This document shows, one piece after another, positions 1 to 64,000 of a stretch of 64,000 bases of DNA. The position numbers and the translations under genes were made by a program. Source of the stretch: Pseudomonas sp. Ga0074129 (GTDB lineage Bacteria; Pseudomonadota; Gammaproteobacteria; Pseudomonadales; Pseudomonadaceae); contig LNDO01000057.1 in assembly GCA_001465025.1 (NCBI GenBank), forward strand, positions 1 to 64,000, in the 5' to 3' direction. The notes beneath the pieces are model-generated. The model was not told the origin of the DNA. It did not search any database and saw nothing but the letters and a program-made list of their open reading frames with translations. Numbering within the stretch: the stretch's first letter is position 1; every line of letters starts with the position of its first letter.

Positions 1-3000
1 TTGCTGCTGACGCAAACCCTCACCGATGGCGACGGCGACAGCGCCAGCGTGTCCATCGACCTCGGCGTGAAAGGCGTCTTCAACTTTGAAGACGATGCAC
101 CGCTGGCCCGACTCAACGTCGAAGCTCGACCATTACAAGCCGCCATCGTTGATGAAAGCCTGATCAGCCTCGGGGGTACTGGCAGCGACGGCGTGGCCAG
201 CGCGGTGCTGAGTGCAACAGTGGTACAGGATCAATTCAACAGCCAATACGGCGCGGACGGTGCCGGTGCAGACGGCACCGTTTACCGCTTGGAACTGAAC
301 GGCGACGATGTGCCGAGCGGTCTGTTTGCGGTGGATGCCAGCGCTGCCGATGGCAAAGGCGAGCCAATCGTTCTCAACCAAGTGGGCAATGTCATCACCG
401 GCAGTGCCGGCGGCGTGGCCTATTTCACCCTGACCATCGACCCGGCCAGCGGCGCTGTGACGCTGAACCTGCTCGATAATCTCTGGCACAGCGATGCGAC
501 CAATGCTGACGACAGCCAAAGCCTGAACCTCAGCGAGGGCACCTTGCTGCTGACGCAAACCCTCACCGATGGCGATGGTGACAGCGCCAGCGTGTCCATC
601 GATCTGGGCACAAAAGGCGCTTTCAGTTTTGAAGACGATGCACCGCTGGCCCGACTCAACGTCGAAGCTCGGCCACTGCAAGCCGCCCTCGTCGATGAAA
701 GCCTGATCAGCCTCGGTGGCGCTGGCAACGATGGCGTGGCCAGTGCAGTGCTGAGTGCAGCAGCGGTACAGGATCAATTTAATAGCCAATACGGCGCGGA
801 CGGTGCCGGTGCAGACGGCACCGTGTACCGCTTAGAACTGAACGGCGACGATGTGCCGAGCGGTTTGTTTGCGGTGGATGCCAGCGCGGCTGATGGCAAA
901 GGCGAGCCAATCGTCCTCAACCAAGTGGGCAACGTCATCACCGGCAGCGCCTGCGGCGTGGACTATTTCACCCTGACCATCGACCCGGCCAACGGTGAAG
1001 TGACGCTGAACCTGCTCGATAACCTGTGGCACAGCGACGCGTCTAACGCGGACGACAGCCAAAGCTTGAACCTCAGCGAAGGCACCTTGCTGCTGACACA
1101 AACCCTCACCGATGGCGACGGCGACAGCGCCAGTGTGTCCATCGACTTAGGCGTGAAAGACGTGTTCCGCTTTGAGGATGATGCGCCGACTGCCGGCCAA
1201 CTGACCGCTCAGGTTGTGCTGGATGATGAGGGTTTGGCGGGCGGTATCAATGGTGGTCCTGGGGATGTCAGCGGTGCGGCGACCAGCCTAAGTGGCAACC
1301 TTGTATTCACAGCCGGTGCTGATGGCTTTAAATCGTTGGCATTAAGTGGGCCGGCGACGCTTGGAACAGAAAGCGTGACCTCCAGTTGGGCGGAGGCCAC
1401 ACAGACCCTGACCATCAGCTCCGACCGGGGCGTTTTGGTGACGGTGCAGCTGACCGATCCTGCAAGTGGGGCTTACACACTGAATCTGCTTCAACCGCTG
1501 ATGCATCCAGTCACCGGCACCGAGGACGACATCAGTCTGAACATTGGTTACACGGTTACTGACGGCGATGGCGACTCGGCAATGGGCTCGTTAGTGGTCA
1601 GCATTGATGACGACACCCCTACGATTCAAGCCGGCAGCATTGGCGTGAGCTCATTCGTGACTTTCCAAGGCACTAATGCCGGCTTCCACAACACCTATGG
1701 CTACTACAACAAAGCCGCTGATGGTACGCCGCTGGACGGCCAGGTGATCTGGGCTAACGTCAAGCTGCAATCCGTCGGTGCGGTGGCAGACCTGAGCGGC
1801 CTTGATCCTGCCAGCACCGGCTTCTTTATCATCCCCAATGGCGCGGCCAATCTGGCATTGAGCAATGGCGCGAGCCTCACCTTCGAACAGGTGGGTGGTA
1901 AGTGGACCGCCATGCTGGGTGGTCAACCGTTGACCGGTGCTGATGGGGCGAATGTGTTGTTCAGTGATGCGAGCCTCAACCCTGGCGGCTCGCATCTGCA
2001 AGACACCAGCAGTGCGGGTAATCAGAACTGGGAAGACCAGACCCTGACCTCTGATTTCGATTACAACGATGTCAGCACCAACGTCACTTGGGGCTCTTCG
2101 TTGCAGGTCGATGAGTCCAATCTGGCGTTTAATGCCACCGCTAATTTCAGCGGTGTATTCAATGTGCAGGCCGGTGCTGATGGTCTGAAAAATCTCAGCT
2201 ATGACTTGAGTGTGCAGAACGCCAATTCAGGGCTTGTGGATGCCGAGACTAACGAGGCAGTGGTTCTCAGCTTGAATGCAGGCGTGATTGAAGGCCGCAC
2301 CGCTGGCACAAATGAGCTGGTGTTTACCTTGAGCGTGAACGATTCCGGTGCAGTGACGCTCGATCAGATTCGCGCCATCGTTCACCCAACGGGCGACCCG
2401 GATGAAGCTAAATTCTTAGGTGCTGGACACGTCAAGCTGAACGCAACTGTCACCGATGGCGATGGTGATCAGGCCAGTGCCAGCATCGACATTGGCGCGG
2501 TGATCAGCTTCAAGGATGACGCGCCGCGCGCGCTACCTAATGCCCCCGTGCAACTGGATGACGACGCTTTACCCGGCGGGATTGCCGGTGGGGTGGGCGA
2601 TGATGTTGAGTCAACCCTCACCAGTGGCACCTTGGGTCATCATTTCGGTGCGGATGGCGCCGGGAGTATGCAGTGGTTGGTCGGTGGTGCACCTGCGGGG
2701 TTCACCTACCAGACTTCGGGTAGCTCACTGCTGATTAAGCAGGGGGCTACCACCGTCCTGACTGTGACGCTGAATCAGTCAAACGGTGCTTATACGGTTA
2801 CTCAAAACGCGCCCATCCAACATGCCACGGCTGATCAGGAAAACAACCAAGCCTTTACCCTGACGTATCAGGTGATTGATAAGGATGGCGACACCGCCAC
2901 GGGTAGCTTGTCGATCAATGTTGACGATGACACCCCGCAAGCCCGGGACGACGTTGCCACCGTCCAGGCCTCGCAAGGCAAGGACTTCAATGTCGCCTTT

Positions 3001-6000
3001 GTGCTGGATTTCAGCGGCAGCGTTGATAACGCCGAACTCAATACCATGTTGCAGGCCGTTCGCGCGGCTGGGCAGGCCTTGTTCAATGGCACCTCGGGCG
3101 ATGTCGTAATCAAGGTCGTTGCTTTCTCCGGGACTGCTAAATCCTTCGCTGCCGTCAGTGATTTTGCCGCTTTCTCAAATTTGATTGGTAGCCTCAATCC
3201 TGCAGAGAATGGCAGTCGTCCGTTCAATGGGCAGACGGACTTTACCGCCGCGGTTGAGGAAACCATGGCCGTCTATACACCGGTTGCCGGTGCGAGCAAT
3301 CAGGTGTTCTTTATCAGTGACGGCAACCCTAATGAGCAGACGGGCACTAACGGCAACTCATTGTCAGACAGTACGGCGCAAGCCTGGCAAACCTTCCTCA
3401 GCAGCCATGCCATTGGAGTGACTGCGGTGGGCGTGGGCAGTGGCGTCAATATTGAGCGGTTGCAGGATGTTGATCTCGATGGCGTGGGCGCACCCATTCA
3501 GGTCGGCGATTTCACGGGCCTGATTGATACCTTACTGAGTCAGATCGGTGCGCTGGTCAGCGGCAATGTTTTGCTGGGTAGCGATGGTGTTGCTGGTGGT
3601 GGCGATGACGATGCTTTTGGCGCTGACGGGTCGGGCTATATCCAGTCCATCGTGATCAATGGCATCACCTACGTGTGGGACGGCGCAGGCACTATCGATC
3701 CGAGTTCTGGGCCTAACATTGCCGGCAGCCAGTTGAGCAATATCACGACGCCTGAAGGCGGCAAGCTGAGCTTCAACTTCAGCACCGGGGCGTGGACCTA
3801 CCAGGCACCTATAAATGTCACCGGTGATAAGACCGAGGCCTTCACCTACAGCATCGTTGATAAGGACGGCGACCCCTCCAGCGCCAATCTGACCGTTAAT
3901 GTGGCGGACATCAGCCCGGTTATTGCCAGGGTTGACGAGGACGAGTTGCCCGGCGGTATCACCGATAATGATGTGATTACCACGGTTGCCACCGGCAATG
4001 TTGGCGAACTGGTTGTGGGTTCGTCTGCGGGTGTTCAGTTCAGCCTCTCGGGCAGTACCGCAGGCCTGCAGCCAGCCAGTTCCGATGGCGTGGGCCTGGT
4101 CTACAGCGTTTCAAACAATACCCTGACCGCAAAAGCAGGCGCTGCTGGCCCGACCATCTTTACCTTGCAGGTGCAAACCAACGGCGACTACACCTTCACC
4201 CTCAGTGGCCCGCTGGACCATCCGGCGGCTGGGCGCGATGACAACGCGTTGCTGGTCATGAACTTTGCCAGCCTTCTGAAGGCCAGCGTTGGCGTGGATC
4301 CGGTTGCTCTGCTGGGTGATTTCTTGGTGCTTATCGAGAATGACATACCGACTGTCAGCGCCGGCTCGCCTGTTGCCGATTCCTTGCAGGTTGATGAAAC
4401 CAATCTGGCGACCAATGCCAGCGCCGGCTTCGCATCATTGTTCTCTACCAACTACGGTGCCGATGGCCCCGGTAGTGCCACCACCTACAGCCTGCAAGTC
4501 AGCGTCAATGGTGTGGACAGCGGTTTGGACGATGTCGCGACCGGCAGCAATATTCTGCTGTACCTGGAAAGCGGTCAGGTCGTAGGTCGTGTTGGTGGTA
4601 CGACAGGGGCTGTATCTTTCACCGTATCCGTAAATGCCAGTGGCGTGGTGACGCTGGATCAACAGCGGGCTATTGCGCATGCACCGAACACGACGGCGGA
4701 TCAGGAGTCCAGCTTGGCCAGTGCCAATCTGGTGCAACTGAGCGCCACTGTCGTCGATGGCGATGGTGATTCCAGCAGCGCCATTTTGAATTTGGGCAGT
4801 GTCATCAGTTTCAGAGACGACGGCCCAAGCATAAGTGCTGGTGTCGCAACGGCTGATTCGCTGCAGGTGGATGAATCCAACTTGGCAACCAATGCCAACG
4901 TCAGCTTCGCCGGAGCATTTACGTCGAGCTACGGCGCTGATGGGGCTGGCACCATCACGTATGCGCTCACTGTCAGCGCCGCTGGGGTAGACAGCGGGCT
5001 TGATGACTCTGCCTCGGGTAGCAACATCCTCTTGTTCCTTGAGGGGGGTAATGTGGTGGGGCGTGTGGGCAGCGAAACAGGCGCTGTGTCATTCACTATT
5101 TCAGTGAACGCCAGCGGCGTGGTCAATTTGGATCAGCAACGCGCAATCATACATACGCCCAACAACGGGCCGAATCAGGAAGTCAGCCTGGCGTCTGCCA
5201 ACTTGGTGCAACTGAAGGCGACCATCACTGATCGTGACGGCGATGGCAACAGTGCGACCATTAATCTGGGTGATGCTATCAGCTTCCGGGATGACGGGCC
5301 GAGCATCAGTGTCACTACCGCCGGCAACGATCGTCTGCAAGTGGACGAGAGCGACCTGGCAACCAATGTGACGGTTAACTTTGCGGGCTTGTTCACAGGG
5401 AGCTACGGTGCCGACGGTGCTGGCACCACCACCTATGGCCTGAATGTCAGTGCCGCTGGCGCAGACAGTGGTCTGGATGACTCTGCTACCGGCAGCAATA
5501 TCCTGCTGTTTAACGAGGCGGGCGTGATTGTTGGCCGTGTAGGCAACGCCGGTGGCGCGGTGTCGTTTACTGTCTCGGTCAATGCGAGCGGTCAGGTCAC
5601 CCTTGATCAACAGCGGGCGATTATCCATACCCCGAACAGTGAGGTAGATCAGGAGTCCAGTCTGGCAGCTGCCAACCTCGTGCAACTGAGCGCCACCATT
5701 ACCGACAAGGATGGCGACACGGCTACGGCTTCGGTCAATCTGGGTAGTGCTATCAGCTTCCGGGATGATGGGCCGAGCATCAGTGCCACTGCCGCCGGCA
5801 ACGATCGCCTGCAAGTGGATGAGAGCGACCTGGCAACCAATGCCACGGTTAACTTTGCGGGCTTGTTCACAGGCAGCTACGGTGCCGACGGTGCTGGCAC
5901 CACCACGTATGCGCTCAACGTCAGCGCCGCTGGGGTAGACAGTGGTCTGGATGATTCTGCTACCGGCAGTAATATCCTGCTGTTTAACGAGGCGGGCGTG

Positions 6001-8847
6001 ATTGTGGGCCGTGTAGGCAACGCCGGTGGCGCGGTGTCATTTACTGTCTCGGTCAATGCGAGCGGTCAGGTCACCCTTGATCAACAGCGGGCGATTATTC
6101 ATACCCCGAACAGTGGGGCAGATCAGGAGTCCAGTTTGGCAGCTGCCAACCTCGTGCAACTGAGCGCCACCATTACCGACAAGGATGGCGACACGGCTAC
6201 GGCATCGGTCAATCTGGGCAGTGCTATCAGCTTCAAGGATGACGGCCCGAGCATTAGCTCCAATGGGTTGGCCGCGGACAGTCTGCAGGTTGATGAGACC
6301 ACTCTGTCCGGCAATACCAGCACCAGTTTTGCGGGTGCATTTACATCCAGTTATGGTGCCGATGGTGCCGGCACCACGGTTTATAGCCTCAATGTCAGTG
6401 CGGCAGGCGTGGACAGTGGTTTGGATGATTCGCTCACGGGTAGCAATATTCTGCTGTTCCTGGAGGCCGGCAGTGTGGTCGGTCGTGTGGGCAGTGCGGC
6501 GGGGGAGATTTCTTTCACCGTTGCAGTCAATGCCAGCAATGGCACCGTCTCCCTGGATCAACAACGGGCGATCATTCATACGCCCAATAGCGGGCCGAAT
6601 CAGGAGGCCAGCTTGGCGGCAGCCAATCTGATCAAACTCAACGCCACAATCACCGACAAAGACGGAGATCAGGCCACGAGTTCGATTGATCTTGGGCATG
6701 CCATCAGCTTCTTGGATGATGCGCCAAACGCCGTCAATCAGGTCCACAGTGGTCAGGCGTCGACCCAGCTTAATACCAACCTAGTCATCATTCTGGACGT
6801 CTCGGACAGCATGAATAATGACTCGGGCGTTGGCGGCATGAGCCGTTTGCAAGTGGCCAAAAACGCGTTGCTGGAACTTTTGGAGCAGTACGATGCGCTG
6901 GGTGAGGTGAAGGTCAGCTTCACCACCTTTGCCACCAATGCTTCAAGCGCCGCGACTTGGTTGACACTTGATGCCGCGAAGGCGGCCATCGTGGCGGCCA
7001 CTACCGGTTCGGTCACCAACTACGACGCGGCATTGATCGACGCCATCAACTCATTCAGTGAAAGCGGCAAACTCACCATGGGCAGCGTGCAAAACGTGGC
7101 TTACTTCCTCTCGGATGGTTATCCCAACCGACCAACGGGGGATGCAGGCATTTCAGATGTGGCGGGTACTGCGGCTGGTTGGCCGGCACCCTATGCCAAT
7201 GGCGGTGTGTCAGAAGAACAGGCGTGGATCAACTTCCTCACGGCCAATAATATCCGGTCTTATGCCTTAGCTATGGGCTCGGGTGTGGATGCCGCAGCGC
7301 TGAACCCGATTGCCTACGACGGCACTAATGGCGGTAACAATACGGCTGCCACTGTCGTGGATGACTTCAACGATCTGACTGCAACCTTGGTGGCAACAGC
7401 CCAAGCGTCTCCCATCACTGGCAACCTCACAACCGGCGGCAGTTTTGGCAGTGACGGTGGTTTTGTTCATACGTTGGTGGTTAATGGCACGACCTACACC
7501 TATTCCAAATCGTCCAATACCGTTGTGGCGTCAGGAGGCACCAACAACGGCAGCCTAACGGGCACTTCGTTGAAGGTGCTGATGGGCTCTGGCTCTGACA
7601 TCACCGTAAATATGCTCACCGGTGGCTACACCTATACACCGCCCAATACGATTACCACGGCCATTGCCTTGAGCATTGGTTTTACCCTGATCGATAACGA
7701 TGCGGATGCCACTGCTCTGGGCAGTCTCAACATCGCGATCAGTCCGGACTCTGCCCCGTTGGTTGTGCGTGATGACCTCGTGTTGACCAATGTAAACACC
7801 CAGGACGGCAATGATGTCATCGCTATCCCAACCTGGGCATTGCTTGCCAACGACAGCGGGCCTAACAGCAGCCTGTTATCAGTATTAAACGTGGTAGGGG
7901 CTGTGGACGGCAGTGCAGCGCTGGTGGCCGCTACAGCGCGCTTTACTGAGGAAAGCGCAGGTGCAGCCGATGGTGGCAGATTCGCCTATGGTGCATCCAT
8001 TAATGGCAGCACGGTTATAGATACCGGAGTTGTCGATGTTGTGCGCAGTGCCGATTCCACTTCGCTGACAGGTACTTTCCGCAATGAAATCCTTTTGGGC
8101 CGTGATGGTGGCAACGACACCCTTAGTGGGGGTGATGGCGATGACATTTTGATCGGCCTTGGGGGTAACGACACCCTGAACGGCGGTAATGGCAACGACA
8201 TCCTGGCCGGTGGCGCCGGCAACGACACGTTAAATGGCGGAGCAGGTATCGATACTGCAAGTTATATCGATGCGGGCTCGGCTGTAACCGTCAGCCTTGT
8301 TGTTGCCACTGCGCAGAATACCGGCGGTGCAGGGACTGACACCCTCAATAGCATCGATAATCTGATCGGTTCCAGCTTTGGCGACACGCTAACGGGTAAC
8401 GGCAGCGCCAACCTACTGTTTGGCGGCGCGGGTGGTGACACGCTAGTCGGTAATGGCGGTGATGACATCCTGATTGGCGGGTTGGGCGGTGACACCATGA
8501 CCGGTGGCACCGGTAAAGACACCTTCCTTTGGCAAAAAGGCGGTTTGGGTGGCGGCCTGGATCACATCACAGATTTCACCATCAATACCAATGGCCTCAA
8601 CTCCGACATTCTGGATCTGTCGCAGTTACTTTCAGGCGTTGGCACCGATCCAAATGTCCTGCAGGACTATCTGGATTTTGCCTTCTTGGGGACCACAACC
8701 ACCATCAGCATCAGAACGGTTGCCAGTGGGCCGGTCGAGCAGCAGGTCATGCTTGATAACGTCAACCTCTCCACGCTTTATGGCAACAGCAATGAGGCGA
8801 CGGTGATCATGAACATGCTGGATGACAATGCGCTGAAAATTGCCTAG
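1..8847 (+). CDS. Giant RTX-type adhesin, type I secreted (5' end outside window)
   Basis: This is the C-terminal 2948 residues of a very large surface adhesin; the reading frame is open from base 1, so the true start lies upstream. In order it shows two nearly identical 181-residue repeats (about 1-362) and the start of a third, further bacterial Ig/VCBS-like units each ending in a DGDGD-type motif, a von Willebrand A domain (about 993-1180, MIDAS DFSGS near 1003), five 158-residue repeats starting with LQVDE (about 1461-2250), a second vWA domain (about 2255-2470, MIDAS DVSDS), then RTX calcium-binding nonapeptides (GGNGNDIL type, about 2699-2840) and a C-terminal type I secretion region. 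The family (LapA/MapA-like) is exported by an ABC/TolC system and mediates biofilm attachment. The periplasmic-cleavage N-terminus and the secretion genes are not in the window. It matches no named adhesin closely enough for a symbol. Confidence 0.9.
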   Translation: MLLTQTLTDGDGDSASVSIDLGVKGVFNFEDDAPLARLNVEARPLQAAIVDESLISLGGTGSDGVASAVLSATVVQDQFNSQYGADGAGADGTVYRLELNGDDVPSGLFAVDASAADGKGEPIVLNQVGNVITGSAGGVAYFTLTIDPASGAVTLNLLDNLWHSDATNADDSQSLNLSEGTLLLTQTLTDGDGDSASVSIDLGTKGAFSFEDDAPLARLNVEARPLQAALVDESLISLGGAGNDGVASAVLSAAAVQDQFNSQYGADGAGADGTVYRLELNGDDVPSGLFAVDASAADGKGEPIVLNQVGNVITGSACGVDYFTLTIDPANGEVTLNLLDNLWHSDASNADDSQSLNLSEGTLLLTQTLTDGDGDSASVSIDLGVKDVFRFEDDAPTAGQLTAQVVLDDEGLAGGINGGPGDVSGAATSLSGNLVFTAGADGFKSLALSGPATLGTESVTSSWAEATQTLTISSDRGVLVTVQLTDPASGAYTLNLLQPLMHPVTGTEDDISLNIGYTVTDGDGDSAMGSLVVSIDDDTPTIQAGSIGVSSFVTFQGTNAGFHNTYGYYNKAADGTPLDGQVIWANVKLQSVGAVADLSGLDPASTGFFIIPNGAANLALSNGASLTFEQVGGKWTAMLGGQPLTGADGANVLFSDASLNPGGSHLQDTSSAGNQNWEDQTLTSDFDYNDVSTNVTWGSSLQVDESNLAFNATANFSGVFNVQAGADGLKNLSYDLSVQNANSGLVDAETNEAVVLSLNAGVIEGRTAGTNELVFTLSVNDSGAVTLDQIRAIVHPTGDPDEAKFLGAGHVKLNATVTDGDGDQASASIDIGAVISFKDDAPRALPNAPVQLDDDALPGGIAGGVGDDVESTLTSGTLGHHFGADGAGSMQWLVGGAPAGFTYQTSGSSLLIKQGATTVLTVTLNQSNGAYTVTQNAPIQHATADQENNQAFTLTYQVIDKDGDTATGSLSINVDDDTPQARDDVATVQASQGKDFNVAFVLDFSGSVDNAELNTMLQAVRAAGQALFNGTSGDVVIKVVAFSGTAKSFAAVSDFAAFSNLIGSLNPAENGSRPFNGQTDFTAAVEETMAVYTPVAGASNQVFFISDGNPNEQTGTNGNSLSDSTAQAWQTFLSSHAIGVTAVGVGSGVNIERLQDVDLDGVGAPIQVGDFTGLIDTLLSQIGALVSGNVLLGSDGVAGGGDDDAFGADGSGYIQSIVINGITYVWDGAGTIDPSSGPNIAGSQLSNITTPEGGKLSFNFSTGAWTYQAPINVTGDKTEAFTYSIVDKDGDPSSANLTVNVADISPVIARVDEDELPGGITDNDVITTVATGNVGELVVGSSAGVQFSLSGSTAGLQPASSDGVGLVYSVSNNTLTAKAGAAGPTIFTLQVQTNGDYTFTLSGPLDHPAAGRDDNALLVMNFASLLKASVGVDPVALLGDFLVLIENDIPTVSAGSPVADSLQVDETNLATNASAGFASLFSTNYGADGPGSATTYSLQVSVNGVDSGLDDVATGSNILLYLESGQVVGRVGGTTGAVSFTVSVNASGVVTLDQQRAIAHAPNTTADQESSLASANLVQLSATVVDGDGDSSSAILNLGSVISFRDDGPSISAGVATADSLQVDESNLATNANVSFAGAFTSSYGADGAGTITYALTVSAAGVDSGLDDSASGSNILLFLEGGNVVGRVGSETGAVSFTISVNASGVVNLDQQRAIIHTPNNGPNQEVSLASANLVQLKATITDRDGDGNSATINLGDAISFRDDGPSISVTTAGNDRLQVDESDLATNVTVNFAGLFTGSYGADGAGTTTYGLNVSAAGADSGLDDSATGSNILLFNEAGVIVGRVGNAGGAVSFTVSVNASGQVTLDQQRAIIHTPNSEVDQESSLAAANLVQLSATITDKDGDTATASVNLGSAISFRDDGPSISATAAGNDRLQVDESDLATNATVNFAGLFTGSYGADGAGTTTYALNVSAAGVDSGLDDSATGSNILLFNEAGVIVGRVGNAGGAVSFTVSVNASGQVTLDQQRAIIHTPNSGADQESSLAAANLVQLSATITDKDGDTATASVNLGSAISFKDDGPSISSNGLAADSLQVDETTLSGNTSTSFAGAFTSSYGADGAGTTVYSLNVSAAGVDSGLDDSLTGSNILLFLEAGSVVGRVGSAAGEISFTVAVNASNGTVSLDQQRAIIHTPNSGPNQEASLAAANLIKLNATITDKDGDQATSSIDLGHAISFLDDAPNAVNQVHSGQASTQLNTNLVIILDVSDSMNNDSGVGGMSRLQVAKNALLELLEQYDALGEVKVSFTTFATNASSAATWLTLDAAKAAIVAATTGSVTNYDAALIDAINSFSESGKLTMGSVQNVAYFLSDGYPNRPTGDAGISDVAGTAAGWPAPYANGGVSEEQAWINFLTANNIRSYALAMGSGVDAAALNPIAYDGTNGGNNTAATVVDDFNDLTATLVATAQASPITGNLTTGGSFGSDGGFVHTLVVNGTTYTYSKSSNTVVASGGTNNGSLTGTSLKVLMGSGSDITVNMLTGGYTYTPPNTITTAIALSIGFTLIDNDADATALGSLNIAISPDSAPLVVRDDLVLTNVNTQDGNDVIAIPTWALLANDSGPNSSLLSVLNVVGAVDGSAALVAATARFTEESAGAADGGRFAYGASINGSTVIDTGVVDVVRSADSTSLTGTFRNEILLGRDGGNDTLSGGDGDDILIGLGGNDTLNGGNGNDILAGGAGNDTLNGGAGIDTASYIDAGSAVTVSLVVATAQNTGGAGTDTLNSIDNLIGSSFGDTLTGNGSANLLFGGAGGDTLVGNGGDDILIGGLGGDTMTGGTGKDTFLWQKGGLGGGLDHITDFTINTNGLNSDILDLSQLLSGVGTDPNVLQDYLDFAFLGTTTTISIRTVASGPVEQQVMLDNVNLSTLYGNSNEATVIMNMLDDNALKIA

Positions 8848-8856
8848 CCCGTTTGC

Positions 8857-8883
8857 CCGGCTTATCGCCCTGCGATAAGCCGG
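8857..8883. terminator. Strong hairpin after the adhesin gene
   Basis: A 12-bp perfect stem (CCGGCTTATCGC paired with GCGATAAGCCGG) with a 3-base loop lies 10 bases after the adhesin stop codon. There is no clear T-run after it, so it is either a weak intrinsic terminator or a 3'-end-stabilising hairpin. Confidence 0.55.
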
Positions 8884-8965
8884 TGGCAGGCATATTGTCT
8901 GTAATCGTCTGGATAAAAGCCGTCTAGGCGGTCGCCTGTTGCATCAGCCTGAGGTTTGTCGGGGC

Positions 8966-9847
8966 TTACGGCGTCTGCAACTGCCGCAGATAAGCCACCA
9001 CATCTGGCGCCCCAGCCAGGCGCAGTCCCTCACCCAATGCAGTGGCTTCGGCCGAATGTTTGGGCAGCAGGAGAAACTCGGGTGAGCCCGCTCCAGCCAA
9101 CAGTGACAACCGTGCATAAGGCAGGCCGCTGTCGAGCAGCAGCGCCATAAATGCTGGCTCGCTCCAGGCTGCATGCGGCATGGCCAGCACGTGGTAGTGC
9201 TGTTGCAGGTTATCCAGGCCGCTGTCACTTAAGCGGTAGTGGCTGATGATGGCCGGCAGGTTGACTTCCAGTCCGCGCATGCGCGCATACGCAATGGCGC
9301 AGGCAAAGGCTTCAGCGTGATGATCACCGCTCCAGAACAGCCGGTTATTGCGCCAGCTGGCTTGGCGCAGGCTGATTGCATCGCCTGCAAGAAAGCGCGG
9401 TAGGGCCAAACTGATGGTTTTGACGAAATCCTTGTAGCTGATGATCCGCACGGGGCGACATGACGTGCTGGCGGCGAATACCTCGAAGCTGGCATAACCC
9501 GCTTGCTCGGGGTTAAAACTGGACACGCCTTCAATCAGGCGCATATCAAGCGAACCCAGCGGCTGTTCCTGCGCCTCGATTATGCGCACTAACGTTGCGT
9601 GGGCCTGGGCTTTGTCCTCTTGTACGGGGCCGGAAAGCGCATTGCGCGGCAGATCTACCAGGCGCTGAAGCTGCAGGCCGTCTTGCCAGCAAATACTTGC
9701 ACGCGGGGCGGGCAGGGGGCTGAAAGGCAGGCGTAGCTGACTGGCCCGATCAAGTATCTGGCGTTGGCCGCGACCGATAAAACCAAGGCGCTGTGCCAGC
9801 GCGCTTAGGCGAGCACTCAGGGTGACGTGCTGTTCAGACAGGCTCAT
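8966..9847 (-). CDS. Conserved hypothetical protein (possibly DUF6685 family)
   Basis: A 293-residue predicted soluble protein with no signal peptide or membrane segment and typical Pseudomonas codon use. The sequence resembles an uncharacterised Pseudomonas family I recall as DUF6685; that assignment is from memory and not checked. No catalytic motif is evident. The middle (about 100-200) contains FVKTISLALPRFLAGD and WSGDHHAEAFACAIAYAR, the latter rich in His/Asp/Glu. It is convergent with the adhesin gene and divergent from the DUF2835 gene, so it is probably its own transcription unit. Function is unknown. Confidence 0.7.
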   Translation of the reverse strand: MSLSEQHVTLSARLSALAQRLGFIGRGQRQILDRASQLRLPFSPLPAPRASICWQDGLQLQRLVDLPRNALSGPVQEDKAQAHATLVRIIEAQEQPLGSLDMRLIEGVSSFNPEQAGYASFEVFAASTSCRPVRIISYKDFVKTISLALPRFLAGDAISLRQASWRNNRLFWSGDHHAEAFACAIAYARMRGLEVNLPAIISHYRLSDSGLDNLQQHYHVLAMPHAAWSEPAFMALLLDSGLPYARLSLLAGAGSPEFLLLPKHSAEATALGEGLRLAGAPDVVAYLRQLQTP

Positions 9848-9984
9848 GGTTGCCTCGTCATACGCCAGCTCCTACATCTCGCTTGCCGCTCGTGCTGAGC
9901 GCGAGCATTTTTGCGACAGTTTTCATGCCGAGCACGCGCGCCGTATATGGCAAGATTGCTGCAGTCAGTTGCAAAGGTGCCTCC

Positions 9985-10206
9985 ATGCCCACTCTGGTGT
10001 TTGATATTGCGTTATCGGCCGAGCGCTTGCGGGTTGTGTATCAAGGCCATGCCAACCGGATATTAGTGCAAAGTCGCGATGGACGAAGCGTCAGTGTGCC
10101 AGCCCACTACTTTCGGCAATTTCTGACCCATGATGGCGTCTATGGTTCCTTCGAGCTTGAGTTCAGCACCGCCGGTAAACTGCTCAATCTTAAGCGCTTG
10201 GGCTGA
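9985..10206 (+). CDS. DUF2835 family small protein
   Basis: A 73-residue protein starting MPTLVFDIALSAERLR. It matches the small DUF2835 family of gammaproteobacteria in length and in the pattern of an N-terminal strand followed by a YQG..NRI..QSRDGR core. I chose the ATG at 9985 because an AAGGTG ribosome-binding site sits about 6 bases upstream and the conserved family sequence begins there; the frame is open further upstream but that extension looks non-coding. It lies just before pyrD in the same direction. Function is not known. Confidence 0.7.
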   Translation: MPTLVFDIALSAERLRVVYQGHANRILVQSRDGRSVSVPAHYFRQFLTHDGVYGSFELEFSTAGKLLNLKRLG

Positions 10207-10245
10207 GCGCCGCCGTGTGCCTCGCCTATCCGCTTCGCAGCCGGG

Positions 10246-10251
10246 TATAAT
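10246..10251 (+). promoter_or_regulatory. Candidate -10 box for pyrD
   Basis: A perfect TATAAT lies 36 bases before the pyrD start. The matching -35 position (around 10223) is poor, so this is a tentative sigma-70 promoter. Confidence 0.35.
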
Positions 10252-10287
10252 CGCCGCCTTTGTAACTCTATCGAGCTAAGCCTGCCC

Positions 10288-11316
10288 ATGTATACCCTGG
10301 CCCGCGAGCTGTTGTTCAAACTTTCCCCGGAATCGTCTCATGAACTGTCCATCGACCTGATCGGTGCTGCAGGTCGTTTGGGCCTTAGTGGGCTGCTGAC
10401 CAAGCAGCCCGCTGCATTGCCGGTCACGGTAATGGGACTGGAGTTTGCCAACCCCGTCGGCTTGGCGGCCGGCCTCGACAAGAATGGCGACGCTATCGAC
10501 GGCTTTGCCCAGTTGGGCTTTGGTTTTGTTGAAATTGGCACCGTGACTCCGCGTCCGCAGCCAGGCAATCCCAAGCCGCGTCTTTTCCGCTTGCCTGAGG
10601 CAGAGGCCATCATCAACCGCATGGGTTTTAACAACCTGGGCGTTGATCACCTACTGGCCCGTGTGCAAGCCGCCCAATACAGGGGTGTACTCGGCATCAA
10701 CATCGGCAAGAATTTTGACACACCGGTCGAGAATGCCGTGGATGACTACTTGCTGTGCCTGGACAAGGTTTATCAGCATGCCAGCTACGTGACCGTTAAC
10801 GTCAGTTCGCCCAATACCCCAGGCCTGCGCAGCCTGCAGTTCGGTGACTCGCTCAAGCAATTGCTTGAAGCGCTGCGCCAGCGCCAGGAAGACCTGGCCG
10901 CGCAGCATGGCAAGCGCGTACCGCTGGCGATCAAGATCGCCCCGGATATGAGCGATGAAGAAACCATTGAAGTGGCCAACGCTTTGGTTGAAGCCGGTAT
11001 GGATGCGGTGATCGCCACCAACACTACGCTGAGCCGCGAAAGTGTCCAGGGGCTGGAGTACGCCGACGAAGCCGGTGGTTTGTCTGGCGCGCCGGTGCGT
11101 GACAAGAGCACCCACATCGTGAAAGTGCTGGCCGGTGAGTTGAAAGGTCGTCTGCCGATTATCGCCGTGGGCGGCATCAACGAGGGCAAGCATGCCGCAG
11201 AGAAGATCGCTGCCGGTGCGAGCTTGGTGCAGATTTACTCTGGCTTTATTTACAAGGGCCCTGCGCTGATTCGCGAGGCGGTTGATGCGATTGCGGCGCT
11301 GCCACACAAGGCCTGA
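10288..11316 (+). CDS. pyrD: Dihydroorotate dehydrogenase (quinone), class 2
   Basis: Catalyses the fourth step of pyrimidine synthesis, oxidising dihydroorotate to orotate with FMN and passing electrons to the membrane quinone pool. The 342-residue length is normal for class 2 enzymes, and the N-terminal amphipathic stretch ([15 protein letters not shown]) is the expected membrane-associating helix. Visible motifs are [13 protein letters not shown] (about 52-64), [11 protein letters not shown] with the catalytic Ser of class 2 enzymes (about 171-181), IATNTT, and the FMN phosphate-binding AVGGI near 289. It is a stand-alone gene between the DUF2835 gene and convergent rmf. Confidence 0.97.
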
Positions 11317-11344
11317 TAACAGAACAGCGATTAGCGTGTGCCAT

Positions 11345-11371
11345 AAAAAAGGGCTCCTTAACGGAGCCCTT
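11345..11371 (-). terminator. Rho-independent terminator of rmf
   Basis: The stem GGGCTCC/GGAGCCC is followed, on the minus strand, by a run of T. It lies about 57 bases after the rmf stop and also sits 28 bases beyond the convergent pyrD stop, so it may serve both genes. Confidence 0.8.
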
Positions 11372-11427
11372 GGGCCTACGCCCGCCGCTCGGATGGAGCG
11401 CGCTTGGTGAGTCGGTAGGTTCCTGAA

Positions 11428-11643
11428 TCAGCCGACGGCGTGAAGTTCGTTGAGTCGATGGATGCCGGCGGTGCCGGTCATGCCGTCCCAGTTGTCACCG
11501 CGACCTTCGCGCCAGCCGTTTAACCAAGCTTGGCGGACAGAGGGAAGGGTAAATGGACAGAGTTCGCGGGATTTGCCACTGATGCCGTATTGATAACCGC
11601 GCAAAAAAGCTCTTTCTAACGGATCACGCTTAAGTCTTCTCAT
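11428..11643 (-). CDS. rmf: Ribosome modulation factor
   Basis: A 71-residue basic protein starting MRRLKRDPLERAFLRGYQYG, the hallmark N-terminus of RMF. In stationary phase RMF binds 70S ribosomes near the anti-Shine-Dalgarno region and promotes formation of inactive 100S dimers. The C-terminal tail (GMTGTAGIHRLNEL) is longer than in E. coli RMF (55 residues), as is usual in Pseudomonas. The pyrD-rmf-rlmL neighbourhood is conserved in the genus. It is probably growth-phase controlled from the 426-base region upstream, but no regulatory site could be recognised. Confidence 0.95.
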   Translation of the reverse strand: MRRLKRDPLERAFLRGYQYGISGKSRELCPFTLPSVRQAWLNGWREGRGDNWDGMTGTAGIHRLNELHAVG

Positions 11644-12069
11644 AGGGTGTAGCCCTCAATGTTGACTGTTATGTCCCTTAGACCTTGAAGCAAGGTCAGG
11701 CAGAAATGGTCTGCCTACGGAGTTCGCTGCCGGCGTCGCGAGCCTCCTTGCCAGCGCCGTTGCAGCGCTGACCTAGGATGATTTCTAACCAATGTGCGGT
11801 TGCCTGTGAATGACCGTTTCGTCATAAGGCCGTAATGTTTTTGCGGGTCAGGCCATAAGGCGTTGTGGCAAGCACGTCGTTTTTTCGCGCAAAGGCCTAT
11901 GCTGTGGGCGTAGGCGGGGCATGTGCTGTTAACGTGCTATCGCGAATGAATAGCGATTGAGACTATTGATTATTCCGACGAAGGGTCGCTCTGCGACTCG
12001 ATAGTCACTTATTTTGGACGTGCTGAAAGCTCTGCACGCCGTTGATTGCCTTAGGCACTGGAAACCCCC
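11644..12069. other. Divergent intergenic region between rmf and rlmL
   Basis: These 426 bases hold no convincing gene. They should contain the rmf promoter (leftward) and the rlmL promoter (rightward). A short inverted repeat (AGGCAGA/TCTGCCT near 11699-11717) is visible in the probable rmf leader. No clear -35/-10 pair could be assigned. Confidence 0.6.
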
Positions 12070-14343
12070 ATGTCGGATCGTTACGAACTCTTCCTCACCT
12101 GTCCCAAGGGCCTTGAAGGCCTGCTAATGGATGAGGCAACCCAGCTTGGCCTTGAAGAGGCGCGCGAGCACACCTCGGCCATTCGTGGCATGGCCGACAT
12201 GGAAACGGCTTACCGCTTGTGCTTGTGGTCGCGCCTGGCCAACCGCGTGTTGTTGGTGCTCAAGCGCTACAGCGTGCAGGACGCTCAAAGCCTCTATGAG
12301 GGGGTGCTGGAGGTCGATTGGTTCGAGCACCTGGAGTCCACTGGCAGCCTAGCGGTTGAGTTCAGTGGCAATGGCTCGGGTATCGATAACACCCATTTCG
12401 GCGCGCTGAAAGTCAAAGACGCCATTGTCGATAAGCTGCGCCTGAAAGACGGCACCCGACCCTCGGTGGATAAGATCAACCCGGATTTGCGCGTGCACCT
12501 GCGTCTGGATCGCGGCGAGGCTATCTTGTCCCTCGACCTGTCCGGTCACAGCCTGCATCAACGTGGCTATCGCCTGCAGCAGGGTGCTGCACCGCTGAAA
12601 GAAAACCTCGCCGCTGCCGTGTTGATTCGTGCCGGCTGGCCGCGTATTGCAGCTGAAGGCGGCGCGCTGGCTGACCCCATGTGTGGCGTCGGTACCTTCT
12701 TGGTCGAAGCGGCGATGATCGCCGCCGACATCGCGCCGAACATGACCCGCGAGCAGTGGGGCTTCAGTAAATGGCTAGGCCACGTACCGGCCTTGTGGAA
12801 GAAAGTCCATGCCGAGGCCGAAGAGCGCGCAGCAGCGGGCATGGCCAAACCACCGCTGTGGATTCGCGGTTATGAAGCCGACCCTCGGTTGATCCAGCCC
12901 GCGCGCAACAACATCGAGCGTGCCGGTATGGGCGATTGGGTCAAGGTTTATCAGGGCGAAGTGGCGACCTTTGAGCCGCGTCCGGATCAGAACCAAAAAG
13001 GCCTGGTGATTTGCAACCCACCCTACGGCGAGCGTTTGGGTGAAGAAGCCAGTTTGCTGTACCTCTACCAGAACCTCGGTGAGCGTCTACGTCAGGCTTG
13101 CATGGGCTGGGAGGCGGCGGTGTTTACCGGCGCGCCGGACCTGGGCAAGCGCATGGGCATTCGCAGCCACAAGCAATACGCCTTCTGGAACGGTGCGTTG
13201 CCGTGCAAGTTGCTGCTAATTAAGGTGCAGCCCGAGCAGTTTGTCACGGGCGAGCGTCGTACCCCTGAGCAGCGTGAACGCGAGCGCGAACAGGCTGAGG
13301 CCGACAAGGCACCGCTTGAGCCGCTGGAGCGTCAGTACAACAAGAACGGCAACCCGATCAAACCCGCGCCAGCACCGGCGCCTGTGGTTGAGCAGGCGCG
13401 CTTGAGCGAAGGCGGGCAGATGTTTGCCAACCGCTTGCAAAAGAACCTCAAGCAGCTAGGTAAGTGGGCGCGTAAAGAGGGTGTTGAGTGCTATCGCTTG
13501 TACGATGCCGACATGCCGGAATATTCCATGGCGGTGGACTTATACGGTGATTGGGTGCACGTGCAGGAATATGCCGCGCCCAAGTCGATTGATCCGGAGA
13601 AAGCCAAAGAGCGTATGTTTGATGCCATCGCCGCGATTCCGCAGGCGCTGGGTGTTGACAAGAATAAGGTGGTGATCAAGCGCCGTGAACGCCAGAGCGG
13701 TACCAAACAGTACCAGCGCCAGGCCACGCAGGGGCAGTTCCTCGAAGTCCGCGAAGGCGGCGTCAAACTTTTGGTCAACCTGACCGACTATCTGGATACC
13801 GGCTTGTTCCTCGATCACCGGCCGCTGCGCCTGCGCATTCAGCGAGAGGCCGCCGGTAAGCGCTTCCTCAATCTGTTCTGCTATACGGCCACCGCCACTG
13901 TGCATGCGGCCAAGGGTGGTGCGCGCACCACTACCAGTGTCGATTTGTCGAAAACCTACCTCGACTGGGCGCGGCGCAACCTGTCGCTCAACGGCTACTC
14001 GGATAAGAACAAGCTGGAGCAAGGCGATGTAATGGCTTGGCTGGCCGAAGGCCGTGGTGAATACGAACTGATCTTTATCGATCCGCCGACCTTCTCTAAT
14101 TCCAAGCGCATGGAAGGCATCTTCGATGTGCAGCGCGATCACTTGCAGTTGCTTGATTTGGCCATGGCTCGTCTAACCAAGGATGGGGTGCTGTATTTCT
14201 CCAACAACTTCCGCAAGTTTGAGCTCGATGAGAGCCTGGCCGCGCGTTATCAGGTGGAAGAAATCAGCGCGTCGACCCTTGATCCGGACTTTGCCCGTAA
14301 TCCGAAAATCCACCGCGCCTGGCGGTTTAGCCTGCGCGGTTGA
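12070..14343 (+). CDS. rlmL: Bifunctional 23S rRNA methyltransferase RlmKL
   Basis: A fused enzyme that methylates 23S rRNA at G2445 (N2, RlmL half) and G2069 (N7, RlmK half) during 50S maturation. The 757 residues comprise an N-terminal THUMP domain (about 45-155), a first SAM-dependent methyltransferase domain with the catalytic NPPYGERLG motif (about 316-324), a charged linker rich in Glu/Arg/Pro (about 395-440), and a second Rossmann methyltransferase domain containing LFCYTATATVHAAKGGA and IDPPTFSNSKR. It is longer than E. coli RlmL (702 residues), mainly through the linker. The ATG at 12070 gives the expected family start MSDRYELFLTCPKGLE. It appears monocistronic. Confidence 0.95.
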   Translation: MSDRYELFLTCPKGLEGLLMDEATQLGLEEAREHTSAIRGMADMETAYRLCLWSRLANRVLLVLKRYSVQDAQSLYEGVLEVDWFEHLESTGSLAVEFSGNGSGIDNTHFGALKVKDAIVDKLRLKDGTRPSVDKINPDLRVHLRLDRGEAILSLDLSGHSLHQRGYRLQQGAAPLKENLAAAVLIRAGWPRIAAEGGALADPMCGVGTFLVEAAMIAADIAPNMTREQWGFSKWLGHVPALWKKVHAEAEERAAAGMAKPPLWIRGYEADPRLIQPARNNIERAGMGDWVKVYQGEVATFEPRPDQNQKGLVICNPPYGERLGEEASLLYLYQNLGERLRQACMGWEAAVFTGAPDLGKRMGIRSHKQYAFWNGALPCKLLLIKVQPEQFVTGERRTPEQREREREQAEADKAPLEPLERQYNKNGNPIKPAPAPAPVVEQARLSEGGQMFANRLQKNLKQLGKWARKEGVECYRLYDADMPEYSMAVDLYGDWVHVQEYAAPKSIDPEKAKERMFDAIAAIPQALGVDKNKVVIKRRERQSGTKQYQRQATQGQFLEVREGGVKLLVNLTDYLDTGLFLDHRPLRLRIQREAAGKRFLNLFCYTATATVHAAKGGARTTTSVDLSKTYLDWARRNLSLNGYSDKNKLEQGDVMAWLAEGRGEYELIFIDPPTFSNSKRMEGIFDVQRDHLQLLDLAMARLTKDGVLYFSNNFRKFELDESLAARYQVEEISASTLDPDFARNPKIHRAWRFSLRG

Positions 14344-14357
14344 AATCGCCATGCCTT

Positions 14358-14379
14358 GTGGGAGGGGCTTTAGCCGCGA
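14358..14379 (+). repeat. Single REP element after rlmL
   Basis: GTGGGAGGGGCTTTAGCCGC is the head of a Pseudomonas REP unit, closely related to the unit at 48625. It lies in the 95-base gap between rlmL and mnmC, the usual extragenic position for such elements. Confidence 0.65.
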
Positions 14380-14438
14380 ATAGCGCTTCCGATGGGCTTT
14401 GTCGCGGCGCGCCTCAACGGAACGCCGCGCGACCTAAC

Positions 14439-16433
14439 CTACGGTTTATTGCGGATCAGCGTACGCAAGGCAAAACGATTCGGGTGACAGGCCTGTGCCA
14501 CATCGACAGGCACGGGTAGCGGTTCGTCGTTTAGCCAGGCCGCAATCAACTCTCCGGACAGTGGCGCGGTAATTAGCCCACGTGAACCATGCCCGCTGTT
14601 GATATACAGGCCGTCGAGCCACGGACAGGTTATGTTCGGTACTTGGCGGGCATCCTTGCTCAGCACGGCATAGGCATCGGCAAATGCCGTGGCGTCAGCG
14701 AGTGGGCCAACAATCGGCAGGTAATCGGGGCTGGTGCAGCGAAAGGCGGCGCGGCCTTGCAGGTGCTCGTGATCAAGTGCTGCAGCATTCAGTGAGCTGG
14801 AAAGCGCTGGCGAAATTTCTTCCAGCAGTTGCAGATTGCTCGCGTGGTCGGCGCTGTTCAGTGTCAGGTCGTCACTGTTGAAGTCGAAGCTTGCACCTAG
14901 GGTGTGTTCGTCTTCGCGTACCGGCGCGATATAACCTTCAGCGCATACCACAGTGCTCAATGCGCGGCTGGTGGCTGTGGCGGGCAGGCGGGTGATCTGG
15001 CCGCGAATACGTTTGAGTGGCAAGTGTGCGGCCTGTTCAAAGCCTTTGATCTCTGCGGCGCTGGCCAGGATCACCACACTGGCGCTGGCCAGCAACTGCT
15101 CACCGTTCCAGGCGTGCCACTGGTCGTCAACCCGACGCAACTCCAGCGCTTGCTGATGCAGTTGCAGGTCAATGCTGGGCTGCTGACTCAGCCACTGGCA
15201 CAGCGCTGGCGGATTAACCCAGCCCGCCTCGGGATAGAACAGACCGCCACTGGTCAGGGCAATGTCGGCTTTATCTTCGGCCTCGGCTTGCGTTAGTTCC
15301 ACCAGCAAGTCGGCGGGGAATGCGGTTGCAAGCTGCGCCTGACGCTGGGCTTCCTTGGCATCAAAAGCCAGTTGCAGCACACCGCAGTTGTCCCAGTCCT
15401 GACCCTTGTGCAGGTGCTCCAGCACACGACGCGTGTGGCCGTAGCCGCTGACAATTAAGCGTGATAATGCGGTGTGATGGGCGGACAGCTTGAGGTACAG
15501 CACACCCTGCGGATTGCCCGAGGCTTCCTGGGCGATGCCATGGTGACGCTCCAGCAAGGTGACCTGCCAGCCGCGCTGCGCCAGGCTGGCGGCCGTTGCG
15601 CAGCCCGCCAGACCCGCGCCGATCACCAGCGCTGTGCGTTCACCTGTGACCGGTGTGGGGCGGGCGAACCAAGGTTTTCCTGCCGAGTCAGCGGTGCCGA
15701 TAAAAGTGCCTTTAAGCACTTCCCATTTTTTCCCCAGGCCCGGTACGCGCTTCATCTTGAAGCCAGCGTCATTGAGCCGGCGGCGCACATAACCGGTGCT
15801 GGTAAAAGTGCCCAGCGTCGTATCGCTGTGGGACAGCCTGGCCAGTTGAGCAAACAGCTCCGGCGTCCACATGTCCGGGTTTTTCGCCGGTGCGAAACCG
15901 TCGAGGAACCAGGCATCGATCTTGGCGTCCAGTTGCCCGAAGAGCTCCAGCGCATCACCGATCAGCAGCGTCAGTACGATGCGCCCACCCGCCAGCACCA
16001 TCCGTTGAAAGCCCGGATGCAGGGCCACGTACTGCGCCAGCAACTGTTCGGCGTAGGACGCCAGCTCTGGCCACAGCGCCAGTGCGCGTTGCAGATCGGC
16101 TTTGCTCAGGGGGTATTTTTCTACGCTGACAAAATGCAGGCGTGCGCCCGCCACCGCGTGCTGCTCAAACAATTGCCAGGCGCAGAGAAAATTAAGCCCC
16201 GTGCCGAAGCCGGTTTCGCCGATCACAAATTGCTCATGCGCCGTGAGCGCGTTGAAGCGTTCGGTTAATTGGTTATTGGCGAGAAACACATAGCGGGTTT
16301 CCGCCAGTGCGTTTTCGTTGGAGAAGTACACATCGGCGAACTCGCTGGACAGCGGTTGACCCTGCTCATCCCACTCAAGGCGGGCGTGCGGTAAGGCATT
16401 ATCGGGGGCGGGGGGCATACTAGGCTTGGTCAC
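14439..16433 (-). CDS. mnmC: tRNA mnm5s2U34 biosynthesis bifunctional protein MnmC
   Basis: Finishes the wobble-uridine modification mnm5s2U in tRNAs for Lys, Glu and others. The C-terminal FAD oxidase converts cmnm5U to nm5U and the N-terminal methyltransferase then makes mnm5U. The 664-residue protein has the SAM-binding motif GETGFGTGLNFL (about 72-83) and DGFAPAKNPDMW in the first domain, then the FAD dinucleotide fold VIGAGLAGCATAASLAQRGW (about 270-289). Translation probably starts at the GTG at 16433, which overlaps the greB stop as GTGA; an in-frame ATG five codons later is the alternative. The overlap indicates translational coupling with greB. Confidence 0.95.
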   Translation of the reverse strand: MTKPSMPPAPDNALPHARLEWDEQGQPLSSEFADVYFSNENALAETRYVFLANNQLTERFNALTAHEQFVIGETGFGTGLNFLCAWQLFEQHAVAGARLHFVSVEKYPLSKADLQRALALWPELASYAEQLLAQYVALHPGFQRMVLAGGRIVLTLLIGDALELFGQLDAKIDAWFLDGFAPAKNPDMWTPELFAQLARLSHSDTTLGTFTSTGYVRRRLNDAGFKMKRVPGLGKKWEVLKGTFIGTADSAGKPWFARPTPVTGERTALVIGAGLAGCATAASLAQRGWQVTLLERHHGIAQEASGNPQGVLYLKLSAHHTALSRLIVSGYGHTRRVLEHLHKGQDWDNCGVLQLAFDAKEAQRQAQLATAFPADLLVELTQAEAEDKADIALTSGGLFYPEAGWVNPPALCQWLSQQPSIDLQLHQQALELRRVDDQWHAWNGEQLLASASVVILASAAEIKGFEQAAHLPLKRIRGQITRLPATATSRALSTVVCAEGYIAPVREDEHTLGASFDFNSDDLTLNSADHASNLQLLEEISPALSSSLNAAALDHEHLQGRAAFRCTSPDYLPIVGPLADATAFADAYAVLSKDARQVPNITCPWLDGLYINSGHGSRGLITAPLSGELIAAWLNDEPLPVPVDVAQACHPNRFALRTLIRNKP

Positions 16434-16927
16434 GGGTAATCGATGGCCACGATGTACCAGGTTTTCTCGCCGGTGGGGGTGTGCACCCGCACTTCAGCGT
16501 CCAGGCCTTTACCAACCAGCGCGCGGGCCAGTGGCGAGTCGATGCTGATCAGGTGGTTTTTCAAATCCAGCTCATCCGGGCCGACGATGCGGTAGCGCGC
16601 TTCAATACCGTCTTCGTCTTCCACAGTGACCCATGCGCCGAAATAAACTTTATCCGGATCGCTGGGGTGTGTGCTGACCACTTTGAGGTTTTCCAGGCGC
16701 TTGGTTAGAAAGCGCACACGGCTGTCGATTTCGCGCAGCATCTTCTTGCCGTAGGTGTACTCGGCATTCTCTGAGCGGTCGCCCTGGGCGGCAGCCTCGC
16801 TGACGGACTGGGTCACTTGCGGACGGCGCACATGCCAAAGCTCATGCAGTTCGGCACGCATACGCGCTTCGCCTTCGGGCGTGATCAAAGGCGTGCCGGC
16901 GGAGCGGGGTGGGCGGTAGCGACTCAT
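16430..16927 (-). CDS. greB: Transcription elongation factor GreB
   Basis: GreB inserts a coiled coil into the secondary channel of stalled RNA polymerase and stimulates cleavage of backtracked RNA. The 165-residue protein has the N-terminal coiled-coil domain with LITPEGEARMRAELHELWHV (about 13-32), the basic acidic-tip region around GDRSENAEYTYGKK (about 49-62), and the C-terminal FKBP-like domain ending TGEKTWYIVAIDYP. Its stop codon overlaps the mnmC start, so the two form an operon read leftward. The gap to the upstream permease gene contains a perfect 14-bp hairpin. Confidence 0.95.
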   Translation of the reverse strand: MSRYRPPRSAGTPLITPEGEARMRAELHELWHVRRPQVTQSVSEAAAQGDRSENAEYTYGKKMLREIDSRVRFLTKRLENLKVVSTHPSDPDKVYFGAWVTVEDEDGIEARYRIVGPDELDLKNHLISIDSPLARALVGKGLDAEVRVHTPTGEKTWYIVAIDYP

Positions 16928-16952
16928 GGGTTCCTGTTCAACATCGGCTGCA

Positions 16953-16986
16953 CGTCGAACCTACTGTTTAGTCAGTAGGTTCGACG
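16953..16986. repeat. Perfect 14-bp inverted repeat between the ABC permease and greB
   Basis: CGTCGAACCTACTG is followed by a 6-base loop and its exact reverse complement. It lies directly upstream of the greB start and downstream of the permease stop. There is no T-run on either strand, so it is not a standard intrinsic terminator; it may be an RNA-stabilising hairpin, an attenuator in the greB leader, or a DNA-binding site. Confidence 0.7.
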
Positions 16987-17014
16987 GCATGAGAAAAATG
17001 CAGGCGCGAGTCTA

Positions 17015-19513
17015 TCAGCCCTCGCGCAGCACCGTCAGCGGGCTGACGTTGAGTGCGCGGCGAGTGCCCATCACCCCGGCAGTGCCGACCAGCAATGCGC
17101 CGATCAGCGGCAACAGCAGCAGCCAAGGGTGCGGTTGCCAGACGAGGTCGAAAGCAAAGCGATACAGCAGAAAGCTGATCAGTTCACAGCCCACGGCTGC
17201 CAGCAGACCGCTTGACGCGCCCAGCAAACCGAATTCAGCCCGCCGCGCCTTGATCAACAGCTTGCGCTCAGCGCCCAGCGCGCGCAGCAGGGCGCCTTGG
17301 CGAATACGCTCATCAAGGGTGGCTTGCAGGCCGGCGAACAAAACAGTCAGCCCCGCAGCCAGGACGAACAGCAAGACGAACTCGATGGCCAGGGTGACTT
17401 GCGCCAAGATGCTGCGCAGTTGCTCAAGCAGCGCTTCCACCTGCAGCAAGGTCACGGCCGGGAAGGCGCGCGACAGCTCAACCAGTTGCTGCTCTTGATT
17501 GGGCGGCAGGTAGAAGCTGGTGAGGTAGGTCACGGGTAAGTCCTGCAACGTGCCAGGCTGGAAGATCATGTAGAAGTTGGGCTGAAAATTGTTCCAGTCC
17601 ACTTCGCGCAGGCTGGTGACCACGGCTTCGCGGTTGAGCCCGCCAATGCTGAAACTCAGCCGGTCGCCCAGCTGCAGTTGCAGGCTTTCGGCCAGTTCGG
17701 ATTCCACGGAAACGCCCGGTAATTCGCTGCTGTTGTTGTCTGACCACCAACTGCCGGCAATCAGTTGGTTGTCGGCGGGCAGGTCTGCGGCCCAGGTCAG
17801 GCTCAGATCACGGCGAATGGCGCGTTCGCCTTGCGATTCCTTGGTCACCGCTTGGCGCACGGGTTCGCCATTGATCATCACCAGACGGCCCGGCACTACA
17901 GGGAACAAGGGCGCTGGATGCGGCGAAAGTGCGTTCAATCGCGCGGCGAAGGCGTCTTGATCAGCCGGCAGAATATTCATCGCGAAGTGATTGGGGGCGT
18001 TTTCCGGCAGCTGATCCTGCCAGGTGTCGAGCAGTTCGCCGCGCAGCAGGGCAATCAGGGCCATGGCCAAAATGATCAGACCAAAGGCCAGCGACTGACC
18101 TGCAGCGGCAAGCGGGTGACGGAGCAATTGGCCCAGCCCCAGTCGCCACGGCAATGAAGCTTTGGCCAGCAAACGGCGCAGACTCTGCAAACCGACTAAC
18201 AGCAGGCCACCGAGTATCACCGCTGTGACCAAGCCACCGCCCAGCAAAGCAAAGGTCAACGGCAGGTCCAGGCTCAAGCGCCACATGATCAGGCCCAGCG
18301 CGAACAGCGCAGCCCCATAAACCAGCCAGGAACTGGCCGGCACCGGCAGCATGTCGCGGCGCAGCACGCGCAGCGGCGGCACACGGCCAAGGGCTGCCAG
18401 TGGCGGCAGGGCAAAGCCGGCCAGCGCCACTAAACCGGTAGCCATGCCGGCGAAGGCGGGCCACAGGCCTCCGGCGGGAATCTGGGCGGGCAGCAAGTCC
18501 TGCAGCAGGTGAAACAGCGTGAGTTGCGCCAGCCAGCCGAGCAGCGCGCCAATCAGGCTTGCGCTGATGCCGAGCAGAGCCAGTTGCAGACTGAACAAGG
18601 CCAATGCCTGGTTGCGTGACAAGCCCAGGCAGCGCAGCAAGGCGCTGGCGTCAAACCGACGGGCGGCAAAGCGCGCGGCGGAAAGCGCAACGGCCACCCC
18701 GGCCAGCAATACTGCAGCCAGACTGGCCAGGTTGAGATAACGTTCAGCGCGGCCCAAGGCGTTGCCTACTTGGCGATTGCCGTCTTTGGCATCTTCCAGG
18801 CGCTGGTTGGGTTCCAAGGTGAGGCGTTGGCGATACTGCGCCAGCACCTCAGGCTCGCCACGCCACAACTCCTGATAACGCACGCGGCTGCCCGGCTGGA
18901 CCACGCCGGTGGCGGCGAGGTCATCGAGGTGCATCAGCAGGTGCGGTGTCAGGCTGTAAAAATCGCCGGCTTCATCAGGCAGAAACGTCAGTACTCGGGT
19001 CAGACGAAGGGTTTTAGTGCCTACATCAATACTGTCGCCGGGCTTGAGGTTCAGGGCGACAAACAAGCGTGCTTCGGCCCAGGCTTCACCGGGCTTTGGA
19101 CCGGGACTAATTTGCTCGGTGTCATACAAATTGGCGGCACTTTTAAGTGCGCCGCGCAGTGGGTAGGCGCTGCCCGCGGCTTTGACGCTGGCCAGTTGAA
19201 TGCCTGCGTCACTGGCGATCACGCTGGAAAACTCCACCAGTTGGGCGTGATCAAGACCCAGTTCCTTGCCCAGGCTGATTTGTTCTGGCGTATTAGGTGA
19301 GCTGCCGGTTAGGCGCAGGTCGGCAGCGAGAAACTCGGTGGCGCGCATCAACATGCCGTCGTTCAAACGTGCGCTGAAGTAGCCAATGGCGGTGCTGGCC
19401 GCCACGGCAATCAGCAGCGCAAAGAACAGCACACGCAATTCGCCCGCACGGGCGTCGCGCAGTAACTGGCGAGCAGCCAGCGAAACAAGACGAGGCAGCG
19501 GTAAGTGGTTCAT
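17015..19513 (-). CDS. FtsX-family ABC transporter permease (YbbP-like)
   Basis: An 832-residue inner-membrane protein with one N-terminal transmembrane helix (about 24-44), a large periplasmic domain, a four-helix FtsX-like bundle (about 255-500, with an extra helical region), a second periplasmic domain, and a C-terminal three-helix FtsX domain (about 705-815). This layout matches YbbP-type permeases, which pair with YbbA-type ATPases next to the TesA thioesterase gene. The substrate is unknown; mechanotransmission or lipid/lipoprotein handling is possible. It shares one base with the upstream ATPase gene (TGATG), so the two subunits are translationally coupled. Confidence 0.9.
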   Translation of the reverse strand: MNHLPLPRLVSLAARQLLRDARAGELRVLFFALLIAVAASTAIGYFSARLNDGMLMRATEFLAADLRLTGSSPNTPEQISLGKELGLDHAQLVEFSSVIASDAGIQLASVKAAGSAYPLRGALKSAANLYDTEQISPGPKPGEAWAEARLFVALNLKPGDSIDVGTKTLRLTRVLTFLPDEAGDFYSLTPHLLMHLDDLAATGVVQPGSRVRYQELWRGEPEVLAQYRQRLTLEPNQRLEDAKDGNRQVGNALGRAERYLNLASLAAVLLAGVAVALSAARFAARRFDASALLRCLGLSRNQALALFSLQLALLGISASLIGALLGWLAQLTLFHLLQDLLPAQIPAGGLWPAFAGMATGLVALAGFALPPLAALGRVPPLRVLRRDMLPVPASSWLVYGAALFALGLIMWRLSLDLPLTFALLGGGLVTAVILGGLLLVGLQSLRRLLAKASLPWRLGLGQLLRHPLAAAGQSLAFGLIILAMALIALLRGELLDTWQDQLPENAPNHFAMNILPADQDAFAARLNALSPHPAPLFPVVPGRLVMINGEPVRQAVTKESQGERAIRRDLSLTWAADLPADNQLIAGSWWSDNNSSELPGVSVESELAESLQLQLGDRLSFSIGGLNREAVVTSLREVDWNNFQPNFYMIFQPGTLQDLPVTYLTSFYLPPNQEQQLVELSRAFPAVTLLQVEALLEQLRSILAQVTLAIEFVLLFVLAAGLTVLFAGLQATLDERIRQGALLRALGAERKLLIKARRAEFGLLGASSGLLAAVGCELISFLLYRFAFDLVWQPHPWLLLLPLIGALLVGTAGVMGTRRALNVSPLTVLREG

Positions 19514-20196
19514 CAGGGTTCAACCTGATCGACCAAATGGCCGCCTTCCAGGCGAATCAGGCGCTGGCAGCGATGCGCCAGACGTTCATCGTGGGTGACC
19601 AGCACCAGTGTCGCGCCGCGTTCCTTATTCAATTCGAAGAGCAAATCGCTGATGCGCTCGCCTGTGTGGCTGTCGAGGTTGCCGGTGGGTTCATCGGCAA
19701 ACAGCACCGCAGGCTCTGCGGCAAAGGCACGTGCAATGGCGACACGCTGTTGCTCACCACCCGACAATTGGCGTGGGTAATGCGTCAGGCGTTGCCCCAG
19801 GCCCACGCGCTCTAGCAGGGCGCGGGCGCGTTGGCGGGCGTCGGCATGGCCTTCAAGCTCAAGGGGCAGCATGACGTTTTCCAGGGCATTCAAACTGTCG
19901 AGCAACTGGAAGGACTGAAATACAAAACCCACATGCTCTGCTCGAACGCGGGCGCGCTGATCTTCATCAAGGGCGGCCAGGTCATTGCCTGCCAGTACCA
20001 CGCTGCCGCTGCTGGGCAGATCAAGCCCGGCCAGCAGGCCGAGGAGGGTGGATTTACCCGAGCCGGAACTGCCAACAATCGCCAGGCTGTCACCTGAAAC
20101 AAGTTCCAGGGACAGGTCATGGAGTATGGTTAGCTCGCCTTCCGTGCTGGGGACCACTTTGCTAAGGTTTCGCGCGGTGAGAATACTTGAGCTCAT
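19513..20196 (-). CDS. ABC transporter ATP-binding protein (YbbA-like)
   Basis: The 227-residue ATPase subunit for the adjacent permease. It has Walker A GSSGSGKST (about 44-52), a Q-loop region, the ABC signature LSGGEQQRVAIARAF (about 146-160), Walker B VLFADEPTGNLD and the switch histidine in VTHDERLAHRC. It belongs to the LolD/MacB/YbbA branch of ATPases that work with FtsX-type permeases. I chose the ATG at 20196 (MSSSILTARNLSK), where family homology begins; the open frame extends upstream into the tesA promoter region without homology. It is divergent from tesA with only 10 bases between start codons, so the two promoters must overlap the opposite coding sequences. Confidence 0.93.
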   Translation of the reverse strand: MSSSILTARNLSKVVPSTEGELTILHDLSLELVSGDSLAIVGSSGSGKSTLLGLLAGLDLPSSGSVVLAGNDLAALDEDQRARVRAEHVGFVFQSFQLLDSLNALENVMLPLELEGHADARQRARALLERVGLGQRLTHYPRQLSGGEQQRVAIARAFAAEPAVLFADEPTGNLDSHTGERISDLLFELNKERGATLVLVTHDERLAHRCQRLIRLEGGHLVDQVEP

Positions 20197-20206
20197 GGAG
20201 AATCCA

Positions 20207-20812
20207 ATGCGTGCGTGGTTGATAGGTACTGCTCTAAGTCTGCTGTTGTGCGGCTCGTCGGCGTTTGCGGGTACCTTACTGGTCGTCGGCGATAGTATCA
20301 GCGCGGCTTTTGGCATGGATACCCGGCAGGGTTGGGTAGCTTTGCTGGAAAAACGGCTGGATGAGCAGGGTTTTGACCATCAAGTTGTTAATGCTTCGAT
20401 CAGTGGTGACACCAGTGCGGGCGGTGCCGCGCGGCTGCCTGCGCTACTTGCAGAGCACCAGCCGGAGCTGGTGATTATCGAGTTGGGAGGCAACGATGGT
20501 CTGCGTGGCCAGCCTCCTGCGCAATTGCAACAAAACCTTGCGGCCATGGTTCAGCAGTCACAGAAGGTTGGGGCCAAAGTGCTGATTTTGGGGATGCAAC
20601 TACCGCCTAATTACGGTGTGCGATACACAACAGCTTTCGCCGATGTGTTCCCCAAGGTTGCCAATGAGACTGGCTCAGCCTTGGTGCCTTTCGTGCTGGA
20701 GGGCATAGGTGGCGTGCCTTCCATGATGCAGAGTGATGGGATTCACCCTACTGCTGAAGCTCAGCCTCGGTTGCTGGATAACGTCTGGCCGATGCTGAAG
20801 CCGTTGCTCTGA
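20207..20812 (+). CDS. tesA: TesA-type periplasmic esterase/thioesterase, hybrid gene
   Basis: An SGNH hydrolase (arylesterase, thioesterase I, lysophospholipase L1) exported to the periplasm by an N-terminal signal peptide (about 1-20, LSLLLCGSSAFA). Conserved blocks are GDSIS with the nucleophile Ser, GGND, and DGIHP with the catalytic Asp and His. Length is 201 residues, normal for the family. I chose the ATG at 20207 because GGAG lies 6 bases upstream and the signal peptide begins there. The gene is a chimera: up to about 20524 it is the resident gene, and from there to the stop the sequence was supplied by the inserted element, because the old 3' end survives at 22800-23088. The hybrid keeps all catalytic residues and should be functional. 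Confidence 0.93.
   Translation: MRAWLIGTALSLLLCGSSAFAGTLLVVGDSISAAFGMDTRQGWVALLEKRLDEQGFDHQVVNASISGDTSAGGAARLPALLAEHQPELVIIELGGNDGLRGQPPAQLQQNLAAMVQQSQKVGAKVLILGMQLPPNYGVRYTTAFADVFPKVANETGSALVPFVLEGIGGVPSMMQSDGIHPTAEAQPRLLDNVWPMLKPLL
20524..20550 (+). repeat. Left attachment core (27 bp)
   Basis: Exact match to 22800-22826, beginning ATTGCAACAAAACC and ending GGCCATGGT. It falls in tesA codons for LQQNLAAMV. Sequence to the left is resident tesA; to the right it is the element-borne tesA 3' end. The exact crossover point within or just after the block cannot be fixed because both sides are homologous beyond it. Confidence 0.8.
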
Positions 20813-20868
20813 AGTAGTCCCTGAGCTGGTCAGGAAGCGGCATATTAATGTTCGCCTCCGGGTGCCTG

Positions 20869-21051
20869 TCAACCGTGATTTGTCACACACTTGTGCCCCA
20901 TTTGTGCCAGTCCACTGGGGCCCCGAGGGGGTAGTGGGCGGGCTTTGTATATTAGATGGGGGCTCGGATTTTTGACCCATTTTCTCAAGGACAACCACAC
21001 GACAACCCTGAGCAACAATGCAGCCCCATAGATCAGCATCAGGCTACTCAT
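20869..21051 (-). CDS. Small membrane protein in the tesA element
   Basis: A 60-residue protein with one hydrophobic segment (about 3-22, SSLMLIYGAALLLRVVVWLS) followed by a basic stretch (RKWVK) and a Pro/Gly-rich tail. I chose the ATG at 21051 because AGGA lies 6 bases upstream; an ATG 11 codons earlier has no ribosome-binding site. The gene follows the terminator of the capsid-like gene, so it would need its own promoter, which I could not identify. Its last codons overlap the left set of 11-bp-phased repeats. No family was recognised; holin-like or other phage membrane peptides are possible but this is a guess. Confidence 0.45.
   Translation of the reverse strand: MSSLMLIYGAALLLRVVVWLSLRKWVKNPSPHLIYKARPLPPRGPSGLAQMGHKCVTNHG
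20878..20908 (+). repeat. Three 11-bp-phased repeats near the left end of the element
   Basis: ATTTGTCAC (20878), ACTTGTGCC (20889) and ATTTGTGCC (20900) recur at exactly 11-base intervals, on one face of the helix. The first two units recur, in the same orientation, near the right end (22708 and 22719). Such arrays are typical arm-type binding sites for tyrosine integrases; that role is inferred. Confidence 0.55.
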
Positions 21052-21082
21052 GGTAAGTCCTACTAAAATAGTCGGGTATTGC

Positions 21083-21119
21083 AAAAAGAAGCCCTGAGAC
21101 CCATTAGGTGCTCAGAGCT
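21083..21119 (-). terminator. Rho-independent terminator after the capsid-like gene
   Basis: On the minus strand AGCTCTGAG pairs with CTCAGGGCT (9 bp, one G-T) around a 12-base loop, followed by TCTTTTT. It lies about 155 bases after the stop of the capsid-like gene and just before the small membrane-protein gene, ending the main transcript of the element. Confidence 0.7.
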
Positions 21120-21272
21120 ATCAAGGTGGTTCCTCAAGAACCAGTGTCCGCCAGTCGTCGGCATAAGGACTAAGTAGGACGGCCCCAGGTGTTCCCAGGG
21201 CTCATTCCTTGATGATGGGCAGGGATGGTTAAACAACCACCCTCTATCCCTACAGCGAATCACTGCGAGCCT

Positions 21273-22301
21273 TTACGGGCCTACAGGTGGGGCAGGCTGT
21301 TCTGCCAGGACAAGCTGTTTGACCAGTGGCAGCGCTACCTGTGTGGTCTCCCAATCAGAGCCGCCTACCTTGACTTCAACCATTGCGGTGGCCATTACGT
21401 CCACCACTGCGGAGACCTCAAGTTCCCAGCTCAGCAAGGAGCTATTGCGGGATAGCTCAACGCGCCACACGTCCCCTTCACTGTTCTCTCGGAAGGACAG
21501 CATGGCGAACGCCTTGGGAACCAAGAAGATGCCACGGTCTGTGCCGCTATAGACCTGCACACGGGTGCCCACGAGTTCGTCAATGTCCTCCAGGCCAGCC
21601 CGTTGGGCCGCACGGTTGAGCACAGGGCGAAGGCTTACCGGCACCAGCACGCCAAACTCTGAGATGTCGCGGCCCCAGTAGGTGTCCAAGTGAACAGCAA
21701 TGAGGTCAAGGACATCCTCTGCCTGTGCGGTAGGTGTGCCAGTGATTGCCCCTGCGTAGACCTTCGACACAGAAGGCTGACCTTCCAGGCTCTCGGCGAT
21801 CTTGCTCGCCATGCTTAGCTCAAGATCATTCAGTAGTTTTTCGCCTGTCTGCGCCATGCTTCGTTCAGTGAATCCAAACTGCACTGTGTGGTCGAGAATG
21901 GAGATGCGACCCGACACCAGAACGCCGACCTCTGGGGCCTCCATCGACACCAGCGAGCCCGCTACAGCTTCACCCTTGGTCACGGTGCGGCCATCGTAGG
22001 TCTGGCGAGGATCGAAGGTCACCGAGCGGTTATCCATCAGGGCCACTTGGGGGCACGTTGGGACTGAGCCGAACGGGCGAACCTCAGAGGGGAAAGCGTT
22101 ATCCATGTTCTCACGCCACTCAGCGCCGTTAAGGTGCTCGTCGGCGACTTCCTGCATTGCCTGGGCGTAAACCGCTGGATCACTGGCTGCCATCTCCTGG
22201 GCGCGAACGTCTGAGCTGTGGAAAGACACCTGGGTCAGTCCAAGGGATGCCACGGATTGGGTGTAGGTGCGGTCTGGTGCTTTGTATTGAAACGGTTTCA
22301 T
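21273..22301 (-). CDS. Putative major capsid-like protein (HK97-fold candidate)
   Basis: A 342-residue protein with no signal peptide or transmembrane helix. Its length and pattern resemble tailed-phage major capsid proteins. A long helix-forming stretch (about 150-172, LLNDLELSMASKIAESLE) is followed by a VLDLIAVHLDTYW helix, then GVLVPVSLRPVLNRAA (about 219-234), TRVQVYSGTDRGIFLVPKAFAML (about 247-270) and a C-terminal beta-rich part (SWELEVSAVVDVMATAMVEVKV). These look like the spine helix, A-domain and P-domain order of HK97-type coats. The assignment is by eye only. The start is supported by AGGAG 9 bases upstream of the ATG. It lies 35 bases downstream of the 105-residue gene, in one transcript. 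Codon use is like the host's. An encapsulin-like shell or an unrelated structural protein are alternatives. Confidence 0.45.
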   Translation of the reverse strand: MKPFQYKAPDRTYTQSVASLGLTQVSFHSSDVRAQEMAASDPAVYAQAMQEVADEHLNGAEWRENMDNAFPSEVRPFGSVPTCPQVALMDNRSVTFDPRQTYDGRTVTKGEAVAGSLVSMEAPEVGVLVSGRISILDHTVQFGFTERSMAQTGEKLLNDLELSMASKIAESLEGQPSVSKVYAGAITGTPTAQAEDVLDLIAVHLDTYWGRDISEFGVLVPVSLRPVLNRAAQRAGLEDIDELVGTRVQVYSGTDRGIFLVPKAFAMLSFRENSEGDVWRVELSRNSSLLSWELEVSAVVDVMATAMVEVKVGGSDWETTQVALPLVKQLVLAEQPAPPVGP

Positions 22302-22336
22302 GGTCTGTAACTCCTAATGGTCTAAGTGAATGGCTT

Positions 22337-22654
22337 TCAGCGGCCAAGCTGGCTGCGGATTTGTGCCCCGTGGTCTCGGATGGCCTGTGCCTTGCGCTCA
22401 CGTTCGGCTTTGCGCTCTGCGATCTCTTTCGGTGTCGGGATATGGCAGCGGGCGGCGTGTGCCTGAGATTCAGCAAGTCGGCGGGCCTCAAGCTGCGCCT
22501 GTTCAGCCAGATGATCCCGATAGACACGCATGGTCATAGGGCTTGCCTGCAAGGACAGACCCGCACTGGCGAACGCCTGGGCCACCTTGAGGACGCCTGA
22601 CTGGTCTTTGCCTTGAGCGGCTACGGGGCCTGAAGCGAAGGTAGTAGCGGCCAT
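22337..22654 (-). CDS. Small charged protein, first gene of the tesA element
   Basis: A 105-residue protein with an Ala/Gly/Ser-rich N-terminal half and a highly charged C-terminal helix (about 74-97, PTPKEIAERKAERERKAQ), likely a short coiled coil. No family was recognised. Position just upstream of the capsid-like gene would suit a scaffold or assembly protein, but nucleic-acid binding is equally possible. No good ribosome-binding site is visible at the ATG at 22654, so the start is uncertain; an ATG at M40 or M42 is an alternative. Its promoter would lie in or beside the phased repeats at 22708-22727. Confidence 0.5.
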   Translation of the reverse strand: MAATTFASGPVAAQGKDQSGVLKVAQAFASAGLSLQASPMTMRVYRDHLAEQAQLEARRLAESQAHAARCHIPTPKEIAERKAERERKAQAIRDHGAQIRSQLGR

Positions 22655-22707
22655 GCCTGCGGAAGTGCCAAGGCTTAGCGAGCTGTGTGGTCAGCTTGAG
22701 CGGCGCG

Positions 22708-22727
22708 ATTTGTAACAGACTTGTGCC
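22708..22727 (+). repeat. Two 11-bp-phased repeats near the right end of the element
   Basis: ATTTGTAAC (22708) and ACTTGTGCC (22719), with a degenerate third unit around 22729, match the array at 20878 in sequence, spacing and orientation. They sit about 73 bases inside the right core. Confidence 0.5.
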
Positions 22728-22759
22728 ACTTTGGGCATTCGATTTGGCGGTCATTGGCT

Positions 22760-22784
22760 GGAACCCTTGAGTTTGTGGGGTTCC
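22760..22784. repeat. Inverted repeat next to the right core
   Basis: GGAACCC and GGGTTCC form a 7-bp stem around an 11-base spacer, ending 15 bases before the right 27-bp core. It could be part of the recombination site or a protein-binding site; no function can be shown. Confidence 0.4.
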
Positions 22785-22799
22785 TGACCAGTGGGTGGG

Positions 22800-22826
22800 A
22801 TTGCAACAAAACCTTGCGGCCATGGT
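22800..22826 (+). repeat. Right attachment core (27 bp)
   Basis: Exact copy of 20524-20550. Sequence to the left is element DNA unrelated to tesA; sequence to the right is the displaced original tesA 3' end. The change from no similarity to full similarity is abrupt at 22800. Confidence 0.8.
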
Positions 22827-23088
22827 GCAGGCCTCGCAGCAAAAGGGCGCCCAAGTGCTGATTTTGGGGATGCAACTGCCGCCTAATTACGGCCTGCGTT
22901 ACACCACAGCGTTTGCGGCGGTGTTTCCACAGGTTGCCAGCGAGTTCAGCGTGCCGCTGGTGCCGTTCGTGCTGGAGGGCGTAGGGGGTGTGCCTGAGAT
23001 GATGCAGGCCGATGGTATTCACCCCACTGCCGAAGCGCAGTCCAGGTTGTTGGAGAACGTCTGGCCAACCCTGAAACCTTTGCTCTGA
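22800..23088 (+). pseudogene. tesA: Displaced 3' end of the original tesA
   Basis: This encodes the last 95 residues of a TesA (LQQNLAAMV to ENVWPTLKPLL) with no start region or signal peptide. Aligned with residues 107-201 of the intact copy it has 18 amino-acid differences and no gaps, and similarity stops at the stop codon. It keeps DGIHP but lacks the nucleophile Ser. It continues into the resident downstream DNA (the 23147 gene, L,D-transpeptidase, oprI), so it is the ancestral 3' end left behind by integration. Confidence 0.88.
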
Positions 23089-23146
23089 CAGGCTTTTCTG
23101 CCCTCGACCTTTCGGCTAATGTGGCGACCCTGTTCTGGAGCCCCCG

Positions 23147-23419
23147 ATGCCGCGTCCTGCTTGGTCTTTGCATGCCTATCAATTGATCGAGCCAGATGAG
23201 CAGCTTGACCTGTTTGCCTGCCGAGAAGTACGTGTGCATTTGTTGGCGCGCCAGCTTGAGTTGGGCGAGTTTGCTGATCGAACGCTGTGTGGCAGTTTGT
23301 TACCGGCGCAGCCTGTGTGGCGTGTTCTGGACAAAGCAGGCTTACGTGATCAGCGTTTGTGTTCGGCTTGTAAGGTTGTGCTGGACGCGCAAAAGCGCGG
23401 TGAGCGCCCGTCCATTTAG
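23147..23419 (+). CDS. Conserved hypothetical protein with a CxxC motif
   Basis: A 90-residue predicted cytoplasmic protein ending RLCSACKVVLDAQKRGERPSI. The CxxC (about 73-76) with surrounding basic residues suggests possible metal or redox binding, but only two Cys are close together. An uncharacterised gene occupies the same place between tesA and the L,D-transpeptidase gene in related pseudomonads, so it is probably real and ancestral to the locus. No function can be assigned. Confidence 0.65.
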   Translation: MPRPAWSLHAYQLIEPDEQLDLFACREVRVHLLARQLELGEFADRTLCGSLLPAQPVWRVLDKAGLRDQRLCSACKVVLDAQKRGERPSI

Positions 23420-23502
23420 CTGCAGTGGGCTTTCCAAGCGATTGATCAATCGGTGTACAATCGCGCTAAATATTACCAACCTTTTACGTCAGGAATTCCC
23501 GG

Positions 23503-24456
23503 ATGTTGTCGCGTGCCTTTGCCGTCACCCGTTGCCTGCCTCTGGCGGCCTTGTTTGCCGTTTCATCTGCAAGCGCTCTTGAGTTGCCGTTGCCTCCACC
23601 TGGCGAAGACATCGCGGGTGAAATCCGTGTGCACAAAGCCAAGTACGAAGACACTTTCGCTGATCTTGGCTCGGCCAACGACTTGGGTTACTTGGAGATG
23701 GTCGCAGCCAATCCTGGCGTTGACGCTTGGCTTCCTGGCGAGGGCACAGACATCATTCTGCCTACCCGCTTTATTCTGCCGCCAGGCCCACGCGAAGGCA
23801 TCGTGATCAACTTGGCTGAATACCGCCTCTATTACTACCCCAAAGGTCGTAACGTGGTTTACACCTACCCGTTGGGTATTGGTCGTGAAGGCTGGAGTTC
23901 GCCGGTAGCCAACGCACGTATCACCGCGATGACGCCTAACCCGGGCTGGACGCCGCCTAAATCAATTCTTGAGGAACATGCGGCCAACGGTGATCCGCTA
24001 CCTGCCTACGTACCGCCAGGTCCAAACAATCCGCTCGGCCCGTATAAGATGGGTTTGTCTGTGCCGGGTTATCTGATCCATGGTTCGAACAAGAAATTTG
24101 GTATTGGCATGCGGGTCAGTCACGGCTGTTTCCGTATGCTGAACCATAACGTTTTGAAACTGGCCACCATGGTTTCGGTTGGAACCTCGGTGCGCATAAT
24201 CAACGAGCCGTACAAATTTGGTCGCAGTGGCGGCAAGATCTATCTAGAAGCGCATGCACCGCTCAGTGATTCTGGCGAGGCATCAGTAGTTGATAAGCAC
24301 ACAGCGGTGATCAACTCGCTACTTAAGAATGATGAATTTGCCAACCTTCGCCTGGATTGGGAAATGCTTCGTGAAGTTGTTGCTGCTGAGGACGGTCTTC
24401 CAGTTGAAATCGCTCAGCCAGGTCAGGCTTTAGTCTCGACTGACCCTGCAATCTGA
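23503..24456 (+). CDS. L,D-transpeptidase (ErfK/YbiS/YcfS/YnhG type)
   Basis: A 317-residue periplasmic enzyme with a cleavable signal peptide (about 1-25, LFAVSSASA). A LysM-like peptidoglycan-binding stretch (about 40-88) is followed by the YkuD catalytic domain with the HG and SHGCFR motifs (catalytic Cys near 209). The family either makes 3-3 peptidoglycan cross-links or attaches an outer-membrane lipoprotein to meso-diaminopimelate. The convergent neighbour oprI encodes a Braun-lipoprotein analogue ending in Lys, which suggests the second role (inferred). The start is supported by AGGA upstream. A strong terminator follows the stop. Confidence 0.93.
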   Translation: MLSRAFAVTRCLPLAALFAVSSASALELPLPPPGEDIAGEIRVHKAKYEDTFADLGSANDLGYLEMVAANPGVDAWLPGEGTDIILPTRFILPPGPREGIVINLAEYRLYYYPKGRNVVYTYPLGIGREGWSSPVANARITAMTPNPGWTPPKSILEEHAANGDPLPAYVPPGPNNPLGPYKMGLSVPGYLIHGSNKKFGIGMRVSHGCFRMLNHNVLKLATMVSVGTSVRIINEPYKFGRSGGKIYLEAHAPLSDSGEASVVDKHTAVINSLLKNDEFANLRLDWEMLREVVAAEDGLPVEIAQPGQALVSTDPAI

Positions 24457-24476
24457 TTGCGATCATTTGTATCAAG

Positions 24477-24507
24477 CCCGTCACGCCGCAAGGCTGACGG
24501 GTTTTTT
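24477..24507 (+). terminator. Terminator of the L,D-transpeptidase gene
   Basis: Stem CCCGTCA/TGACGGG followed by six T on the plus strand, 20 bases after the stop codon. Confidence 0.85.
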
Positions 24508-24533
24508 ATTGGCCCTAGAAATTGGCAGGCAAT

Positions 24534-24564
24534 AAAAAAGCCGACCCAGAAACTGGGTCGGCTT
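24534..24564 (-). terminator. Terminator of oprI
   Basis: AAGCCGACCCAG pairs with CTGGGTCGGCTT around a 3-base loop, followed by a T-run on the minus strand, 20 bases beyond the oprI stop. Confidence 0.9.
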
Positions 24565-24583
24565 GGCATAGCCTTGTGGGCTA

Positions 24584-24835
24584 TTACTTGCGGCTGGCTT
24601 TTTCCAGCATACGCAGAGCGCGCTCGTTGGCTTCGTCAGCAGTTTGCTGAGCCTTCTGAGCGGCTGCCAGAGCGTCATCAGCCTTGCGGTAGGCTTCGTC
24701 GGCACGGGCTTGAGCGCGAGCTGCTGCATCTTCAGTTGCAGTCAGACGAGCTTCAGTTTCTTTGGACATGCTGCTGCAACCGGTAGCCAGAACTGCGGCC
24801 AATGCCAGAGCAGAGAATTTCAGAACGTTGTTCAT
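24584..24835 (-). CDS. oprI: Major outer-membrane lipoprotein OprI
   Basis: The 83-residue Pseudomonas counterpart of Braun's lipoprotein. The signal peptide ends in the lipobox LATGC (Cys at about 20), predicting lipidation and sorting to the outer membrane. The mature part is one long Ala-rich heptad coiled coil ([20 protein letters not shown]) that should trimerise. It ends ASRK; the terminal Lys is the expected point of attachment to peptidoglycan. I chose the ATG at 24835, where the signal peptide begins and GGGGAA lies upstream. A strong terminator and a plausible sigma-70 promoter frame the gene, in keeping with very high expression. Confidence 0.97.
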
Positions 24836-24904
24836 CGTGTTCCCCTTGAGGTGGAGTTTTTCCATAAAAGCAATTTCCAGAAGTTAGGAAATTAGCCGGC
24901 GTAC

Positions 24905-24932
24905 ATACTACCTGTAACAGCTCGTAAGTAAA
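24905..24932 (-). promoter_or_regulatory. Candidate oprI promoter
   Basis: On the minus strand TTTACT and TAGTAT are separated by 16 bases and lie about 70 bases upstream of the oprI start. Both boxes are close to sigma-70 consensus. Confidence 0.4.
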
Positions 24933-24939
24933 CGGAGGC

Positions 24940-25250
24940 AAAGCTAGGAGGGGACATTTTTTTCGAGTTGATGTGATCTTTAACAGCTCCTGAGCAGTTT
25001 TTGGTTAAAAAACAATCAATAAGGTGTCGGTTACTGTTTCTAACAGGGTCTCTATGTGTTCAAGGTAGATACCGTTGAGGCTTGCTAAAAATATCGAGTT
25101 ATCTATCGCGAGTTGCGCTGGCGAAAGCCGTTTACGTTTCATGGCTATCTGCGTTACGTGGCACGGGGCTGGCTGGCCTGATAGGATTGTTACAATTTCT
25201 TTAGACAGCCTGTTGAGAAGCGGGCTTTGACTTATTAACAGAGGGGTTGC
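24940..25250. other. AT-rich intergenic region upstream of oprI and the GNAT gene
   Basis: About 310 bases richer in A+T than their surroundings, with a T7 run near 24958 and an A6 run near 25007. It presumably carries upstream promoter elements of oprI and the promoter of the GNAT gene. A leftward open frame across it has no ribosome-binding site and is not called. Confidence 0.5.
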
Positions 25251-25251
25251 A

Positions 25252-25527
25252 ATGAGCGAGGAGTTGTCCATTCACCATGACTTGGTCAGTCACCATTTCG
25301 AGACCACGCTGGACGGTGATCGGGCGTACCTGGCTTACATGGATCTGGGAAAGCAGACGCTGGATATTTACCGCACCTTTGTGCCCAACTCGCTGCGGGG
25401 CCGGGGCGTAGCGGCGGCCTTGACCGAGCATGCACTCGTTTACGCTGAGCGTCTGGGCTATACGGTTATTCCTTCCTGCTCATATGTTGAGCGTTATATG
25501 CAGCGCCGTCAGCGTTCAGCCAGCTAG
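25252..25527 (+). CDS. Small GNAT-fold N-acetyltransferase-like protein (YidJ-type)
   Basis: A 91-residue single-domain protein of the short acetyltransferase family. It has the reduced GNAT core: a strand pair (GDRAYLAYMDLGKQTLDIYRT), the acetyl-CoA pyrophosphate-binding loop LRGRGVAAALTEHAL (about 48-62), and a C-terminal strand with conserved Cys/Tyr (PSCSYVERYM). The substrate is unknown. AGAGGGG is placed well for the ATG at 25252. It is convergent with cysH across a shared terminator. Confidence 0.85.
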   Translation: MSEELSIHHDLVSHHFETTLDGDRAYLAYMDLGKQTLDIYRTFVPNSLRGRGVAAALTEHALVYAERLGYTVIPSCSYVERYMQRRQRSAS

Positions 25528-25544
25528 CGGTTGCCGTGCTCAAT

Positions 25545-25571
25545 AAAAAGGCCAGTCTGACTGGCCTTTTT
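25545..25571. terminator. Bidirectional terminator between the GNAT gene and cysH
   Basis: AAAAAGGCCAG and CTGGCCTTTTT form a symmetrical stem with T-runs on both strands, serving the two convergent genes. Confidence 0.9.
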
Positions 25572-25575
25572 GTTA

Positions 25576-26310
25576 TCAGTGTTTCGCAATCAGGTTTCCG
25601 GCGTGGAGGCCGCATTCCTTTTGCGTGGCTTCCTCCCACCACCAGCGCCCTTCGCGCTCGTGTTGATTGGGCAGCACGGGGCGCGTGCAGGGCTCGCAGC
25701 CAATGCTGATAAAGCCGCGTTCATGCAGGCTGTTGTAAGGCAACTCCAGCATGCGGATGTAAGCCCAAACGTCTTCACTGCTCATCTGCGCCAGTGGGTT
25801 GAACTTGTAGAGCGGGCGGCCTTCAGCAGAAAAGGCGGCATCAAGCTCAATTGCTGCCACCTGGCTGCGGGTGCCCGGGCTTTGATCGCGCCGCTGGCCG
25901 GTGGCCCACGCCTTAACCGTGGACAGCTTGCGGCGCAGTGGTGCGGTTTTGCGGATGCCGCAGCACTCGCTGTGCCCATCCTTATAAAAGCTGAACAAGC
26001 CCTTATCCTTGACCAAGGCTTCAAGCGCAGCTGTTTCAGGCGACAGAATGTCGATGCTGATGCCGTAGTGTTCGCGTACCTGATCGATAAAGCGATAGGT
26101 CTCCGGGTGCAGGCGGCCGGTGTCGAGGCTGAAGACCTTGACGTTTTTATTGATCTTCCAGGCCATGTCGATCAGCACGACATCTTCGGCCCCGCTGAAA
26201 GACAACCAAAGATCATCGCCAAAATGCTCGAAGGCCAGTCTGAGTATGTCTTGTGGCGACTTATTGGCGTAGTTTGCCGCCAGTTCGGCTGCATCGAAGG
26301 GTTGGCTCAT
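25576..26310 (-). CDS. cysH: Assimilatory adenylyl-sulfate (APS) reductase CysH
   Basis: Reduces activated sulfate to sulfite in cysteine synthesis. The 244-residue protein has the nucleotide-binding [12 protein letters not shown] (about 38-49), the catalytic ECGLHAG motif at the C-terminus, and two extra Cys pairs (SECCGIR near 137-143 and GCEPCTRPV near 219-227). Those pairs ligate a 4Fe-4S cluster and mark the APS-reducing branch rather than the E. coli PAPS reductase. It is a single gene ending at a bidirectional terminator. Regulation by CysB is usual but no site was identified. Confidence 0.96.
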
Positions 26311-26498
26311 CGGGCTGTATTCCTAGTTATGGTGACGCTGCGCGTCTTGTGCGGCGATGGTAGCAAACGCGAGTTATACGCCTAAATAACGATGTGCCAG
26401 GGTCTACCTTTGATTTGGGTATAAGGCTTGCGTTGCAGAGCCTTGGGTGAGTCGCTAGAGTGCCGCCTTCTTAGATAAATCCAAGTTAGGAGTGTCCT

Positions 26499-27116
26499 GT
26501 GGAAATCGCGTGTCTCGACCTGGAAGGCGTGTTGGTCCCGGAGATCTGGATTGCTTTTGCAGAAAAAACCGGCATCGAATCGCTAAGAGCGACCACCCGG
26601 GATATTCCGGATTACGACGTGCTGATGAAGCAGCGCCTGCGCATTCTGGATGAGCACGGCTTGAAGCTATCCGATATTCAGGCGGTGATCGCCACCCTCA
26701 AACCGTTGGACGGCGCGGTGGAATTTGTCGACTGGTTGCGTGAGCGCTTTCAGGTGGTGATTTTGTCTGACACCTTCTACGAGTTTTCTCAGCCGCTGAT
26801 GCGTCAACTGGGCTTCCCGACGCTGCTGTGCCACAAGTTGATCACTGATGAAACTGACCGCGTGGTGGATTACCAACTGCGTCAAAAAGATCCCAAGCGT
26901 CAGTCAGTGTTGGCATTTAAGAGCCTTTATTACCGTGTGATTGCAGCTGGTGATTCGTATAACGACACCACCATGCTCAGCGAAGCTAATGCCGGCATCC
27001 TGTTCCACGCACCTGAGAATGTCATCCGCGAATTCCCGCAGTTCCCGGCTGTGCATACCTTTGAGGACTTAAAACAAGAGTTTCTCAAGGCATCTAATCG
27101 CTCGTTGAGCCTGTAA
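26499..27116 (+). CDS. thrH: Phosphoserine phosphatase / homoserine phosphotransferase ThrH
   Basis: A 205-residue HAD-superfamily enzyme that removes phosphate from phosphoserine and can pass it to homoserine, linking serine and threonine synthesis. HAD motifs are visible: LDLEGVL (motif I, unusual Glu after the nucleophile Asp), LSDTFYEF (motif II), a Lys in the middle region, and GDSYNDTTML (motif IV, about 149-158). Translation starts at the GTG at 26499, supported by TAGGAG 6 bases upstream. The cysH-thrH-pabB order is conserved in pseudomonads. Confidence 0.95.
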   Translation: MEIACLDLEGVLVPEIWIAFAEKTGIESLRATTRDIPDYDVLMKQRLRILDEHGLKLSDIQAVIATLKPLDGAVEFVDWLRERFQVVILSDTFYEFSQPLMRQLGFPTLLCHKLITDETDRVVDYQLRQKDPKRQSVLAFKSLYYRVIAAGDSYNDTTMLSEANAGILFHAPENVIREFPQFPAVHTFEDLKQEFLKASNRSLSL

Positions 27117-27139
27117 TACGCCTTCACGTGGTATGTAAT

Positions 27140-27175
27140 AAAAAGCCGATGCCGGGTAACTGGCATCGGCTTTTT
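27140..27175. terminator. Bidirectional terminator between thrH and pabB
   Basis: AGCCGATGCC/GGCATCGGCT stem with an 8-base loop and A/T-runs on both sides. Confidence 0.9.
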
Positions 27176-27213
27176 GTTGCGCTAGGCTCAGCCAAACAGC
27201 GGTTTCGCTGCGG

Positions 27214-28563
27214 CTAATCGCAGCATTGCTCCAGGGTGTCGAGCAGCACTTTGACCTTGGTGATGGACTCTTGGTATTCGGCTTGGACGTTTGAGTCCGC
27301 CACAATACCGCCGCCGCCCCAGCAGCTGATTTGCCCGTCTTTAGCCAACAGGCTGCGGATGGCAATCGAGCTGTCCATTTCACCGCGTACATCCAGATAC
27401 AGCAGGGAGCCGCAATACAGCGCTCGGCGCGTAGGTTCCAACTCATCGATGATTTGCATGGCGCGGATCTTCGGTGCGCCGGTGATCGAGCCACCTGGAA
27501 AGCTGCCAGCGATCAGGTCCAGCGCATCTTTGTCTGCCGCCAACTCACCGGTCACAGCGCTGACCAAATGGTGCACATTGGGGTAGCTCTCCAGCGCGAA
27601 CAGTTCTGGCACTTTGACCGAGCCCGTGCGGCATGTGCGGCCCAAATCATTGCGCAACAGGTCAACAATCATCAGGTTTTCAGCGCGGTCTTTAAGGCTA
27701 CCGAGCAAGTCTTCCGCTTGGGCCTGATCCTGAGCCGGTTCCGCGTGGCGAGCTCGTGTCCCTTTTATAGGGCGCGTTTCGACCTGGCCCTTGCTGATGC
27801 GCAAAAAACGCTCGGGCGAGAGGCTGATAATGGCGGCGCCATCCGCTAACACCTGATAACCCGCAAAAGGCGTTGGGCACGCTTTGCGCAATGCCAAGTA
27901 GGCGTTCCAGGGTGAGCCTTGATAGCGTGCGCGAAACCGTTGGGCAAAGTTGACCTGGTAGCAATCGCCAGCCTGGATATAAGCCTGGATGCGCGCGAAG
28001 CTCGCTTGATAGTCAATTTCGCTGAGGTCTGATTTAAACCGCTCCAGCAGCTTGAACGGCTGTGTAGCGGCGGGCTGACCACAGCTAAAAAACTCAAAAA
28101 GCCGCTTTTGCTCGGCATCGCTCACGCTCGGATGAACGACCAACAGGCTGCTTTGCTGTTGGTGATCGGTGATCAGTGCCCAGGCATACAGCCCAAAGCG
28201 CGCATCCGCCAGGTTGAGGTCATCCACCGCCAAGGCGGGCAGGTGCTCCACGCGGCGTCCGAAGTCATAGCTGAGATAACCAATCAATCCGCCGACAAAC
28301 GGTAAATCAAGATCATCCGGCGCATGACACTCACCAAGAACGCCAAGGCTCTGCCGCAAGCGTTGCAGGAAAGCGTTGGCCGTTTCGTCGGCGCTTGGTG
28401 CCAGTTCTGCCAATGGCCAAGCGCTAAGAAGATCATAGCGTCCGCGCTGCGCCGTGGGCCGGCCTGCATCGAGCAGGACGGCACCCGGCGCATCGATGAG
28501 CATACTGAAGTAAAGGGAAGGGTCTGCGTGATAGGGCAGAGCCTGTACATGACAAGTAGGCAT
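27214..28563 (-). CDS. pabB: Aminodeoxychorismate synthase component I
   Basis: Converts chorismate and PabA-derived ammonia to 4-amino-4-deoxychorismate on the way to p-aminobenzoate and folate. The 449-residue protein has the chorismate-binding fold with RPIKGTRAR, whose Lys distinguishes PabB from TrpE, GSFPGGSITGAPKIRAMQ, and YCGSLLYLDVRG near the C-terminus ending in IVADSNVQAEYQES. The ATG at 28563 gives the expected start. It is divergent from the first LuxR gene, with 161 bases between them. Confidence 0.95.
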   Translation of the reverse strand: MPTCHVQALPYHADPSLYFSMLIDAPGAVLLDAGRPTAQRGRYDLLSAWPLAELAPSADETANAFLQRLRQSLGVLGECHAPDDLDLPFVGGLIGYLSYDFGRRVEHLPALAVDDLNLADARFGLYAWALITDHQQQSSLLVVHPSVSDAEQKRLFEFFSCGQPAATQPFKLLERFKSDLSEIDYQASFARIQAYIQAGDCYQVNFAQRFRARYQGSPWNAYLALRKACPTPFAGYQVLADGAAIISLSPERFLRISKGQVETRPIKGTRARHAEPAQDQAQAEDLLGSLKDRAENLMIVDLLRNDLGRTCRTGSVKVPELFALESYPNVHHLVSAVTGELAADKDALDLIAGSFPGGSITGAPKIRAMQIIDELEPTRRALYCGSLLYLDVRGEMDSSIAIRSLLAKDGQISCWGGGGIVADSNVQAEYQESITKVKVLLDTLEQCCD

Positions 28564-28724
28564 ATGACACGTTCACAGTGTGCGAAGGCTGATTGTAGAG
28601 CCTCGCCCACATTCATCCTAGCGCTGAAGATGGGTTTACTCGGAAGCCTTACGCTCATTAGTATGAGTGCAGCCCCGGATATTCACGCAACGCCTAAAAC
28701 AATAATGACTACGGGATAAAGGCA

Positions 28725-31439
28725 ATGGATGACGTTATGGATCCAGCCGCTGGAAGCCTCCTGCGTGCCAAATTGATGCCTCCTCAAGCTGTTTCGGACA
28801 ATCTGCTCCGGCCGCAGTTGGAAGCAGCGCTGTGTGCCAATGTTCATGCCCGTGTGCTCTTGCTGGCCGCTCCCGCGGGCTTTGGTAAAACCAGTGCCCT
28901 GGCCGCCTTGGCGCGGCTGCGCAAAGAGCAAGGCCACAACGTTGCCTGGCTGTCGCTCGGGCCTGGCGATGACGAACCCTCACGTTTTCTTCTGCAGCTG
29001 ATTGAGGCGCTGTGCAGTGCCTTGCCGAATTTTGGTAATGAGGCTCTGGCTTACCTGCAGAACACCATGCGCGTGCCCGTTGCTGCTGTTATGGAAAGCC
29101 TGCTGGCGGAGTTGGTGCAACTGGAAGCACCGCTGCTACTGGTGGTGGATGATCTGCATCTGATTCAGGACACCGAGTTGCTTGCTGCGCTCAATCGACT
29201 GATCAAGTTCGCCCCTGACAGCTTTACCCTGGCCATTGGCAGCCGCTCTCAGCCGGCGCTCAACTTGGCGACGCTGCGCGCTAAAGACCTGCTGGTAGAA
29301 ATTGGCGAACAAGAACTGCGGCTGAGCAAGGCAGAAACTCGCGATTATTTGCAGCGCAGTGGCCTGCAATTGGATGCGGTGGCGTTTTCGGCGCTGTACA
29401 GCCAGACCGAAGGTTGGATGGTGGGCGTGCACCTTGCCAGCTTGTGGTTGCGCCATCAGCCCCAGGCCGCCGCGCAGATTGCTGATATGGGCACTGATCA
29501 GGTGGCTGTGGGCGACTATTTACTGCGCAGTGTGTTTGAACAGTTACCGGTGCAAAAGCAGGAGTTGCTATTGGCGCTTGGCATCGCGCAGCAGCTCAGC
29601 GGTGACTTGGCCAATGCCCTGACGGGGCGGCAAGATGGTCAGCAACTGCTGGAAGAGCTTGAGGCGATGCAGTTGTTTTTATTGCCCCTGGACCGTGAGC
29701 GGCTGTGGTATCGCTTCCATAATCTCTTCGCTGATTTCTTACGCAATCGTTTAAAAGAGCGTGACCCCGAACGCTTTAAACAACTGCATTTCAATGCCAG
29801 CCTCTGGTTCACCAATCACCATATGCAGAATTTAGCCATCGAGCATGCGTGCCTGGCTGAAGATGCTGAAATGCTGGCGGCCTTGGTAGATGGCTGCGGT
29901 CTTGAGTTGATCAATCGGGGTCAGCTCAATTTGATCTACAAGTGGCGCCAGCATGTGCCGGATGAGATTGCCGAGCGCTTTCCGATATTGGTCTTGGCCG
30001 ATGTGTGGATCCGCGCTGCCGAGCTGAGTCTTAACGAAGCCAACCGCATGCTTGATGAGTTGCTCGATCACTGGAATGAGAGCAAATCCAGCGGACCATT
30101 GAGCGATAAAGTACTGGCCACCATGGCGGTCAAATCGGTTATTGCCCTGCAGAAAGATGATCTGCCGTCTTGCATAAGCCTGGCGCGGCGTATTGAAGCG
30201 CAATTGGGTCAGCACAGCGCTTTTCTCGAAGTGGCCATGTTGATCGTCGGTGCGCTGGCCAGCGTCATGAGCGGTCAGCCGGATCAGGCCAAACGTTTAT
30301 TGGCCCTGGCGCAACAGCGCAATCACTTTCTCGAAGGTCGCTACCTGGATATGCAGTTGGCTAACGTCGAAGTGTTGATGAGTCTTGAGCAGGGACAGGT
30401 TCGCCAGGCTGAATTGTTGTTTGCACAACTGCGTGCCCGTGTAATGCCTTGGTTTTCGGATCGCTCACGGGCCTTGGCGTTGCCAACTATCAGTGAGGCG
30501 CTGATTGGTTATGCGCAAGGGCGCTGGGAGGGCACCGAAGAGCGCCTTCGCTGGGCCTTATCCACTGTTGATGTGATCAACCCAGTGGATATCTATGCGC
30601 AGGGCATGTTGTGCATGGCCCATGTGCAGCGCATACAAGACAATCCTAAAGACGCTCACGCCACGCTGGTGCTGATGCAGAACCTCGCAGCGCGCAATCA
30701 ATCGTGGCGGTTTTATGCCCAGTCAGTGGGCGATGAAGTGGCGCAGATCCTTCAAGAGCCTGCCGCTGATCGTTTCAAACGCGCTGAGCTACGCCTCAAA
30801 TCAGTGGACTGGAACAAGCTGGCTGAGCATTACCCGCACATGCGCTTGAATCCCGTGCTGTGGGTGCGTGGCCTCACGCGTATTCGCTTGCAGCAGGCGC
30901 GCGGGCATTACAGCGAGGCGTTACATGAAATTACTCAACTGCGCAGCACCTTGCTCGACAACTGGCACGGCCTGCAGCGCTTGCGTCTCGACCTGCTGGC
31001 GGCGCTGAGTTATCAGCGCTTGGGGTACCAGGAGCGTGCGCAAAGCCTGCTGGTGCAATGCCTGATTGGCGCTGAGCGTGAAGGCGTGCGCAGCCTGTTT
31101 ATCGAGGAAGGCGAGTCCATCCGTTTGCTTCTGCAACAACTTGAGGCCGCCGAGCGTCAGCCTGCCTTGCAAGGCTTTATTCGTGGGATTTTGCTGATTT
31201 GGCCTGGTAGCAGTGGGCGGCAATCGCTAGAGGTGCTGGAGGAGGGCCTTACCGAGCGTGAGCGCGAAGTGGTGTGTTTGGCCGCGCAAGGCATGTCCAA
31301 CGAAGAAATTGGGCTGCAACTTTCCCTGGCGCTGGGAACGGTCAAGTGGCACCTGCACAATATTTACGAAAAGCTCAAAGTGCGTAATCGCACCCAGGCC
31401 ATCCGGCGTGCCCGCGAACTGAGTCTTCTGGACCTATGA
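28725..31439 (+). CDS. MalT-like LuxR-family ATP-dependent regulator (first of two)
   Basis: A 904-residue large ATP-binding LuxR (LAL) or STAND-type transcription regulator. It has Walker A AGFGKTS (about 51-57), Walker B-like LLLVVDDLHL (about 136-145), a long TPR-like helical sensor region, and a C-terminal LuxR helix-turn-helix (LTEREREVVCLAAQGMSNEE, about 840-900). Family members are activated by a small inducer and ATP, as MalT is by maltotriose. Its inducer is unknown. The next regulator gene overlaps its stop by 4 bases (ATGA), so the two are co-translated and may act as a pair. The likely targets are the envelope genes at 34.4-39.5 kb. Confidence 0.92.
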   Translation: MDDVMDPAAGSLLRAKLMPPQAVSDNLLRPQLEAALCANVHARVLLLAAPAGFGKTSALAALARLRKEQGHNVAWLSLGPGDDEPSRFLLQLIEALCSALPNFGNEALAYLQNTMRVPVAAVMESLLAELVQLEAPLLLVVDDLHLIQDTELLAALNRLIKFAPDSFTLAIGSRSQPALNLATLRAKDLLVEIGEQELRLSKAETRDYLQRSGLQLDAVAFSALYSQTEGWMVGVHLASLWLRHQPQAAAQIADMGTDQVAVGDYLLRSVFEQLPVQKQELLLALGIAQQLSGDLANALTGRQDGQQLLEELEAMQLFLLPLDRERLWYRFHNLFADFLRNRLKERDPERFKQLHFNASLWFTNHHMQNLAIEHACLAEDAEMLAALVDGCGLELINRGQLNLIYKWRQHVPDEIAERFPILVLADVWIRAAELSLNEANRMLDELLDHWNESKSSGPLSDKVLATMAVKSVIALQKDDLPSCISLARRIEAQLGQHSAFLEVAMLIVGALASVMSGQPDQAKRLLALAQQRNHFLEGRYLDMQLANVEVLMSLEQGQVRQAELLFAQLRARVMPWFSDRSRALALPTISEALIGYAQGRWEGTEERLRWALSTVDVINPVDIYAQGMLCMAHVQRIQDNPKDAHATLVLMQNLAARNQSWRFYAQSVGDEVAQILQEPAADRFKRAELRLKSVDWNKLAEHYPHMRLNPVLWVRGLTRIRLQQARGHYSEALHEITQLRSTLLDNWHGLQRLRLDLLAALSYQRLGYQERAQSLLVQCLIGAEREGVRSLFIEEGESIRLLLQQLEAAERQPALQGFIRGILLIWPGSSGRQSLEVLEEGLTEREREVVCLAAQGMSNEEIGLQLSLALGTVKWHLHNIYEKLKVRNRTQAIRRARELSLLDL

Positions 31440-34159
31440 ACAGTCAATTTTCGCCCGCCCAGGGCACACTCCCGTTGCTGCGTACCAAGCTGTTCCCGGC
31501 GGAGTCTGCCGGGCGCCCTTTGCTTGAACGCTCGGTTTTGCTGGATCGCTTGTTCAATGCCCGCTCGCAGCGGCTGATTCTGCTAAGTGCGCCCGCCGGG
31601 TTTGGTAAAAGCACAGTGCTGAGCCAGTTACGTTTGCGCTTGCTGCAAACCGGTGCCTGTGTAGCGTGGCTGTCATGTGATGAGGCCGACAGCGAGCCGC
31701 AGCGTTTGCTGCATTACCTGATTGCCTCGATTGAAGCGCAGTTAACGGGCTTTGGTGTCAGTACGACGCGTGTGTTGCGCGATGACATGAGTGCGCTTAA
31801 CGAAGTCTTGCTGGACTCTTTCATCGCCGATCTAAAAAAAGTTCAGGGTGAGTTGTACCTGATTTTTGATGATTTTCACCGCGTGCGTCACGCTGACCTC
31901 GGGCCTTTGGTCAAGTATTTCTTCCAGCAACTGCCGGCGAACGTTCGCGTCATCGGCAGCATGCGGCACAAACCCAAAGCGCCGGAGCAAGCCCCGCTCA
32001 GCGGATCCTGGTTTACGTGGATTCAAGCCGACGAGTTGCGACTCAGTCGCGCCGAGACGCAAGCCTACTTTAGTGATCTCAAGCAGATCGAGCTCAGCAG
32101 TTCTGAACTGGACTTGCTGTATCGGCGCACCGAAGGCTGGGTGACGGCGTTGCACTTGGTTGCTCTGGCCCTTGCGCGGCATCCGGATCGCAGCAGTTTT
32201 CTCAAGCGGCTCTCTGGTACGGAGCGCAATATCGCCGATTATCTGGCTGAGGATGTGCTAAGTCACCTGCCCGCTGAGCAGCAGCAGTTTCTTGAGCAAA
32301 CTTCGGTGCTCGATGAATTTAATGCCGAGTTATGCAATGCCCTGACCGGGCGCTCCGATGCTGAGCAAATGCTTAAACGTCTGCAAACGGCGCAGCTGTT
32401 TGTGATTGCGCTGGATGAGCAGGGCGAATGGTTTCGTTATCACCATTTGTTTGCTGAGTTTTTGCAAGGCCGCTTGAGCCGTCAGGGTGATCCTACCCAT
32501 TTGCTGCATGCCGCCGCGCGTTGGTGTGACAGCCACGAGCTGACCGATAAATCCGTCAAATACGCCTTGCGCGCGCGTGATTACGCTTTTGCTGCTGAAT
32601 TGCTCGAGCGTCAGGGTGCCACCCTGATCGCCGGTAATCAGGTGTACGGCATTTTGGCGATTCTCAAGGATGTACCGGCTGAAGTGATCCGCGAACATCC
32701 GGTCTTCCAGATTTACTACGCCTGGCAACTGGCATTCGAACAGAAATACGCCGAGGCCGAAGCGCTGATTGAAGAGGTGAGTTCGCGTCTTATGCAGGGC
32801 CGTGGCAAACCGATGCATTTTGGTCTGGCGGTTTTGTTGGCGGTGGCGCAAGTGCTTAAAGCGTTGGTGCTGCTTTACCAGGACAAGCTTGAGGCCGCTC
32901 TCAAGGTGGCGCGCCACTGGCTGGCGCTGGTGCCGGATAATCAACCGGTTTTCCGTGCCAGCATGTCCTGTATTCAAGCCGCCGGCTATGCGTTGCTCGG
33001 TGAGTTTGGCGATGCGGCCAAAGCCATTGCGGTGGCCCGGGCCAACCTGGAGCGGGCTGACAGTGAGTACTTGCATGCGGTGGTCAGCCTTATCGAATCG
33101 TTGATCTGTAAAGAGATGGGGCAGCCCGAGCGTGGGCGTCGCTTGGCGGAGGCTGCTAGAGCGCGCGTCGAACAGGTATTTGGTCGTCGCAGCCGTGTCG
33201 GCGGACCGCTCTCTTTGGCGTACGCAGACTTGCTGTACGAACAAGATCGGCATGCGGCGATTCTGGCCGAGCTGCCTCTGGCCACTACCTGGCGTGATGT
33301 GGCTACGCCTGTTGAATTGGTCAGTCGCGGCAAATTGGTCATGGCCAAGGCACGTTTTTTTGCCGGCGAGGGCGAGCAGGCGCTGGCTGATTTAGATGAA
33401 TGGCTAGCGGGGTTGCATGGGCCAGGCTATGAGCGGGTTTACGCGTTGGCTATGGGTTGCAAGGTGCATTTTCTGCTGTGGTTAAGTCGACCGAACGAGG
33501 CCGAGCGTACCTGTATGCAGTTGCAACGACACTTGGCCGTATTAACGCCTGGCCGTTACAGCGACGTTGAGGCCGCTTTAGCGCTGTGTGAGGCGCGGCT
33601 AGCCCTGACTGAGCGGCGTGCTGACAAGGCGCAGAGCACGCTTGAACTGGCCCTGACCAAACAGTCGGCGGAACACCAGCGCGACCGGCGTTTGCGCCTG
33701 GCCCTGTTACTTTCTGTGGCGTACTGGCGCAAAGGTAACAGCGATAAAGCCTTCGCCCTGTTCCGTTCAACCCTCGAAGACGCTTGGGGATGTGGTTACC
33801 GACGAATCTTTCTCGATGATGCGCTGTGGTTGTTGCCGCTCTGGGATGCGTGGTGCGCGGCAGAGCCTGGCCAGGCGCATGCATGGCAAGGGCTCGCTGA
33901 ACAGTTGCGCGAGCAGTGCCGTAGGCTGTCTATAAATTTAGAAAATATCGATGATAATCAAGATGTTAGTCATCGTGAGCGAGAGATATTGCGATTGGTG
34001 GCGGCTGGTTTGTCTAACCGTGACATCGCCCAGGCTGTGCATTTGTCAGAAGCGACCATCAAATGGCATCTGCACAATCTGTTCGCCAAGCTGGGCGTGC
34101 GCAGCCGCACGCAGGCTGTTCTAAAAGGCAAAAGTTTGGGGCTGTTGAGTGAAGCCTGA
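31436..34159 (+). CDS. MalT-like LuxR-family ATP-dependent regulator (second of two)
   Basis: A 907-residue paralogue of the preceding gene with the same architecture: Walker A AGFGKST (about 54-60), LYLIFDDFHRV (Walker B), a TPR-like central region, and a C-terminal LuxR helix-turn-helix (HREREILRLVAAGLSNRDIA, about 845-905). The two proteins are clearly related but diverged throughout, so the duplication is old. Its start codon overlaps the stop of the first gene. There is 243 bp to the FilA-like gene, where a promoter activated by these regulators would be expected. Confidence 0.92.
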   Translation: MNSQFSPAQGTLPLLRTKLFPAESAGRPLLERSVLLDRLFNARSQRLILLSAPAGFGKSTVLSQLRLRLLQTGACVAWLSCDEADSEPQRLLHYLIASIEAQLTGFGVSTTRVLRDDMSALNEVLLDSFIADLKKVQGELYLIFDDFHRVRHADLGPLVKYFFQQLPANVRVIGSMRHKPKAPEQAPLSGSWFTWIQADELRLSRAETQAYFSDLKQIELSSSELDLLYRRTEGWVTALHLVALALARHPDRSSFLKRLSGTERNIADYLAEDVLSHLPAEQQQFLEQTSVLDEFNAELCNALTGRSDAEQMLKRLQTAQLFVIALDEQGEWFRYHHLFAEFLQGRLSRQGDPTHLLHAAARWCDSHELTDKSVKYALRARDYAFAAELLERQGATLIAGNQVYGILAILKDVPAEVIREHPVFQIYYAWQLAFEQKYAEAEALIEEVSSRLMQGRGKPMHFGLAVLLAVAQVLKALVLLYQDKLEAALKVARHWLALVPDNQPVFRASMSCIQAAGYALLGEFGDAAKAIAVARANLERADSEYLHAVVSLIESLICKEMGQPERGRRLAEAARARVEQVFGRRSRVGGPLSLAYADLLYEQDRHAAILAELPLATTWRDVATPVELVSRGKLVMAKARFFAGEGEQALADLDEWLAGLHGPGYERVYALAMGCKVHFLLWLSRPNEAERTCMQLQRHLAVLTPGRYSDVEAALALCEARLALTERRADKAQSTLELALTKQSAEHQRDRRLRLALLLSVAYWRKGNSDKAFALFRSTLEDAWGCGYRRIFLDDALWLLPLWDAWCAAEPGQAHAWQGLAEQLREQCRRLSINLENIDDNQDVSHREREILRLVAAGLSNRDIAQAVHLSEATIKWHLHNLFAKLGVRSRTQAVLKGKSLGLLSEA

Positions 34160-34402
34160 TGACCGCGCTCATCCAGCTTGCTCGTTTGGCGCTCCATCCC
34201 TTGGATGGGCTGCCAGCCAAGGCTGAGGCCAGTAACTTTGTTACAGGACGAGAAGCATGGTGCTTCACGATTCCAAGCCTGGCACGAATAGGGAAGCAGT
34301 GTCAGACCTGGTGAGTGGCGTGAGCTGCTGTAGCTGATACGGACAGGAGTCCGGTGCAGCCTGCCGGGGACAACCCATTAGTGAACTGTGGAGACAATAA
34401 CA

Positions 34403-34864
34403 ATGAAAACCCTCAAACAACTGGCTCTGGCTACCGCTGTTCTGGCTGTTCCTTTCATGGCTCAAGCTGAACTGAAAGCTATGGATGACAACGCTCTGTC
34501 CAGCGTAACCGGTCAGGACGGCATCAGCATTTCCGGTAGCTTCAACGGCTCTATCGGCAGCGTTGTGTACACCGATGGCGATACCAACGGCGGTTCGCTG
34601 CGTCTGGAAACCATTGCCTTTACTGGTTTCAACATTGCCGATAATGCTCCGGTCAAAGTTGACGTTGTGACCACTAGCATCACTCCTTCCGGTGGCGGTA
34701 CAGCGGTTGCCACTCAGCAACTGCAAATCAGCCTGCCGACCATCACGGGTCAGCTGAGCGTTGGCGCAATCAAAGTTGGTGGCGCGGGCGCTGCTAGTAT
34801 TGGTTCCTTGGCTGTCAACGACATGAACATGGCTGGCACCACTGTAAAAGTCTGGGGCCACTAA
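34403..34864 (+). CDS. FilA-like secreted protein (DUF6160-type)
   Basis: A 153-residue protein with a clear signal peptide (about 1-22, ending PFMAQA). The mature protein starts with the family hallmark LSSVTGQDGISISG and is otherwise rich in Gly, Thr, Ser and Val, with a repetitive beta pattern. It contains no Cys. Similar proteins in Acinetobacter and Pseudomonas are labelled putative pilus protein FilA on weak grounds; no pilin or chaperone-usher features are present here. I chose the ATG at 34403 because the signal peptide begins there. The gene has its own terminator, so it may be expressed more strongly than the genes after it. Confidence 0.75.
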   Translation: MKTLKQLALATAVLAVPFMAQAELKAMDDNALSSVTGQDGISISGSFNGSIGSVVYTDGDTNGGSLRLETIAFTGFNIADNAPVKVDVVTTSITPSGGGTAVATQQLQISLPTITGQLSVGAIKVGGAGAASIGSLAVNDMNMAGTTVKVWGH

Positions 34865-34889
34865 GTTCGCTTAGCTGCTTGATGTTCTG

Positions 34890-34925
34890 AAAAGTCTTAT
34901 CGGTTTAGGCCGGTAAGGCTTTTCT
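34890..34925 (+). terminator. Terminator after the FilA-like gene
   Basis: AAAAGTCTTATCGG and CCGGTAAGGCTTTT form an imperfect stem with a T-run, 25 bases after the stop. It probably separates the FilA-like gene from the peptidase gene, perhaps partially. Confidence 0.65.
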
Positions 34926-34952
34926 ATTGGGGTTTAGGGGTGCAGTAAGCCA

Positions 34953-35714
34953 ATGGTTGAGATTTTATTGGGCAGTCTGATCAGCGTATGGGGGTTCACC
35001 GAAGCGGTGGATACCAAGCCGCCTGCTCCGGGCACCGTGTATATCAACCAAAACGGGCTACCCAACGGACCTTTGCGTGAATCGGTCACGCTCGAGCCCA
35101 TGAGCCAGATGCAGTTTCGCAACGTGATCCGTCAGGCCTATGACTACAGTTGCGGGTCTGCAGCACTGACATCGCTGCTAGATTATTTTCTCGGGCTTAA
35201 CTTGCAAGAGCGCCAGGTGATGGAAGGGCTTTTGCAGTTTGGTGAGGCCGATAAAATTGTTGAGCGACGCGGTTTTTCATTGCTCGATATGAAACGGCTG
35301 GTCACCGCGCTGGGTTATAAAAGCGGTGGTTTTCGCGCTGAATTTGCCGACCTTGATGCACTTGAACACCCGGCCATCGTGCCGATTGAGTACGCTGGTT
35401 TTAAGCATTTTGTGGTCGTGCGTGATGTGTACAACGATCACGTCTTTGTTGCCGATCCGGCGCTGGGTAACATCAGCTTTACCCGCACCCGTTTCGAAGA
35501 GGTGTGGGATCAGAACGTGCTTTTTGTAATTTTCCCTAACGGCAATGAACCGCCCAATGCTCTCGCATTAAGCGAGCAGGATTTACGCTTGGTCGATGAC
35601 AGAACAGTCAGCTTGCTGGCATTTCGCGAGTTTCCGGAAATGACCAAATTTACCGACAACCAAGCCACAGAGTTGGGGTCGCAGGGCGATCTTCGGTATA
35701 TCCGTCGTAAATAA
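34953..35714 (+). CDS. C39-like cysteine peptidase, exported
   Basis: A 253-residue protein related to the peptidase C39 domain that trims double-glycine leaders in bacteriocin ABC exporters, but stand-alone with no ATPase or membrane domain. The catalytic Cys is in YDYSCGSAALTSLLDYF (about 63-79), the His in GFKHFVVVRDV (about 149-159) and the Asp in VADPALG. The N-terminus (MVEILLGSLISVWG) is a short hydrophobic segment compatible with export or a membrane anchor. The ribosome-binding site is weak. Its position right after the FilA-like gene makes that protein a candidate substrate; this is inference. Confidence 0.82.
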   Translation: MVEILLGSLISVWGFTEAVDTKPPAPGTVYINQNGLPNGPLRESVTLEPMSQMQFRNVIRQAYDYSCGSAALTSLLDYFLGLNLQERQVMEGLLQFGEADKIVERRGFSLLDMKRLVTALGYKSGGFRAEFADLDALEHPAIVPIEYAGFKHFVVVRDVYNDHVFVADPALGNISFTRTRFEEVWDQNVLFVIFPNGNEPPNALALSEQDLRLVDDRTVSLLAFREFPEMTKFTDNQATELGSQGDLRYIRRK

Positions 35715-35752
35715 ACCGCCCGATATAACAATAAATATGTGGGGGCTTTGCC

Positions 35753-36760
35753 ATGAAAGTGTTGCCTTGTGTATGGCTGGCCATTTTGGCGGGTACTGTT
35801 TGTATTAAAGCGAATGCCGACACAGCCTCGGTTGACGATGCCCGTGAGGCGCTGAGCAAACAGGAAGACGATGCCGACAGTGCCAAAGCGCTGGAGCAAG
35901 TGTTTCAAGCCGCTGAAAAAAGCTACACCCTGCTTAAAAAGGGTGAGCGCACCCTGACCTATGGCGTTGACTACTCTTTGGTGCGTGACACGCTCATCGA
36001 GACTGTGCGTACCAGCAATAACAATGTGTTCAGCGTAATAGGTCAGAGCGAGGCGCAGCACACCTTCACCAACTCCTTCACGTTTGACTATGGGGTGTGG
36101 GACAACCTGACCTTCAGTGTGCGCCTGCCACTGGTTGCCAAGTACGACACCGAGCGTGACCTTAACGCCTACAGCCTTGGCGATGTGTCGGCCAGTTTAC
36201 GTTGGCAGCCATGGACATCGTTACGCGGCAAGCCGGTCACTACTCTCTACGCCACATTGGGTTTGCCCACGGGTAACAGCCCCTATGACATCAATACGCA
36301 GAGCGATCTGGCCACCGGCAGTGGTGCTTACAGCCTGGGCGTGGGTGCCAATCTTTCTTATGTGATCGACCCTGTGGTGCTCTTTGGGTCGCTGGGTTAC
36401 ACCTACAACGTTCCCATAACGGGTATCGGCCAAGTGCGCGGTGGTCGGTTACTGGAAGAGGTGGATCCCGGTTCATCGTTCTCGCTGAGTATGGGCTTCG
36501 CTTATGCCTTGTCCTACGACGTGTCACTGGCCACCTCCTATCAAATGTCGCATTCGCTTAAGCCCACCTTCTCGTTTGCTGATGGCGACGCTGAAGGGCG
36601 AGGGCAAACCAGTGCAGTGATGAACTTTTCGCTCGGTTTGCGAACCTCGCCAGAGCGCATTGTTAACGTCAATGCGGGCTTTGGTATGACGGAAGATTCG
36701 CCGGATGTGTTGCTGGGCATCTCGATGCCTTTGGACATCAAAGGCCTCAAGGCCCAATAA
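35753..36760 (+). CDS. Predicted outer-membrane beta-barrel protein
   Basis: A 335-residue protein with a signal peptide (about 1-23), a charged N-terminal segment with coiled-coil character (about 25-65, DDAREALSKQEDDADSAKAL), then alternating beta strands with aromatic girdles (LTYGVDYSLVRDT, FDYGVWDNLTFSVRLPLVAKYD, SASLRWQPW). The C-terminus does not end in a classical terminal Phe. The barrel resembles uncharacterised transporter-like proteins of the meta-pathway phenol-degradation type, but that link is weak. GGGGG lies 8 bases before the ATG. It lies in the envelope cluster between the C39 peptidase and FadL-like genes, same strand, short gaps. Confidence 0.65.
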   Translation: MKVLPCVWLAILAGTVCIKANADTASVDDAREALSKQEDDADSAKALEQVFQAAEKSYTLLKKGERTLTYGVDYSLVRDTLIETVRTSNNNVFSVIGQSEAQHTFTNSFTFDYGVWDNLTFSVRLPLVAKYDTERDLNAYSLGDVSASLRWQPWTSLRGKPVTTLYATLGLPTGNSPYDINTQSDLATGSGAYSLGVGANLSYVIDPVVLFGSLGYTYNVPITGIGQVRGGRLLEEVDPGSSFSLSMGFAYALSYDVSLATSYQMSHSLKPTFSFADGDAEGRGQTSAVMNFSLGLRTSPERIVNVNAGFGMTEDSPDVLLGISMPLDIKGLKAQ

Positions 36761-36777
36761 AGGCGAGCGAACTCATC

Positions 36778-38370
36778 ATGATTAAGCGAGTTTCGCTGCT
36801 TGCGCAGGCGATTGCCGGGGCTGCTGCGCTTTATGCCGGGCTGGCCGATGCTCAGTTGGCGCAGAACCTGACCATTGGCAGCCCCAAAGCCATGGCATTA
36901 GGCAATGCCATCACGGCCGACTTTAGCGGTATTGATGCCGTGCATTACAACCCTGCGGCTCTGACCAAGCTCAAAGGTCGGCAAACCACCATGAAATTCA
37001 TCACAGGCATGATGGACATCCGGGCTGAGTTTGATGCGCCAGCGGGGTACGGCAGCAATTTCCTAGGTCTCAATGATGACCCTGTGGCCAACTCATCCAG
37101 CCGCGCAGGTTCGGCCATGATGTACCTGCCGGGTGTCGGTGGTGCTGTCGAATTGCCGATGCTGTTTGCGCCCTTGGCCGGGTTGTCGATAAACCCTCCG
37201 GGTTCCAAGATTACCTTCGCCACCAACGTGTATACCCCGCAAGCCCTCGGCTTTGCCCGTGAGGATGACGATCCTGGTCGTTATCAAGGTAAGGAGTTGG
37301 TGATTCAGCGGCTGACCTATTTTTCCCCGTCGGTGGCTTATCAGGTAAACGATGAGCTGTCTGTCGGGCTATCAATCGGTTTCTCACATCAGGCCATGGC
37401 GCTCAACCAAGACTTCCGTGCCCCTGGTGTTCTGACCGGCTTTACCGGCGTTGCGCAAGATGCGCTGTGTACGGTGCAAGGCAACCCCTTCGAGTTGTTG
37501 CTTAATTTGTGCGGTGGCGATTTGGGGCCGTTCACTGATATTGCCAATATCGATATCGACATGCAGCAAAGCCTTTCACCCACCTGGAATATTGGCTTTC
37601 TCTGGGAGCCGACTGACTGGTTCGCCTGGGGGGCGGTTTACCAGAGTGAAGCCAAGATGCGTCTCAAAGGTCGTTATGTCGTTGAGTACTCCGAGGACTG
37701 GCAGGGCTTTTGGCAAGGTCTTGATTCATCACTTATAGGCGCAATCTTTAATAGTCTGACGCCCAGCGGCGTGTTCAACGAGGAAGTCGGTAATGTCTCG
37801 CTGGACATGACCTATCCCGCGCACTTTTCAACGGGCCTGAAACTCAAGCCGCATGATCGCTGGCAGATCAATTTTGATCTGAAGTGGACTGACTATGCTG
37901 CGTGGGACAAATTTGAGCTCGAGTTTGATCGCGAACTGGATGTCCTGACCATTGCCAAGTTGTTTTCGCCCAATAATGCAACGTCCACCAGCATCATCTT
38001 GGATCGCGGTTATGAATCGGTCTGGAGTTGGGCGGTGGGCGTTGAATACCAGGTCAATGATCGCCTGAGCCTGCGCATGGGCTACGAGCCGCGTCCCTCT
38101 GCCATTCCGGCTAACAAGGCCGATGTGCTAGCCCCATTAGGGGATGCCAATTTGTATGGCCTGGGCGTGGGGTATCAGTGGGACAAAGATACCGTCATCG
38201 ATCTGGGTTTCAACTACCTGGTCAGCAAACAAGACATCCCCGCCCGCTCCAGTTGCAACATCAACTGTTCGACCATCGACAGCATGGTGTACAACCCCTA
38301 TGCCGATCTTGATGTTAAAACCCGCGTCAAAGCTTATGTCTTGGCATTGACCTATCGCACCACTTTTTAG
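36778..38370 (+). CDS. FadL/OmpP1/TodX-family outer-membrane transporter
   Basis: A 530-residue barrel for uptake of hydrophobic molecules such as long-chain fatty acids or aromatics. After the signal peptide (ending LADA) it shows the FadL plug region with the conserved NPA in VHYNPAALTKLKGR (about 57-70), typical strand patterns, FSPSVAYQVNDELSVGLS and LSLRMGYEPRPSAIP, and a C-terminal ALTYRTTF ending in Phe as expected for BAM-dependent insertion. It is longer than E. coli FadL (446 residues). It lies 17 bases after the previous barrel gene, so the cluster is an operon. The substrate is unknown. Confidence 0.9.
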   Translation: MIKRVSLLAQAIAGAAALYAGLADAQLAQNLTIGSPKAMALGNAITADFSGIDAVHYNPAALTKLKGRQTTMKFITGMMDIRAEFDAPAGYGSNFLGLNDDPVANSSSRAGSAMMYLPGVGGAVELPMLFAPLAGLSINPPGSKITFATNVYTPQALGFAREDDDPGRYQGKELVIQRLTYFSPSVAYQVNDELSVGLSIGFSHQAMALNQDFRAPGVLTGFTGVAQDALCTVQGNPFELLLNLCGGDLGPFTDIANIDIDMQQSLSPTWNIGFLWEPTDWFAWGAVYQSEAKMRLKGRYVVEYSEDWQGFWQGLDSSLIGAIFNSLTPSGVFNEEVGNVSLDMTYPAHFSTGLKLKPHDRWQINFDLKWTDYAAWDKFELEFDRELDVLTIAKLFSPNNATSTSIILDRGYESVWSWAVGVEYQVNDRLSLRMGYEPRPSAIPANKADVLAPLGDANLYGLGVGYQWDKDTVIDLGFNYLVSKQDIPARSSCNINCSTIDSMVYNPYADLDVKTRVKAYVLALTYRTTF

Positions 38371-38379
38371 GGCCAGGGT

Positions 38380-39528
38380 ATGCGTGCTTATTGGGTGCTA
38401 TGCAGTCTGTTGGTCAGCCTCGATGCGACAGCCTCCGGTCGCTACCTAACGTGGGTGGATGATCAGGGTCGAGTGCACAATACCTTTGTCGGCGAGCGTT
38501 TGAATGCCCATCAACGCTCTGCCGCCAGCACGATCCAGCGCACGGATGATGCGCGAATGAATGAGCCAGCCAGTGGTGGTTGGCCCGGTAGTTCACGTAG
38601 CGGGGAGAGCAAGCGTCGCTATTTCACGTGGGTTGATGCCAGTGGCAATCTGCAAAACAGCTTTTATGCCGGACGTCAGGTACAGGCCGGTGGCAATGAA
38701 ATGCTGCTGGATACCGGCGAGCAGGCAGACGCATTTATCAGCTCTGACGTACTGGAGGGGCGTGATTTCGCTCGCAGCGAAGAGGATGGCCGCTATTTCA
38801 CCTGGGTGGACGAACAAGGACGTATGCGCAACTCCAAGGTTGCCGCTCAGGGTGCCGTAACACAGCCGCCAGGGATGCGTACTGTTGTGCCCACGCAAGG
38901 CCGCGAAGTGAGTTTTGCCGCAAGGCCGCAGGCCTTGCCAGGGCTCGACGGCCAGCCGAATGCCGCTATGCAGGCGCTGTTGAAGGGGGCTGATGGTCGC
39001 CAGAGCGGTCGCTACCAGGCGCTACAGGAGCGTTGCTGTGGCCAGTTGAACGATGATAATTTTTCTGTGCTCAGTGCAGATGAACCCCGCTACGAAGAGC
39101 TCAATCGCTTCTCGCCCAGCCTGGATTTCCCCATGGGTAAAAGCTACTACGCCGCGTTGAGACTGCCGCGTTCGCAGTATGACTACGGATTGCGCGTGCG
39201 CAGTTTTGCCAATAAAAAAGTGGCTTATCCATCGCTATTGTTTCTTGACCAGGCCAAGCAACCCACACGCTTGGTAAGCGATGCGGTTTATCAATTGCAT
39301 GCAGAAACTTGGTATCGCTATGCGTTTATCGAAGGCACCGTACCGGTGCGTGCAGCAGCGGGAGAGCAGTACGTATTGCTGTTGACCACGGACGAAGATC
39401 GCAGTTTGCAAACGCTTGATAACAGGCCTTTCAAACGTCCGCTGCAGGCTCTGACTGTAGATGAAGAGGGCATGCAGGCCCATGCACACAGCGAAGAAGG
39501 TGCCTTCGAATTGGCGGTCGTGCGCTAG
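38380..39528 (+). CDS. MalM-like envelope protein with three TWVD repeats
   Basis: A 382-residue secreted protein with a signal peptide (about 1-19, ending DATAS). The N-terminal half has three copies of a DUF4124-like motif, RYLTWVDDQGRVHN, RYFTWVDASGNLQN and RYFTWVDEQGRMRN. The C-terminal half (about 215-382) has LNDDNFSVLSADEPRYEELN and FPMGKSYYAALRLPRSQYD, resembling the periplasmic MalM family and proteins called FilE in Acinetobacter. A CC pair lies near 218. The gene starts 9 bases after the FadL-like stop. Function is unknown; a structural or carbohydrate-related envelope role is possible. Confidence 0.7.
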   Translation: MRAYWVLCSLLVSLDATASGRYLTWVDDQGRVHNTFVGERLNAHQRSAASTIQRTDDARMNEPASGGWPGSSRSGESKRRYFTWVDASGNLQNSFYAGRQVQAGGNEMLLDTGEQADAFISSDVLEGRDFARSEEDGRYFTWVDEQGRMRNSKVAAQGAVTQPPGMRTVVPTQGREVSFAARPQALPGLDGQPNAAMQALLKGADGRQSGRYQALQERCCGQLNDDNFSVLSADEPRYEELNRFSPSLDFPMGKSYYAALRLPRSQYDYGLRVRSFANKKVAYPSLLFLDQAKQPTRLVSDAVYQLHAETWYRYAFIEGTVPVRAAAGEQYVLLLTTDEDRSLQTLDNRPFKRPLQALTVDEEGMQAHAHSEEGAFELAVVR

Positions 39529-39714
39529 CCATCGCATTGAGTCCGCTCGCAACGCAGTAGGTCTTGCCAGCCATCGATAATCGGATGCTGAGCAATATCT
39601 ATTTGACTGCGCCGGAGCCTCACATGTGTCACCAGGAATGTGATCAGCTGAGCGCTATCCATCCCATCCCCGTCGTCAACGGAAAGCCCTGTGTCAGGTC
39701 ATACGTCGATAAGC

Positions 39715-39743
39715 AAAAAGCCCGGAGGTTTTCCGGGCTTTTT
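39715..39743. terminator. Bidirectional terminator after the envelope cluster
   Basis: AAAAAGCCCGGA and TCCGGGCTTTTT form a symmetrical stem between the convergent MalM-like and ATP-grasp genes. Confidence 0.9.
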
Positions 39744-39757
39744 GATGTTACAGAGAC

Positions 39758-40744
39758 TCAGATCTGAGCGATGGAAACGTGACCAAAGAGTTCTTGAGAG
39801 AAGCGCACACGCTCTTCAGGGGTTTCCACAATGCCTTTCTTGGCCAGTTCTGCAATGCGCGCCTCAACAGCGTGGGCGCGGTGGGTTAGGCCACAGTCAT
39901 TGGCGATCTGAATGTTCAAACCAGGACGGGCGTTAAGTTCGAGAATCAGCGGGCCTTTGTCCTGATCCAGCACCATGTCTACGCCGATATAACCCAAGCC
40001 GCACAGCTCATAACAGCCCGCAGCCAGTTTCATAAAGCCATCCCAGTTCGGCAATTGCACACCATCAACAGCGTTGGCGGTGTCCGGGTGCTTGCTGATT
40101 TTGTTATTTAGCCAAGTCCCGCGCAGCGTAATGCCTGTCGCCATATCAACACCCACACCGATCGCGCCTTGGTGCAAGTTGGCCTTACCGCCGGATTGGC
40201 GGGTGGGCAAACGCAGCATGGCCATCACCGGATAACCCATAAGCACGATGATGCGAATGTCTGGCACACCTTCATAGCTGATGCTTTTGAAGATCGGATC
40301 AGGGGTGACGCGATACTCGATCAGTGCGCGGTCGCGGTGACCGCCGAGTGAGTAAAGGCCCGAGAGAATGCTGGAAATCTGCTGTTCGATCTCTTCGTGG
40401 CTGATGATCTTGCCGGAGACGGTCTTGTACTTTTCCTCAAAGCGATCAGCGATGACCAGAATGCCGTCACCGCCGGCACCCTGGGCAGGCTTCACCACAA
40501 AATCAGGGCGCTCGCCGATGATGTCGCGCAGTTTTTCAATGCCCTTTTCCGTGTCGATGATGCCGTACATTTCCGGCACATCGATGCCGGCTTCGATGGC
40601 GCGCATCTTGGTGATGATCTTGTCGTCGACAATCGGATACAGGTGCCGTTTGTTGTACTTCAGCACGTAATCCGCGTTGCGCCGGTTGATACCCATGATG
40701 CCTTTGGCCTCAAGGGCTTTCCACGTCTTGATCAGACCGAACAT
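39758..40744 (-). CDS. RimK-like alpha-L-glutamate ligase (ATP-grasp)
   Basis: A 328-residue ATP-grasp ligase related to RimK, the enzyme that adds glutamates to ribosomal protein S6. Visible features are the ATP-binding loop FVVKPAQGAGGDGILV (about 95-110), a nucleotide-contact region around RALIEYRV, and the metal-binding LILELNARPGLNIQIAN (about 258-274). The target is unknown; a peptide or protein amino-acid ligation is expected from the fold. It is the last gene of a leftward operon with the 7TM inactive-transglutaminase gene (4-base gap) and the retropepsin-like gene, a combination conserved in many proteobacteria. Confidence 0.88.
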   Translation of the reverse strand: MFGLIKTWKALEAKGIMGINRRNADYVLKYNKRHLYPIVDDKIITKMRAIEAGIDVPEMYGIIDTEKGIEKLRDIIGERPDFVVKPAQGAGGDGILVIADRFEEKYKTVSGKIISHEEIEQQISSILSGLYSLGGHRDRALIEYRVTPDPIFKSISYEGVPDIRIIVLMGYPVMAMLRLPTRQSGGKANLHQGAIGVGVDMATGITLRGTWLNNKISKHPDTANAVDGVQLPNWDGFMKLAAGCYELCGLGYIGVDMVLDQDKGPLILELNARPGLNIQIANDCGLTHRAHAVEARIAELAKKGIVETPEERVRFSQELFGHVSIAQI

Positions 40745-40748
40745 GGCA

Positions 40749-42275
40749 TTAATCCTTGAGGAAGGCTTTAAAGCGGAACAGCTCAGTCAGGCGGTAGCCA
40801 CGGTAGCGACCCATCGCCAGCATGAAGCCCACCAGAATCATGAGAACGGCCGGGAAGGTGAAAATAAAGTAATTCAGCTCCGGTACGCTCATCAGCAGGT
40901 GCGCCAGGGTGGCGGCGAACAGGGTGCCAATAGCCACTTTAAAGGCGTGCGAGCCGCCTCGCTCTTCCCAGGTAATCGACAGGCGTTCGATGGTCATGGT
41001 CAGAATCACCATTGGGAACAGTGCCACCGACAGACCGCGCTCAAGGCCCAGCTTATGGCTGAACAGGCTGATGGCCGCGATTAACACCACCACAAACGTT
41101 AGCACTACCGAGAGTCGTGGCAGCATTTGCAGTTTGAGATGTTCCAAGTACGAGCGTAGCGACAAGCCGAGGGCAGTGATCACAGTAAACAGGAAAATAC
41201 CAAAGCCCAGTTGCGTTTCGCGGAAGGCCAGAGCAATCAGCACAGGGGTAAAGGTTCCCAGTGTCTGAAGGCCGCCCAGGTTACGCAGGATCAGAATGAC
41301 CAGCACACCGATCGGGATCATGACCATGACCATAAAGGTCTGCTGCGTTTGCAGTGGCAGGCCATAAAGGCTGTATTCAAGGAAGTCAGCGTCAGTGTTT
41401 TCGTCGGTCAGCTTAGCCAGGCGTATGGCATTCATTTCGCTGTTATTCAAGCTGAAGCTAACTTGCGCCTGCTTACCACCTTCAAGGGTCACCAGGTTTT
41501 CGTCACCAATCCACCACACCAAACGGTCAACTGGCAGGCCTTGTTCGCCGGTTTCCGGATTGAAGTAAAGCCATTTTTCACCGTTGAAACTGCGCAGCCA
41601 CAGTTCAGGGCTTTGCTGGATTTCAGAAGCCAGGCGAATGGTGTGCACACGCTCCATAGGGACGTGAGCGATAGACAGCAGCAACTCAATGGCTTTTGAT
41701 TTGTTGGATGTTGACGCATCGCCGCCAAGCAACAGTTTTACGTTGTCATCGTTGGGGTTGTTGACGCGTTTGATGGTTTCACTGATGAAGGTTTCCACAT
41801 CCGCAGAGTGCTGACGGATGGGGGCCAGCAGGGCTTCGGCCGCAATTTTTTCGGCACCTTCGACTGGGATGCTATCGCGGAAGATCGGTCCCTTCGCCTT
41901 GGCTTGTTCACCGCTATAGCGCTTGGTCAGCACCAGGCGGTAGTACAAGGTTTGTTTACCGTTGGCGCGACGGGCTGACCAGGTCACCTTACGGTTTCCG
42001 TCCGCGCGGTTGATGCTCACACCGTAGTTATTGGAAATGAAGCTTTCATTGAGGCTGACATAATCCTGAGCCAGGGGCGGCACAAACATCTGCAGTTTGA
42101 CCGGCTCGCGCGGGCTGGCCTGGAATTCGACTTTGGCGTCGATGTTCCAAAGATCATCAGTCTCATCGGCGGTCATGGGGATGCCGAGGATGAAAATCTG
42201 GTAGGCCGTGATCAGAACGCCCAGGCTCACAAGGAGAATAATCAGGACTTTCAGATGAAGGGTAAGAGAGCGCAT
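40749..42275 (-). CDS. Inactive transglutaminase / seven-transmembrane protein
   Basis: A 508-residue membrane protein. It has one N-terminal helix (about 8-30), a periplasmic domain with a transglutaminase-like fold region (about 130-280) that lacks the expected Cys-His-Asp catalytic triad, then seven transmembrane helices (about 315-490, starting TFMVMVMIPIGVLVILIL). Comparative studies of amidoligase systems describe this architecture next to RimK-like ATP-grasp enzymes and a pepsin-like protease. The periplasmic domain may bind peptide or peptidoglycan and the 7TM part may signal inward; both are inferences. It is the middle gene of the operon. Confidence 0.85.
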   Translation of the reverse strand: MRSLTLHLKVLIILLVSLGVLITAYQIFILGIPMTADETDDLWNIDAKVEFQASPREPVKLQMFVPPLAQDYVSLNESFISNNYGVSINRADGNRKVTWSARRANGKQTLYYRLVLTKRYSGEQAKAKGPIFRDSIPVEGAEKIAAEALLAPIRQHSADVETFISETIKRVNNPNDDNVKLLLGGDASTSNKSKAIELLLSIAHVPMERVHTIRLASEIQQSPELWLRSFNGEKWLYFNPETGEQGLPVDRLVWWIGDENLVTLEGGKQAQVSFSLNNSEMNAIRLAKLTDENTDADFLEYSLYGLPLQTQQTFMVMVMIPIGVLVILILRNLGGLQTLGTFTPVLIALAFRETQLGFGIFLFTVITALGLSLRSYLEHLKLQMLPRLSVVLTFVVVLIAAISLFSHKLGLERGLSVALFPMVILTMTIERLSITWEERGGSHAFKVAIGTLFAATLAHLLMSVPELNYFIFTFPAVLMILVGFMLAMGRYRGYRLTELFRFKAFLKD

Positions 42276-42280
42276 GGGAA

Positions 42281-42823
42281 TTACTCGCCAGGGTTTGCGT
42301 CAGGGGTGCAAGCAGGCTTGCCTGCTGCGTATTTAAGGCTGGGGTCGACTACTGCTGAGAAACGCGTCAGTGCATCGGAGCCTATCAATAATGGGTATTG
42401 GAATGCACTGCGGTCAGTCAAGTTCACTTCAATGCTGCGCAAGGTTTGCCCCATGCACACGTCCATCTCGATAACGGGACGCGCTGTATAGGTTTTGCCT
42501 TCTTCAGGATCATAGTCGCCTGCGCGGCGTTTGATTTTGCTGATGCGCGCAAGCGGGCGTTCAATTGGGCTGCTCTGGGCTTGATCAATGCCTAGGTAGA
42601 AACGAACCCAGGTTTCACCGTCACGTTTGAAGCGTTTGATATCGCGCGCACTGAGCGAGGCTGTTTTGGCGCCAGTATCGAGTTTGGCTGCAAGCTTTAG
42701 ATCCAGATCCAGCAGGCGCACATATTCATTGAGCCCATATACGGTTTTTTGCTCGGCCACGGCTGTGCCGAAGCCAGTAGCAATCAGTAGGCACAATAGA
42801 AGGTAGGTGGGTTTGAGTGTCAT
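42281..42823 (-). CDS. Retropepsin-like aspartic protease (annotated as ATP-dependent zinc protease)
   Basis: A 180-residue periplasmic protein with a signal peptide (about 1-23, ending AVA). The core contains AAKLDTGAKTASLSARDI (about 42-59), with the DTGA catalytic motif of retroviral-type aspartic proteases. A downstream GSDALTRFSAVVDPSLKY region gives the second conserved part. The usual database name (ATP-dependent zinc protease, or RimK C-terminal-like) does not match these motifs well. It is the first gene of the leftward operon with the 7TM protein and ATP-grasp ligase. It probably cleaves a periplasmic protein as part of that system. Confidence 0.85.
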   Translation of the reverse strand: MTLKPTYLLLCLLIATGFGTAVAEQKTVYGLNEYVRLLDLDLKLAAKLDTGAKTASLSARDIKRFKRDGETWVRFYLGIDQAQSSPIERPLARISKIKRRAGDYDPEEGKTYTARPVIEMDVCMGQTLRSIEVNLTDRSAFQYPLLIGSDALTRFSAVVDPSLKYAAGKPACTPDANPGE

Positions 42824-43032
42824 AGAGCCTGTAGGTATCGGGGTAGGGCGAAGAGGTGCGGTGTATTACTGAATAGTATTGCTGACGTTGAGTCTAGCAG
42901 GCGTGACGGATTTACCTTCGGGCCTTCAGCGGGCGGCATTCTATCATGGGCTTTTTCAGTGCGGACAGGCGCTTAGACGCCTTTATGCAAGTAAAGATGG
43001 ATGTAAGGTTCGACTAAAGTCAGTACGTATAT

Positions 43033-43040
43033 TGTCGACA
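43033..43040. promoter_or_regulatory. Upstream TGTCGACA operator candidate
   Basis: A palindrome (context ATTGTCGACAC) 83 bases before the GntR start. An identical core occurs at 43106. Paired palindromes in front of a GntR-type regulator suggest autoregulation. Confidence 0.5.
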
Positions 43041-43105
43041 CATTGTTGCTTTTAATTGACTGATTTGGATCTTGAGGGTAGTTTTAGCCTATAAAATCAG
43101 GCTGG

Positions 43106-43113
43106 TGTCGACA
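43106..43113. promoter_or_regulatory. Downstream TGTCGACA operator candidate
   Basis: The second palindrome (context GTGTCGACAAT, the reverse complement of the first site) ends 2 bases before the ATG of the GntR gene. Binding here would block transcription or ribosome access. The two sites are inversely related and 73 bases apart. Confidence 0.5.
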
Positions 43114-43115
43114 AT

Positions 43116-43853
43116 ATGCTGGAAGTGATTGAGCCTATCGATACGCTGCAGGAGGATTCCGAAACCCTCTCGGAGCAGGTTTTTCGGCGCATTCAGGCGG
43201 CCATCGTCAAAGGAGAGATCGCGCCGGGCAGCAAAATATCTGAGCCTGAGCTGGCGCGTACCTATGGCATCAGCCGAGGTCCGTTGCGTGAGGCCATCCA
43301 TCGCCTTGAAGGGCAGCGGCTGCTGGTGCGCATTCCGCATGTCGGCGCACGGGTGGTTTCGTTGTCTCATGCCGAACTGATTGAGCTGTATGAAATTCGC
43401 GAATCGCTTGAGGGAATGGCCTGCCGCCTTGCCGCTGAGCGCATGACGCAAAAGGAAATCGATGAGCTGCGCCAAGTGCTGGACCTGCACGAGCAGGATG
43501 AAGCATTTAAGGCGGGCGTCGGTTACTACCAGCAGGAAGGTGATTTTGACTTCCACTATCGAATCATTCAGGGCAGCGGCAACAAGACGTTGACGCAAAT
43601 GCTCTGCGGCGAGCTGTATCAGTTGGTGCGCATGTACCGCTTGCAGTTCTCCGCTACGCCCAAACGTCCACGCCAGGCCTTTGCCGAACACCACCGTATT
43701 CTCGATGCCATTGCTGACCGCGACGGTGAGTTGGCCGAGTTGCTGATGCGTCGCCATATCGGCGCTTCCAAACGCAATATTGAGCGTCACTTCACCCTCA
43801 GTACGGGGCAGGGCGCACCTTCCAAGACAGCCAAAAACCGAGGTGAGTTATGA
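43116..43853 (+). CDS. GntR-family regulator of the methylcitrate cycle
   Basis: A 245-residue FadR-type GntR repressor. The winged helix at the N-terminus (about 20-85) has [20 protein letters not shown] and the recognition-helix region [20 protein letters not shown]. The C-terminal FCD ligand domain includes [19 protein letters not shown] (about 90-108) and metal-binding His in FDFHYRII and EHHRILDAI. The ligand is probably 2-methylcitrate or a related intermediate, from its place at the head of the prp operon. Its stop overlaps the prpB start (ATGA). Two TGTCGACA palindromes upstream are likely operators. Confidence 0.92.
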
Positions 43854-44734
43854 GTCAGCTTTCTCCAGGTCAGCGTTTCCGTCAGGCCCTTGCTATCGAG
43901 ACGCCATTGCAGGTTATCGGCGCGATCAACGCCAACCATGCGCTTTTGGCCAAACGCGCAGGCTTTCGGGCTATCTACCTGTCGGGTGGCGGCGTGGCGG
44001 CGGGCTCCCTTGGTTTGCCGGATTTGGGCATCAATACGCTGGATGACGTACTCACTGATGTGCGTCGCATCACCGATGTCTGCGATCTGCCGCTGTTGGT
44101 CGACATCGATACCGGTTTTGGTCCCTCGGCCTTCAATATTGAACGCACTATCAAGAACCTGATTAAAGCTGGCGCCGCTGCCGCGCATATCGAGGATCAG
44201 GTGGGGGCCAAGCGTTGTGGTCATCGCCCTGGCAAAGAAATCGTAACCTGCGAAGAAATGGTCGACCGCGTGCGCGCTGCCGCTGATGCCAAAACCGACC
44301 CGGATTTCTTTCTGATCGCCCGTACTGATGCCATCCAGGCCGAAGGTGTAGACGCAGCGATTGAGCGTTGCCAGCGTTACGTGGAGGCGGGTGCCGATGG
44401 CATTTTTGCCGAAGCCGCCTACGACTTGCCAACCTACAAGCGCTTCGTCGACGCGCTGAATGTGCCGGTGCTGGCCAATATCACCGAATTTGGTGCTACG
44501 CCGTTGTTTACCCGCGACGAATTGGCGTCGGTTGGCGTGGCCATCCAGCTTTATCCGCTGTCGGCGTTCCGCGCGGCCAACAAGGCGGCTGAAAGTGTCT
44601 ACACCTCGATTCGCCAGCAAGGCCATCAGCAGGATGTGATCGAACTGATGCAGACCCGTGCCGAACTCTATGACCGCATTGGCTATCACGCTTTTGAGCA
44701 AAAGCTTGATGCCCTGTTCGCGGCAAAAAAATAA
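43850..44734 (+). CDS. prpB: 2-Methylisocitrate lyase
   Basis: Splits 2-methylisocitrate into pyruvate and succinate, the last step of the methylcitrate cycle for propionyl-CoA. The 294-residue protein belongs to the isocitrate lyase/PEP mutase family, with [15 protein letters not shown] (about 45-59), DIDTGFG (metal-binding Asp), the catalytic loop [10 protein letters not shown] (about 121-130, with the essential Cys), and RTDA. It is translationally coupled to the GntR gene before it and followed after 22 bases by prpC. Confidence 0.97.
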
Positions 44735-44756
44735 GACCGGACTTGAGGAGATAACC

Positions 44757-45911
44757 ATGAGCAGCGAAACCACCCCAGGCTTCAAACCGAAGAAATCTGT
44801 GGCCCTCTCCGGCACCGCCGCCGGTAATACGGCCCTGTGCACCGTAGGCCGTAGCGGTAACGACCTGCATTACCGTGGCTATGACATTCTGGATGTCGCC
44901 ACCACCTGTGAGTTTGAGGAAATCGCTCACTTGCTGGTGCACGGCAAGCTGCCCAATGTGGCCGAACTGGCCGGCTACAAAGCCAAGCTAAAAGCCCTGC
45001 GTGGCTTGCCGGCGGCGTTGAAAACCGCCTTGGAGCAACTGCCACCTTCGGCTCACCCGATGGATGTGATGCGCACGGGTGTTTCCGTGCTTGGCTGCCT
45101 GTCGCCCGAGAAGGACGACCACAACCATCCCGGCGCGCGTGATATCGCCGACAAGCTGATGGCGTCGCTCGGTTCCATGCTGCTGTACTGGTATCACTTC
45201 AGCCACAACGGCAAGCGCATTGAGGTGGAAACCGACGACGATTCCATCGGTGGTCACTTTTTGCATTTGCTGCACGGTGAAGCGCCGCGTGAGTCTTGGG
45301 TGCGCGCCATGCACACCAGTCTGGTTCTCTACGCCGAGCATGAATTCAATGCATCCACGTTCACCTCGCGGGTGATCGCCGGCACCGGTTCCGACATGTT
45401 CAGCTGCATTGCCGGTGGCATTGGCGCGCTGCGTGGGCCCAAGCACGGTGGTGCCAACGAAGTGGCCTTCGAGATTCAGAAACGTTACGACAACGCGGAT
45501 GAAGCCGAGGCGGATATCCGCGCGCGCGTGGAGAAAAAAGAAGTGGTGATCGGCTTCGGTCACCCGGTTTACACCGTCAGCGACCCACGCAACAAGGTGA
45601 TCAAAGACGTGGCCCGCGAGCTGTCGGCTGAGCAGAGCAACATGAAGATGTACGACATAGCCGAGCGCCTGGAAAGCACCATGTGGGAAATCAAAAAGAT
45701 GTTCCCCAACCTCGATTGGTTCAGTGCCGTCAGCTACCACATGATGGGCGTGCCGACCGCTATGTTCACCCCGTTGTTCGTCATCGCCCGCACCTCGGGC
45801 TGGTCCAGTCATGTGATTGAGCAGCGTATCGACGGCAAGATTATTCGCCCGAGCGCCAACTATGTAGGCCCCGAAGACCTCACCTTCGTGCCGCTCAAGG
45901 ACCGTAAATAA
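44757..45911 (+). CDS. prpC: 2-Methylcitrate synthase
   Basis: Condenses propionyl-CoA with oxaloacetate to 2-methylcitrate. The 384-residue protein is a short type II citrate synthase with [20 protein letters not shown] (about 45-64), the His-containing region [17 protein letters not shown] (about 196-212), [16 protein letters not shown], and the catalytic IGFGHPVY (about 264-271). I chose the ATG at 44757 ([15 protein letters not shown]) with GAGGAG about 6 bases upstream; the frame is open earlier but overlaps prpB without homology. Its stop shares one base with the acnD start (TAATG). Confidence 0.97.
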
Positions 45912-48532
45912 TGAGCACCTCACTGAATACTCAATACCGCAAGCCGCTGCCCGGCACGTCGCTCGATTACTTCGACACCCGCGAGGCGATTGATGCCATC
46001 GCCCCCGGTGCCTACGCCAAACTGCCCTACGTATCCCGCGTTCTGGCTGAGCAGCTGGTGCGTCGCTGTGAGCCGGCCGCGCTGACTGATTCGCTCAAGC
46101 AGCTGATCGAGCGCAAGCAGGACCTGGATTTCCCCTGGTACCCGGCTCGCGTGGTCTGCCACGACATCCTCGGTCAGACCGCGTTGGTCGACCTGGCCGG
46201 CCTGCGTGATGCCATCGCCGAAAAGGGTGGTGATCCGTCCAAGGTCAACCCGGTAGTGCCGACCCAGCTGATTGTCGACCACTCCCTGGCCGTGGAAGCG
46301 CCGGGCTTCGATCCGGACGCCTTCGATAAAAACCGCGCTATCGAAGACCGCCGCAACGAGGACCGATTCCACTTTATCGAGTGGACCAAGACCGCGTTCA
46401 AGAACGTCGACGTGATCCCGGCCGGTAACGGCATCATGCACCAGATCAACCTGGAGAAAATGAGTCCGGTGATTCAGGCGCGTGGCGGCGTGGCCTTCCC
46501 GGATACCTGCGTGGGCACCGACTCGCATACCCCGCATGTCGATGCTCTGGGTGTGATTGCCATCGGTGTTGGCGGTCTGGAAGCTGAAACCGTGATGCTC
46601 GGCCTGCCATCGATGATGCGCCTGCCCGACATCGTCGGCGTGCAGCTTACTGGCAAGCGCCAGCCTGGCATTACCGCCACCGATATCGTCCTGGCTATCA
46701 CCGAGTTCCTGCGCAAGGATCGTGTAGTCGGTGCTTGGGTCGAGTTCTTCGGCGCGGGTGCGGACAGCCTGTCGATCGGCGATCGCGCGACCATTTCCAA
46801 CATGTGCCCGGAATACGGTGCCACCGCGTCGATGTTCTACATCGACCAGCAAACCATCGATTACCTCAAGCTCACCGGTCGCGAGCCGGAGCAGATCGAG
46901 CTGGTAGAGAACTACGCCAAGACCACCGGACTCTGGGCTGATGCCCTGGTCAGCGCCGAGTATGAGCGCGTACTGAGCTTCGATCTTTCCACCGTCGTGC
47001 GCAACATGGCTGGCCCGTCCAACCCGCACAAGCGCCTGCCGACTTCAGCGCTGCATGAGCGCGGTATTGCCGATGAAGCCAAGCTGGCCGCCGGCAAGCT
47101 CGAAGAAGCTGAAGGCCTGATGCCCGACGGCGCGGTGATCATCGCCGCCATAACCAGTTGCACCAACACCTCCAACCCACGCAACGTGGTGGCTGCCGGC
47201 TTGCTGGCGAAGAAGGCTAACGAGCTGGGTCTGCTGCGCAAACCGTGGGTCAAAACGTCCTTCGCTCCGGGTTCCAAGGTTGCCAAGTTGTACCTGGAAG
47301 ATGCTGGTCTGCTGTCGGAGCTGGAAAAGCTCGGTTTTGGCATCGTCGGTTATGCCTGCACCACCTGTAACGGCATGTCCGGTGCTCTGGATCCGGTGAT
47401 CCAGCAGGAAATCATCGACCGTGACCTCTACGCCACGGCGGTGCTGTCCGGTAACCGTAACTTCGACGGTCGTATCCACCCCTACGCCAAACAAGCGTTC
47501 CTGGCTTCACCGCCGCTGGTGGTGGCTTACGCGATTGCCGGCACCGTGCGTTTTGATATCGAGCAGGATGTGCTCGGCCACGACCGCAATGGCAATCCGG
47601 TGACGTTGAAAGACCTGTGGCCAAGCGATGAAGAAATCGACGCGATTGTTGCCGCCTCGGTGAAACCTGAGCAGTTCAAGCAGATCTACATCCCGATGTT
47701 TGATCTGGGCACCATTCAGGAAGCAGAAAGCCCGCTGTATGACTGGCGTCCGATGTCCACCTACATCCGCCGTCCGCCTTACTGGGAAGGTGCGCTGGCC
47801 GGTGAGCGCACGCTCAAGGGCATGCTGCCGCTGGCGATCCTGCCAGACAACATCACCACCGATCACCTGTCGCCGTCCAACGCGATCCAGATGAACTCAG
47901 CCGCCGGTGAATACCTGCACAAGATGGGCTTGCCCGAGGAGGACTTCAACTCCTACGCCACCCACCGCGGCGACCACCTGACGGCGCAGCGCGCTACGTT
48001 CGCCAACAAAGAACTGGTCAATGAAATGGCCGTTGTTGACGGTGCGGTGAAGAAGGGTTCGCTGGCGCGTGTCGAGCCGGAAGGCAAGGTCATGCGCATG
48101 TGGGAAGCGATCGAAACCTACATGAGCCGTAAGCAGAACCTGATCATCGTTGCCGGGGCTGACTACGGTCAGGGCTCGTCGCGTGACTGGGCAGCCAAGG
48201 GCGTGCGCTTGGCGGGTGTGGAAGTGATCGTGGCCGAAGGTTTCGAGCGCATCCACCGCACCAACCTGGTCGGTATGGGTGTGTTGCCGGTGGAGTTCAA
48301 GCCGGGAACCACCCGCCTGACCCTCGGTCTGGATGGCACCGAAACCTACGACATCGAGGGCGAGGTATCGCCGCGTTGCGAACTGACCCTGGTGGTCAAT
48401 CGCCGCAATGGCGACGTGGTCAAGGTGCCGGTGATCTGTCGTCTGGACACCGCTGCTGAAGTCAACGTCTACAACGCCGGCGGCGTGTTGCAGCGCTTCG
48501 CTCAGGACTTCCTGGAAGGCGCGGTGGCTTGA
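45911..48532 (+). CDS. acnD: 2-Methylcitrate dehydratase AcnD (Fe/S-dependent)
   Basis: An aconitase-family enzyme that dehydrates 2-methylcitrate to the trans isomer of 2-methylaconitate, replacing PrpD when working with PrpF. The 873-residue protein has the three Cys ligands of the 4Fe-4S cluster in AITSCTNTSNPRN (about 414-426) and GYACTTCNGMSG (about 479-490), the substrate region DSHTPHVDALG, and the swivelling C-terminal domain with GADYGQGSSRDWAAKG. The length and gene context separate it from AcnA. It is translationally coupled to prpC. Confidence 0.95.
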   Translation: MSTSLNTQYRKPLPGTSLDYFDTREAIDAIAPGAYAKLPYVSRVLAEQLVRRCEPAALTDSLKQLIERKQDLDFPWYPARVVCHDILGQTALVDLAGLRDAIAEKGGDPSKVNPVVPTQLIVDHSLAVEAPGFDPDAFDKNRAIEDRRNEDRFHFIEWTKTAFKNVDVIPAGNGIMHQINLEKMSPVIQARGGVAFPDTCVGTDSHTPHVDALGVIAIGVGGLEAETVMLGLPSMMRLPDIVGVQLTGKRQPGITATDIVLAITEFLRKDRVVGAWVEFFGAGADSLSIGDRATISNMCPEYGATASMFYIDQQTIDYLKLTGREPEQIELVENYAKTTGLWADALVSAEYERVLSFDLSTVVRNMAGPSNPHKRLPTSALHERGIADEAKLAAGKLEEAEGLMPDGAVIIAAITSCTNTSNPRNVVAAGLLAKKANELGLLRKPWVKTSFAPGSKVAKLYLEDAGLLSELEKLGFGIVGYACTTCNGMSGALDPVIQQEIIDRDLYATAVLSGNRNFDGRIHPYAKQAFLASPPLVVAYAIAGTVRFDIEQDVLGHDRNGNPVTLKDLWPSDEEIDAIVAASVKPEQFKQIYIPMFDLGTIQEAESPLYDWRPMSTYIRRPPYWEGALAGERTLKGMLPLAILPDNITTDHLSPSNAIQMNSAAGEYLHKMGLPEEDFNSYATHRGDHLTAQRATFANKELVNEMAVVDGAVKKGSLARVEPEGKVMRMWEAIETYMSRKQNLIIVAGADYGQGSSRDWAAKGVRLAGVEVIVAEGFERIHRTNLVGMGVLPVEFKPGTTRLTLGLDGTETYDIEGEVSPRCELTLVVNRRNGDVVKVPVICRLDTAAEVNVYNAGGVLQRFAQDFLEGAVA

Positions 48533-48538
48533 GTCTGT

Positions 48539-48606
48539 AGGGCGGATCACGCTTCACCCATCCACCGTTGAGTTCTGCTTGGTGGATGGAAAGCGTCATC
48601 CGCCCT
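48539..48606. repeat. Large inverted repeat between acnD and prpF
   Basis: AGGGCGGATCACGCTTCACC and GGTGGATGGAAAGCGTCATC begin the two arms of an imperfect palindrome that ends CCGCCCT. This GGGCGGAT...ATCCGCCC element is a common extragenic repeat in pseudomonads. It lies 6 bases after the acnD stop and may act as a terminator-like or mRNA-stabilising structure. Confidence 0.7.
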
Positions 48607-48624
48607 GCGTCTAGGTTTGGCGTT

Positions 48625-48685
48625 GTAGGAGGGGGCTTTAGCCGCGATTTAGCGTTAAGAAGCTCGCGGCTAAAGCCCATCCTAC
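48625..48685. repeat. REP pair (BIME) between acnD and prpF
   Basis: GTAGGAGGGGGCTTTAGCCG and, inverted, CGGCTAAAGCCCATCCTAC form two head-to-head REP units. The same REP type occurs at 14358. Confidence 0.8.
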
Positions 48686-48723
48686 ATGCGCAGTCGTCAC
48701 ATAATTTGGAGTAGGTATTACCC

Positions 48724-49911
48724 ATGTCCAACGCCCCCCAAATCAAAATCCCCGCCACTTATATGCGTGGCGGTACCAGCAAGGGCGTGTTCTTTCGCCT
48801 TGATGACCTGCCCGCCAACTGTCAGGTGCCGGGCGCGGCTCGCGACAAACTCTTTATGCGCGTTATCGGCAGCCCTGATCCTTATGCCGCGCAGATCGAC
48901 GGCATGGGCGGCGCGACATCGTCCACCTCCAAGTGTGTGATTTTGAGCAAGAGCAATCAGCCGGATCACGACGTGGACTATCTCTATGGCCAAGTTTCCA
49001 TCGATAAAGCCTTTGTCGATTGGAGCGGTAACTGCGGCAACCTATCGACTGCAGCAGGTGCTTTTGCTCTGCAGGCTGGTCTGGTCGATCCGGCGCGTGT
49101 GCCTGAAAATGGCGTGTGTGTGGTGCGTATTTGGCAGGCCAATATCCACAAAACCATCATCGCCCATGTGCCAGTCAGTAACGGGCAGGTTCAGGAAACC
49201 GGCGATTTCGAGTTGGATGGCGTGACTTTTCCGGCAGCGGAAATTGTCTTGGAGTTTCTTGACCCCTCCGATGATGGCGAGGCGGGTAGCTCGATGTTTC
49301 CCACGGGCAATCTGATCGATGACCTCGACGTGCCGGGTGTTGGCATCTTTAAAGCGACCATGATTAGTGCCGGGATTCCAACCGTATTCGTTAATGCCGA
49401 AGACATCGGTTACAGCGGCACAGAACTGCGCGAGCAGATCAATGGCGACCCCGCGCAATTGGCGCGCTTTGAGGCGATTCGCGTTGCTGGTGCGTTGCGC
49501 ATGGGGCTGATCAAAACCCCTGAAGAAGCATTGACTCGCCAGCACACACCCAAGATTGCCTTTGTCGCCAAGCCAAAAAGCTACAACGCCTCAAGCGGTA
49601 AGCTTATCGAAGCTGGTGAGGTTGATTTGCTGGTGCGGGCGCTGTCGATGGGCAAATTGCATCACGCCATGATGGGCACCTGCGCAGTGGCCATTGGTAC
49701 GGCCGCGGCGGTGCCAGGGACGCTGGTCAATCTGGCCGCCGGTGGCGGTACGCCTGATGCCGTGCGCTTTGGTCATCCTTCCGGCACTTTGCGCGTGGGC
49801 GCGCAAGCGGCGCAGGTAGATGGCCAATGGACCGTGACCAAAGCCATCATGAGCCGCAGCGCACGCATCCTGATGGAAGGCTGGGTGCGCGTACCGAGCG
49901 ATTCTTTCTGA
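48724..49911 (+). CDS. prpF: 2-Methylaconitate cis-trans isomerase PrpF
   Basis: Isomerises the AcnD product so that an aconitase can hydrate it to 2-methylisocitrate. The 395-residue protein has the diaminopimelate epimerase-like double-barrel fold. Motifs are TYMRGGTSKGVFF (about 12-24), DGMGGATSSTSKC (about 59-71), SGNCGNLSTAAGAFA (about 101-115, with the conserved Cys) and the C-terminal MGTCAVAIGTAAAVPGT. It is separated from acnD by 191 bases containing two repeat structures, so it may be expressed at a lower level than the upstream genes. Confidence 0.95.
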   Translation: MSNAPQIKIPATYMRGGTSKGVFFRLDDLPANCQVPGAARDKLFMRVIGSPDPYAAQIDGMGGATSSTSKCVILSKSNQPDHDVDYLYGQVSIDKAFVDWSGNCGNLSTAAGAFALQAGLVDPARVPENGVCVVRIWQANIHKTIIAHVPVSNGQVQETGDFELDGVTFPAAEIVLEFLDPSDDGEAGSSMFPTGNLIDDLDVPGVGIFKATMISAGIPTVFVNAEDIGYSGTELREQINGDPAQLARFEAIRVAGALRMGLIKTPEEALTRQHTPKIAFVAKPKSYNASSGKLIEAGEVDLLVRALSMGKLHHAMMGTCAVAIGTAAAVPGTLVNLAAGGGTPDAVRFGHPSGTLRVGAQAAQVDGQWTVTKAIMSRSARILMEGWVRVPSDSF

Positions 49912-49983
49912 CGGCTGTGTAGGGTGGGGCGCTCAGAAAGGGCGGCGAGTGGCTTGAATCAACCCTCGCGCCGCCAAACCTGG

Positions 49984-50802
49984 CTACTTGAGGCGGCGCT
50001 CTACACCTTTTTCCACGAGAATCTTCGCGGAGATTTCCTCCACCGAGAAATGCGTGGAGTTGATGAAGTTGATGTTCTCGCGGCGGAACAGGTTTTCCAC
50101 CTCGCGCACTTCGAATTCGCATTGGGCGTAACTGGCATAACGGCTGTTGGGTTTGCGCTCGTTGCGGATGGCGGTAAGGCGATCTGGGTCAATGGTTAAC
50201 CCAAACAGTTTGTCCTTGTACTGTTTAAGCGCCGCAGGCAGTTGCAAACGCTCCATGTCGTCTTCCGTGAGCGGGTAGTTGGCGGCGCGAATACCGTACT
50301 GCATGGCCATGTAAAGACAGGTTGGCGTTTTACCGCAGCGCGAGACACCGACCAAAATCAGATCAGCTCTATCGTAATAATGCGTGCGCGCGCCATCGTC
50401 GTTGTCGAGGGCAAAGTTCACCGCATCGATACGCTCCATGTAGTTGGAGTTATGGCCAATGGAGTGTGACTTGCCGACTGAGTAAGACGAGTGTGACGTC
50501 AGTTCTTGTTCGAGCGGCGCGAGGAAGGTGGAGAAGATATCGATCATGAATCCATCAGATTCAGCGAGGACATCACGGATATCTTGATTGACGATGGTGT
50601 CGAAGATGATCGGGCGGGCGCCGTCTTGCTCTGCCGCCTTATTAATTTGTTGTACCATGGCCCGTGCTTTTTCGACGCTGTCGATATAAGGACGGGTCAG
50701 TTTGGTGAAATTGATGGTTTCAAACTGAGCCAGCAGGCTTTGCCCCAAGGTTTCGGCGGTGATGCCGGTGCCGTCGGAGATGAAGAAAGCGGTTCGTTTC
50801 AT
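49984..50802 (-). CDS. ppsR: PEP synthase regulatory protein (kinase/pyrophosphorylase)
   Basis: A 272-residue bifunctional DUF299 enzyme that inactivates PEP synthase by ADP-dependent phosphorylation of its catalytic-site Thr and reactivates it by phosphate-dependent dephosphorylation. The P-loop-like [19 protein letters not shown] (about 151-169) and the N-terminal [12 protein letters not shown] are characteristic. I chose the ATG at 50802 (MKRTAFF) because AGGG lies 5 bases upstream, rather than the GTG two codons earlier. It is divergent from its target gene ppsA. Confidence 0.95.
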
Positions 50803-50979
50803 TTGCACCCTAGGCCTTAAGCTGGGAAAGAATCTTGGCTATCATAGGCCCGCCTTTGCAGGGCCGAACTGGCTGGCATTGTTACTTATTTTCCAGGGAC
50901 AGGCCACAATCGAGCGGGCACAGACCGCCGAACCACCCAGCTCCTGAGTTTTTCCAACACCGTTAGTGGAGAGATCACC

Positions 50980-53352
50980 TTGGTAGAGTACGTAGTTTCC
51001 CTCGATAAGCTCGGCAATCACGATGTTGAGCACGTAGGGGGCAAGAACGCATCCCTCGGCGAGATGATCAGCAACCTTGCCGGTGCCGGAGTTTCGGTGC
51101 CTGGCGGTTTCGCCACTACGGCCCAGGCCTATCGCGACTTTCTCGAACTGAGCGGCTTGAACGATCAGATTCATGCGGCGCTTGACGCGCTGGATGTCGA
51201 TGACGTCAACGCCCTGGCCAAGACCGGCGCGCAGATCCGTCAGTGGGTGATGGATGCTTCTTTCCCTGAAGAGCTGAACACGCAAATTCGCACTGCTTTC
51301 GCAGCCATGGCCAATGGCAACGAAAACATGGCTGTTGCTGTGCGCTCCTCGGCCACTGCCGAAGACCTGCCGGATGCCTCGTTTGCCGGCCAGCAGGAAA
51401 CTTTCCTGAACATCCGTGGTGTGGAAAACGTCATTCGCGCCGCCAAAGAAGTGTTTGCCTCCTTGTTCAATGACCGCGCCATCGCCTATCGCGTGCATCA
51501 GGGCTTTGACCACAAATTGGTCGCCCTGTCTGCCGGTGTGCAGCGCATGGTGCGCTCGGAAACGGGAACCGCTGGGGTGATGTTCACCCTGGATACCGAA
51601 TCAGGCTTCCGTGATGTGGTGTTTATCACCGGCGCGTATGGCCTTGGCGAAACCGTGGTACAGGGCGCGGTTAACCCTGACGAATTCTATGTGCACAAGC
51701 AGACGCTGGAAGCCGGTCGCCCGGCCATCCTGCGCCGCAATCTGGGCAGCAAAGCTATCAAGATGATCTACGGCGACGAGGCCAAGGCCGGTAAGTCGGT
51801 CAAGGTCGTCGATGTAGATCGCGCTGAGCGCGCACGCTTCTGCCTGAGCGATGCCGAGGTCAGCGAGCTGGCCAAGCAGGCGATGATCATCGAGAAGCAC
51901 TATGGCCGCCCGATGGATATCGAGTGGGCCAAAGACGGTGATGACGGCAAGCTGTACATCGTCCAGGCTCGCCCTGAAACGGTGAAAAGCCGCACCAATA
52001 TCAATGTTATGGAGCGTTACCTGCTCAAGGAAACCGGCACTGTGTTGGTTGAAGGTCGCGCTATCGGCCAGAAGATCGGTGCCGGCAAAGTGCGCGTGAT
52101 CCATGACGTTTCCGAGATGGACAAGGTTCAGCCAGGCGACGTACTGGTTTCGGATATGACCGATCCAGATTGGGAGCCGGTGATGAAGCGCGCCAGCGCA
52201 ATCGTCACCAACCGTGGTGGGCGTACCTGCCACGCCGCGATCATCGCGCGTGAGTTAGGTATCCCGGCCGTGGTCGGTTGCGGTAACGCCACTCAGGTGC
52301 TGAAAGATGGCATGGGTGTCACCGTCTCCTGCGCCGAAGGTGATACCGGCTTTATCTTCGAGGGTGAACTGGGCTTCGACATCCGTAAGAACTCGGTCGA
52401 CGCCATGCCCGAACTGCCGTTCAAAATCATGATGAACGTCGGTAACCCAGACCGCGCATTCGACTTTGCCCAGCTGCCGAACGCCGGCGTTGGCCTTGCG
52501 CGTCTGGAGTTCATCATCAACCGCATGATTGGTGTGCACCCCAAAGCGCTGCTGAACTTTGCCGGCCTGCCGCCAGAGATCAAGGACAGTGTCGAGAAGC
52601 GTATTGCCGGTTACGACGATCCTGTTGGTTTCTATGTCGAAAAACTGGTCGAAGGTATCAGCACCTTGGCAGCGGCGTTCTGGCCGAAGAAAGTCATCGT
52701 GCGCCTGTCGGACTTCAAGTCCAACGAATACGCCAATCTGATCGGTGGCAAGCTGTATGAGCCCGAAGAAGAGAATCCGATGCTGGGTTTCCGCGGCGCT
52801 TCGCGTTACATCAGCGAGTCGTTCCGTGACTGCTTTGAGCTGGAATGCCGCGCGCTGAAAAAAGTCCGCAACGAGATGGGCCTGACCAACGTCGAGATCA
52901 TGGTGCCGTTCGTTCGCACCCTCGGCGAAGCCAGTCAGGTGGTCGAACTGCTCGCTGCCAACGGCCTGGCCCGTGGTCAAGATGGTCTGAAGATCATCAT
53001 GATGTGCGAGTTGCCGTCCAACGCCATTCTGGCTGAAGAATTCCTTGAGTTTTTCGACGGCTTCTCCATTGGCTCCAACGACCTGACCCAGCTAACGTTG
53101 GGTCTGGATCGTGACTCTGGCATCGTCGCGCACCTGTTCGATGAGCGTAATCCTGCAGTGAAAAAACTGCTGAGCAACGCGATTCAGGCCTGTAACAAGG
53201 CGGGCAAGTACATCGGTATTTGCGGTCAGGGCCCATCGGATCACCCGGACTTGGCGCGCTGGCTGATGGAGCAAGGTATCGAAAGCGTATCGCTCAACCC
53301 CGATTCGGTGCTTGATACCTGGTTCTTCCTGGCTGAAGGCCAGTCGGTTTGA
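50980..53352 (+). CDS. ppsA: Phosphoenolpyruvate synthase
   Basis: Makes PEP from pyruvate and ATP, releasing AMP and phosphate, for gluconeogenesis. The 790-residue protein has an N-terminal ATP-grasp domain (about 5-340; [20 protein letters not shown]), a central phosphohistidine domain with [20 protein letters not shown] (about 408-427; catalytic His, with the Thr that PpsR phosphorylates just before it), and a C-terminal PEP/pyruvate TIM barrel ending in [17 protein letters not shown]. Translation starts at the TTG at 50980, supported by GGAGAG upstream and the conserved start [13 protein letters not shown] terminator follows. Confidence 0.96.
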
Positions 53353-53374
53353 CGACGGTTTAACCTCTTGCTTT

Positions 53375-53402
53375 AAAGGGCGGGTTTAACCTGCCCTTTT
53401 TT
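53375..53402 (+). terminator. Terminator of ppsA
   Basis: AAAGGGCGGGTT and AACCTGCCCTTT pair around a 1-base to 3-base loop and are followed by more T, 22 bases after the stop. Confidence 0.8.
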
Positions 53403-53512
53403 GTGTTCAGTACGTGCCATTGTGCTGAAAACCGTTTTGAGTTTTACCCTCCGGGTCGTCGCGTGCGGCGTGAATGTGCTCCCGGCAACTGGATGTACCA
53501 GAGCGAAGATAG

Positions 53513-54505
53513 ATGCAAAGCAGCAGTGATCTTTTTCCCGTCGCCTTGATCAGCGCGGAGTTTCGTGGCGACCTGAGTGAGGACGTTTATCGTCTCAAAC
53601 CGGGTAACAGCCCCGACAGCAGTGTTGAGTTGGCCTTGACGCGCCTGGGGCGCGCTGGGCATGAGCAAGCACGTGGTATTCCCGTTATTTTGATCCCCGG
53701 CAGCTTTTCCAATCGACGGTTTTGGTATTCGCCCAACTGCATTGGCCTGGGGCCATTTTTGGCGCGTGCCGGGTTTGATGTATGGATCGCCGAAATGCGC
53801 GGCCATGGCCTGTCACCGCGCAATCGAGACTATGAGTGCAACACAGTCAGTGATTATGTGCGTTATGACGTGCCTGCCATTGCTGACTTTGTCTTCGAGC
53901 AGAACCCACAAAAAGCTCATTGGCTGGGGCATTCGCTGGGCGGCATTGTTTTGGCCGGTGCCCTGGGTGGTCATTACCTGGATCAAACCCGGGTGGCTTC
54001 GAGTGTGCTGTTTGGTAGCCAGGTCAGTCGGGTTTACTGGCCGCTGAAAATACCACCGGTGGAGTGGGGCAGTCGTTTTCTGCTTAAGCGTTTCTCTGTG
54101 CTGTCTGGCTCGCGGTTAAAGCGTGGCCCTGAGGACGAGCCGATCGGCCTGGCTGTCGAAAGCCTACGTTGGCATGGGCTGTTCGGTCGCTTTGGTGATG
54201 CCGACCGCGATTGGTGGCAAGGTTTGGCTGAGGTGTGCGTGCCGGTAATGGCGGTGGCTGCACTTGGCGATCACCAAGACCCTGCATGGGCCTGCGAGAA
54301 GCTGCTCAAACAATTCGGCTCACCTTTGAGTGAGTTTCTGTGTTTGGGCAAAAAACATGGTTTTACCAACGACTTCGGTCACGTTGAAATGCTGATCAGT
54401 AAGGAAGCGCAGCGAGAGGTTTGGCCGCTTGTTGAGCAGTGGCTGCGCAAAAGTCCTCAAGTGGCTGCCGAACTTGAACGTGAACGTGAGTCTGCGCCTG
54501 AGTGA
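53513..54505 (+). CDS. Alpha/beta hydrolase (lipase/esterase-like)
   Basis: A 330-residue hydrolase with the nucleophile elbow GHSLGG (Ser near 142), an oxyanion region IPVILIPGSFSNRRFW (about 57-72), and a likely catalytic His in KKHGFTNDFGHVEM near the C-terminus. There is no signal peptide, so it is probably cytoplasmic. The substrate is unknown; the fold suits a lipase, esterase or polyester depolymerase. A gene of this type sits between ppsA and rraA in related pseudomonads. The start at 53513 is the first good ATG, with no strong ribosome-binding site. Confidence 0.85.
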   Translation: MQSSSDLFPVALISAEFRGDLSEDVYRLKPGNSPDSSVELALTRLGRAGHEQARGIPVILIPGSFSNRRFWYSPNCIGLGPFLARAGFDVWIAEMRGHGLSPRNRDYECNTVSDYVRYDVPAIADFVFEQNPQKAHWLGHSLGGIVLAGALGGHYLDQTRVASSVLFGSQVSRVYWPLKIPPVEWGSRFLLKRFSVLSGSRLKRGPEDEPIGLAVESLRWHGLFGRFGDADRDWWQGLAEVCVPVMAVAALGDHQDPAWACEKLLKQFGSPLSEFLCLGKKHGFTNDFGHVEMLISKEAQREVWPLVEQWLRKSPQVAAELERERESAPE

Positions 54506-54657
54506 GCGTTGTATATCTGATGCTGATGTGCCCCGTTCTGGTATCGGCGCGGGCGTGGCAGTAGAGTGACCGTTGCGTTGGCTGGGTTTAAGTTTTTTAA
54601 AGCTGCGCGCAATACCCGCGATCTTTCAGTAAATGATGCTTAACAAGGAGATTTCTC

Positions 54658-55146
54658 ATGCATTACATCACCCCTGATTTGTGCGACGCCTACCCAGAAC
54701 TTGTGCAGGTTGTTGAGCCGATGTTCAGCAATTTTGGTGGGCGTGACTCCTTTGGTGGCGAAATCGTTACCATCAAATGCTTCGAGGACAACTCGCTGGT
54801 CAAGGAGCAGGTCGAGCAGCCTGGCAAAGGTAAAGTCATGGTGGTGGATGGCGGCGCGTCCATGCGTCGTGCGCTACTCGGTGACATGCTTGCTGAAAAA
54901 GCCGCCAAGAATGGTTGGGAAGGCATTGTGGTGTACGGCTGCGTGCGCGACGTCGACGTGCTGGCGCAAACTGATCTGGGTATTCAGGCGCTGGCCAGTC
55001 ACCCAATGAAAACCGACAAGCGCGGCATTGGTGATCTGAATGTCGCCGTGACCTTTGGTGGCGTCACTTTCCGCCCTGGCGAGTTCATTTATGCCGACAA
55101 CAATGGCGTGATCATCTCCCCATCTGCACTGCAAATGCCGGAGTAA
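54658..55146 (+). CDS. rraA: Regulator of ribonuclease E activity A
   Basis: A 162-residue protein of the RraA family, which binds RNase E and restrains mRNA decay; many relatives instead have aldolase-type activity. Key sequence includes [20 protein letters not shown] at the start, [37 protein letters not shown] (about 63-80) and [11 protein letters not shown] with conserved Arg/Asp. The ATG at 54658 is preceded by AAGGAG. It is 21 bases before the cmaX start and likely co-transcribed. Confidence 0.93.
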
Positions 55147-55167
55147 ACCGCCTTGCAGGAAACCGTG

Positions 55168-56163
55168 ATGCGTGAGGAAGACAATGCCCAGTGGGGCTTG
55201 GTGCATGCCTTTGTCCTGAACGGGCGCGGCGGTGCGCGCGGCATCACCCGCCAAGAGTTACAAAGCCTCGTGCTGCAGGAGCAAGAGAGCCTTTGGTTGC
55301 ACTGGGATCGGGGGCATCCGTATACACAAAGCTGGCTGCGGGCGCAGAGCGGGCTCAACGAGTTCGCCTGCAACCTGCTGCTGGAGGAAAACACCCGACC
55401 GCGCTTGCTGGCGCTGCCAGAGCAGCAATTGCTGCTGTTTTTGCGTGGGCTCAACCTCAACCCTGGGGCGGAACCGGAAGACATGGTTTCGGTGCGTATT
55501 TTTGCTGATGCGCAGCGGGCCATTACCTTGCGTTTGCGGCCGCTGCGCGCCACAGAAGCCTTGATTGAGGATTTGCTGGCTGGCCGTGGGCCAAAGAACG
55601 CGGCTGAGTTGATCCTGCGGCTTGCGCATTATCTGACGGATAAAATTGAGCTGTTGATTGGCGAGTTGTCTGAGCAGATCGACGAGCAAGAGGAGCGCGC
55701 CGACGCTGCTCAGACTCGTATGCTGGACCATGCCGATCTGCTGCAGATGCGCCGTCGTGCAGCCAGTTTGCGGCGCTTTTTGGCTCCCCAGCGCGATATC
55801 TATGGTCAGCTCACCGCCAGTGCTCAATCCTGGTTTGTTGGCACCGACAGCAGTCACTGGAATGAGCTAAACAACCGCCTGACGCGTTACCTGGAGGAGC
55901 TTGAGTTGAGCCGTGAGCGCGTCAGTTTGTTGCTGGAGGCCGAGAACCGCCGCATGGACGAGCGCATGAACCACACCATGTACCGTTTCGGCATCATCAC
56001 CGGCATTTTCCTGCCAATGAGTTTTCTCACCGGTCTGCTCGGCATCAATGTTGGCGGTATTCCGGGCGCAGAAAGCCCCTATGGTTTTCTGTTGGCTTGT
56101 TCGCTGATGGGGGCTGTTGCGCTCGGTCAATGGCTGCTGTTTCGTCGGCTGCGCTGGATCTGA
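55168..56163 (+). CDS. cmaX: CorA/ZntB-family metal transporter CmaX
   Basis: A 331-residue membrane protein with a long cytoplasmic funnel (about 1-265, including the helical LLEAENRRMDERMNHTMYRF before the membrane) and two C-terminal transmembrane helices. The loop signature is GLLGINVGGIPG, i.e. GIN as in ZntB rather than GMN as in CorA. The likely role is divalent cation (zinc or magnesium) transport, unproven here. I chose the ATG at 55168 because AGGA lies 7 bases upstream, rather than the TTG five codons earlier. Its place before crfX-cmpX-sigX-oprF identifies it as cmaX. Confidence 0.9.
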   Translation: MREEDNAQWGLVHAFVLNGRGGARGITRQELQSLVLQEQESLWLHWDRGHPYTQSWLRAQSGLNEFACNLLLEENTRPRLLALPEQQLLLFLRGLNLNPGAEPEDMVSVRIFADAQRAITLRLRPLRATEALIEDLLAGRGPKNAAELILRLAHYLTDKIELLIGELSEQIDEQEERADAAQTRMLDHADLLQMRRRAASLRRFLAPQRDIYGQLTASAQSWFVGTDSSHWNELNNRLTRYLEELELSRERVSLLLEAENRRMDERMNHTMYRFGIITGIFLPMSFLTGLLGINVGGIPGAESPYGFLLACSLMGAVALGQWLLFRRLRWI

Positions 56164-56217
56164 TGTGACTTACCCTGATTACCCCTCGTCTAGCCGTCAC
56201 ATCCTGTGAGGTGCGCC

Positions 56218-56463
56218 ATGCACGATCCCTTTGAAGAATCACTGCGCGATTTGCTTAAGTCGCCCGCCTCAAATCATGACGATGATGCTTGCTTGCATCG
56301 TGTGCTGAAAACCGCAAACCGTCAGGTCGGTGCGGGTGACCTGTTTGCCCTGATGGGGCACTGGCTAAGCGCGCTGATGATTGCCCTGAATAATGGCTCA
56401 TCACACCTCGCACCTGTTTCACGCCAAAAACCTTCAAACCGCTCGACTGATAAGGCCGACTGA
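56218..56463 (+). CDS. crfX: CrfX, small protein of the sigX region
   Basis: An 81-residue acidic-to-neutral protein starting MHDPFEESLRDLLKSPASNH, found between cmaX and cmpX in Pseudomonas. It has a predicted amphipathic central helix (GDLFALMGHWLSALMIALN) but no recognised domain. I chose the ATG at 56218 with GTGAGG just upstream. It ends 1 base before the cmpX start, so the two are probably co-translated. It is linked to SigX-dependent cell-envelope regulation only by context. Confidence 0.8.
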   Translation: MHDPFEESLRDLLKSPASNHDDDACLHRVLKTANRQVGAGDLFALMGHWLSALMIALNNGSSHLAPVSRQKPSNRSTDKAD

Positions 56464-56464
56464 A

Positions 56465-57289
56465 ATGGAACTTGATCCCTGGACTCAAAGCCTGATTGCC
56501 GCCATGACCGCGTTATGGACCAAGGTGGCCGGCTTTATTCCAAACCTCTTCGTTGCACTGATTCTGGTTCTGCTGGGGTTTGTGGTGGCGAAACTGCTCG
56601 ACACTCTGTTGTCCAAGCTTTTGGGCAAAATTGGTTTGGACCGTCTGATGACTGGGACTGGCTTGACCAAGCTGCTTGGTCGTGTCGGCATTCAGGTGCC
56701 GGTGTCGACGCTGATTGGCAAGATCATTTACTGGTTTGTGTTGCTGATCTTTTTGGTCTCGGCCGCAGAGTCCCTTGGCCTGGAGCGGGTCTCGTCGACG
56801 CTTGATGTGCTGGCCTTGTACTTGCCAAAAGTCTTTGGCGCAGCCTTGGTGTTGCTGGCGGGCGTGCTGCTTGCGCAACTGGTCAGTGGGCTGGTGCGTG
56901 GCGCGGCAGAGGGCGTTGGCTTGGAGTACGCCCATGGTTTGGGGCGCATTGCGCAGGGGCTGGTAATTATCATCAGCATCTCTGTTGCCATTGGCCAATT
57001 GGAGATCAAAACAGACCTGCTCAATAACGTCATCGCCATTGTGCTGATTTCGGTAGGTCTAGCAGTGGCCTTGGCGCTTGGCTTGGGCAGTCGGGATATC
57101 GCCAGTCAGATTCTGGCGGGCATTTATGTGCGTGAGTTGTACCAGGTTGGGCAACATGTTCAGGTGGGCGCTGTCGAAGGCCAGATCGAGGAGATTGGCA
57201 CGGTGAAAACCACCGTGTTGACGGACGCGGGTGAGTTGATTTCCGTGTCCAATCGCACCTTGCTTGAACAGCAGGTAAACAGCCGCTAA
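56465..57289 (+). CDS. cmpX: CmpX, MscS-like inner-membrane protein
   Basis: A 274-residue inner-membrane protein with five or so transmembrane segments (from about 22-46, 85-105, 120-150, 170-215) followed by a short MscS-like beta domain (GQHVQVGAVEGQIEEIGTVK). The amphipathic pore-like helix LALGLGSRDIASQILAGIYV resembles the TM3 of mechanosensitive channels. I chose the ATG at 56465 (MELDPWTQSL), directly after the crfX stop. In Pseudomonas cmpX lies upstream of sigX, and loss of CmpX activates SigX (known from P. aeruginosa), consistent with membrane-stress sensing. Confidence 0.9.
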   Translation: MELDPWTQSLIAAMTALWTKVAGFIPNLFVALILVLLGFVVAKLLDTLLSKLLGKIGLDRLMTGTGLTKLLGRVGIQVPVSTLIGKIIYWFVLLIFLVSAAESLGLERVSSTLDVLALYLPKVFGAALVLLAGVLLAQLVSGLVRGAAEGVGLEYAHGLGRIAQGLVIIISISVAIGQLEIKTDLLNNVIAIVLISVGLAVALALGLGSRDIASQILAGIYVRELYQVGQHVQVGAVEGQIEEIGTVKTTVLTDAGELISVSNRTLLEQQVNSR

Positions 57290-57376
57290 GGCGATTACCT
57301 GTTATTGTATGCGGCCAAATCGCAGTCTGATTTCAGGCTGTGTTGGCTTTTGTCCTGACTGTCGGCCCGACTCGTT

Positions 57377-57967
57377 TTGAATAAAGCCCATCCTGTCTCT
57401 GTGCGTTACGATCCCCGCGAACTCTCGGACGAAGAGTTGGTGGCTCGTGCGCATGACGAACTGTTTCATATTACCCGCGCGTATGAAGAGCTGATGCGCC
57501 GCTATCAGCGCACGTTGTTTAACGTGTGCGCGCGATACTTGGGTAATGAGCGCGACGCTGACGATGTGTGTCAGGAAGTCATGCTCAAAGTCTTATATGG
57601 CTTGAAGAACTTTGAGGGCAAGTCAAAGTTTAAAACCTGGCTATACAGCATTACCTATAACGAATGTATTACCCAATATCGCAAAGAGCGGCGCAAGCGA
57701 CGTCTTATTGACGCCTTAAGTTTGGATCCCTTGGAGGAAGCCTCCGAGGAGAAGATGCCCAAGCCAGAGGATAAGGCCGGTCTTGACCGCTGGTTGGTGC
57801 ATGTCAACCCGATTGACCGTGAAATTTTGGTGCTGCGTTTTGTCGCAGAGCTGGAATTTCAGGAAATCGCCGACATTATGCACATGGGCCTCAGTGCAAC
57901 AAAAATGCGCTACAAAAGGTCGCTTGACCGGCTGCGTGATAAATTTTCGAACAATCCCGAAACTTAG
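57377..57967 (+). CDS. sigX: ECF sigma factor SigX
   Basis: A 196-residue extracytoplasmic-function sigma factor that controls oprF, fatty-acid composition and membrane fluidity in Pseudomonas. Region 2 spans about 38-108 (RYQRTLFNVCARYLGNERDA, FKTWLYSITYNECITQYRKE) and region 4 about 130-190 (DREILVLRFVAELEFQEIAD). No anti-sigma gene is adjacent. The start is the TTG at 57377, giving MNKAHPVSVRYDPRELSDEE, which matches the conserved N-terminus; no in-frame ATG fits and no strong ribosome-binding site is visible. Confidence 0.95.
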   Translation: MNKAHPVSVRYDPRELSDEELVARAHDELFHITRAYEELMRRYQRTLFNVCARYLGNERDADDVCQEVMLKVLYGLKNFEGKSKFKTWLYSITYNECITQYRKERRKRRLIDALSLDPLEEASEEKMPKPEDKAGLDRWLVHVNPIDREILVLRFVAELEFQEIADIMHMGLSATKMRYKRSLDRLRDKFSNNPET

Positions 57968-58074
57968 TTAGGGTATTGGCGTCCCATTTTATGGTTAATT
58001 CTGTTAGAGTTAGCGGCTGAGTTGTCTTGCGTCTGTCAGACAACTTACTGACCACCAAGATAGGTATTTACGTG

Positions 58075-59049
58075 ATGAAACTGAAAAACACTTTAGGCGT
58101 CGCTATTGGCTCGCTGCTGGCCGTATCTTCCCTCAGCGTCATGGCTCAGGGTCAAGGCGCTGTAGAAGTGGAGGGTTTTGCTAAGAAGGAAATCTTCGAT
58201 AGCGCTCGTGACTTCAAAAACAACGGCAATCTGTTCGGCGGCAGCATCGGCTACTACCTGACTGACGACGTTGAACTGCGTCTGAGCTACGACGAAGTGC
58301 ACAACGCCCGTGGCGAAGATGGCCGCAACATCAAAGGCTCCAACACTGCCCTTGACGCGCTGTATCACTTCAACAACGCTGGCGACGCACTGCGTCCTTA
58401 CGTTTCTGCAGGTTTCTCTGACCAGAGCATCGGTCAGTCCGGCCGTGACGGTCGCAATGGCTCCACCTTTGCCAACGTAGGCGGCGGTGCCAAGTACTTC
58501 TTCACTGACAACTTCTACGCCCGTGCAGGTGTTGAAGCGCAGTACAACATCGACCAAGGCGACACCGAGTGGGCTCCAAGCGTCGGTATCGGCATGAACT
58601 TCGGTGGCGGCAGCGCGCCTGCTGCAGCGCCTGTTGCAGTAGCGGCTGTTGAGCCGACTCCTGAGCCGGTAGTTGCTGCTGAAGAGCCGGTTGAACTGGT
58701 TCGCGTTGAGCTGGACGTCAAGTTTGATTTCGACAAAGCTCAGGTTAAGCCTGAAAGCTACGGCGACATCAAAAACCTGGCTGACTTCATGAATCAGTAC
58801 CCACAAACCACCACCGTGGTTGAAGGTCACACTGACTCCAAAGGCAGCGACGCTTACAACCAGAAACTGTCCGAGCGTCGCGCAAGCGCTGTTCGTGACG
58901 TACTGGTTAACCAGTACGGTGTAGACGCTTCGCGCGTTAACGCTGCTGGTTACGGTGAGTCCCGCCCGGTTGCTGACAACGTTTCCGATGCTGGCCGCGC
59001 TGTAAACCGTCGCGTAGAAGCTGAAGTAGAAGCTCAGATCAAGCAGTAA
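58075..59049 (+). CDS. oprF: Major outer-membrane porin OprF
   Basis: The 324-residue OmpA-type porin of Pseudomonas, linking outer membrane to peptidoglycan and serving as a slow general porin. It has a signal peptide (about 1-22, ending VMAQG), an eight-stranded N-terminal barrel (to about 180), an Ala/Pro/Glu/Val hinge (APAAAPVAVAAVEPTPEPVV) and the OmpA peptidoglycan-binding domain with FDFDKAQVKPESYGD and HTDSKGSDAYNQKLSERRAS. It contains no Cys, unlike the P. aeruginosa protein (four), and is shorter than it (350 residues). I chose the ATG at 58075, where the signal peptide begins. SigX is encoded just upstream and likely drives one of its promoters. Confidence 0.97.
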   Translation: MKLKNTLGVAIGSLLAVSSLSVMAQGQGAVEVEGFAKKEIFDSARDFKNNGNLFGGSIGYYLTDDVELRLSYDEVHNARGEDGRNIKGSNTALDALYHFNNAGDALRPYVSAGFSDQSIGQSGRDGRNGSTFANVGGGAKYFFTDNFYARAGVEAQYNIDQGDTEWAPSVGIGMNFGGGSAPAAAPVAVAAVEPTPEPVVAAEEPVELVRVELDVKFDFDKAQVKPESYGDIKNLADFMNQYPQTTTVVEGHTDSKGSDAYNQKLSERRASAVRDVLVNQYGVDASRVNAAGYGESRPVADNVSDAGRAVNRRVEAEVEAQIKQ

Positions 59050-59064
59050 TCGATCTGGCTACAT

Positions 59065-59094
59065 AAAAAAACCCGGCTTCGGCCGGGTTTTTTT
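59065..59094. terminator. Strong terminator of oprF
   Basis: CCCGGC, loop TTCG, GCCGGG with A7 before and T7 after. The T-runs on both strands would also stop leftward cobA transcription. Confidence 0.93.
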
Positions 59095-59172
59095 ATGCGC
59101 TGGATAATCTGCGTTCTTCAAAGAAAATCCGCTAAAAGCCCACGTACAGCGGGCGAGCGAAGCGTGAAGAGC

Positions 59173-59910
59173 TCAGGCGCTGATAGCCGCTAGTTGCAAG
59201 TTAGGTTGCGCGGCTACCTCGCCAATCACCAAGATGGCCGGGCTTTTCAAGCGGAAGTCCTGAGCAGCTTGCTGCATGCTTGCCAGGTTACTGCGGCATT
59301 CGCGTTGCTGCGGCAGTGAGGCGTTTTCGATCAGGGCCACCGGCATGTCTGCACGCATCCCGCCCGCCAAAAGGCTTTCGCGGATCTCAGCCAGTTTGGC
59401 TACGCCCATATAGACCACCAACGTCGTGCCGCTTTGAGCCAGAGCTTGCCAATTCAGGCTGCTGTCATCTTGGGTGTGGGCGGTGATCAAGGTGACGCCA
59501 CGGGCTACACCGCGCAGCGTCAGTGGAATGCCGCAGTGGGTGGCTCCGGCCAGGCCCGCCGTGATGCCGTTGACTATTTCCACCTCTATACCGTGCTGGC
59601 CGAGCCAGTCGGCTTCCTCGCTGCCCCGGCCGAAGATGCAAGGATCGCCGCCTTTGAGGCGCACCACGCATTGACCTTGGCGCGCATAGCGCACCATCAG
59701 GCGATGAATAAATGCTTGCGGTGTCGAGCGGCAGCCACCGCGTTTGCCTACGTGCATGATGCGTGCGTGGGGACAGTGTTCGAGCACCGCTGTGTTGACC
59801 AGGTCATCGATCATGACGATATCGGCTTGATGCAGGGCTTTGACAGCCTTGAGCGTCAGCAAGTCGGGGTCGCCGGGGCCTGCACCAACCAGCCAAACTT
59901 TAGCGTTCAT
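59173..59910 (-). CDS. cobA: Uroporphyrinogen-III C-methyltransferase
   Basis: Transfers two methyl groups from SAM to uroporphyrinogen III to give precorrin-2, the precursor of siroheme and cobalamin. The 245-residue protein has VWLVGAGPGDPDLLTLKAVK (about 4-23), the VGKRGG and VRLKGGDPCIFGRGSEEA motifs (about 85-102), and a TAHTQDD region. I chose the ATG at 59910 (MNAKVWLVGAG), as the frame upstream overlaps nasA without homology. It lies 11 bases after nasA in the same operon and supplies siroheme for NirB. Confidence 0.95.
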   Translation of the reverse strand: MNAKVWLVGAGPGDPDLLTLKAVKALHQADIVMIDDLVNTAVLEHCPHARIMHVGKRGGCRSTPQAFIHRLMVRYARQGQCVVRLKGGDPCIFGRGSEEADWLGQHGIEVEIVNGITAGLAGATHCGIPLTLRGVARGVTLITAHTQDDSSLNWQALAQSGTTLVVYMGVAKLAEIRESLLAGGMRADMPVALIENASLPQQRECRSNLASMQQAAQDFRLKSPAILVIGEVAAQPNLQLAAISA

Positions 59911-59921
59911 ATCGGATACCT

Positions 59922-62639
59922 CTATGCGTTGACGGCGACTGGCTGGGTGGCCAGCAGGCGTTTGATTTCGGGGACGCAGGAGCCGCAATTGGTGCCGCAC
60001 TTGAGTGTTTGTTTAAGGCCATTGAGGTCTAAGCCTTGAGCGATGCCTGCGCAGATAGCTTCGTGACTGACATTCAGGCAGTTACACAGGGTTCTGCCGA
60101 CGGCTGTGGTGGCGCTGTTCTCCGGCGGTGTCGAGCGTGGCGCGAGCAGCCAGCGACGTAATTCGGTATCGGCACTGCCGCTCTCCCAGATGCCCTTGAG
60201 CCAGTCACGGGCGGCGGTTTCGCCGGCCAAACGAATGGCAGTGATGCGCCCGTCCTCGATGCGTACGCGTTTACCCACGGCCTTGCGTGGGTCGTCGTAA
60301 GCCAGCACAGGGCCGTCGCTAAGCCCGAGGGTTTGATCAATTTGCGCCAACACTTCAGGAGCAGGTGCTATGGCGCAGGCTGCACGAATCAACAGGGCTG
60401 GCCGCTCACGCCCCGTCAGCGTCAGGTTGGCATAGGCGAAGTCTTCAAACAGTGGGCGCAATGCCTCGAAGCGCGTTTGCACCTGACCTTCAACCAGGGC
60501 AAAGAAATGCCAAGGCAGTTCGACTTTATCCAGCTCGATGCCAGCATGTTTCAGCTCCGGCTGTTTGGATAACGGATCGAATGCCGGTTGGGTCAGCACG
60601 TTGGTGCCCAGACCTTTCAGAAAGCGATTACCCCAGTGCATGGGCAAGTAAGCCTGGCCGCTGCGCACGGCGTCATCGGCCTGCACGGGCACGATCAGAC
60701 TGCCGCGACGGCTGCGTATTTTCACCAGATCACCGCTGTTCAGCCGCCGTCGGCGCAGCTCGTCCGGGTGCAGGCTTAATAGTGCTTCGGGTGCATGGCT
60801 AAACAGCCGTGCAGCCGAGCCGGTGCGGCTCATGCCGTGCCATTGATCACGCAGGCGGCCGGTGTTGAGGGTCAGCGAGTAGCGAGTATCGCGCTTTTCC
60901 TGAGCGGCGCGGAAGGGTTCGGCGATGAATTGCGCACGACCGTTAGCGGTGGGAAAACGGTCATCGCCATATAGACGTGGCGTACCGCCGGTGGCGCCGG
61001 CCGGAAAGGGCCATTGCTGAGGGCCTTGGTTGTCCAGGATCGCGTAGCTGAGCCCCGAGAGGTCGAGGTCACGCTGGGCGGTCAGGTGTTTGTACTCCTC
61101 GAACAGCGCTTGCGGGCAGTCGAAGGCGAACAGGCTTGGCAGGCCGGGGCGTAGCAGTTGTTCTAAGCGGCGGGCGAAATCGGTGGTGATGGCCCAATCC
61201 GGCCGCGCCTCAGCCGGTGCGGGGACGGCGCGGCGCACATGGCTGACGCGCCGTTCGGAATTGGTCACGGTGCCTTCTTTCTCGCCCCAACTGGCGGCGG
61301 GCAGCAGCAGGTCAGCATAGTGGCAGGTTTCGGTGGTAAAGAAGGCTTCTTGCACGACGACAAAGGGGCAGGCGGCCAGGGCTTCATGCACCTTGTTTTG
61401 GTCTGGCAACGATTGCGCCGGGTTGGTGCAGGCGATCCAGAGGGCTTTTATGTGCCCGCTGCGCACGGCTTCAAACAGCTCAATGGCCGTGAGGCCGGTG
61501 GTGTGCGGCAGGCTGTCGACGCCCCAATAATCGGCCACTTCCTGGCGGTGCTCAGCATTCGCGGCTTCGCGGTGACCGGGCAATAGATTGCTGAGGCTAC
61601 CGGTTTCGCGCCCGCCCATGGCATTGGGTTGGCCGGTGAGGGAGAACGGGCCGCTGCCCACTTTGCCGATTTGACCAGTGGCCAGGTGCAGGTTGATCAG
61701 CGCGCTGTTTTTTGCGCTACCCGCCGTGGATTGATTCAGGCCCATGCACCACAGCGAGAGGAAACTCGGCGCGTTGCCGATCAGCCGTGCACATCGCTGC
61801 AGGCTGTCCACGCTGATGCCGCACAGTTCGCTGACCATCTGCGGGTTATAGGCGTGCACCAGACTTTTAAGCGCTTCGAAGCCCTCGGTGTGGGCCTCGA
61901 TAAAGCGCCGGTCGGCCCAACCTTCCCAGAGCAGGATGTGCAGCAAACCGTGAAACAGCGCTACGTCACTGCCGGGCAGTATTGCCAGGTGCAGATCGGC
62001 CAACTCGCAGGTATCGGTGCGCCGTGGATCGACCACAATGATTTGCATGTGAGGGCGCTGGGCCTTGGCTTCTTCCAAGCGGCGAAACAGCACCGGATGG
62101 GCGAAAGCCATGTTGGAGCCGACTATCAGCACACAATCGCTTTGCTCGATGTCTTCGTAATTGCATGGCGGCGCATCCGCACCCAAGCTGCGTTTGTAGC
62201 CGACCACGGCTGAACTCATGCACAGGCGTGAGTTGCTATCGATGTTGTTGGTGCCTACCAAGGCGCGGGCCAGCTTGTTGAAGGCGTAGTAATCCTCGGT
62301 GAGTAATTGGCCGCTGATATAAAACGCCACGCTGTCCGGGCCGTGTTCGCGAATGGTCTCGGCAAATACGTTGGCCGCGTGATCCAGGGCGCTGTCCCAG
62401 TCTGTGCGCGAACGAGCCAGGCCTTTGCCTAAGCGTAATTCGGGGTGCATGGCGCGGGCATCAAGGTCGCCGGTCAGGTGCAGCGTCGCACCTTTGCTGC
62501 ACAATTTGCCGAAGTTGGCCGGGTGCTGTGGATCGCCCTGTACGCCGAGGATGTGCTCGCCGTCGTGCTCGATCAGCACGCCACAGCCCACGCCGCAGTA
62601 ACAGCAGGTTGATGCGGTGATTTGGCTTTGGGTAGGCAT
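59922..62639 (-). CDS. nasA: Assimilatory nitrate reductase, large subunit
   Basis: A 905-residue cytoplasmic molybdenum enzyme that reduces nitrate to nitrite. The N-terminus has the four Cys of a 4Fe-4S cluster, starting STCCYCGVGCGVLIEHDG (about 9-26) with the last Cys in KLCSKG. The bis-MGD-binding region follows, with SRLCMSSAVVGYKRSLGADA. A C-terminal BFD-like 2Fe-2S domain (about 845-895) has CNCLNVSH and CGTNCGSC, as in the Klebsiella-type NasA, and may accept electrons directly. I chose the ATG at 62639 because the cluster motif starts there; the upstream open frame runs through a REP element. Confidence 0.95.
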   Translation of the reverse strand: MPTQSQITASTCCYCGVGCGVLIEHDGEHILGVQGDPQHPANFGKLCSKGATLHLTGDLDARAMHPELRLGKGLARSRTDWDSALDHAANVFAETIREHGPDSVAFYISGQLLTEDYYAFNKLARALVGTNNIDSNSRLCMSSAVVGYKRSLGADAPPCNYEDIEQSDCVLIVGSNMAFAHPVLFRRLEEAKAQRPHMQIIVVDPRRTDTCELADLHLAILPGSDVALFHGLLHILLWEGWADRRFIEAHTEGFEALKSLVHAYNPQMVSELCGISVDSLQRCARLIGNAPSFLSLWCMGLNQSTAGSAKNSALINLHLATGQIGKVGSGPFSLTGQPNAMGGRETGSLSNLLPGHREAANAEHRQEVADYWGVDSLPHTTGLTAIELFEAVRSGHIKALWIACTNPAQSLPDQNKVHEALAACPFVVVQEAFFTTETCHYADLLLPAASWGEKEGTVTNSERRVSHVRRAVPAPAEARPDWAITTDFARRLEQLLRPGLPSLFAFDCPQALFEEYKHLTAQRDLDLSGLSYAILDNQGPQQWPFPAGATGGTPRLYGDDRFPTANGRAQFIAEPFRAAQEKRDTRYSLTLNTGRLRDQWHGMSRTGSAARLFSHAPEALLSLHPDELRRRRLNSGDLVKIRSRRGSLIVPVQADDAVRSGQAYLPMHWGNRFLKGLGTNVLTQPAFDPLSKQPELKHAGIELDKVELPWHFFALVEGQVQTRFEALRPLFEDFAYANLTLTGRERPALLIRAACAIAPAPEVLAQIDQTLGLSDGPVLAYDDPRKAVGKRVRIEDGRITAIRLAGETAARDWLKGIWESGSADTELRRWLLAPRSTPPENSATTAVGRTLCNCLNVSHEAICAGIAQGLDLNGLKQTLKCGTNCGSCVPEIKRLLATQPVAVNA

Positions 62640-62667
62640 GGGACTCGACTCCGTGATTTGCGGCCTG

Positions 62668-62746
62668 CTGTAGGAGCCAGCTTGCTGGCGATCCAGGCCG
62701 CGAAAAGCATCGCCAGAAGAACTCGGTGTCCACCTGGCTCCTACAG
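62668..62746. repeat. REP pair between nirD and nasA
   Basis: CTGTAGGAGCCAG and its reverse complement CTGGCTCCTACAG bound an inverted REP pair, with CTTGCTGGCGAT and ATCGCCAG inside. The block begins 3 bases after the nirD stop and may shield the nirBD mRNA from 3' decay, or reduce read-through into nasA. Confidence 0.8.
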
Positions 62747-62748
62747 GT

Positions 62749-63075
62749 TTACGCGCACTTTTCGGCGCAATTAAGGGCCAGTAATACGCGACCGTTTTCA
62801 ACCTTGGCGTTATGCCGGTGAGCGCAGCCCACGTCCGGCGCTACGGCTTCACCGCTGTCCAGTTCGATCTGCCAATTGTGTAGCGGGCACGACACGCGTT
62901 TGCCAAAGATCAAGCCCTGCGACAGCGGCCCACCTTTATGCGGGCAGCGGTCGTCGAGGGCGAACACCTCATCTGTTGACGTCCGGAAAATCGCGATATC
63001 GCCTTTTGGCCCGGCCACGATGCGCGAGCCCAGTACGTTGATGTCTTCCAGCGCGCAGATATCCAGCCAGTTCAT
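62749..63075 (-). CDS. nirD: Nitrite reductase small subunit (Rieske-type)
   Basis: A 108-residue Rieske-fold subunit of the NADH-dependent assimilatory nitrite reductase. It has the two-part cluster motif in CPHKGGPLSQG (about 43-53) and CPLHNWQIELDSGEA (about 63-77), so a 2Fe-2S cluster can be bound. That is of interest because E. coli NirD lacks these ligands. It overlaps nirB by 4 bases and is followed by a REP pair and nasA in the same direction. Confidence 0.93.
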   Translation of the reverse strand: MNWLDICALEDINVLGSRIVAGPKGDIAIFRTSTDEVFALDDRCPHKGGPLSQGLIFGKRVSCPLHNWQIELDSGEAVAPDVGCAHRHNAKVENGRVLLALNCAEKCA

Positions 63076-64000
63076 AGCGTGGCCTCCTCAAGTTGCACGA
63101 GCTTGATCGGTTCAAATTCCTTCTTTAACAGCGGTTGTTCGATGCGTTCCTTCCACGGGTCTTGCTCGAACGAGAGAGCGAACTGCAGCCGTGCGGCCAG
63201 TGCTTTGCGGTTGGCCTCATCTTCCACAACGGCTTTTTTGATGTACGCCATGCCCACGCGTTGCAGGTAGTGCACGGTGCGCTCCAGATAGAAGGCTTCT
63301 TCGCGGTAAAGCTGAAGGAAGGCGGCGTTGTATTCGCGCACGTCGTCTGCGGTTTTCACTTTGACGAAGAACTCGGCCACCTCGGTTTTGATCCCTCCGT
63401 TACCGCCGATGTACATCTCAAAGCCCGAGTCCACACCGATGATGCCGACGTCTTTAATACCGGCTTCGGCGCAGTTGCGCGGGCAACCGGAGACTGCCAG
63501 CTTGACCTTGTGCGGCGACCACATGTTGAACAGGTCGTGCTCCAGATCGATGCCCAACTGGGTCGAGTTCTGCGTGCCAAAACGGCAGAACTCGCTACCA
63601 ACACAGGTTTTCACCGTGCGGATGGACTTGCCGTAGGCGTGGCCCGAAGGCATATCCAGCTCTTTCCACACCGCCGGCAGGTCTTCCTTCTTGATGCCGA
63701 GCAGATCGATACGCTGGCCACCGGTGACCTTGACCATGGGCACCTTGTACTTGTCGGCCACATCGGCAATGCGGCGCAGCTCGGACGGGTTGGTCACGCC
63801 GCCCCACATGCGCGGCACCACGGAGTAGGTGCCGTCCTTCTGGATATTGGCGTGGGCGCGTTCGTTGATCAGGCGCGACTGCGGGTCGTCCTTGGCTTCG
63901 CCCGGCCAGGTGGAAATCAGGTAGTAGTTGAGCGCCGGGCGGCAGGTGGCGCAGCCGTTGGGCGTGCTCCAGTTAAGGAAGGCCATGGCCTGGCTCAGGC
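63072..64000 (-). CDS. nirB: Nitrite reductase large subunit (5' end outside window)
   Basis: The C-terminal roughly 310 residues of NirB, which reduces nitrite to ammonium with NAD(P)H. Visible are the end of a BFD-like 2Fe-2S region (CATCRPALNYYL) and the siroheme/4Fe-4S site with Cys in CVGSEFCRFG and SGCPRNCAEAG (the latter two Cys bridging cluster and siroheme). The FAD domain and start lie beyond the window's right edge. The gene overlaps nirD by 4 bases, giving the operon nirB-nirD-nasA-cobA. Confidence 0.95.
   Translation of the reverse strand, partial: LSQAMAFLNWSTPNGCATCRPALNYYLISTWPGEAKDDPQSRLINERAHANIQKDGTYSVVPRMWGGVTNPSELRRIADVADKYKVPMVKVTGGQRIDLLGIKKEDLPAVWKELDMPSGHAYGKSIRTVKTCVGSEFCRFGTQNSTQLGIDLEHDLFNMWSPHKVKLAVSGCPRNCAEAGIKDVGIIGVDSGFEMYIGGNGGIKTEVAEFFVKVKTADDVREYNAAFLQLYREEAFYLERTVHYLQRVGMAYIKKAVVEDEANRKALAARLQFALSFEQDPWKERIEQPLLKKEFEPIKLVQLEEATL

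Follow-up and report, generated by a model that had tools for sequence, protein, structure and literature searches.

Recombination borders at tesA

The 3′ end of tesA in the window, a 64,000-nucleotide stretch of DNA from Pseudomonas sp. Ga0074129, carries a short insert between direct repeats, which raises the question whether an element of 2.28 kb without an integrase gene is a natural form or what is left of a larger one. The repeats agree at 27 of 27 positions and lie 2,276 bp apart from start to start (Table 1). Exact repeats, two tesA 3′ ends and site-specific integration with replacement of the 3′ end of the gene had all been claimed in a preliminary description of the locus, and these claims hold. 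The left tesA gene is intact and its 3′ part, from the core onward, is supplied by the element, while the right copy consists of a 3′ end only. Direct att repeats and 3′-end replacement are both traits of tyrosine-recombinase elements; a tRNA site was not found in the window. Outside the core, the two tesA 3′ ends agree at just 201 of 262 bases (76.7% identity), and a simple recent tandem duplication of tesA, previously named as an alternative, is therefore rejected. Pairs of putative integrase arm sites resembling those of the window are present near both ends of L008, L041, L046 and L063.

Table 1 Features of the tesA locus, in window positions
Feature	Position	Strand	Remark
tesA, left copy	20207..20812	+	201 intact codons
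Left att core	20524..20550	+	27 bp, identical to right core
Short ORF of doubtful coding value	20869..21084	-	Overlaps pac-like motif; best family match E 0.024
Putative integrase arm site, copy 1	20874..20902	+	83% to copy 2; binding presumed
pac-like motif	20955..20991	-	Variant of T7-like phage terminal-repeat boundary
Small ORF or conserved spacer	21063..21263	-	46-61% at protein level in L002, L008, L009/L038
Predicted HK97-fold major-capsid-type protein	21273..22301	-	342 aa, intact
cl3, 3′ part (DUF6971-like helical protein)	22337..22624	-	5′ part deleted; matches profile positions 32-127
105-aa ORF	22337-22654	-	3′ part of cl3, continuing into integrase DNA
Deletion junction	22624		~4.06 kb lost relative to L038
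Integrase remnant	22624..22754	-	First 43 codons of a tyrosine integrase, then broken
Putative integrase arm site, copy 2	22704..22732	+	
Right att core	22800..22826	+	27 bp
Original tesA 3′ end of the host, left over after integration	22800..23088	+	

A single deletion in a larger element

Three leftward ORFs lie within the insert, namely the 342-aa and 105-aa frames and one short one. For the submitted inner ORFs, the best match in Pfam, PHROGs and NCBIfam had E 0.024, and no recombinase, replication or packaging enzyme was found in the insert by family search. To this extent the earlier account of three leftward genes without recombinase stands, but it had overlooked the first 43 residues of an integrase, which are all that the window copy retains of a gene that is long in its relatives.

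A ~6.5-kb version with intact integrase occupies the same tesA site in other Pseudomonas and Stutzerimonas loci; the queries included the N and C halves of TesA. In L038, which also has the 27-bp core in tesA, the element aligns to the window on both sides of one junction, and ~4.06 kb have thus been deleted from the window copy; full tesA elements are present in L007, L008 and L053 as well. A full element with matching ends in a relative, for which the preliminary description had proposed to look, is hence found in L038, and its idea that 2.28 kb is the natural size of an integrase-free element is rejected, since L038 reveals the deleted middle. The other origin it had offered, a prophage with a large internal deletion, fits as far as the deletion goes, but the parent is a ~6.5-kb satellite-like element and not a whole prophage. 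With high confidence, the insert can be regarded as what a single deletion has left of a ~6.5-kb integrative element at the tesA 3′ end, and intact members of the family would most likely be satellites of T7-like podoviruses. Because it has lost the promoter region, a ~100-aa gene and all but the start of the integrase, the window copy should neither excise nor activate itself. It is best read as a dead or trans-dependent remnant, which would need the action of a related integrase on its two remaining att sites in order to move.

Size and spread of the parent family

The 342-aa capsid-type gene was detected in 31 of 398 genomes of the genus, its own genome counted. Element length is 6,529 ± 94 bp for 22 of the 28 relatives examined, which are inserted at several gene 3′ ends. 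Left out of this set were L041 (arm repeat only), L070 (repeat spacing 5,074 bp, partial capsid gene) and four loci in which no repeat was found (L045, L066, L068, L069). The 22 are not all independent, as the capsid proteins of L047 and L048 are identical, and duplicate contigs occur among the loci (L002 = L039, L004 = L040). The same gene order, a similar length and the same placing of promoters are seen across 22-23 elements at several sites, and a related cl3 gene lies upstream of the capsid gene in those elements where cl3 was found. Since the elements were chosen by presence of the capsid gene, the constancy of this gene proves nothing.

Beyond the genus, a capsid profile run against 369 class-wide genomes matched its own genome alone, and a cl3 profile run against 350 genomes matched its own genome and, weakly, one other (6.5e-4). 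An element of ~6,091 bp is present in E. coli; a search with L129 against E. coli genomes gave nothing useful. As is typical of satellites, the elements do not have the complete gene set for replication, packaging and tails. Neither portal nor terminase was found with PHROGs and Pfam among the proteins of two elements, in which small ORFs without a family remain, and 21 gh-1 protein queries against 27 element sequences gave a single match, gp14 in L003, and none for polymerase, portal, tail or terminase.

Capsid-type protein and cl3

According to its structural model, the 342-aa protein is an HK97-fold capsid-type protein, with low TM-scores (~0.3-0.4) and moderate model quality. At the sequence level, its profile did not match gh-1 gp10 in hhalign, and tblastn with the capsid proteins of the window and of L047 returned nothing from 50,697 phage records, as did tblastn of two cl3-type proteins against phages. 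Among viral contigs, the window capsid query had no match, and five loci came up with the alignment as query. Of 24 capsid-type proteins, 3 end in an Ig domain of phage structural type, and over 85 residues one such C-terminus is 46% identical to a segment just after gp10 in L127. For cl3, long helices are predicted, and the structure search reached probability 1 only with the uncharacterised Shigella protein 5eur (three chains, E 1.3e-3 to 2.4e-3), which is also matched at profile level (E 1.1e-16); a role as scaffold would be our guess. From the dimensions of T7, a T=3 capsid including the core is estimated to hold ~7.5 kb.

Phage-type promoters and the terminal-repeat-like site

A matrix built from the annotated promoters of gh-1 (14 sites, 4 of them not aligning) gave 24 strong matches to gh-1-type RNA-polymerase promoters in 14 of 23 elements, compared with none in 290 kb of flanks. 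At threshold 16, nine of the 23 elements had no match, L053 had none at threshold 10, and scores in the window's own subfamily are uneven (L041 16.7, L038 13.1, L003 10.8). When the 398 genomes were scanned, gh-1-type promoters turned up in 10 places, all of them taken into the follow-up and all in capsid-gene-positive genomes. A first count, based on a motif picked post hoc, had given 38 sites in capsid orientation, 7 in the opposite orientation and 3 in flanks. In E. coli, two perfect 23-bp T7 promoters lie in one relative, the capsid of which matches at E 5.9e-76, and two further elements have one T7 promoter each; L135 and L136 contain T7 promoters and no annotated capsid gene.

In many elements, the terminal-repeat boundary known from T7-like Pseudomonas phages is present as well. 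The pac-like motif of the window aligns with 23 other elements (L042, L043 and L058, having no alignable site, were left out), and by itself scores 21-23/37, no better than the best flank score of 22/37. Measured against the gh-1 boundary, the score is at most 23/37 for 11 of 27 sequences, among them the window, and 22/37 for the best flank. No terminal-repeat site was found in the E. coli element by comparison with the end of T7. The pac core is found also in genomes without this capsid gene (one match in the reversed control): of its 26 places, 11 belong to capsid elements, and the 15 remaining ones were retrieved. Repeats at these non-capsid loci are spaced 7,570 bp (L117), 5,743 bp (L119, with an integrase fragment only), 2,327 bp (L122) and 1,941 bp (L118), a capsid-less element in L125 measures 13,287 bp, and the 4,356-bp spacing in L116 is probably not att. 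Recurrent inserts of ~2.3 kb with the same three genes, expected by the preliminary description for a defined element, are not represented by the short inserts L122 and L118, since neither matches capsid, integrase or cl3.

Proposed life cycle and alternatives

The family is best read as integrative satellites of T7-like phages that probably build small capsids. The att structure, integrase, capsid fold, promoter motifs with their specificity, uniform length and deletion junction are read from sequence, as is the terminal-repeat-like site in many Pseudomonas members, and promoters and packaging-end motif together imply that transfer would depend on a helper; induction, excision, replication, packaging and small capsids are steps that we infer. 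The element would stay silent in the chromosome until a T7-like phage infects, whose single-subunit RNA polymerase would read the phage-type promoters and switch on cargo, the ~100-aa protein, cl3 and the capsid protein. Excision would be performed by the integrase of the element and replication by helper enzymes; the helper terminase would then cut the DNA at the copied terminal-repeat boundary for packing into particles made of the element's own capsid protein and the portal, core and tail of the helper. The earlier suggestion of a satellite borrowing helper machinery agrees with this reading, except for its attributes minimal and integrase-free by nature. We lean towards a previously undescribed satellite family on T7-like phages in Pseudomonas and Escherichia, with the helper polymerase as sole trigger, a helper-terminase cut and one ~6.5-kb genome per small (~T=3) head of own capsid protein on helper portal, core and tail.

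A less probable, still serious alternative is PICMI-like packing of concatemers into full-size helper heads, in which case the capsid-type protein would interfere with the helper and build no small heads. Six copies of 6,529 bp make 39.2 kb, near the size of a T7-like genome, the capsid-less L125 element is about twice as long as the family standard, and a 6.1-kb PICMI packs as an 8-mer according to PMC10803314. Yet the 6.5-kb elements have the capsid gene (by selection) with cl3 upstream where found, and the repeat-flanked capsid-less pac-core loci are scattered from 1,941 to 13,287 bp, as if the capsid gene accompanied the 6.5-kb size. The short ones among them may be remnants.

These same short inserts, L122 and L118, both repeat-flanked at a LysR-type gene site, could favour a functional 2.28-kb mini-satellite mobilised in trans over a dead remnant, as could the intact att cores, arm-like sites, pac-like motif and capsid ORF of the window copy. 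We consider this improbable, as promoter region and integrase body are missing, the deletion has been seen in one genome, and the element's DNA matched 2 of 95 relatives, namely its own copy over the full length and another genome over 103 bp. Very improbable is that the elements are worn-down T7-like prophages retaining a capsid gene: T7-like genes gp8-gp19 do occur in a bacterial contig of the genus (L127), but the capsid sequence does not resemble gp10, the elements at several sites agree in gene order, length and promoter positions, and gp14 of L003 alone answered the gh-1 queries. Encapsulins are among the structural matches of the capsid-type protein, but a host-domesticated encapsulin-like compartment or anti-phage protein is just as improbable given a gene in mobile elements with phage promoters, and the phage-type Ig ends with their likeness to L127.

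Relation to known systems

Read as satellites, the elements share with T7-like phages (gh-1/Ghunavirus, T7) the promoters, the terminal-repeat boundary, gp14 in one element and the Ig domain after the capsid. They differ in having an integrase, a capsid too distant for a sequence match and no match to the T7-type RNA polymerase, portal and terminase of a T7-like prophage, nor to tail genes. cf-PICIs, which take tails, have a more complete set of head and packaging genes; an own HK97-fold capsid protein is the predicted common trait, whereas portal and terminase were not found here with gh-1 queries and the helper signals are of the T7 type. P4 alters the size of the P2 capsid although it has no capsid protein itself.

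Among the closest systems are the PICMI (phage-inducible chromosomal minimalist islands) of Vibrionaceae, described in PMC10803314 as integrative satellites of ~6 kb that have an integrase and att repeats and use a virulent helper; they contain AlpA and primase, adjoin fis, have no capsid-remodelling gene and are packed as concatemers. The present family is likewise ~6 kb and integrative with integrase, att repeats and a presumed virulent helper, but is set apart by its capsid-type gene, by T7-type promoters and, in many of the Pseudomonas members, by a terminal-repeat-like site. Compared with the PICMI definition as given there (integrase, AlpA and primase at fis), neither AlpA nor primase was found among the scanned element proteins, which in one follow-up comprised 22 of 49 listed ORFs, and the insertion sites are other genes. 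PLE, according to PMC7145576, is a satellite parasitising a lytic phage. P4 and PLE are satellites alike with this family, with different helpers and genes.

T7 is among the best-studied viruses. We know of no satellite of T7, and none came up in searches of the open-access literature. If the proposed reading is true, the natural occurrence of the exact T7 promoter in chromosomes, next to an integrase and a capsid-type gene, would mean that there are parasites dedicated to lytic podoviruses, which use the helper polymerase as trigger, and the family may account for some of the phage-defence cargo at such sites.

The tesA insert and the elements from which it derives

The 27-bp repeats and the two tesA 3' ends previously described for the insert were confirmed, with a repeat spacing of 2,276 bp. 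The left tesA is complete, and the 3' ends of the left and right copies differ at 61 of 262 bases, as expected for an element that supplies its own version of the gene end. No tRNA genes were detected in the window by ARAGORN. In the preliminary description, the insert was regarded as a minimal 2.28-kb element free of an integrase, either a satellite or a deleted prophage. Immediately inside the right repeat, however, the minus strand retains the beginning of a tyrosine integrase gene, 43 codons in length. A search of the own genome with the integrase of a relative returned this remnant and one distant match of 78 residues, and nothing else. With the 342-aa capsid-type protein (HK97 fold) as query, seven relatives were obtained in genome contigs, and the protein was matched in 31 of 398 genomes of the genus, its own included. 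Comparison of tesA loci of other genomes yielded full-length elements, those with a long integrase gene being L007 and L008, both from named strains, and L038 and L053; hence, the suggested internal deletion stands, while a natural size of 2.28 kb does not. The L038 element measures 6,446 bp from core to core. Two window segments align to it and both stop at 22624, their counterparts in L038 lying 4,063 bp apart, so that a single deletion accounts for the insert, which is, judged from these alignments, a remnant of a larger element. Missing from the window copy are the integrase body, the cargo and promoter region, the gene for a protein of about 100 aa and the start of cl3, the DUF6971-like gene adjoining the capsid-type gene; the latter is undamaged.

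Coordinates of features in the window, in compared loci (L) and in phage gh-1
Sequence	Position	Feature	Details
Window	20524..22826	Insert in tesA	
Window	21273..22301 (-)	Capsid-type gene	342 aa
Window	22826-22624	Aligns to L038 integrase start	82.8%
Window	22624-22240	Aligns to L038 cl3/capsid side	72.9%
L003	3337-6140	Two integrase genes in tandem	Element length normal
L054	12169-12993	Cargo gene, TIR-TM defence model	E 9.7e-75
L057	6996-7655	Cargo gene, PD-T7-4 defence model	E 6.2e-87
gh-1	37109-37145	Counterpart of L047 end	Terminal repeat begins at 37143
L117 (G108 C1)	857000-873000	7,570-bp element, exact 138-bp repeats	Integrase pieces, KilA-type gene, pac core
L118 (G190 C1)	715500-731500	1,941-bp pac-core insert, 16-bp repeats	LysR-type site
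L122 (G022 C17)	42700-58700	2,327-bp pac-core insert, 38-bp repeats	LysR-type site
L125 (G055 C24)	262000-281900	13,287-bp integrase element, 73-bp repeats	LysR-type gene; pac core; gh-1 gp2.5, gp13, gp14, gp16 homologues
L127 (G262 C1)	3427000-3446900	T7-like phage genes gp8 to gp19 within bacterial contig	Ig-domain segment immediately after gp10

The 23 elements extracted from their contigs have in common the order integrase, variable cargo, protein of about 100 aa, cl3 and capsid-type protein, with a KilA-N/Rha-type gene that varies in position or is absent. Besides tesA, insertion sites include, as judged from the translations, a nadB-like, a LysR-type and a sohB-like gene and a gene adjoining a SEC-C-type gene. 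Although their cargo differs, including HNH nucleases, BRO-type proteins and genes matching defence models, the 22 elements with clear repeats are nearly constant in length (6,366-6,688 bp, mean 6,529, SD 94). Annotated integrases of phTUNSv, phTUNSm, vB_PsyP_3MF5 and vB_PaeM-G11, Pseudomonas phage records of 40-42 kb, show 66-73% DNA identity to the satellite integrases.

Phage-type promoters and terminal-repeat-like sites

Internal repeats of the elements resemble promoters of the gh-1/T3 kind. Using a matrix built from the annotation of gh-1, a T7-like Pseudomonas phage, 24 matches at threshold 16 were found on the capsid strand of the 23 elements (14 of which carry at least one), none on the opposite strand and none in 289.6 kb of flanks. 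At threshold 10, there were 48 and 5 matches, respectively, and 22 of 23 elements had one, against a background of 8 and 7 in flanks and on average 6.1 in shuffles. When 398 genomes were scanned with a gh-1-type pattern (at most one mismatch) irrespective of the capsid gene, ten places in nine genomes resulted, and all nine genomes are capsid-positive. Of these places, nine are on the strand of the capsid gene and precede it by 741-2,381 bp; the tenth is on a different contig of a capsid-positive genome. The reversed pattern gave no match in the 398 genomes.

Additionally, out of 50,697 phage records, 45 (37-42 kb; 43 with Pseudomonas phage names) contain a match to the L047 end region, and 24 have a terminal-repeat or repeat feature annotated at the match; gh-1 and KNP, the two checked for taxonomy, are Studiervirinae. 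Identity to the gh-1 boundary is 34-35/37 in L047, L048, L050 and L054, 25-31/37 in twelve further sequences and at most 23/37 in eleven including the window copy, where an alignment of 24 sequences points to a putative site; L042, L043 and L058, in which the site was not seen, are omitted from this alignment. The L007 end region also matches 46 phage records, and that of L003, which encodes a gp14 homologue (56% to gh-1), gives two matches, to records of a Pseudomonas phage of T7 size, with an E value of just 0.3. The pac core, resembling this boundary, is not confined to the family: it also accompanies genes of T7-like phages and is present in further integrase elements devoid of the satellite capsid gene; its reversed control matched once in 328 genomes.

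Relatives in Escherichia coli

For cl3, the only solid PDB match was 5eur (E 1.1e-16), a Shigella protein that is uncharacterised. Tracing this protein further brought up E. coli LR-64-1, where tRNA-Gly is followed by integrase, Rha (frameshifted in the record), a 71-aa protein, DUF6971 and a 373-aa protein. In a scan of five proteins (Z set to 1000), E values were 5.9e-76 for the 373-aa protein against the capsid profile from Pseudomonas and 2.7e-18 for DUF6971 against cl3. The tRNA end is repeated (17/18) at a distance of 6,091 bp, and the integrase-Rha interval holds two T7 promoters that are exact over 23 bp and lie on the same strand. One such promoter each is present in L135 and L136, which adjoin tRNA-Gly in E. 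coli and have an integrase (with internal stop in L136), and no annotated capsid gene; the reversed control gave none. L133, L135 and L136 thus carry natural exact T7 promoter copies in E. coli chromosomes, adjoining tRNA-Gly. Some part of the 4.7-kb query was matched in 419 of 5,426 E. coli genomes, with at least 80% coverage in LR-64-1 alone. In viral contig L129, with a presumably enterobacterial, zwf-like flank, three separate ORFs make up the broken capsid homologue; the contig also has a T3-like promoter with 2 mismatches in 23.

Capsid gene, element size and relation to known satellites

Repeat-flanked pac-core loci without the capsid gene measure 1,941, 2,327, 5,743, 7,570 and 13,287 bp. 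L125, which has no satellite capsid match, is a second type of T7-linked element. L117 likewise has no capsid match, and L122 and L118, with neither integrase nor capsid match, are either remnants or minimal pac-bearing elements. Because these lengths scatter, the comparison favours that the capsid gene goes with the 6.5-kb size, albeit from few loci, the shorter of which may be remnants. The uniform length itself is compatible with a small head and with six copies (39.2 kb) in a normal head; a small T=3 head with T7 core would hold about 7.5 kb, as roughly estimated from T7 dimensions. Beyond the element structure, the sequence signals and their specificity, which the comparisons establish, a helper polymerase would activate the element, the helper would replicate and cut it, and particles would be built with the element's own capsid protein.

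The nearest known idea is PICMI, small satellites of virulent phages (PMC10803314), whose defining genes as given there were not seen among the scanned proteins of the present family. Literature searches, with most subscription journals outside their coverage, returned no satellite of a T7-like phage. While the window insert by itself is ordinary, its parent family is not.
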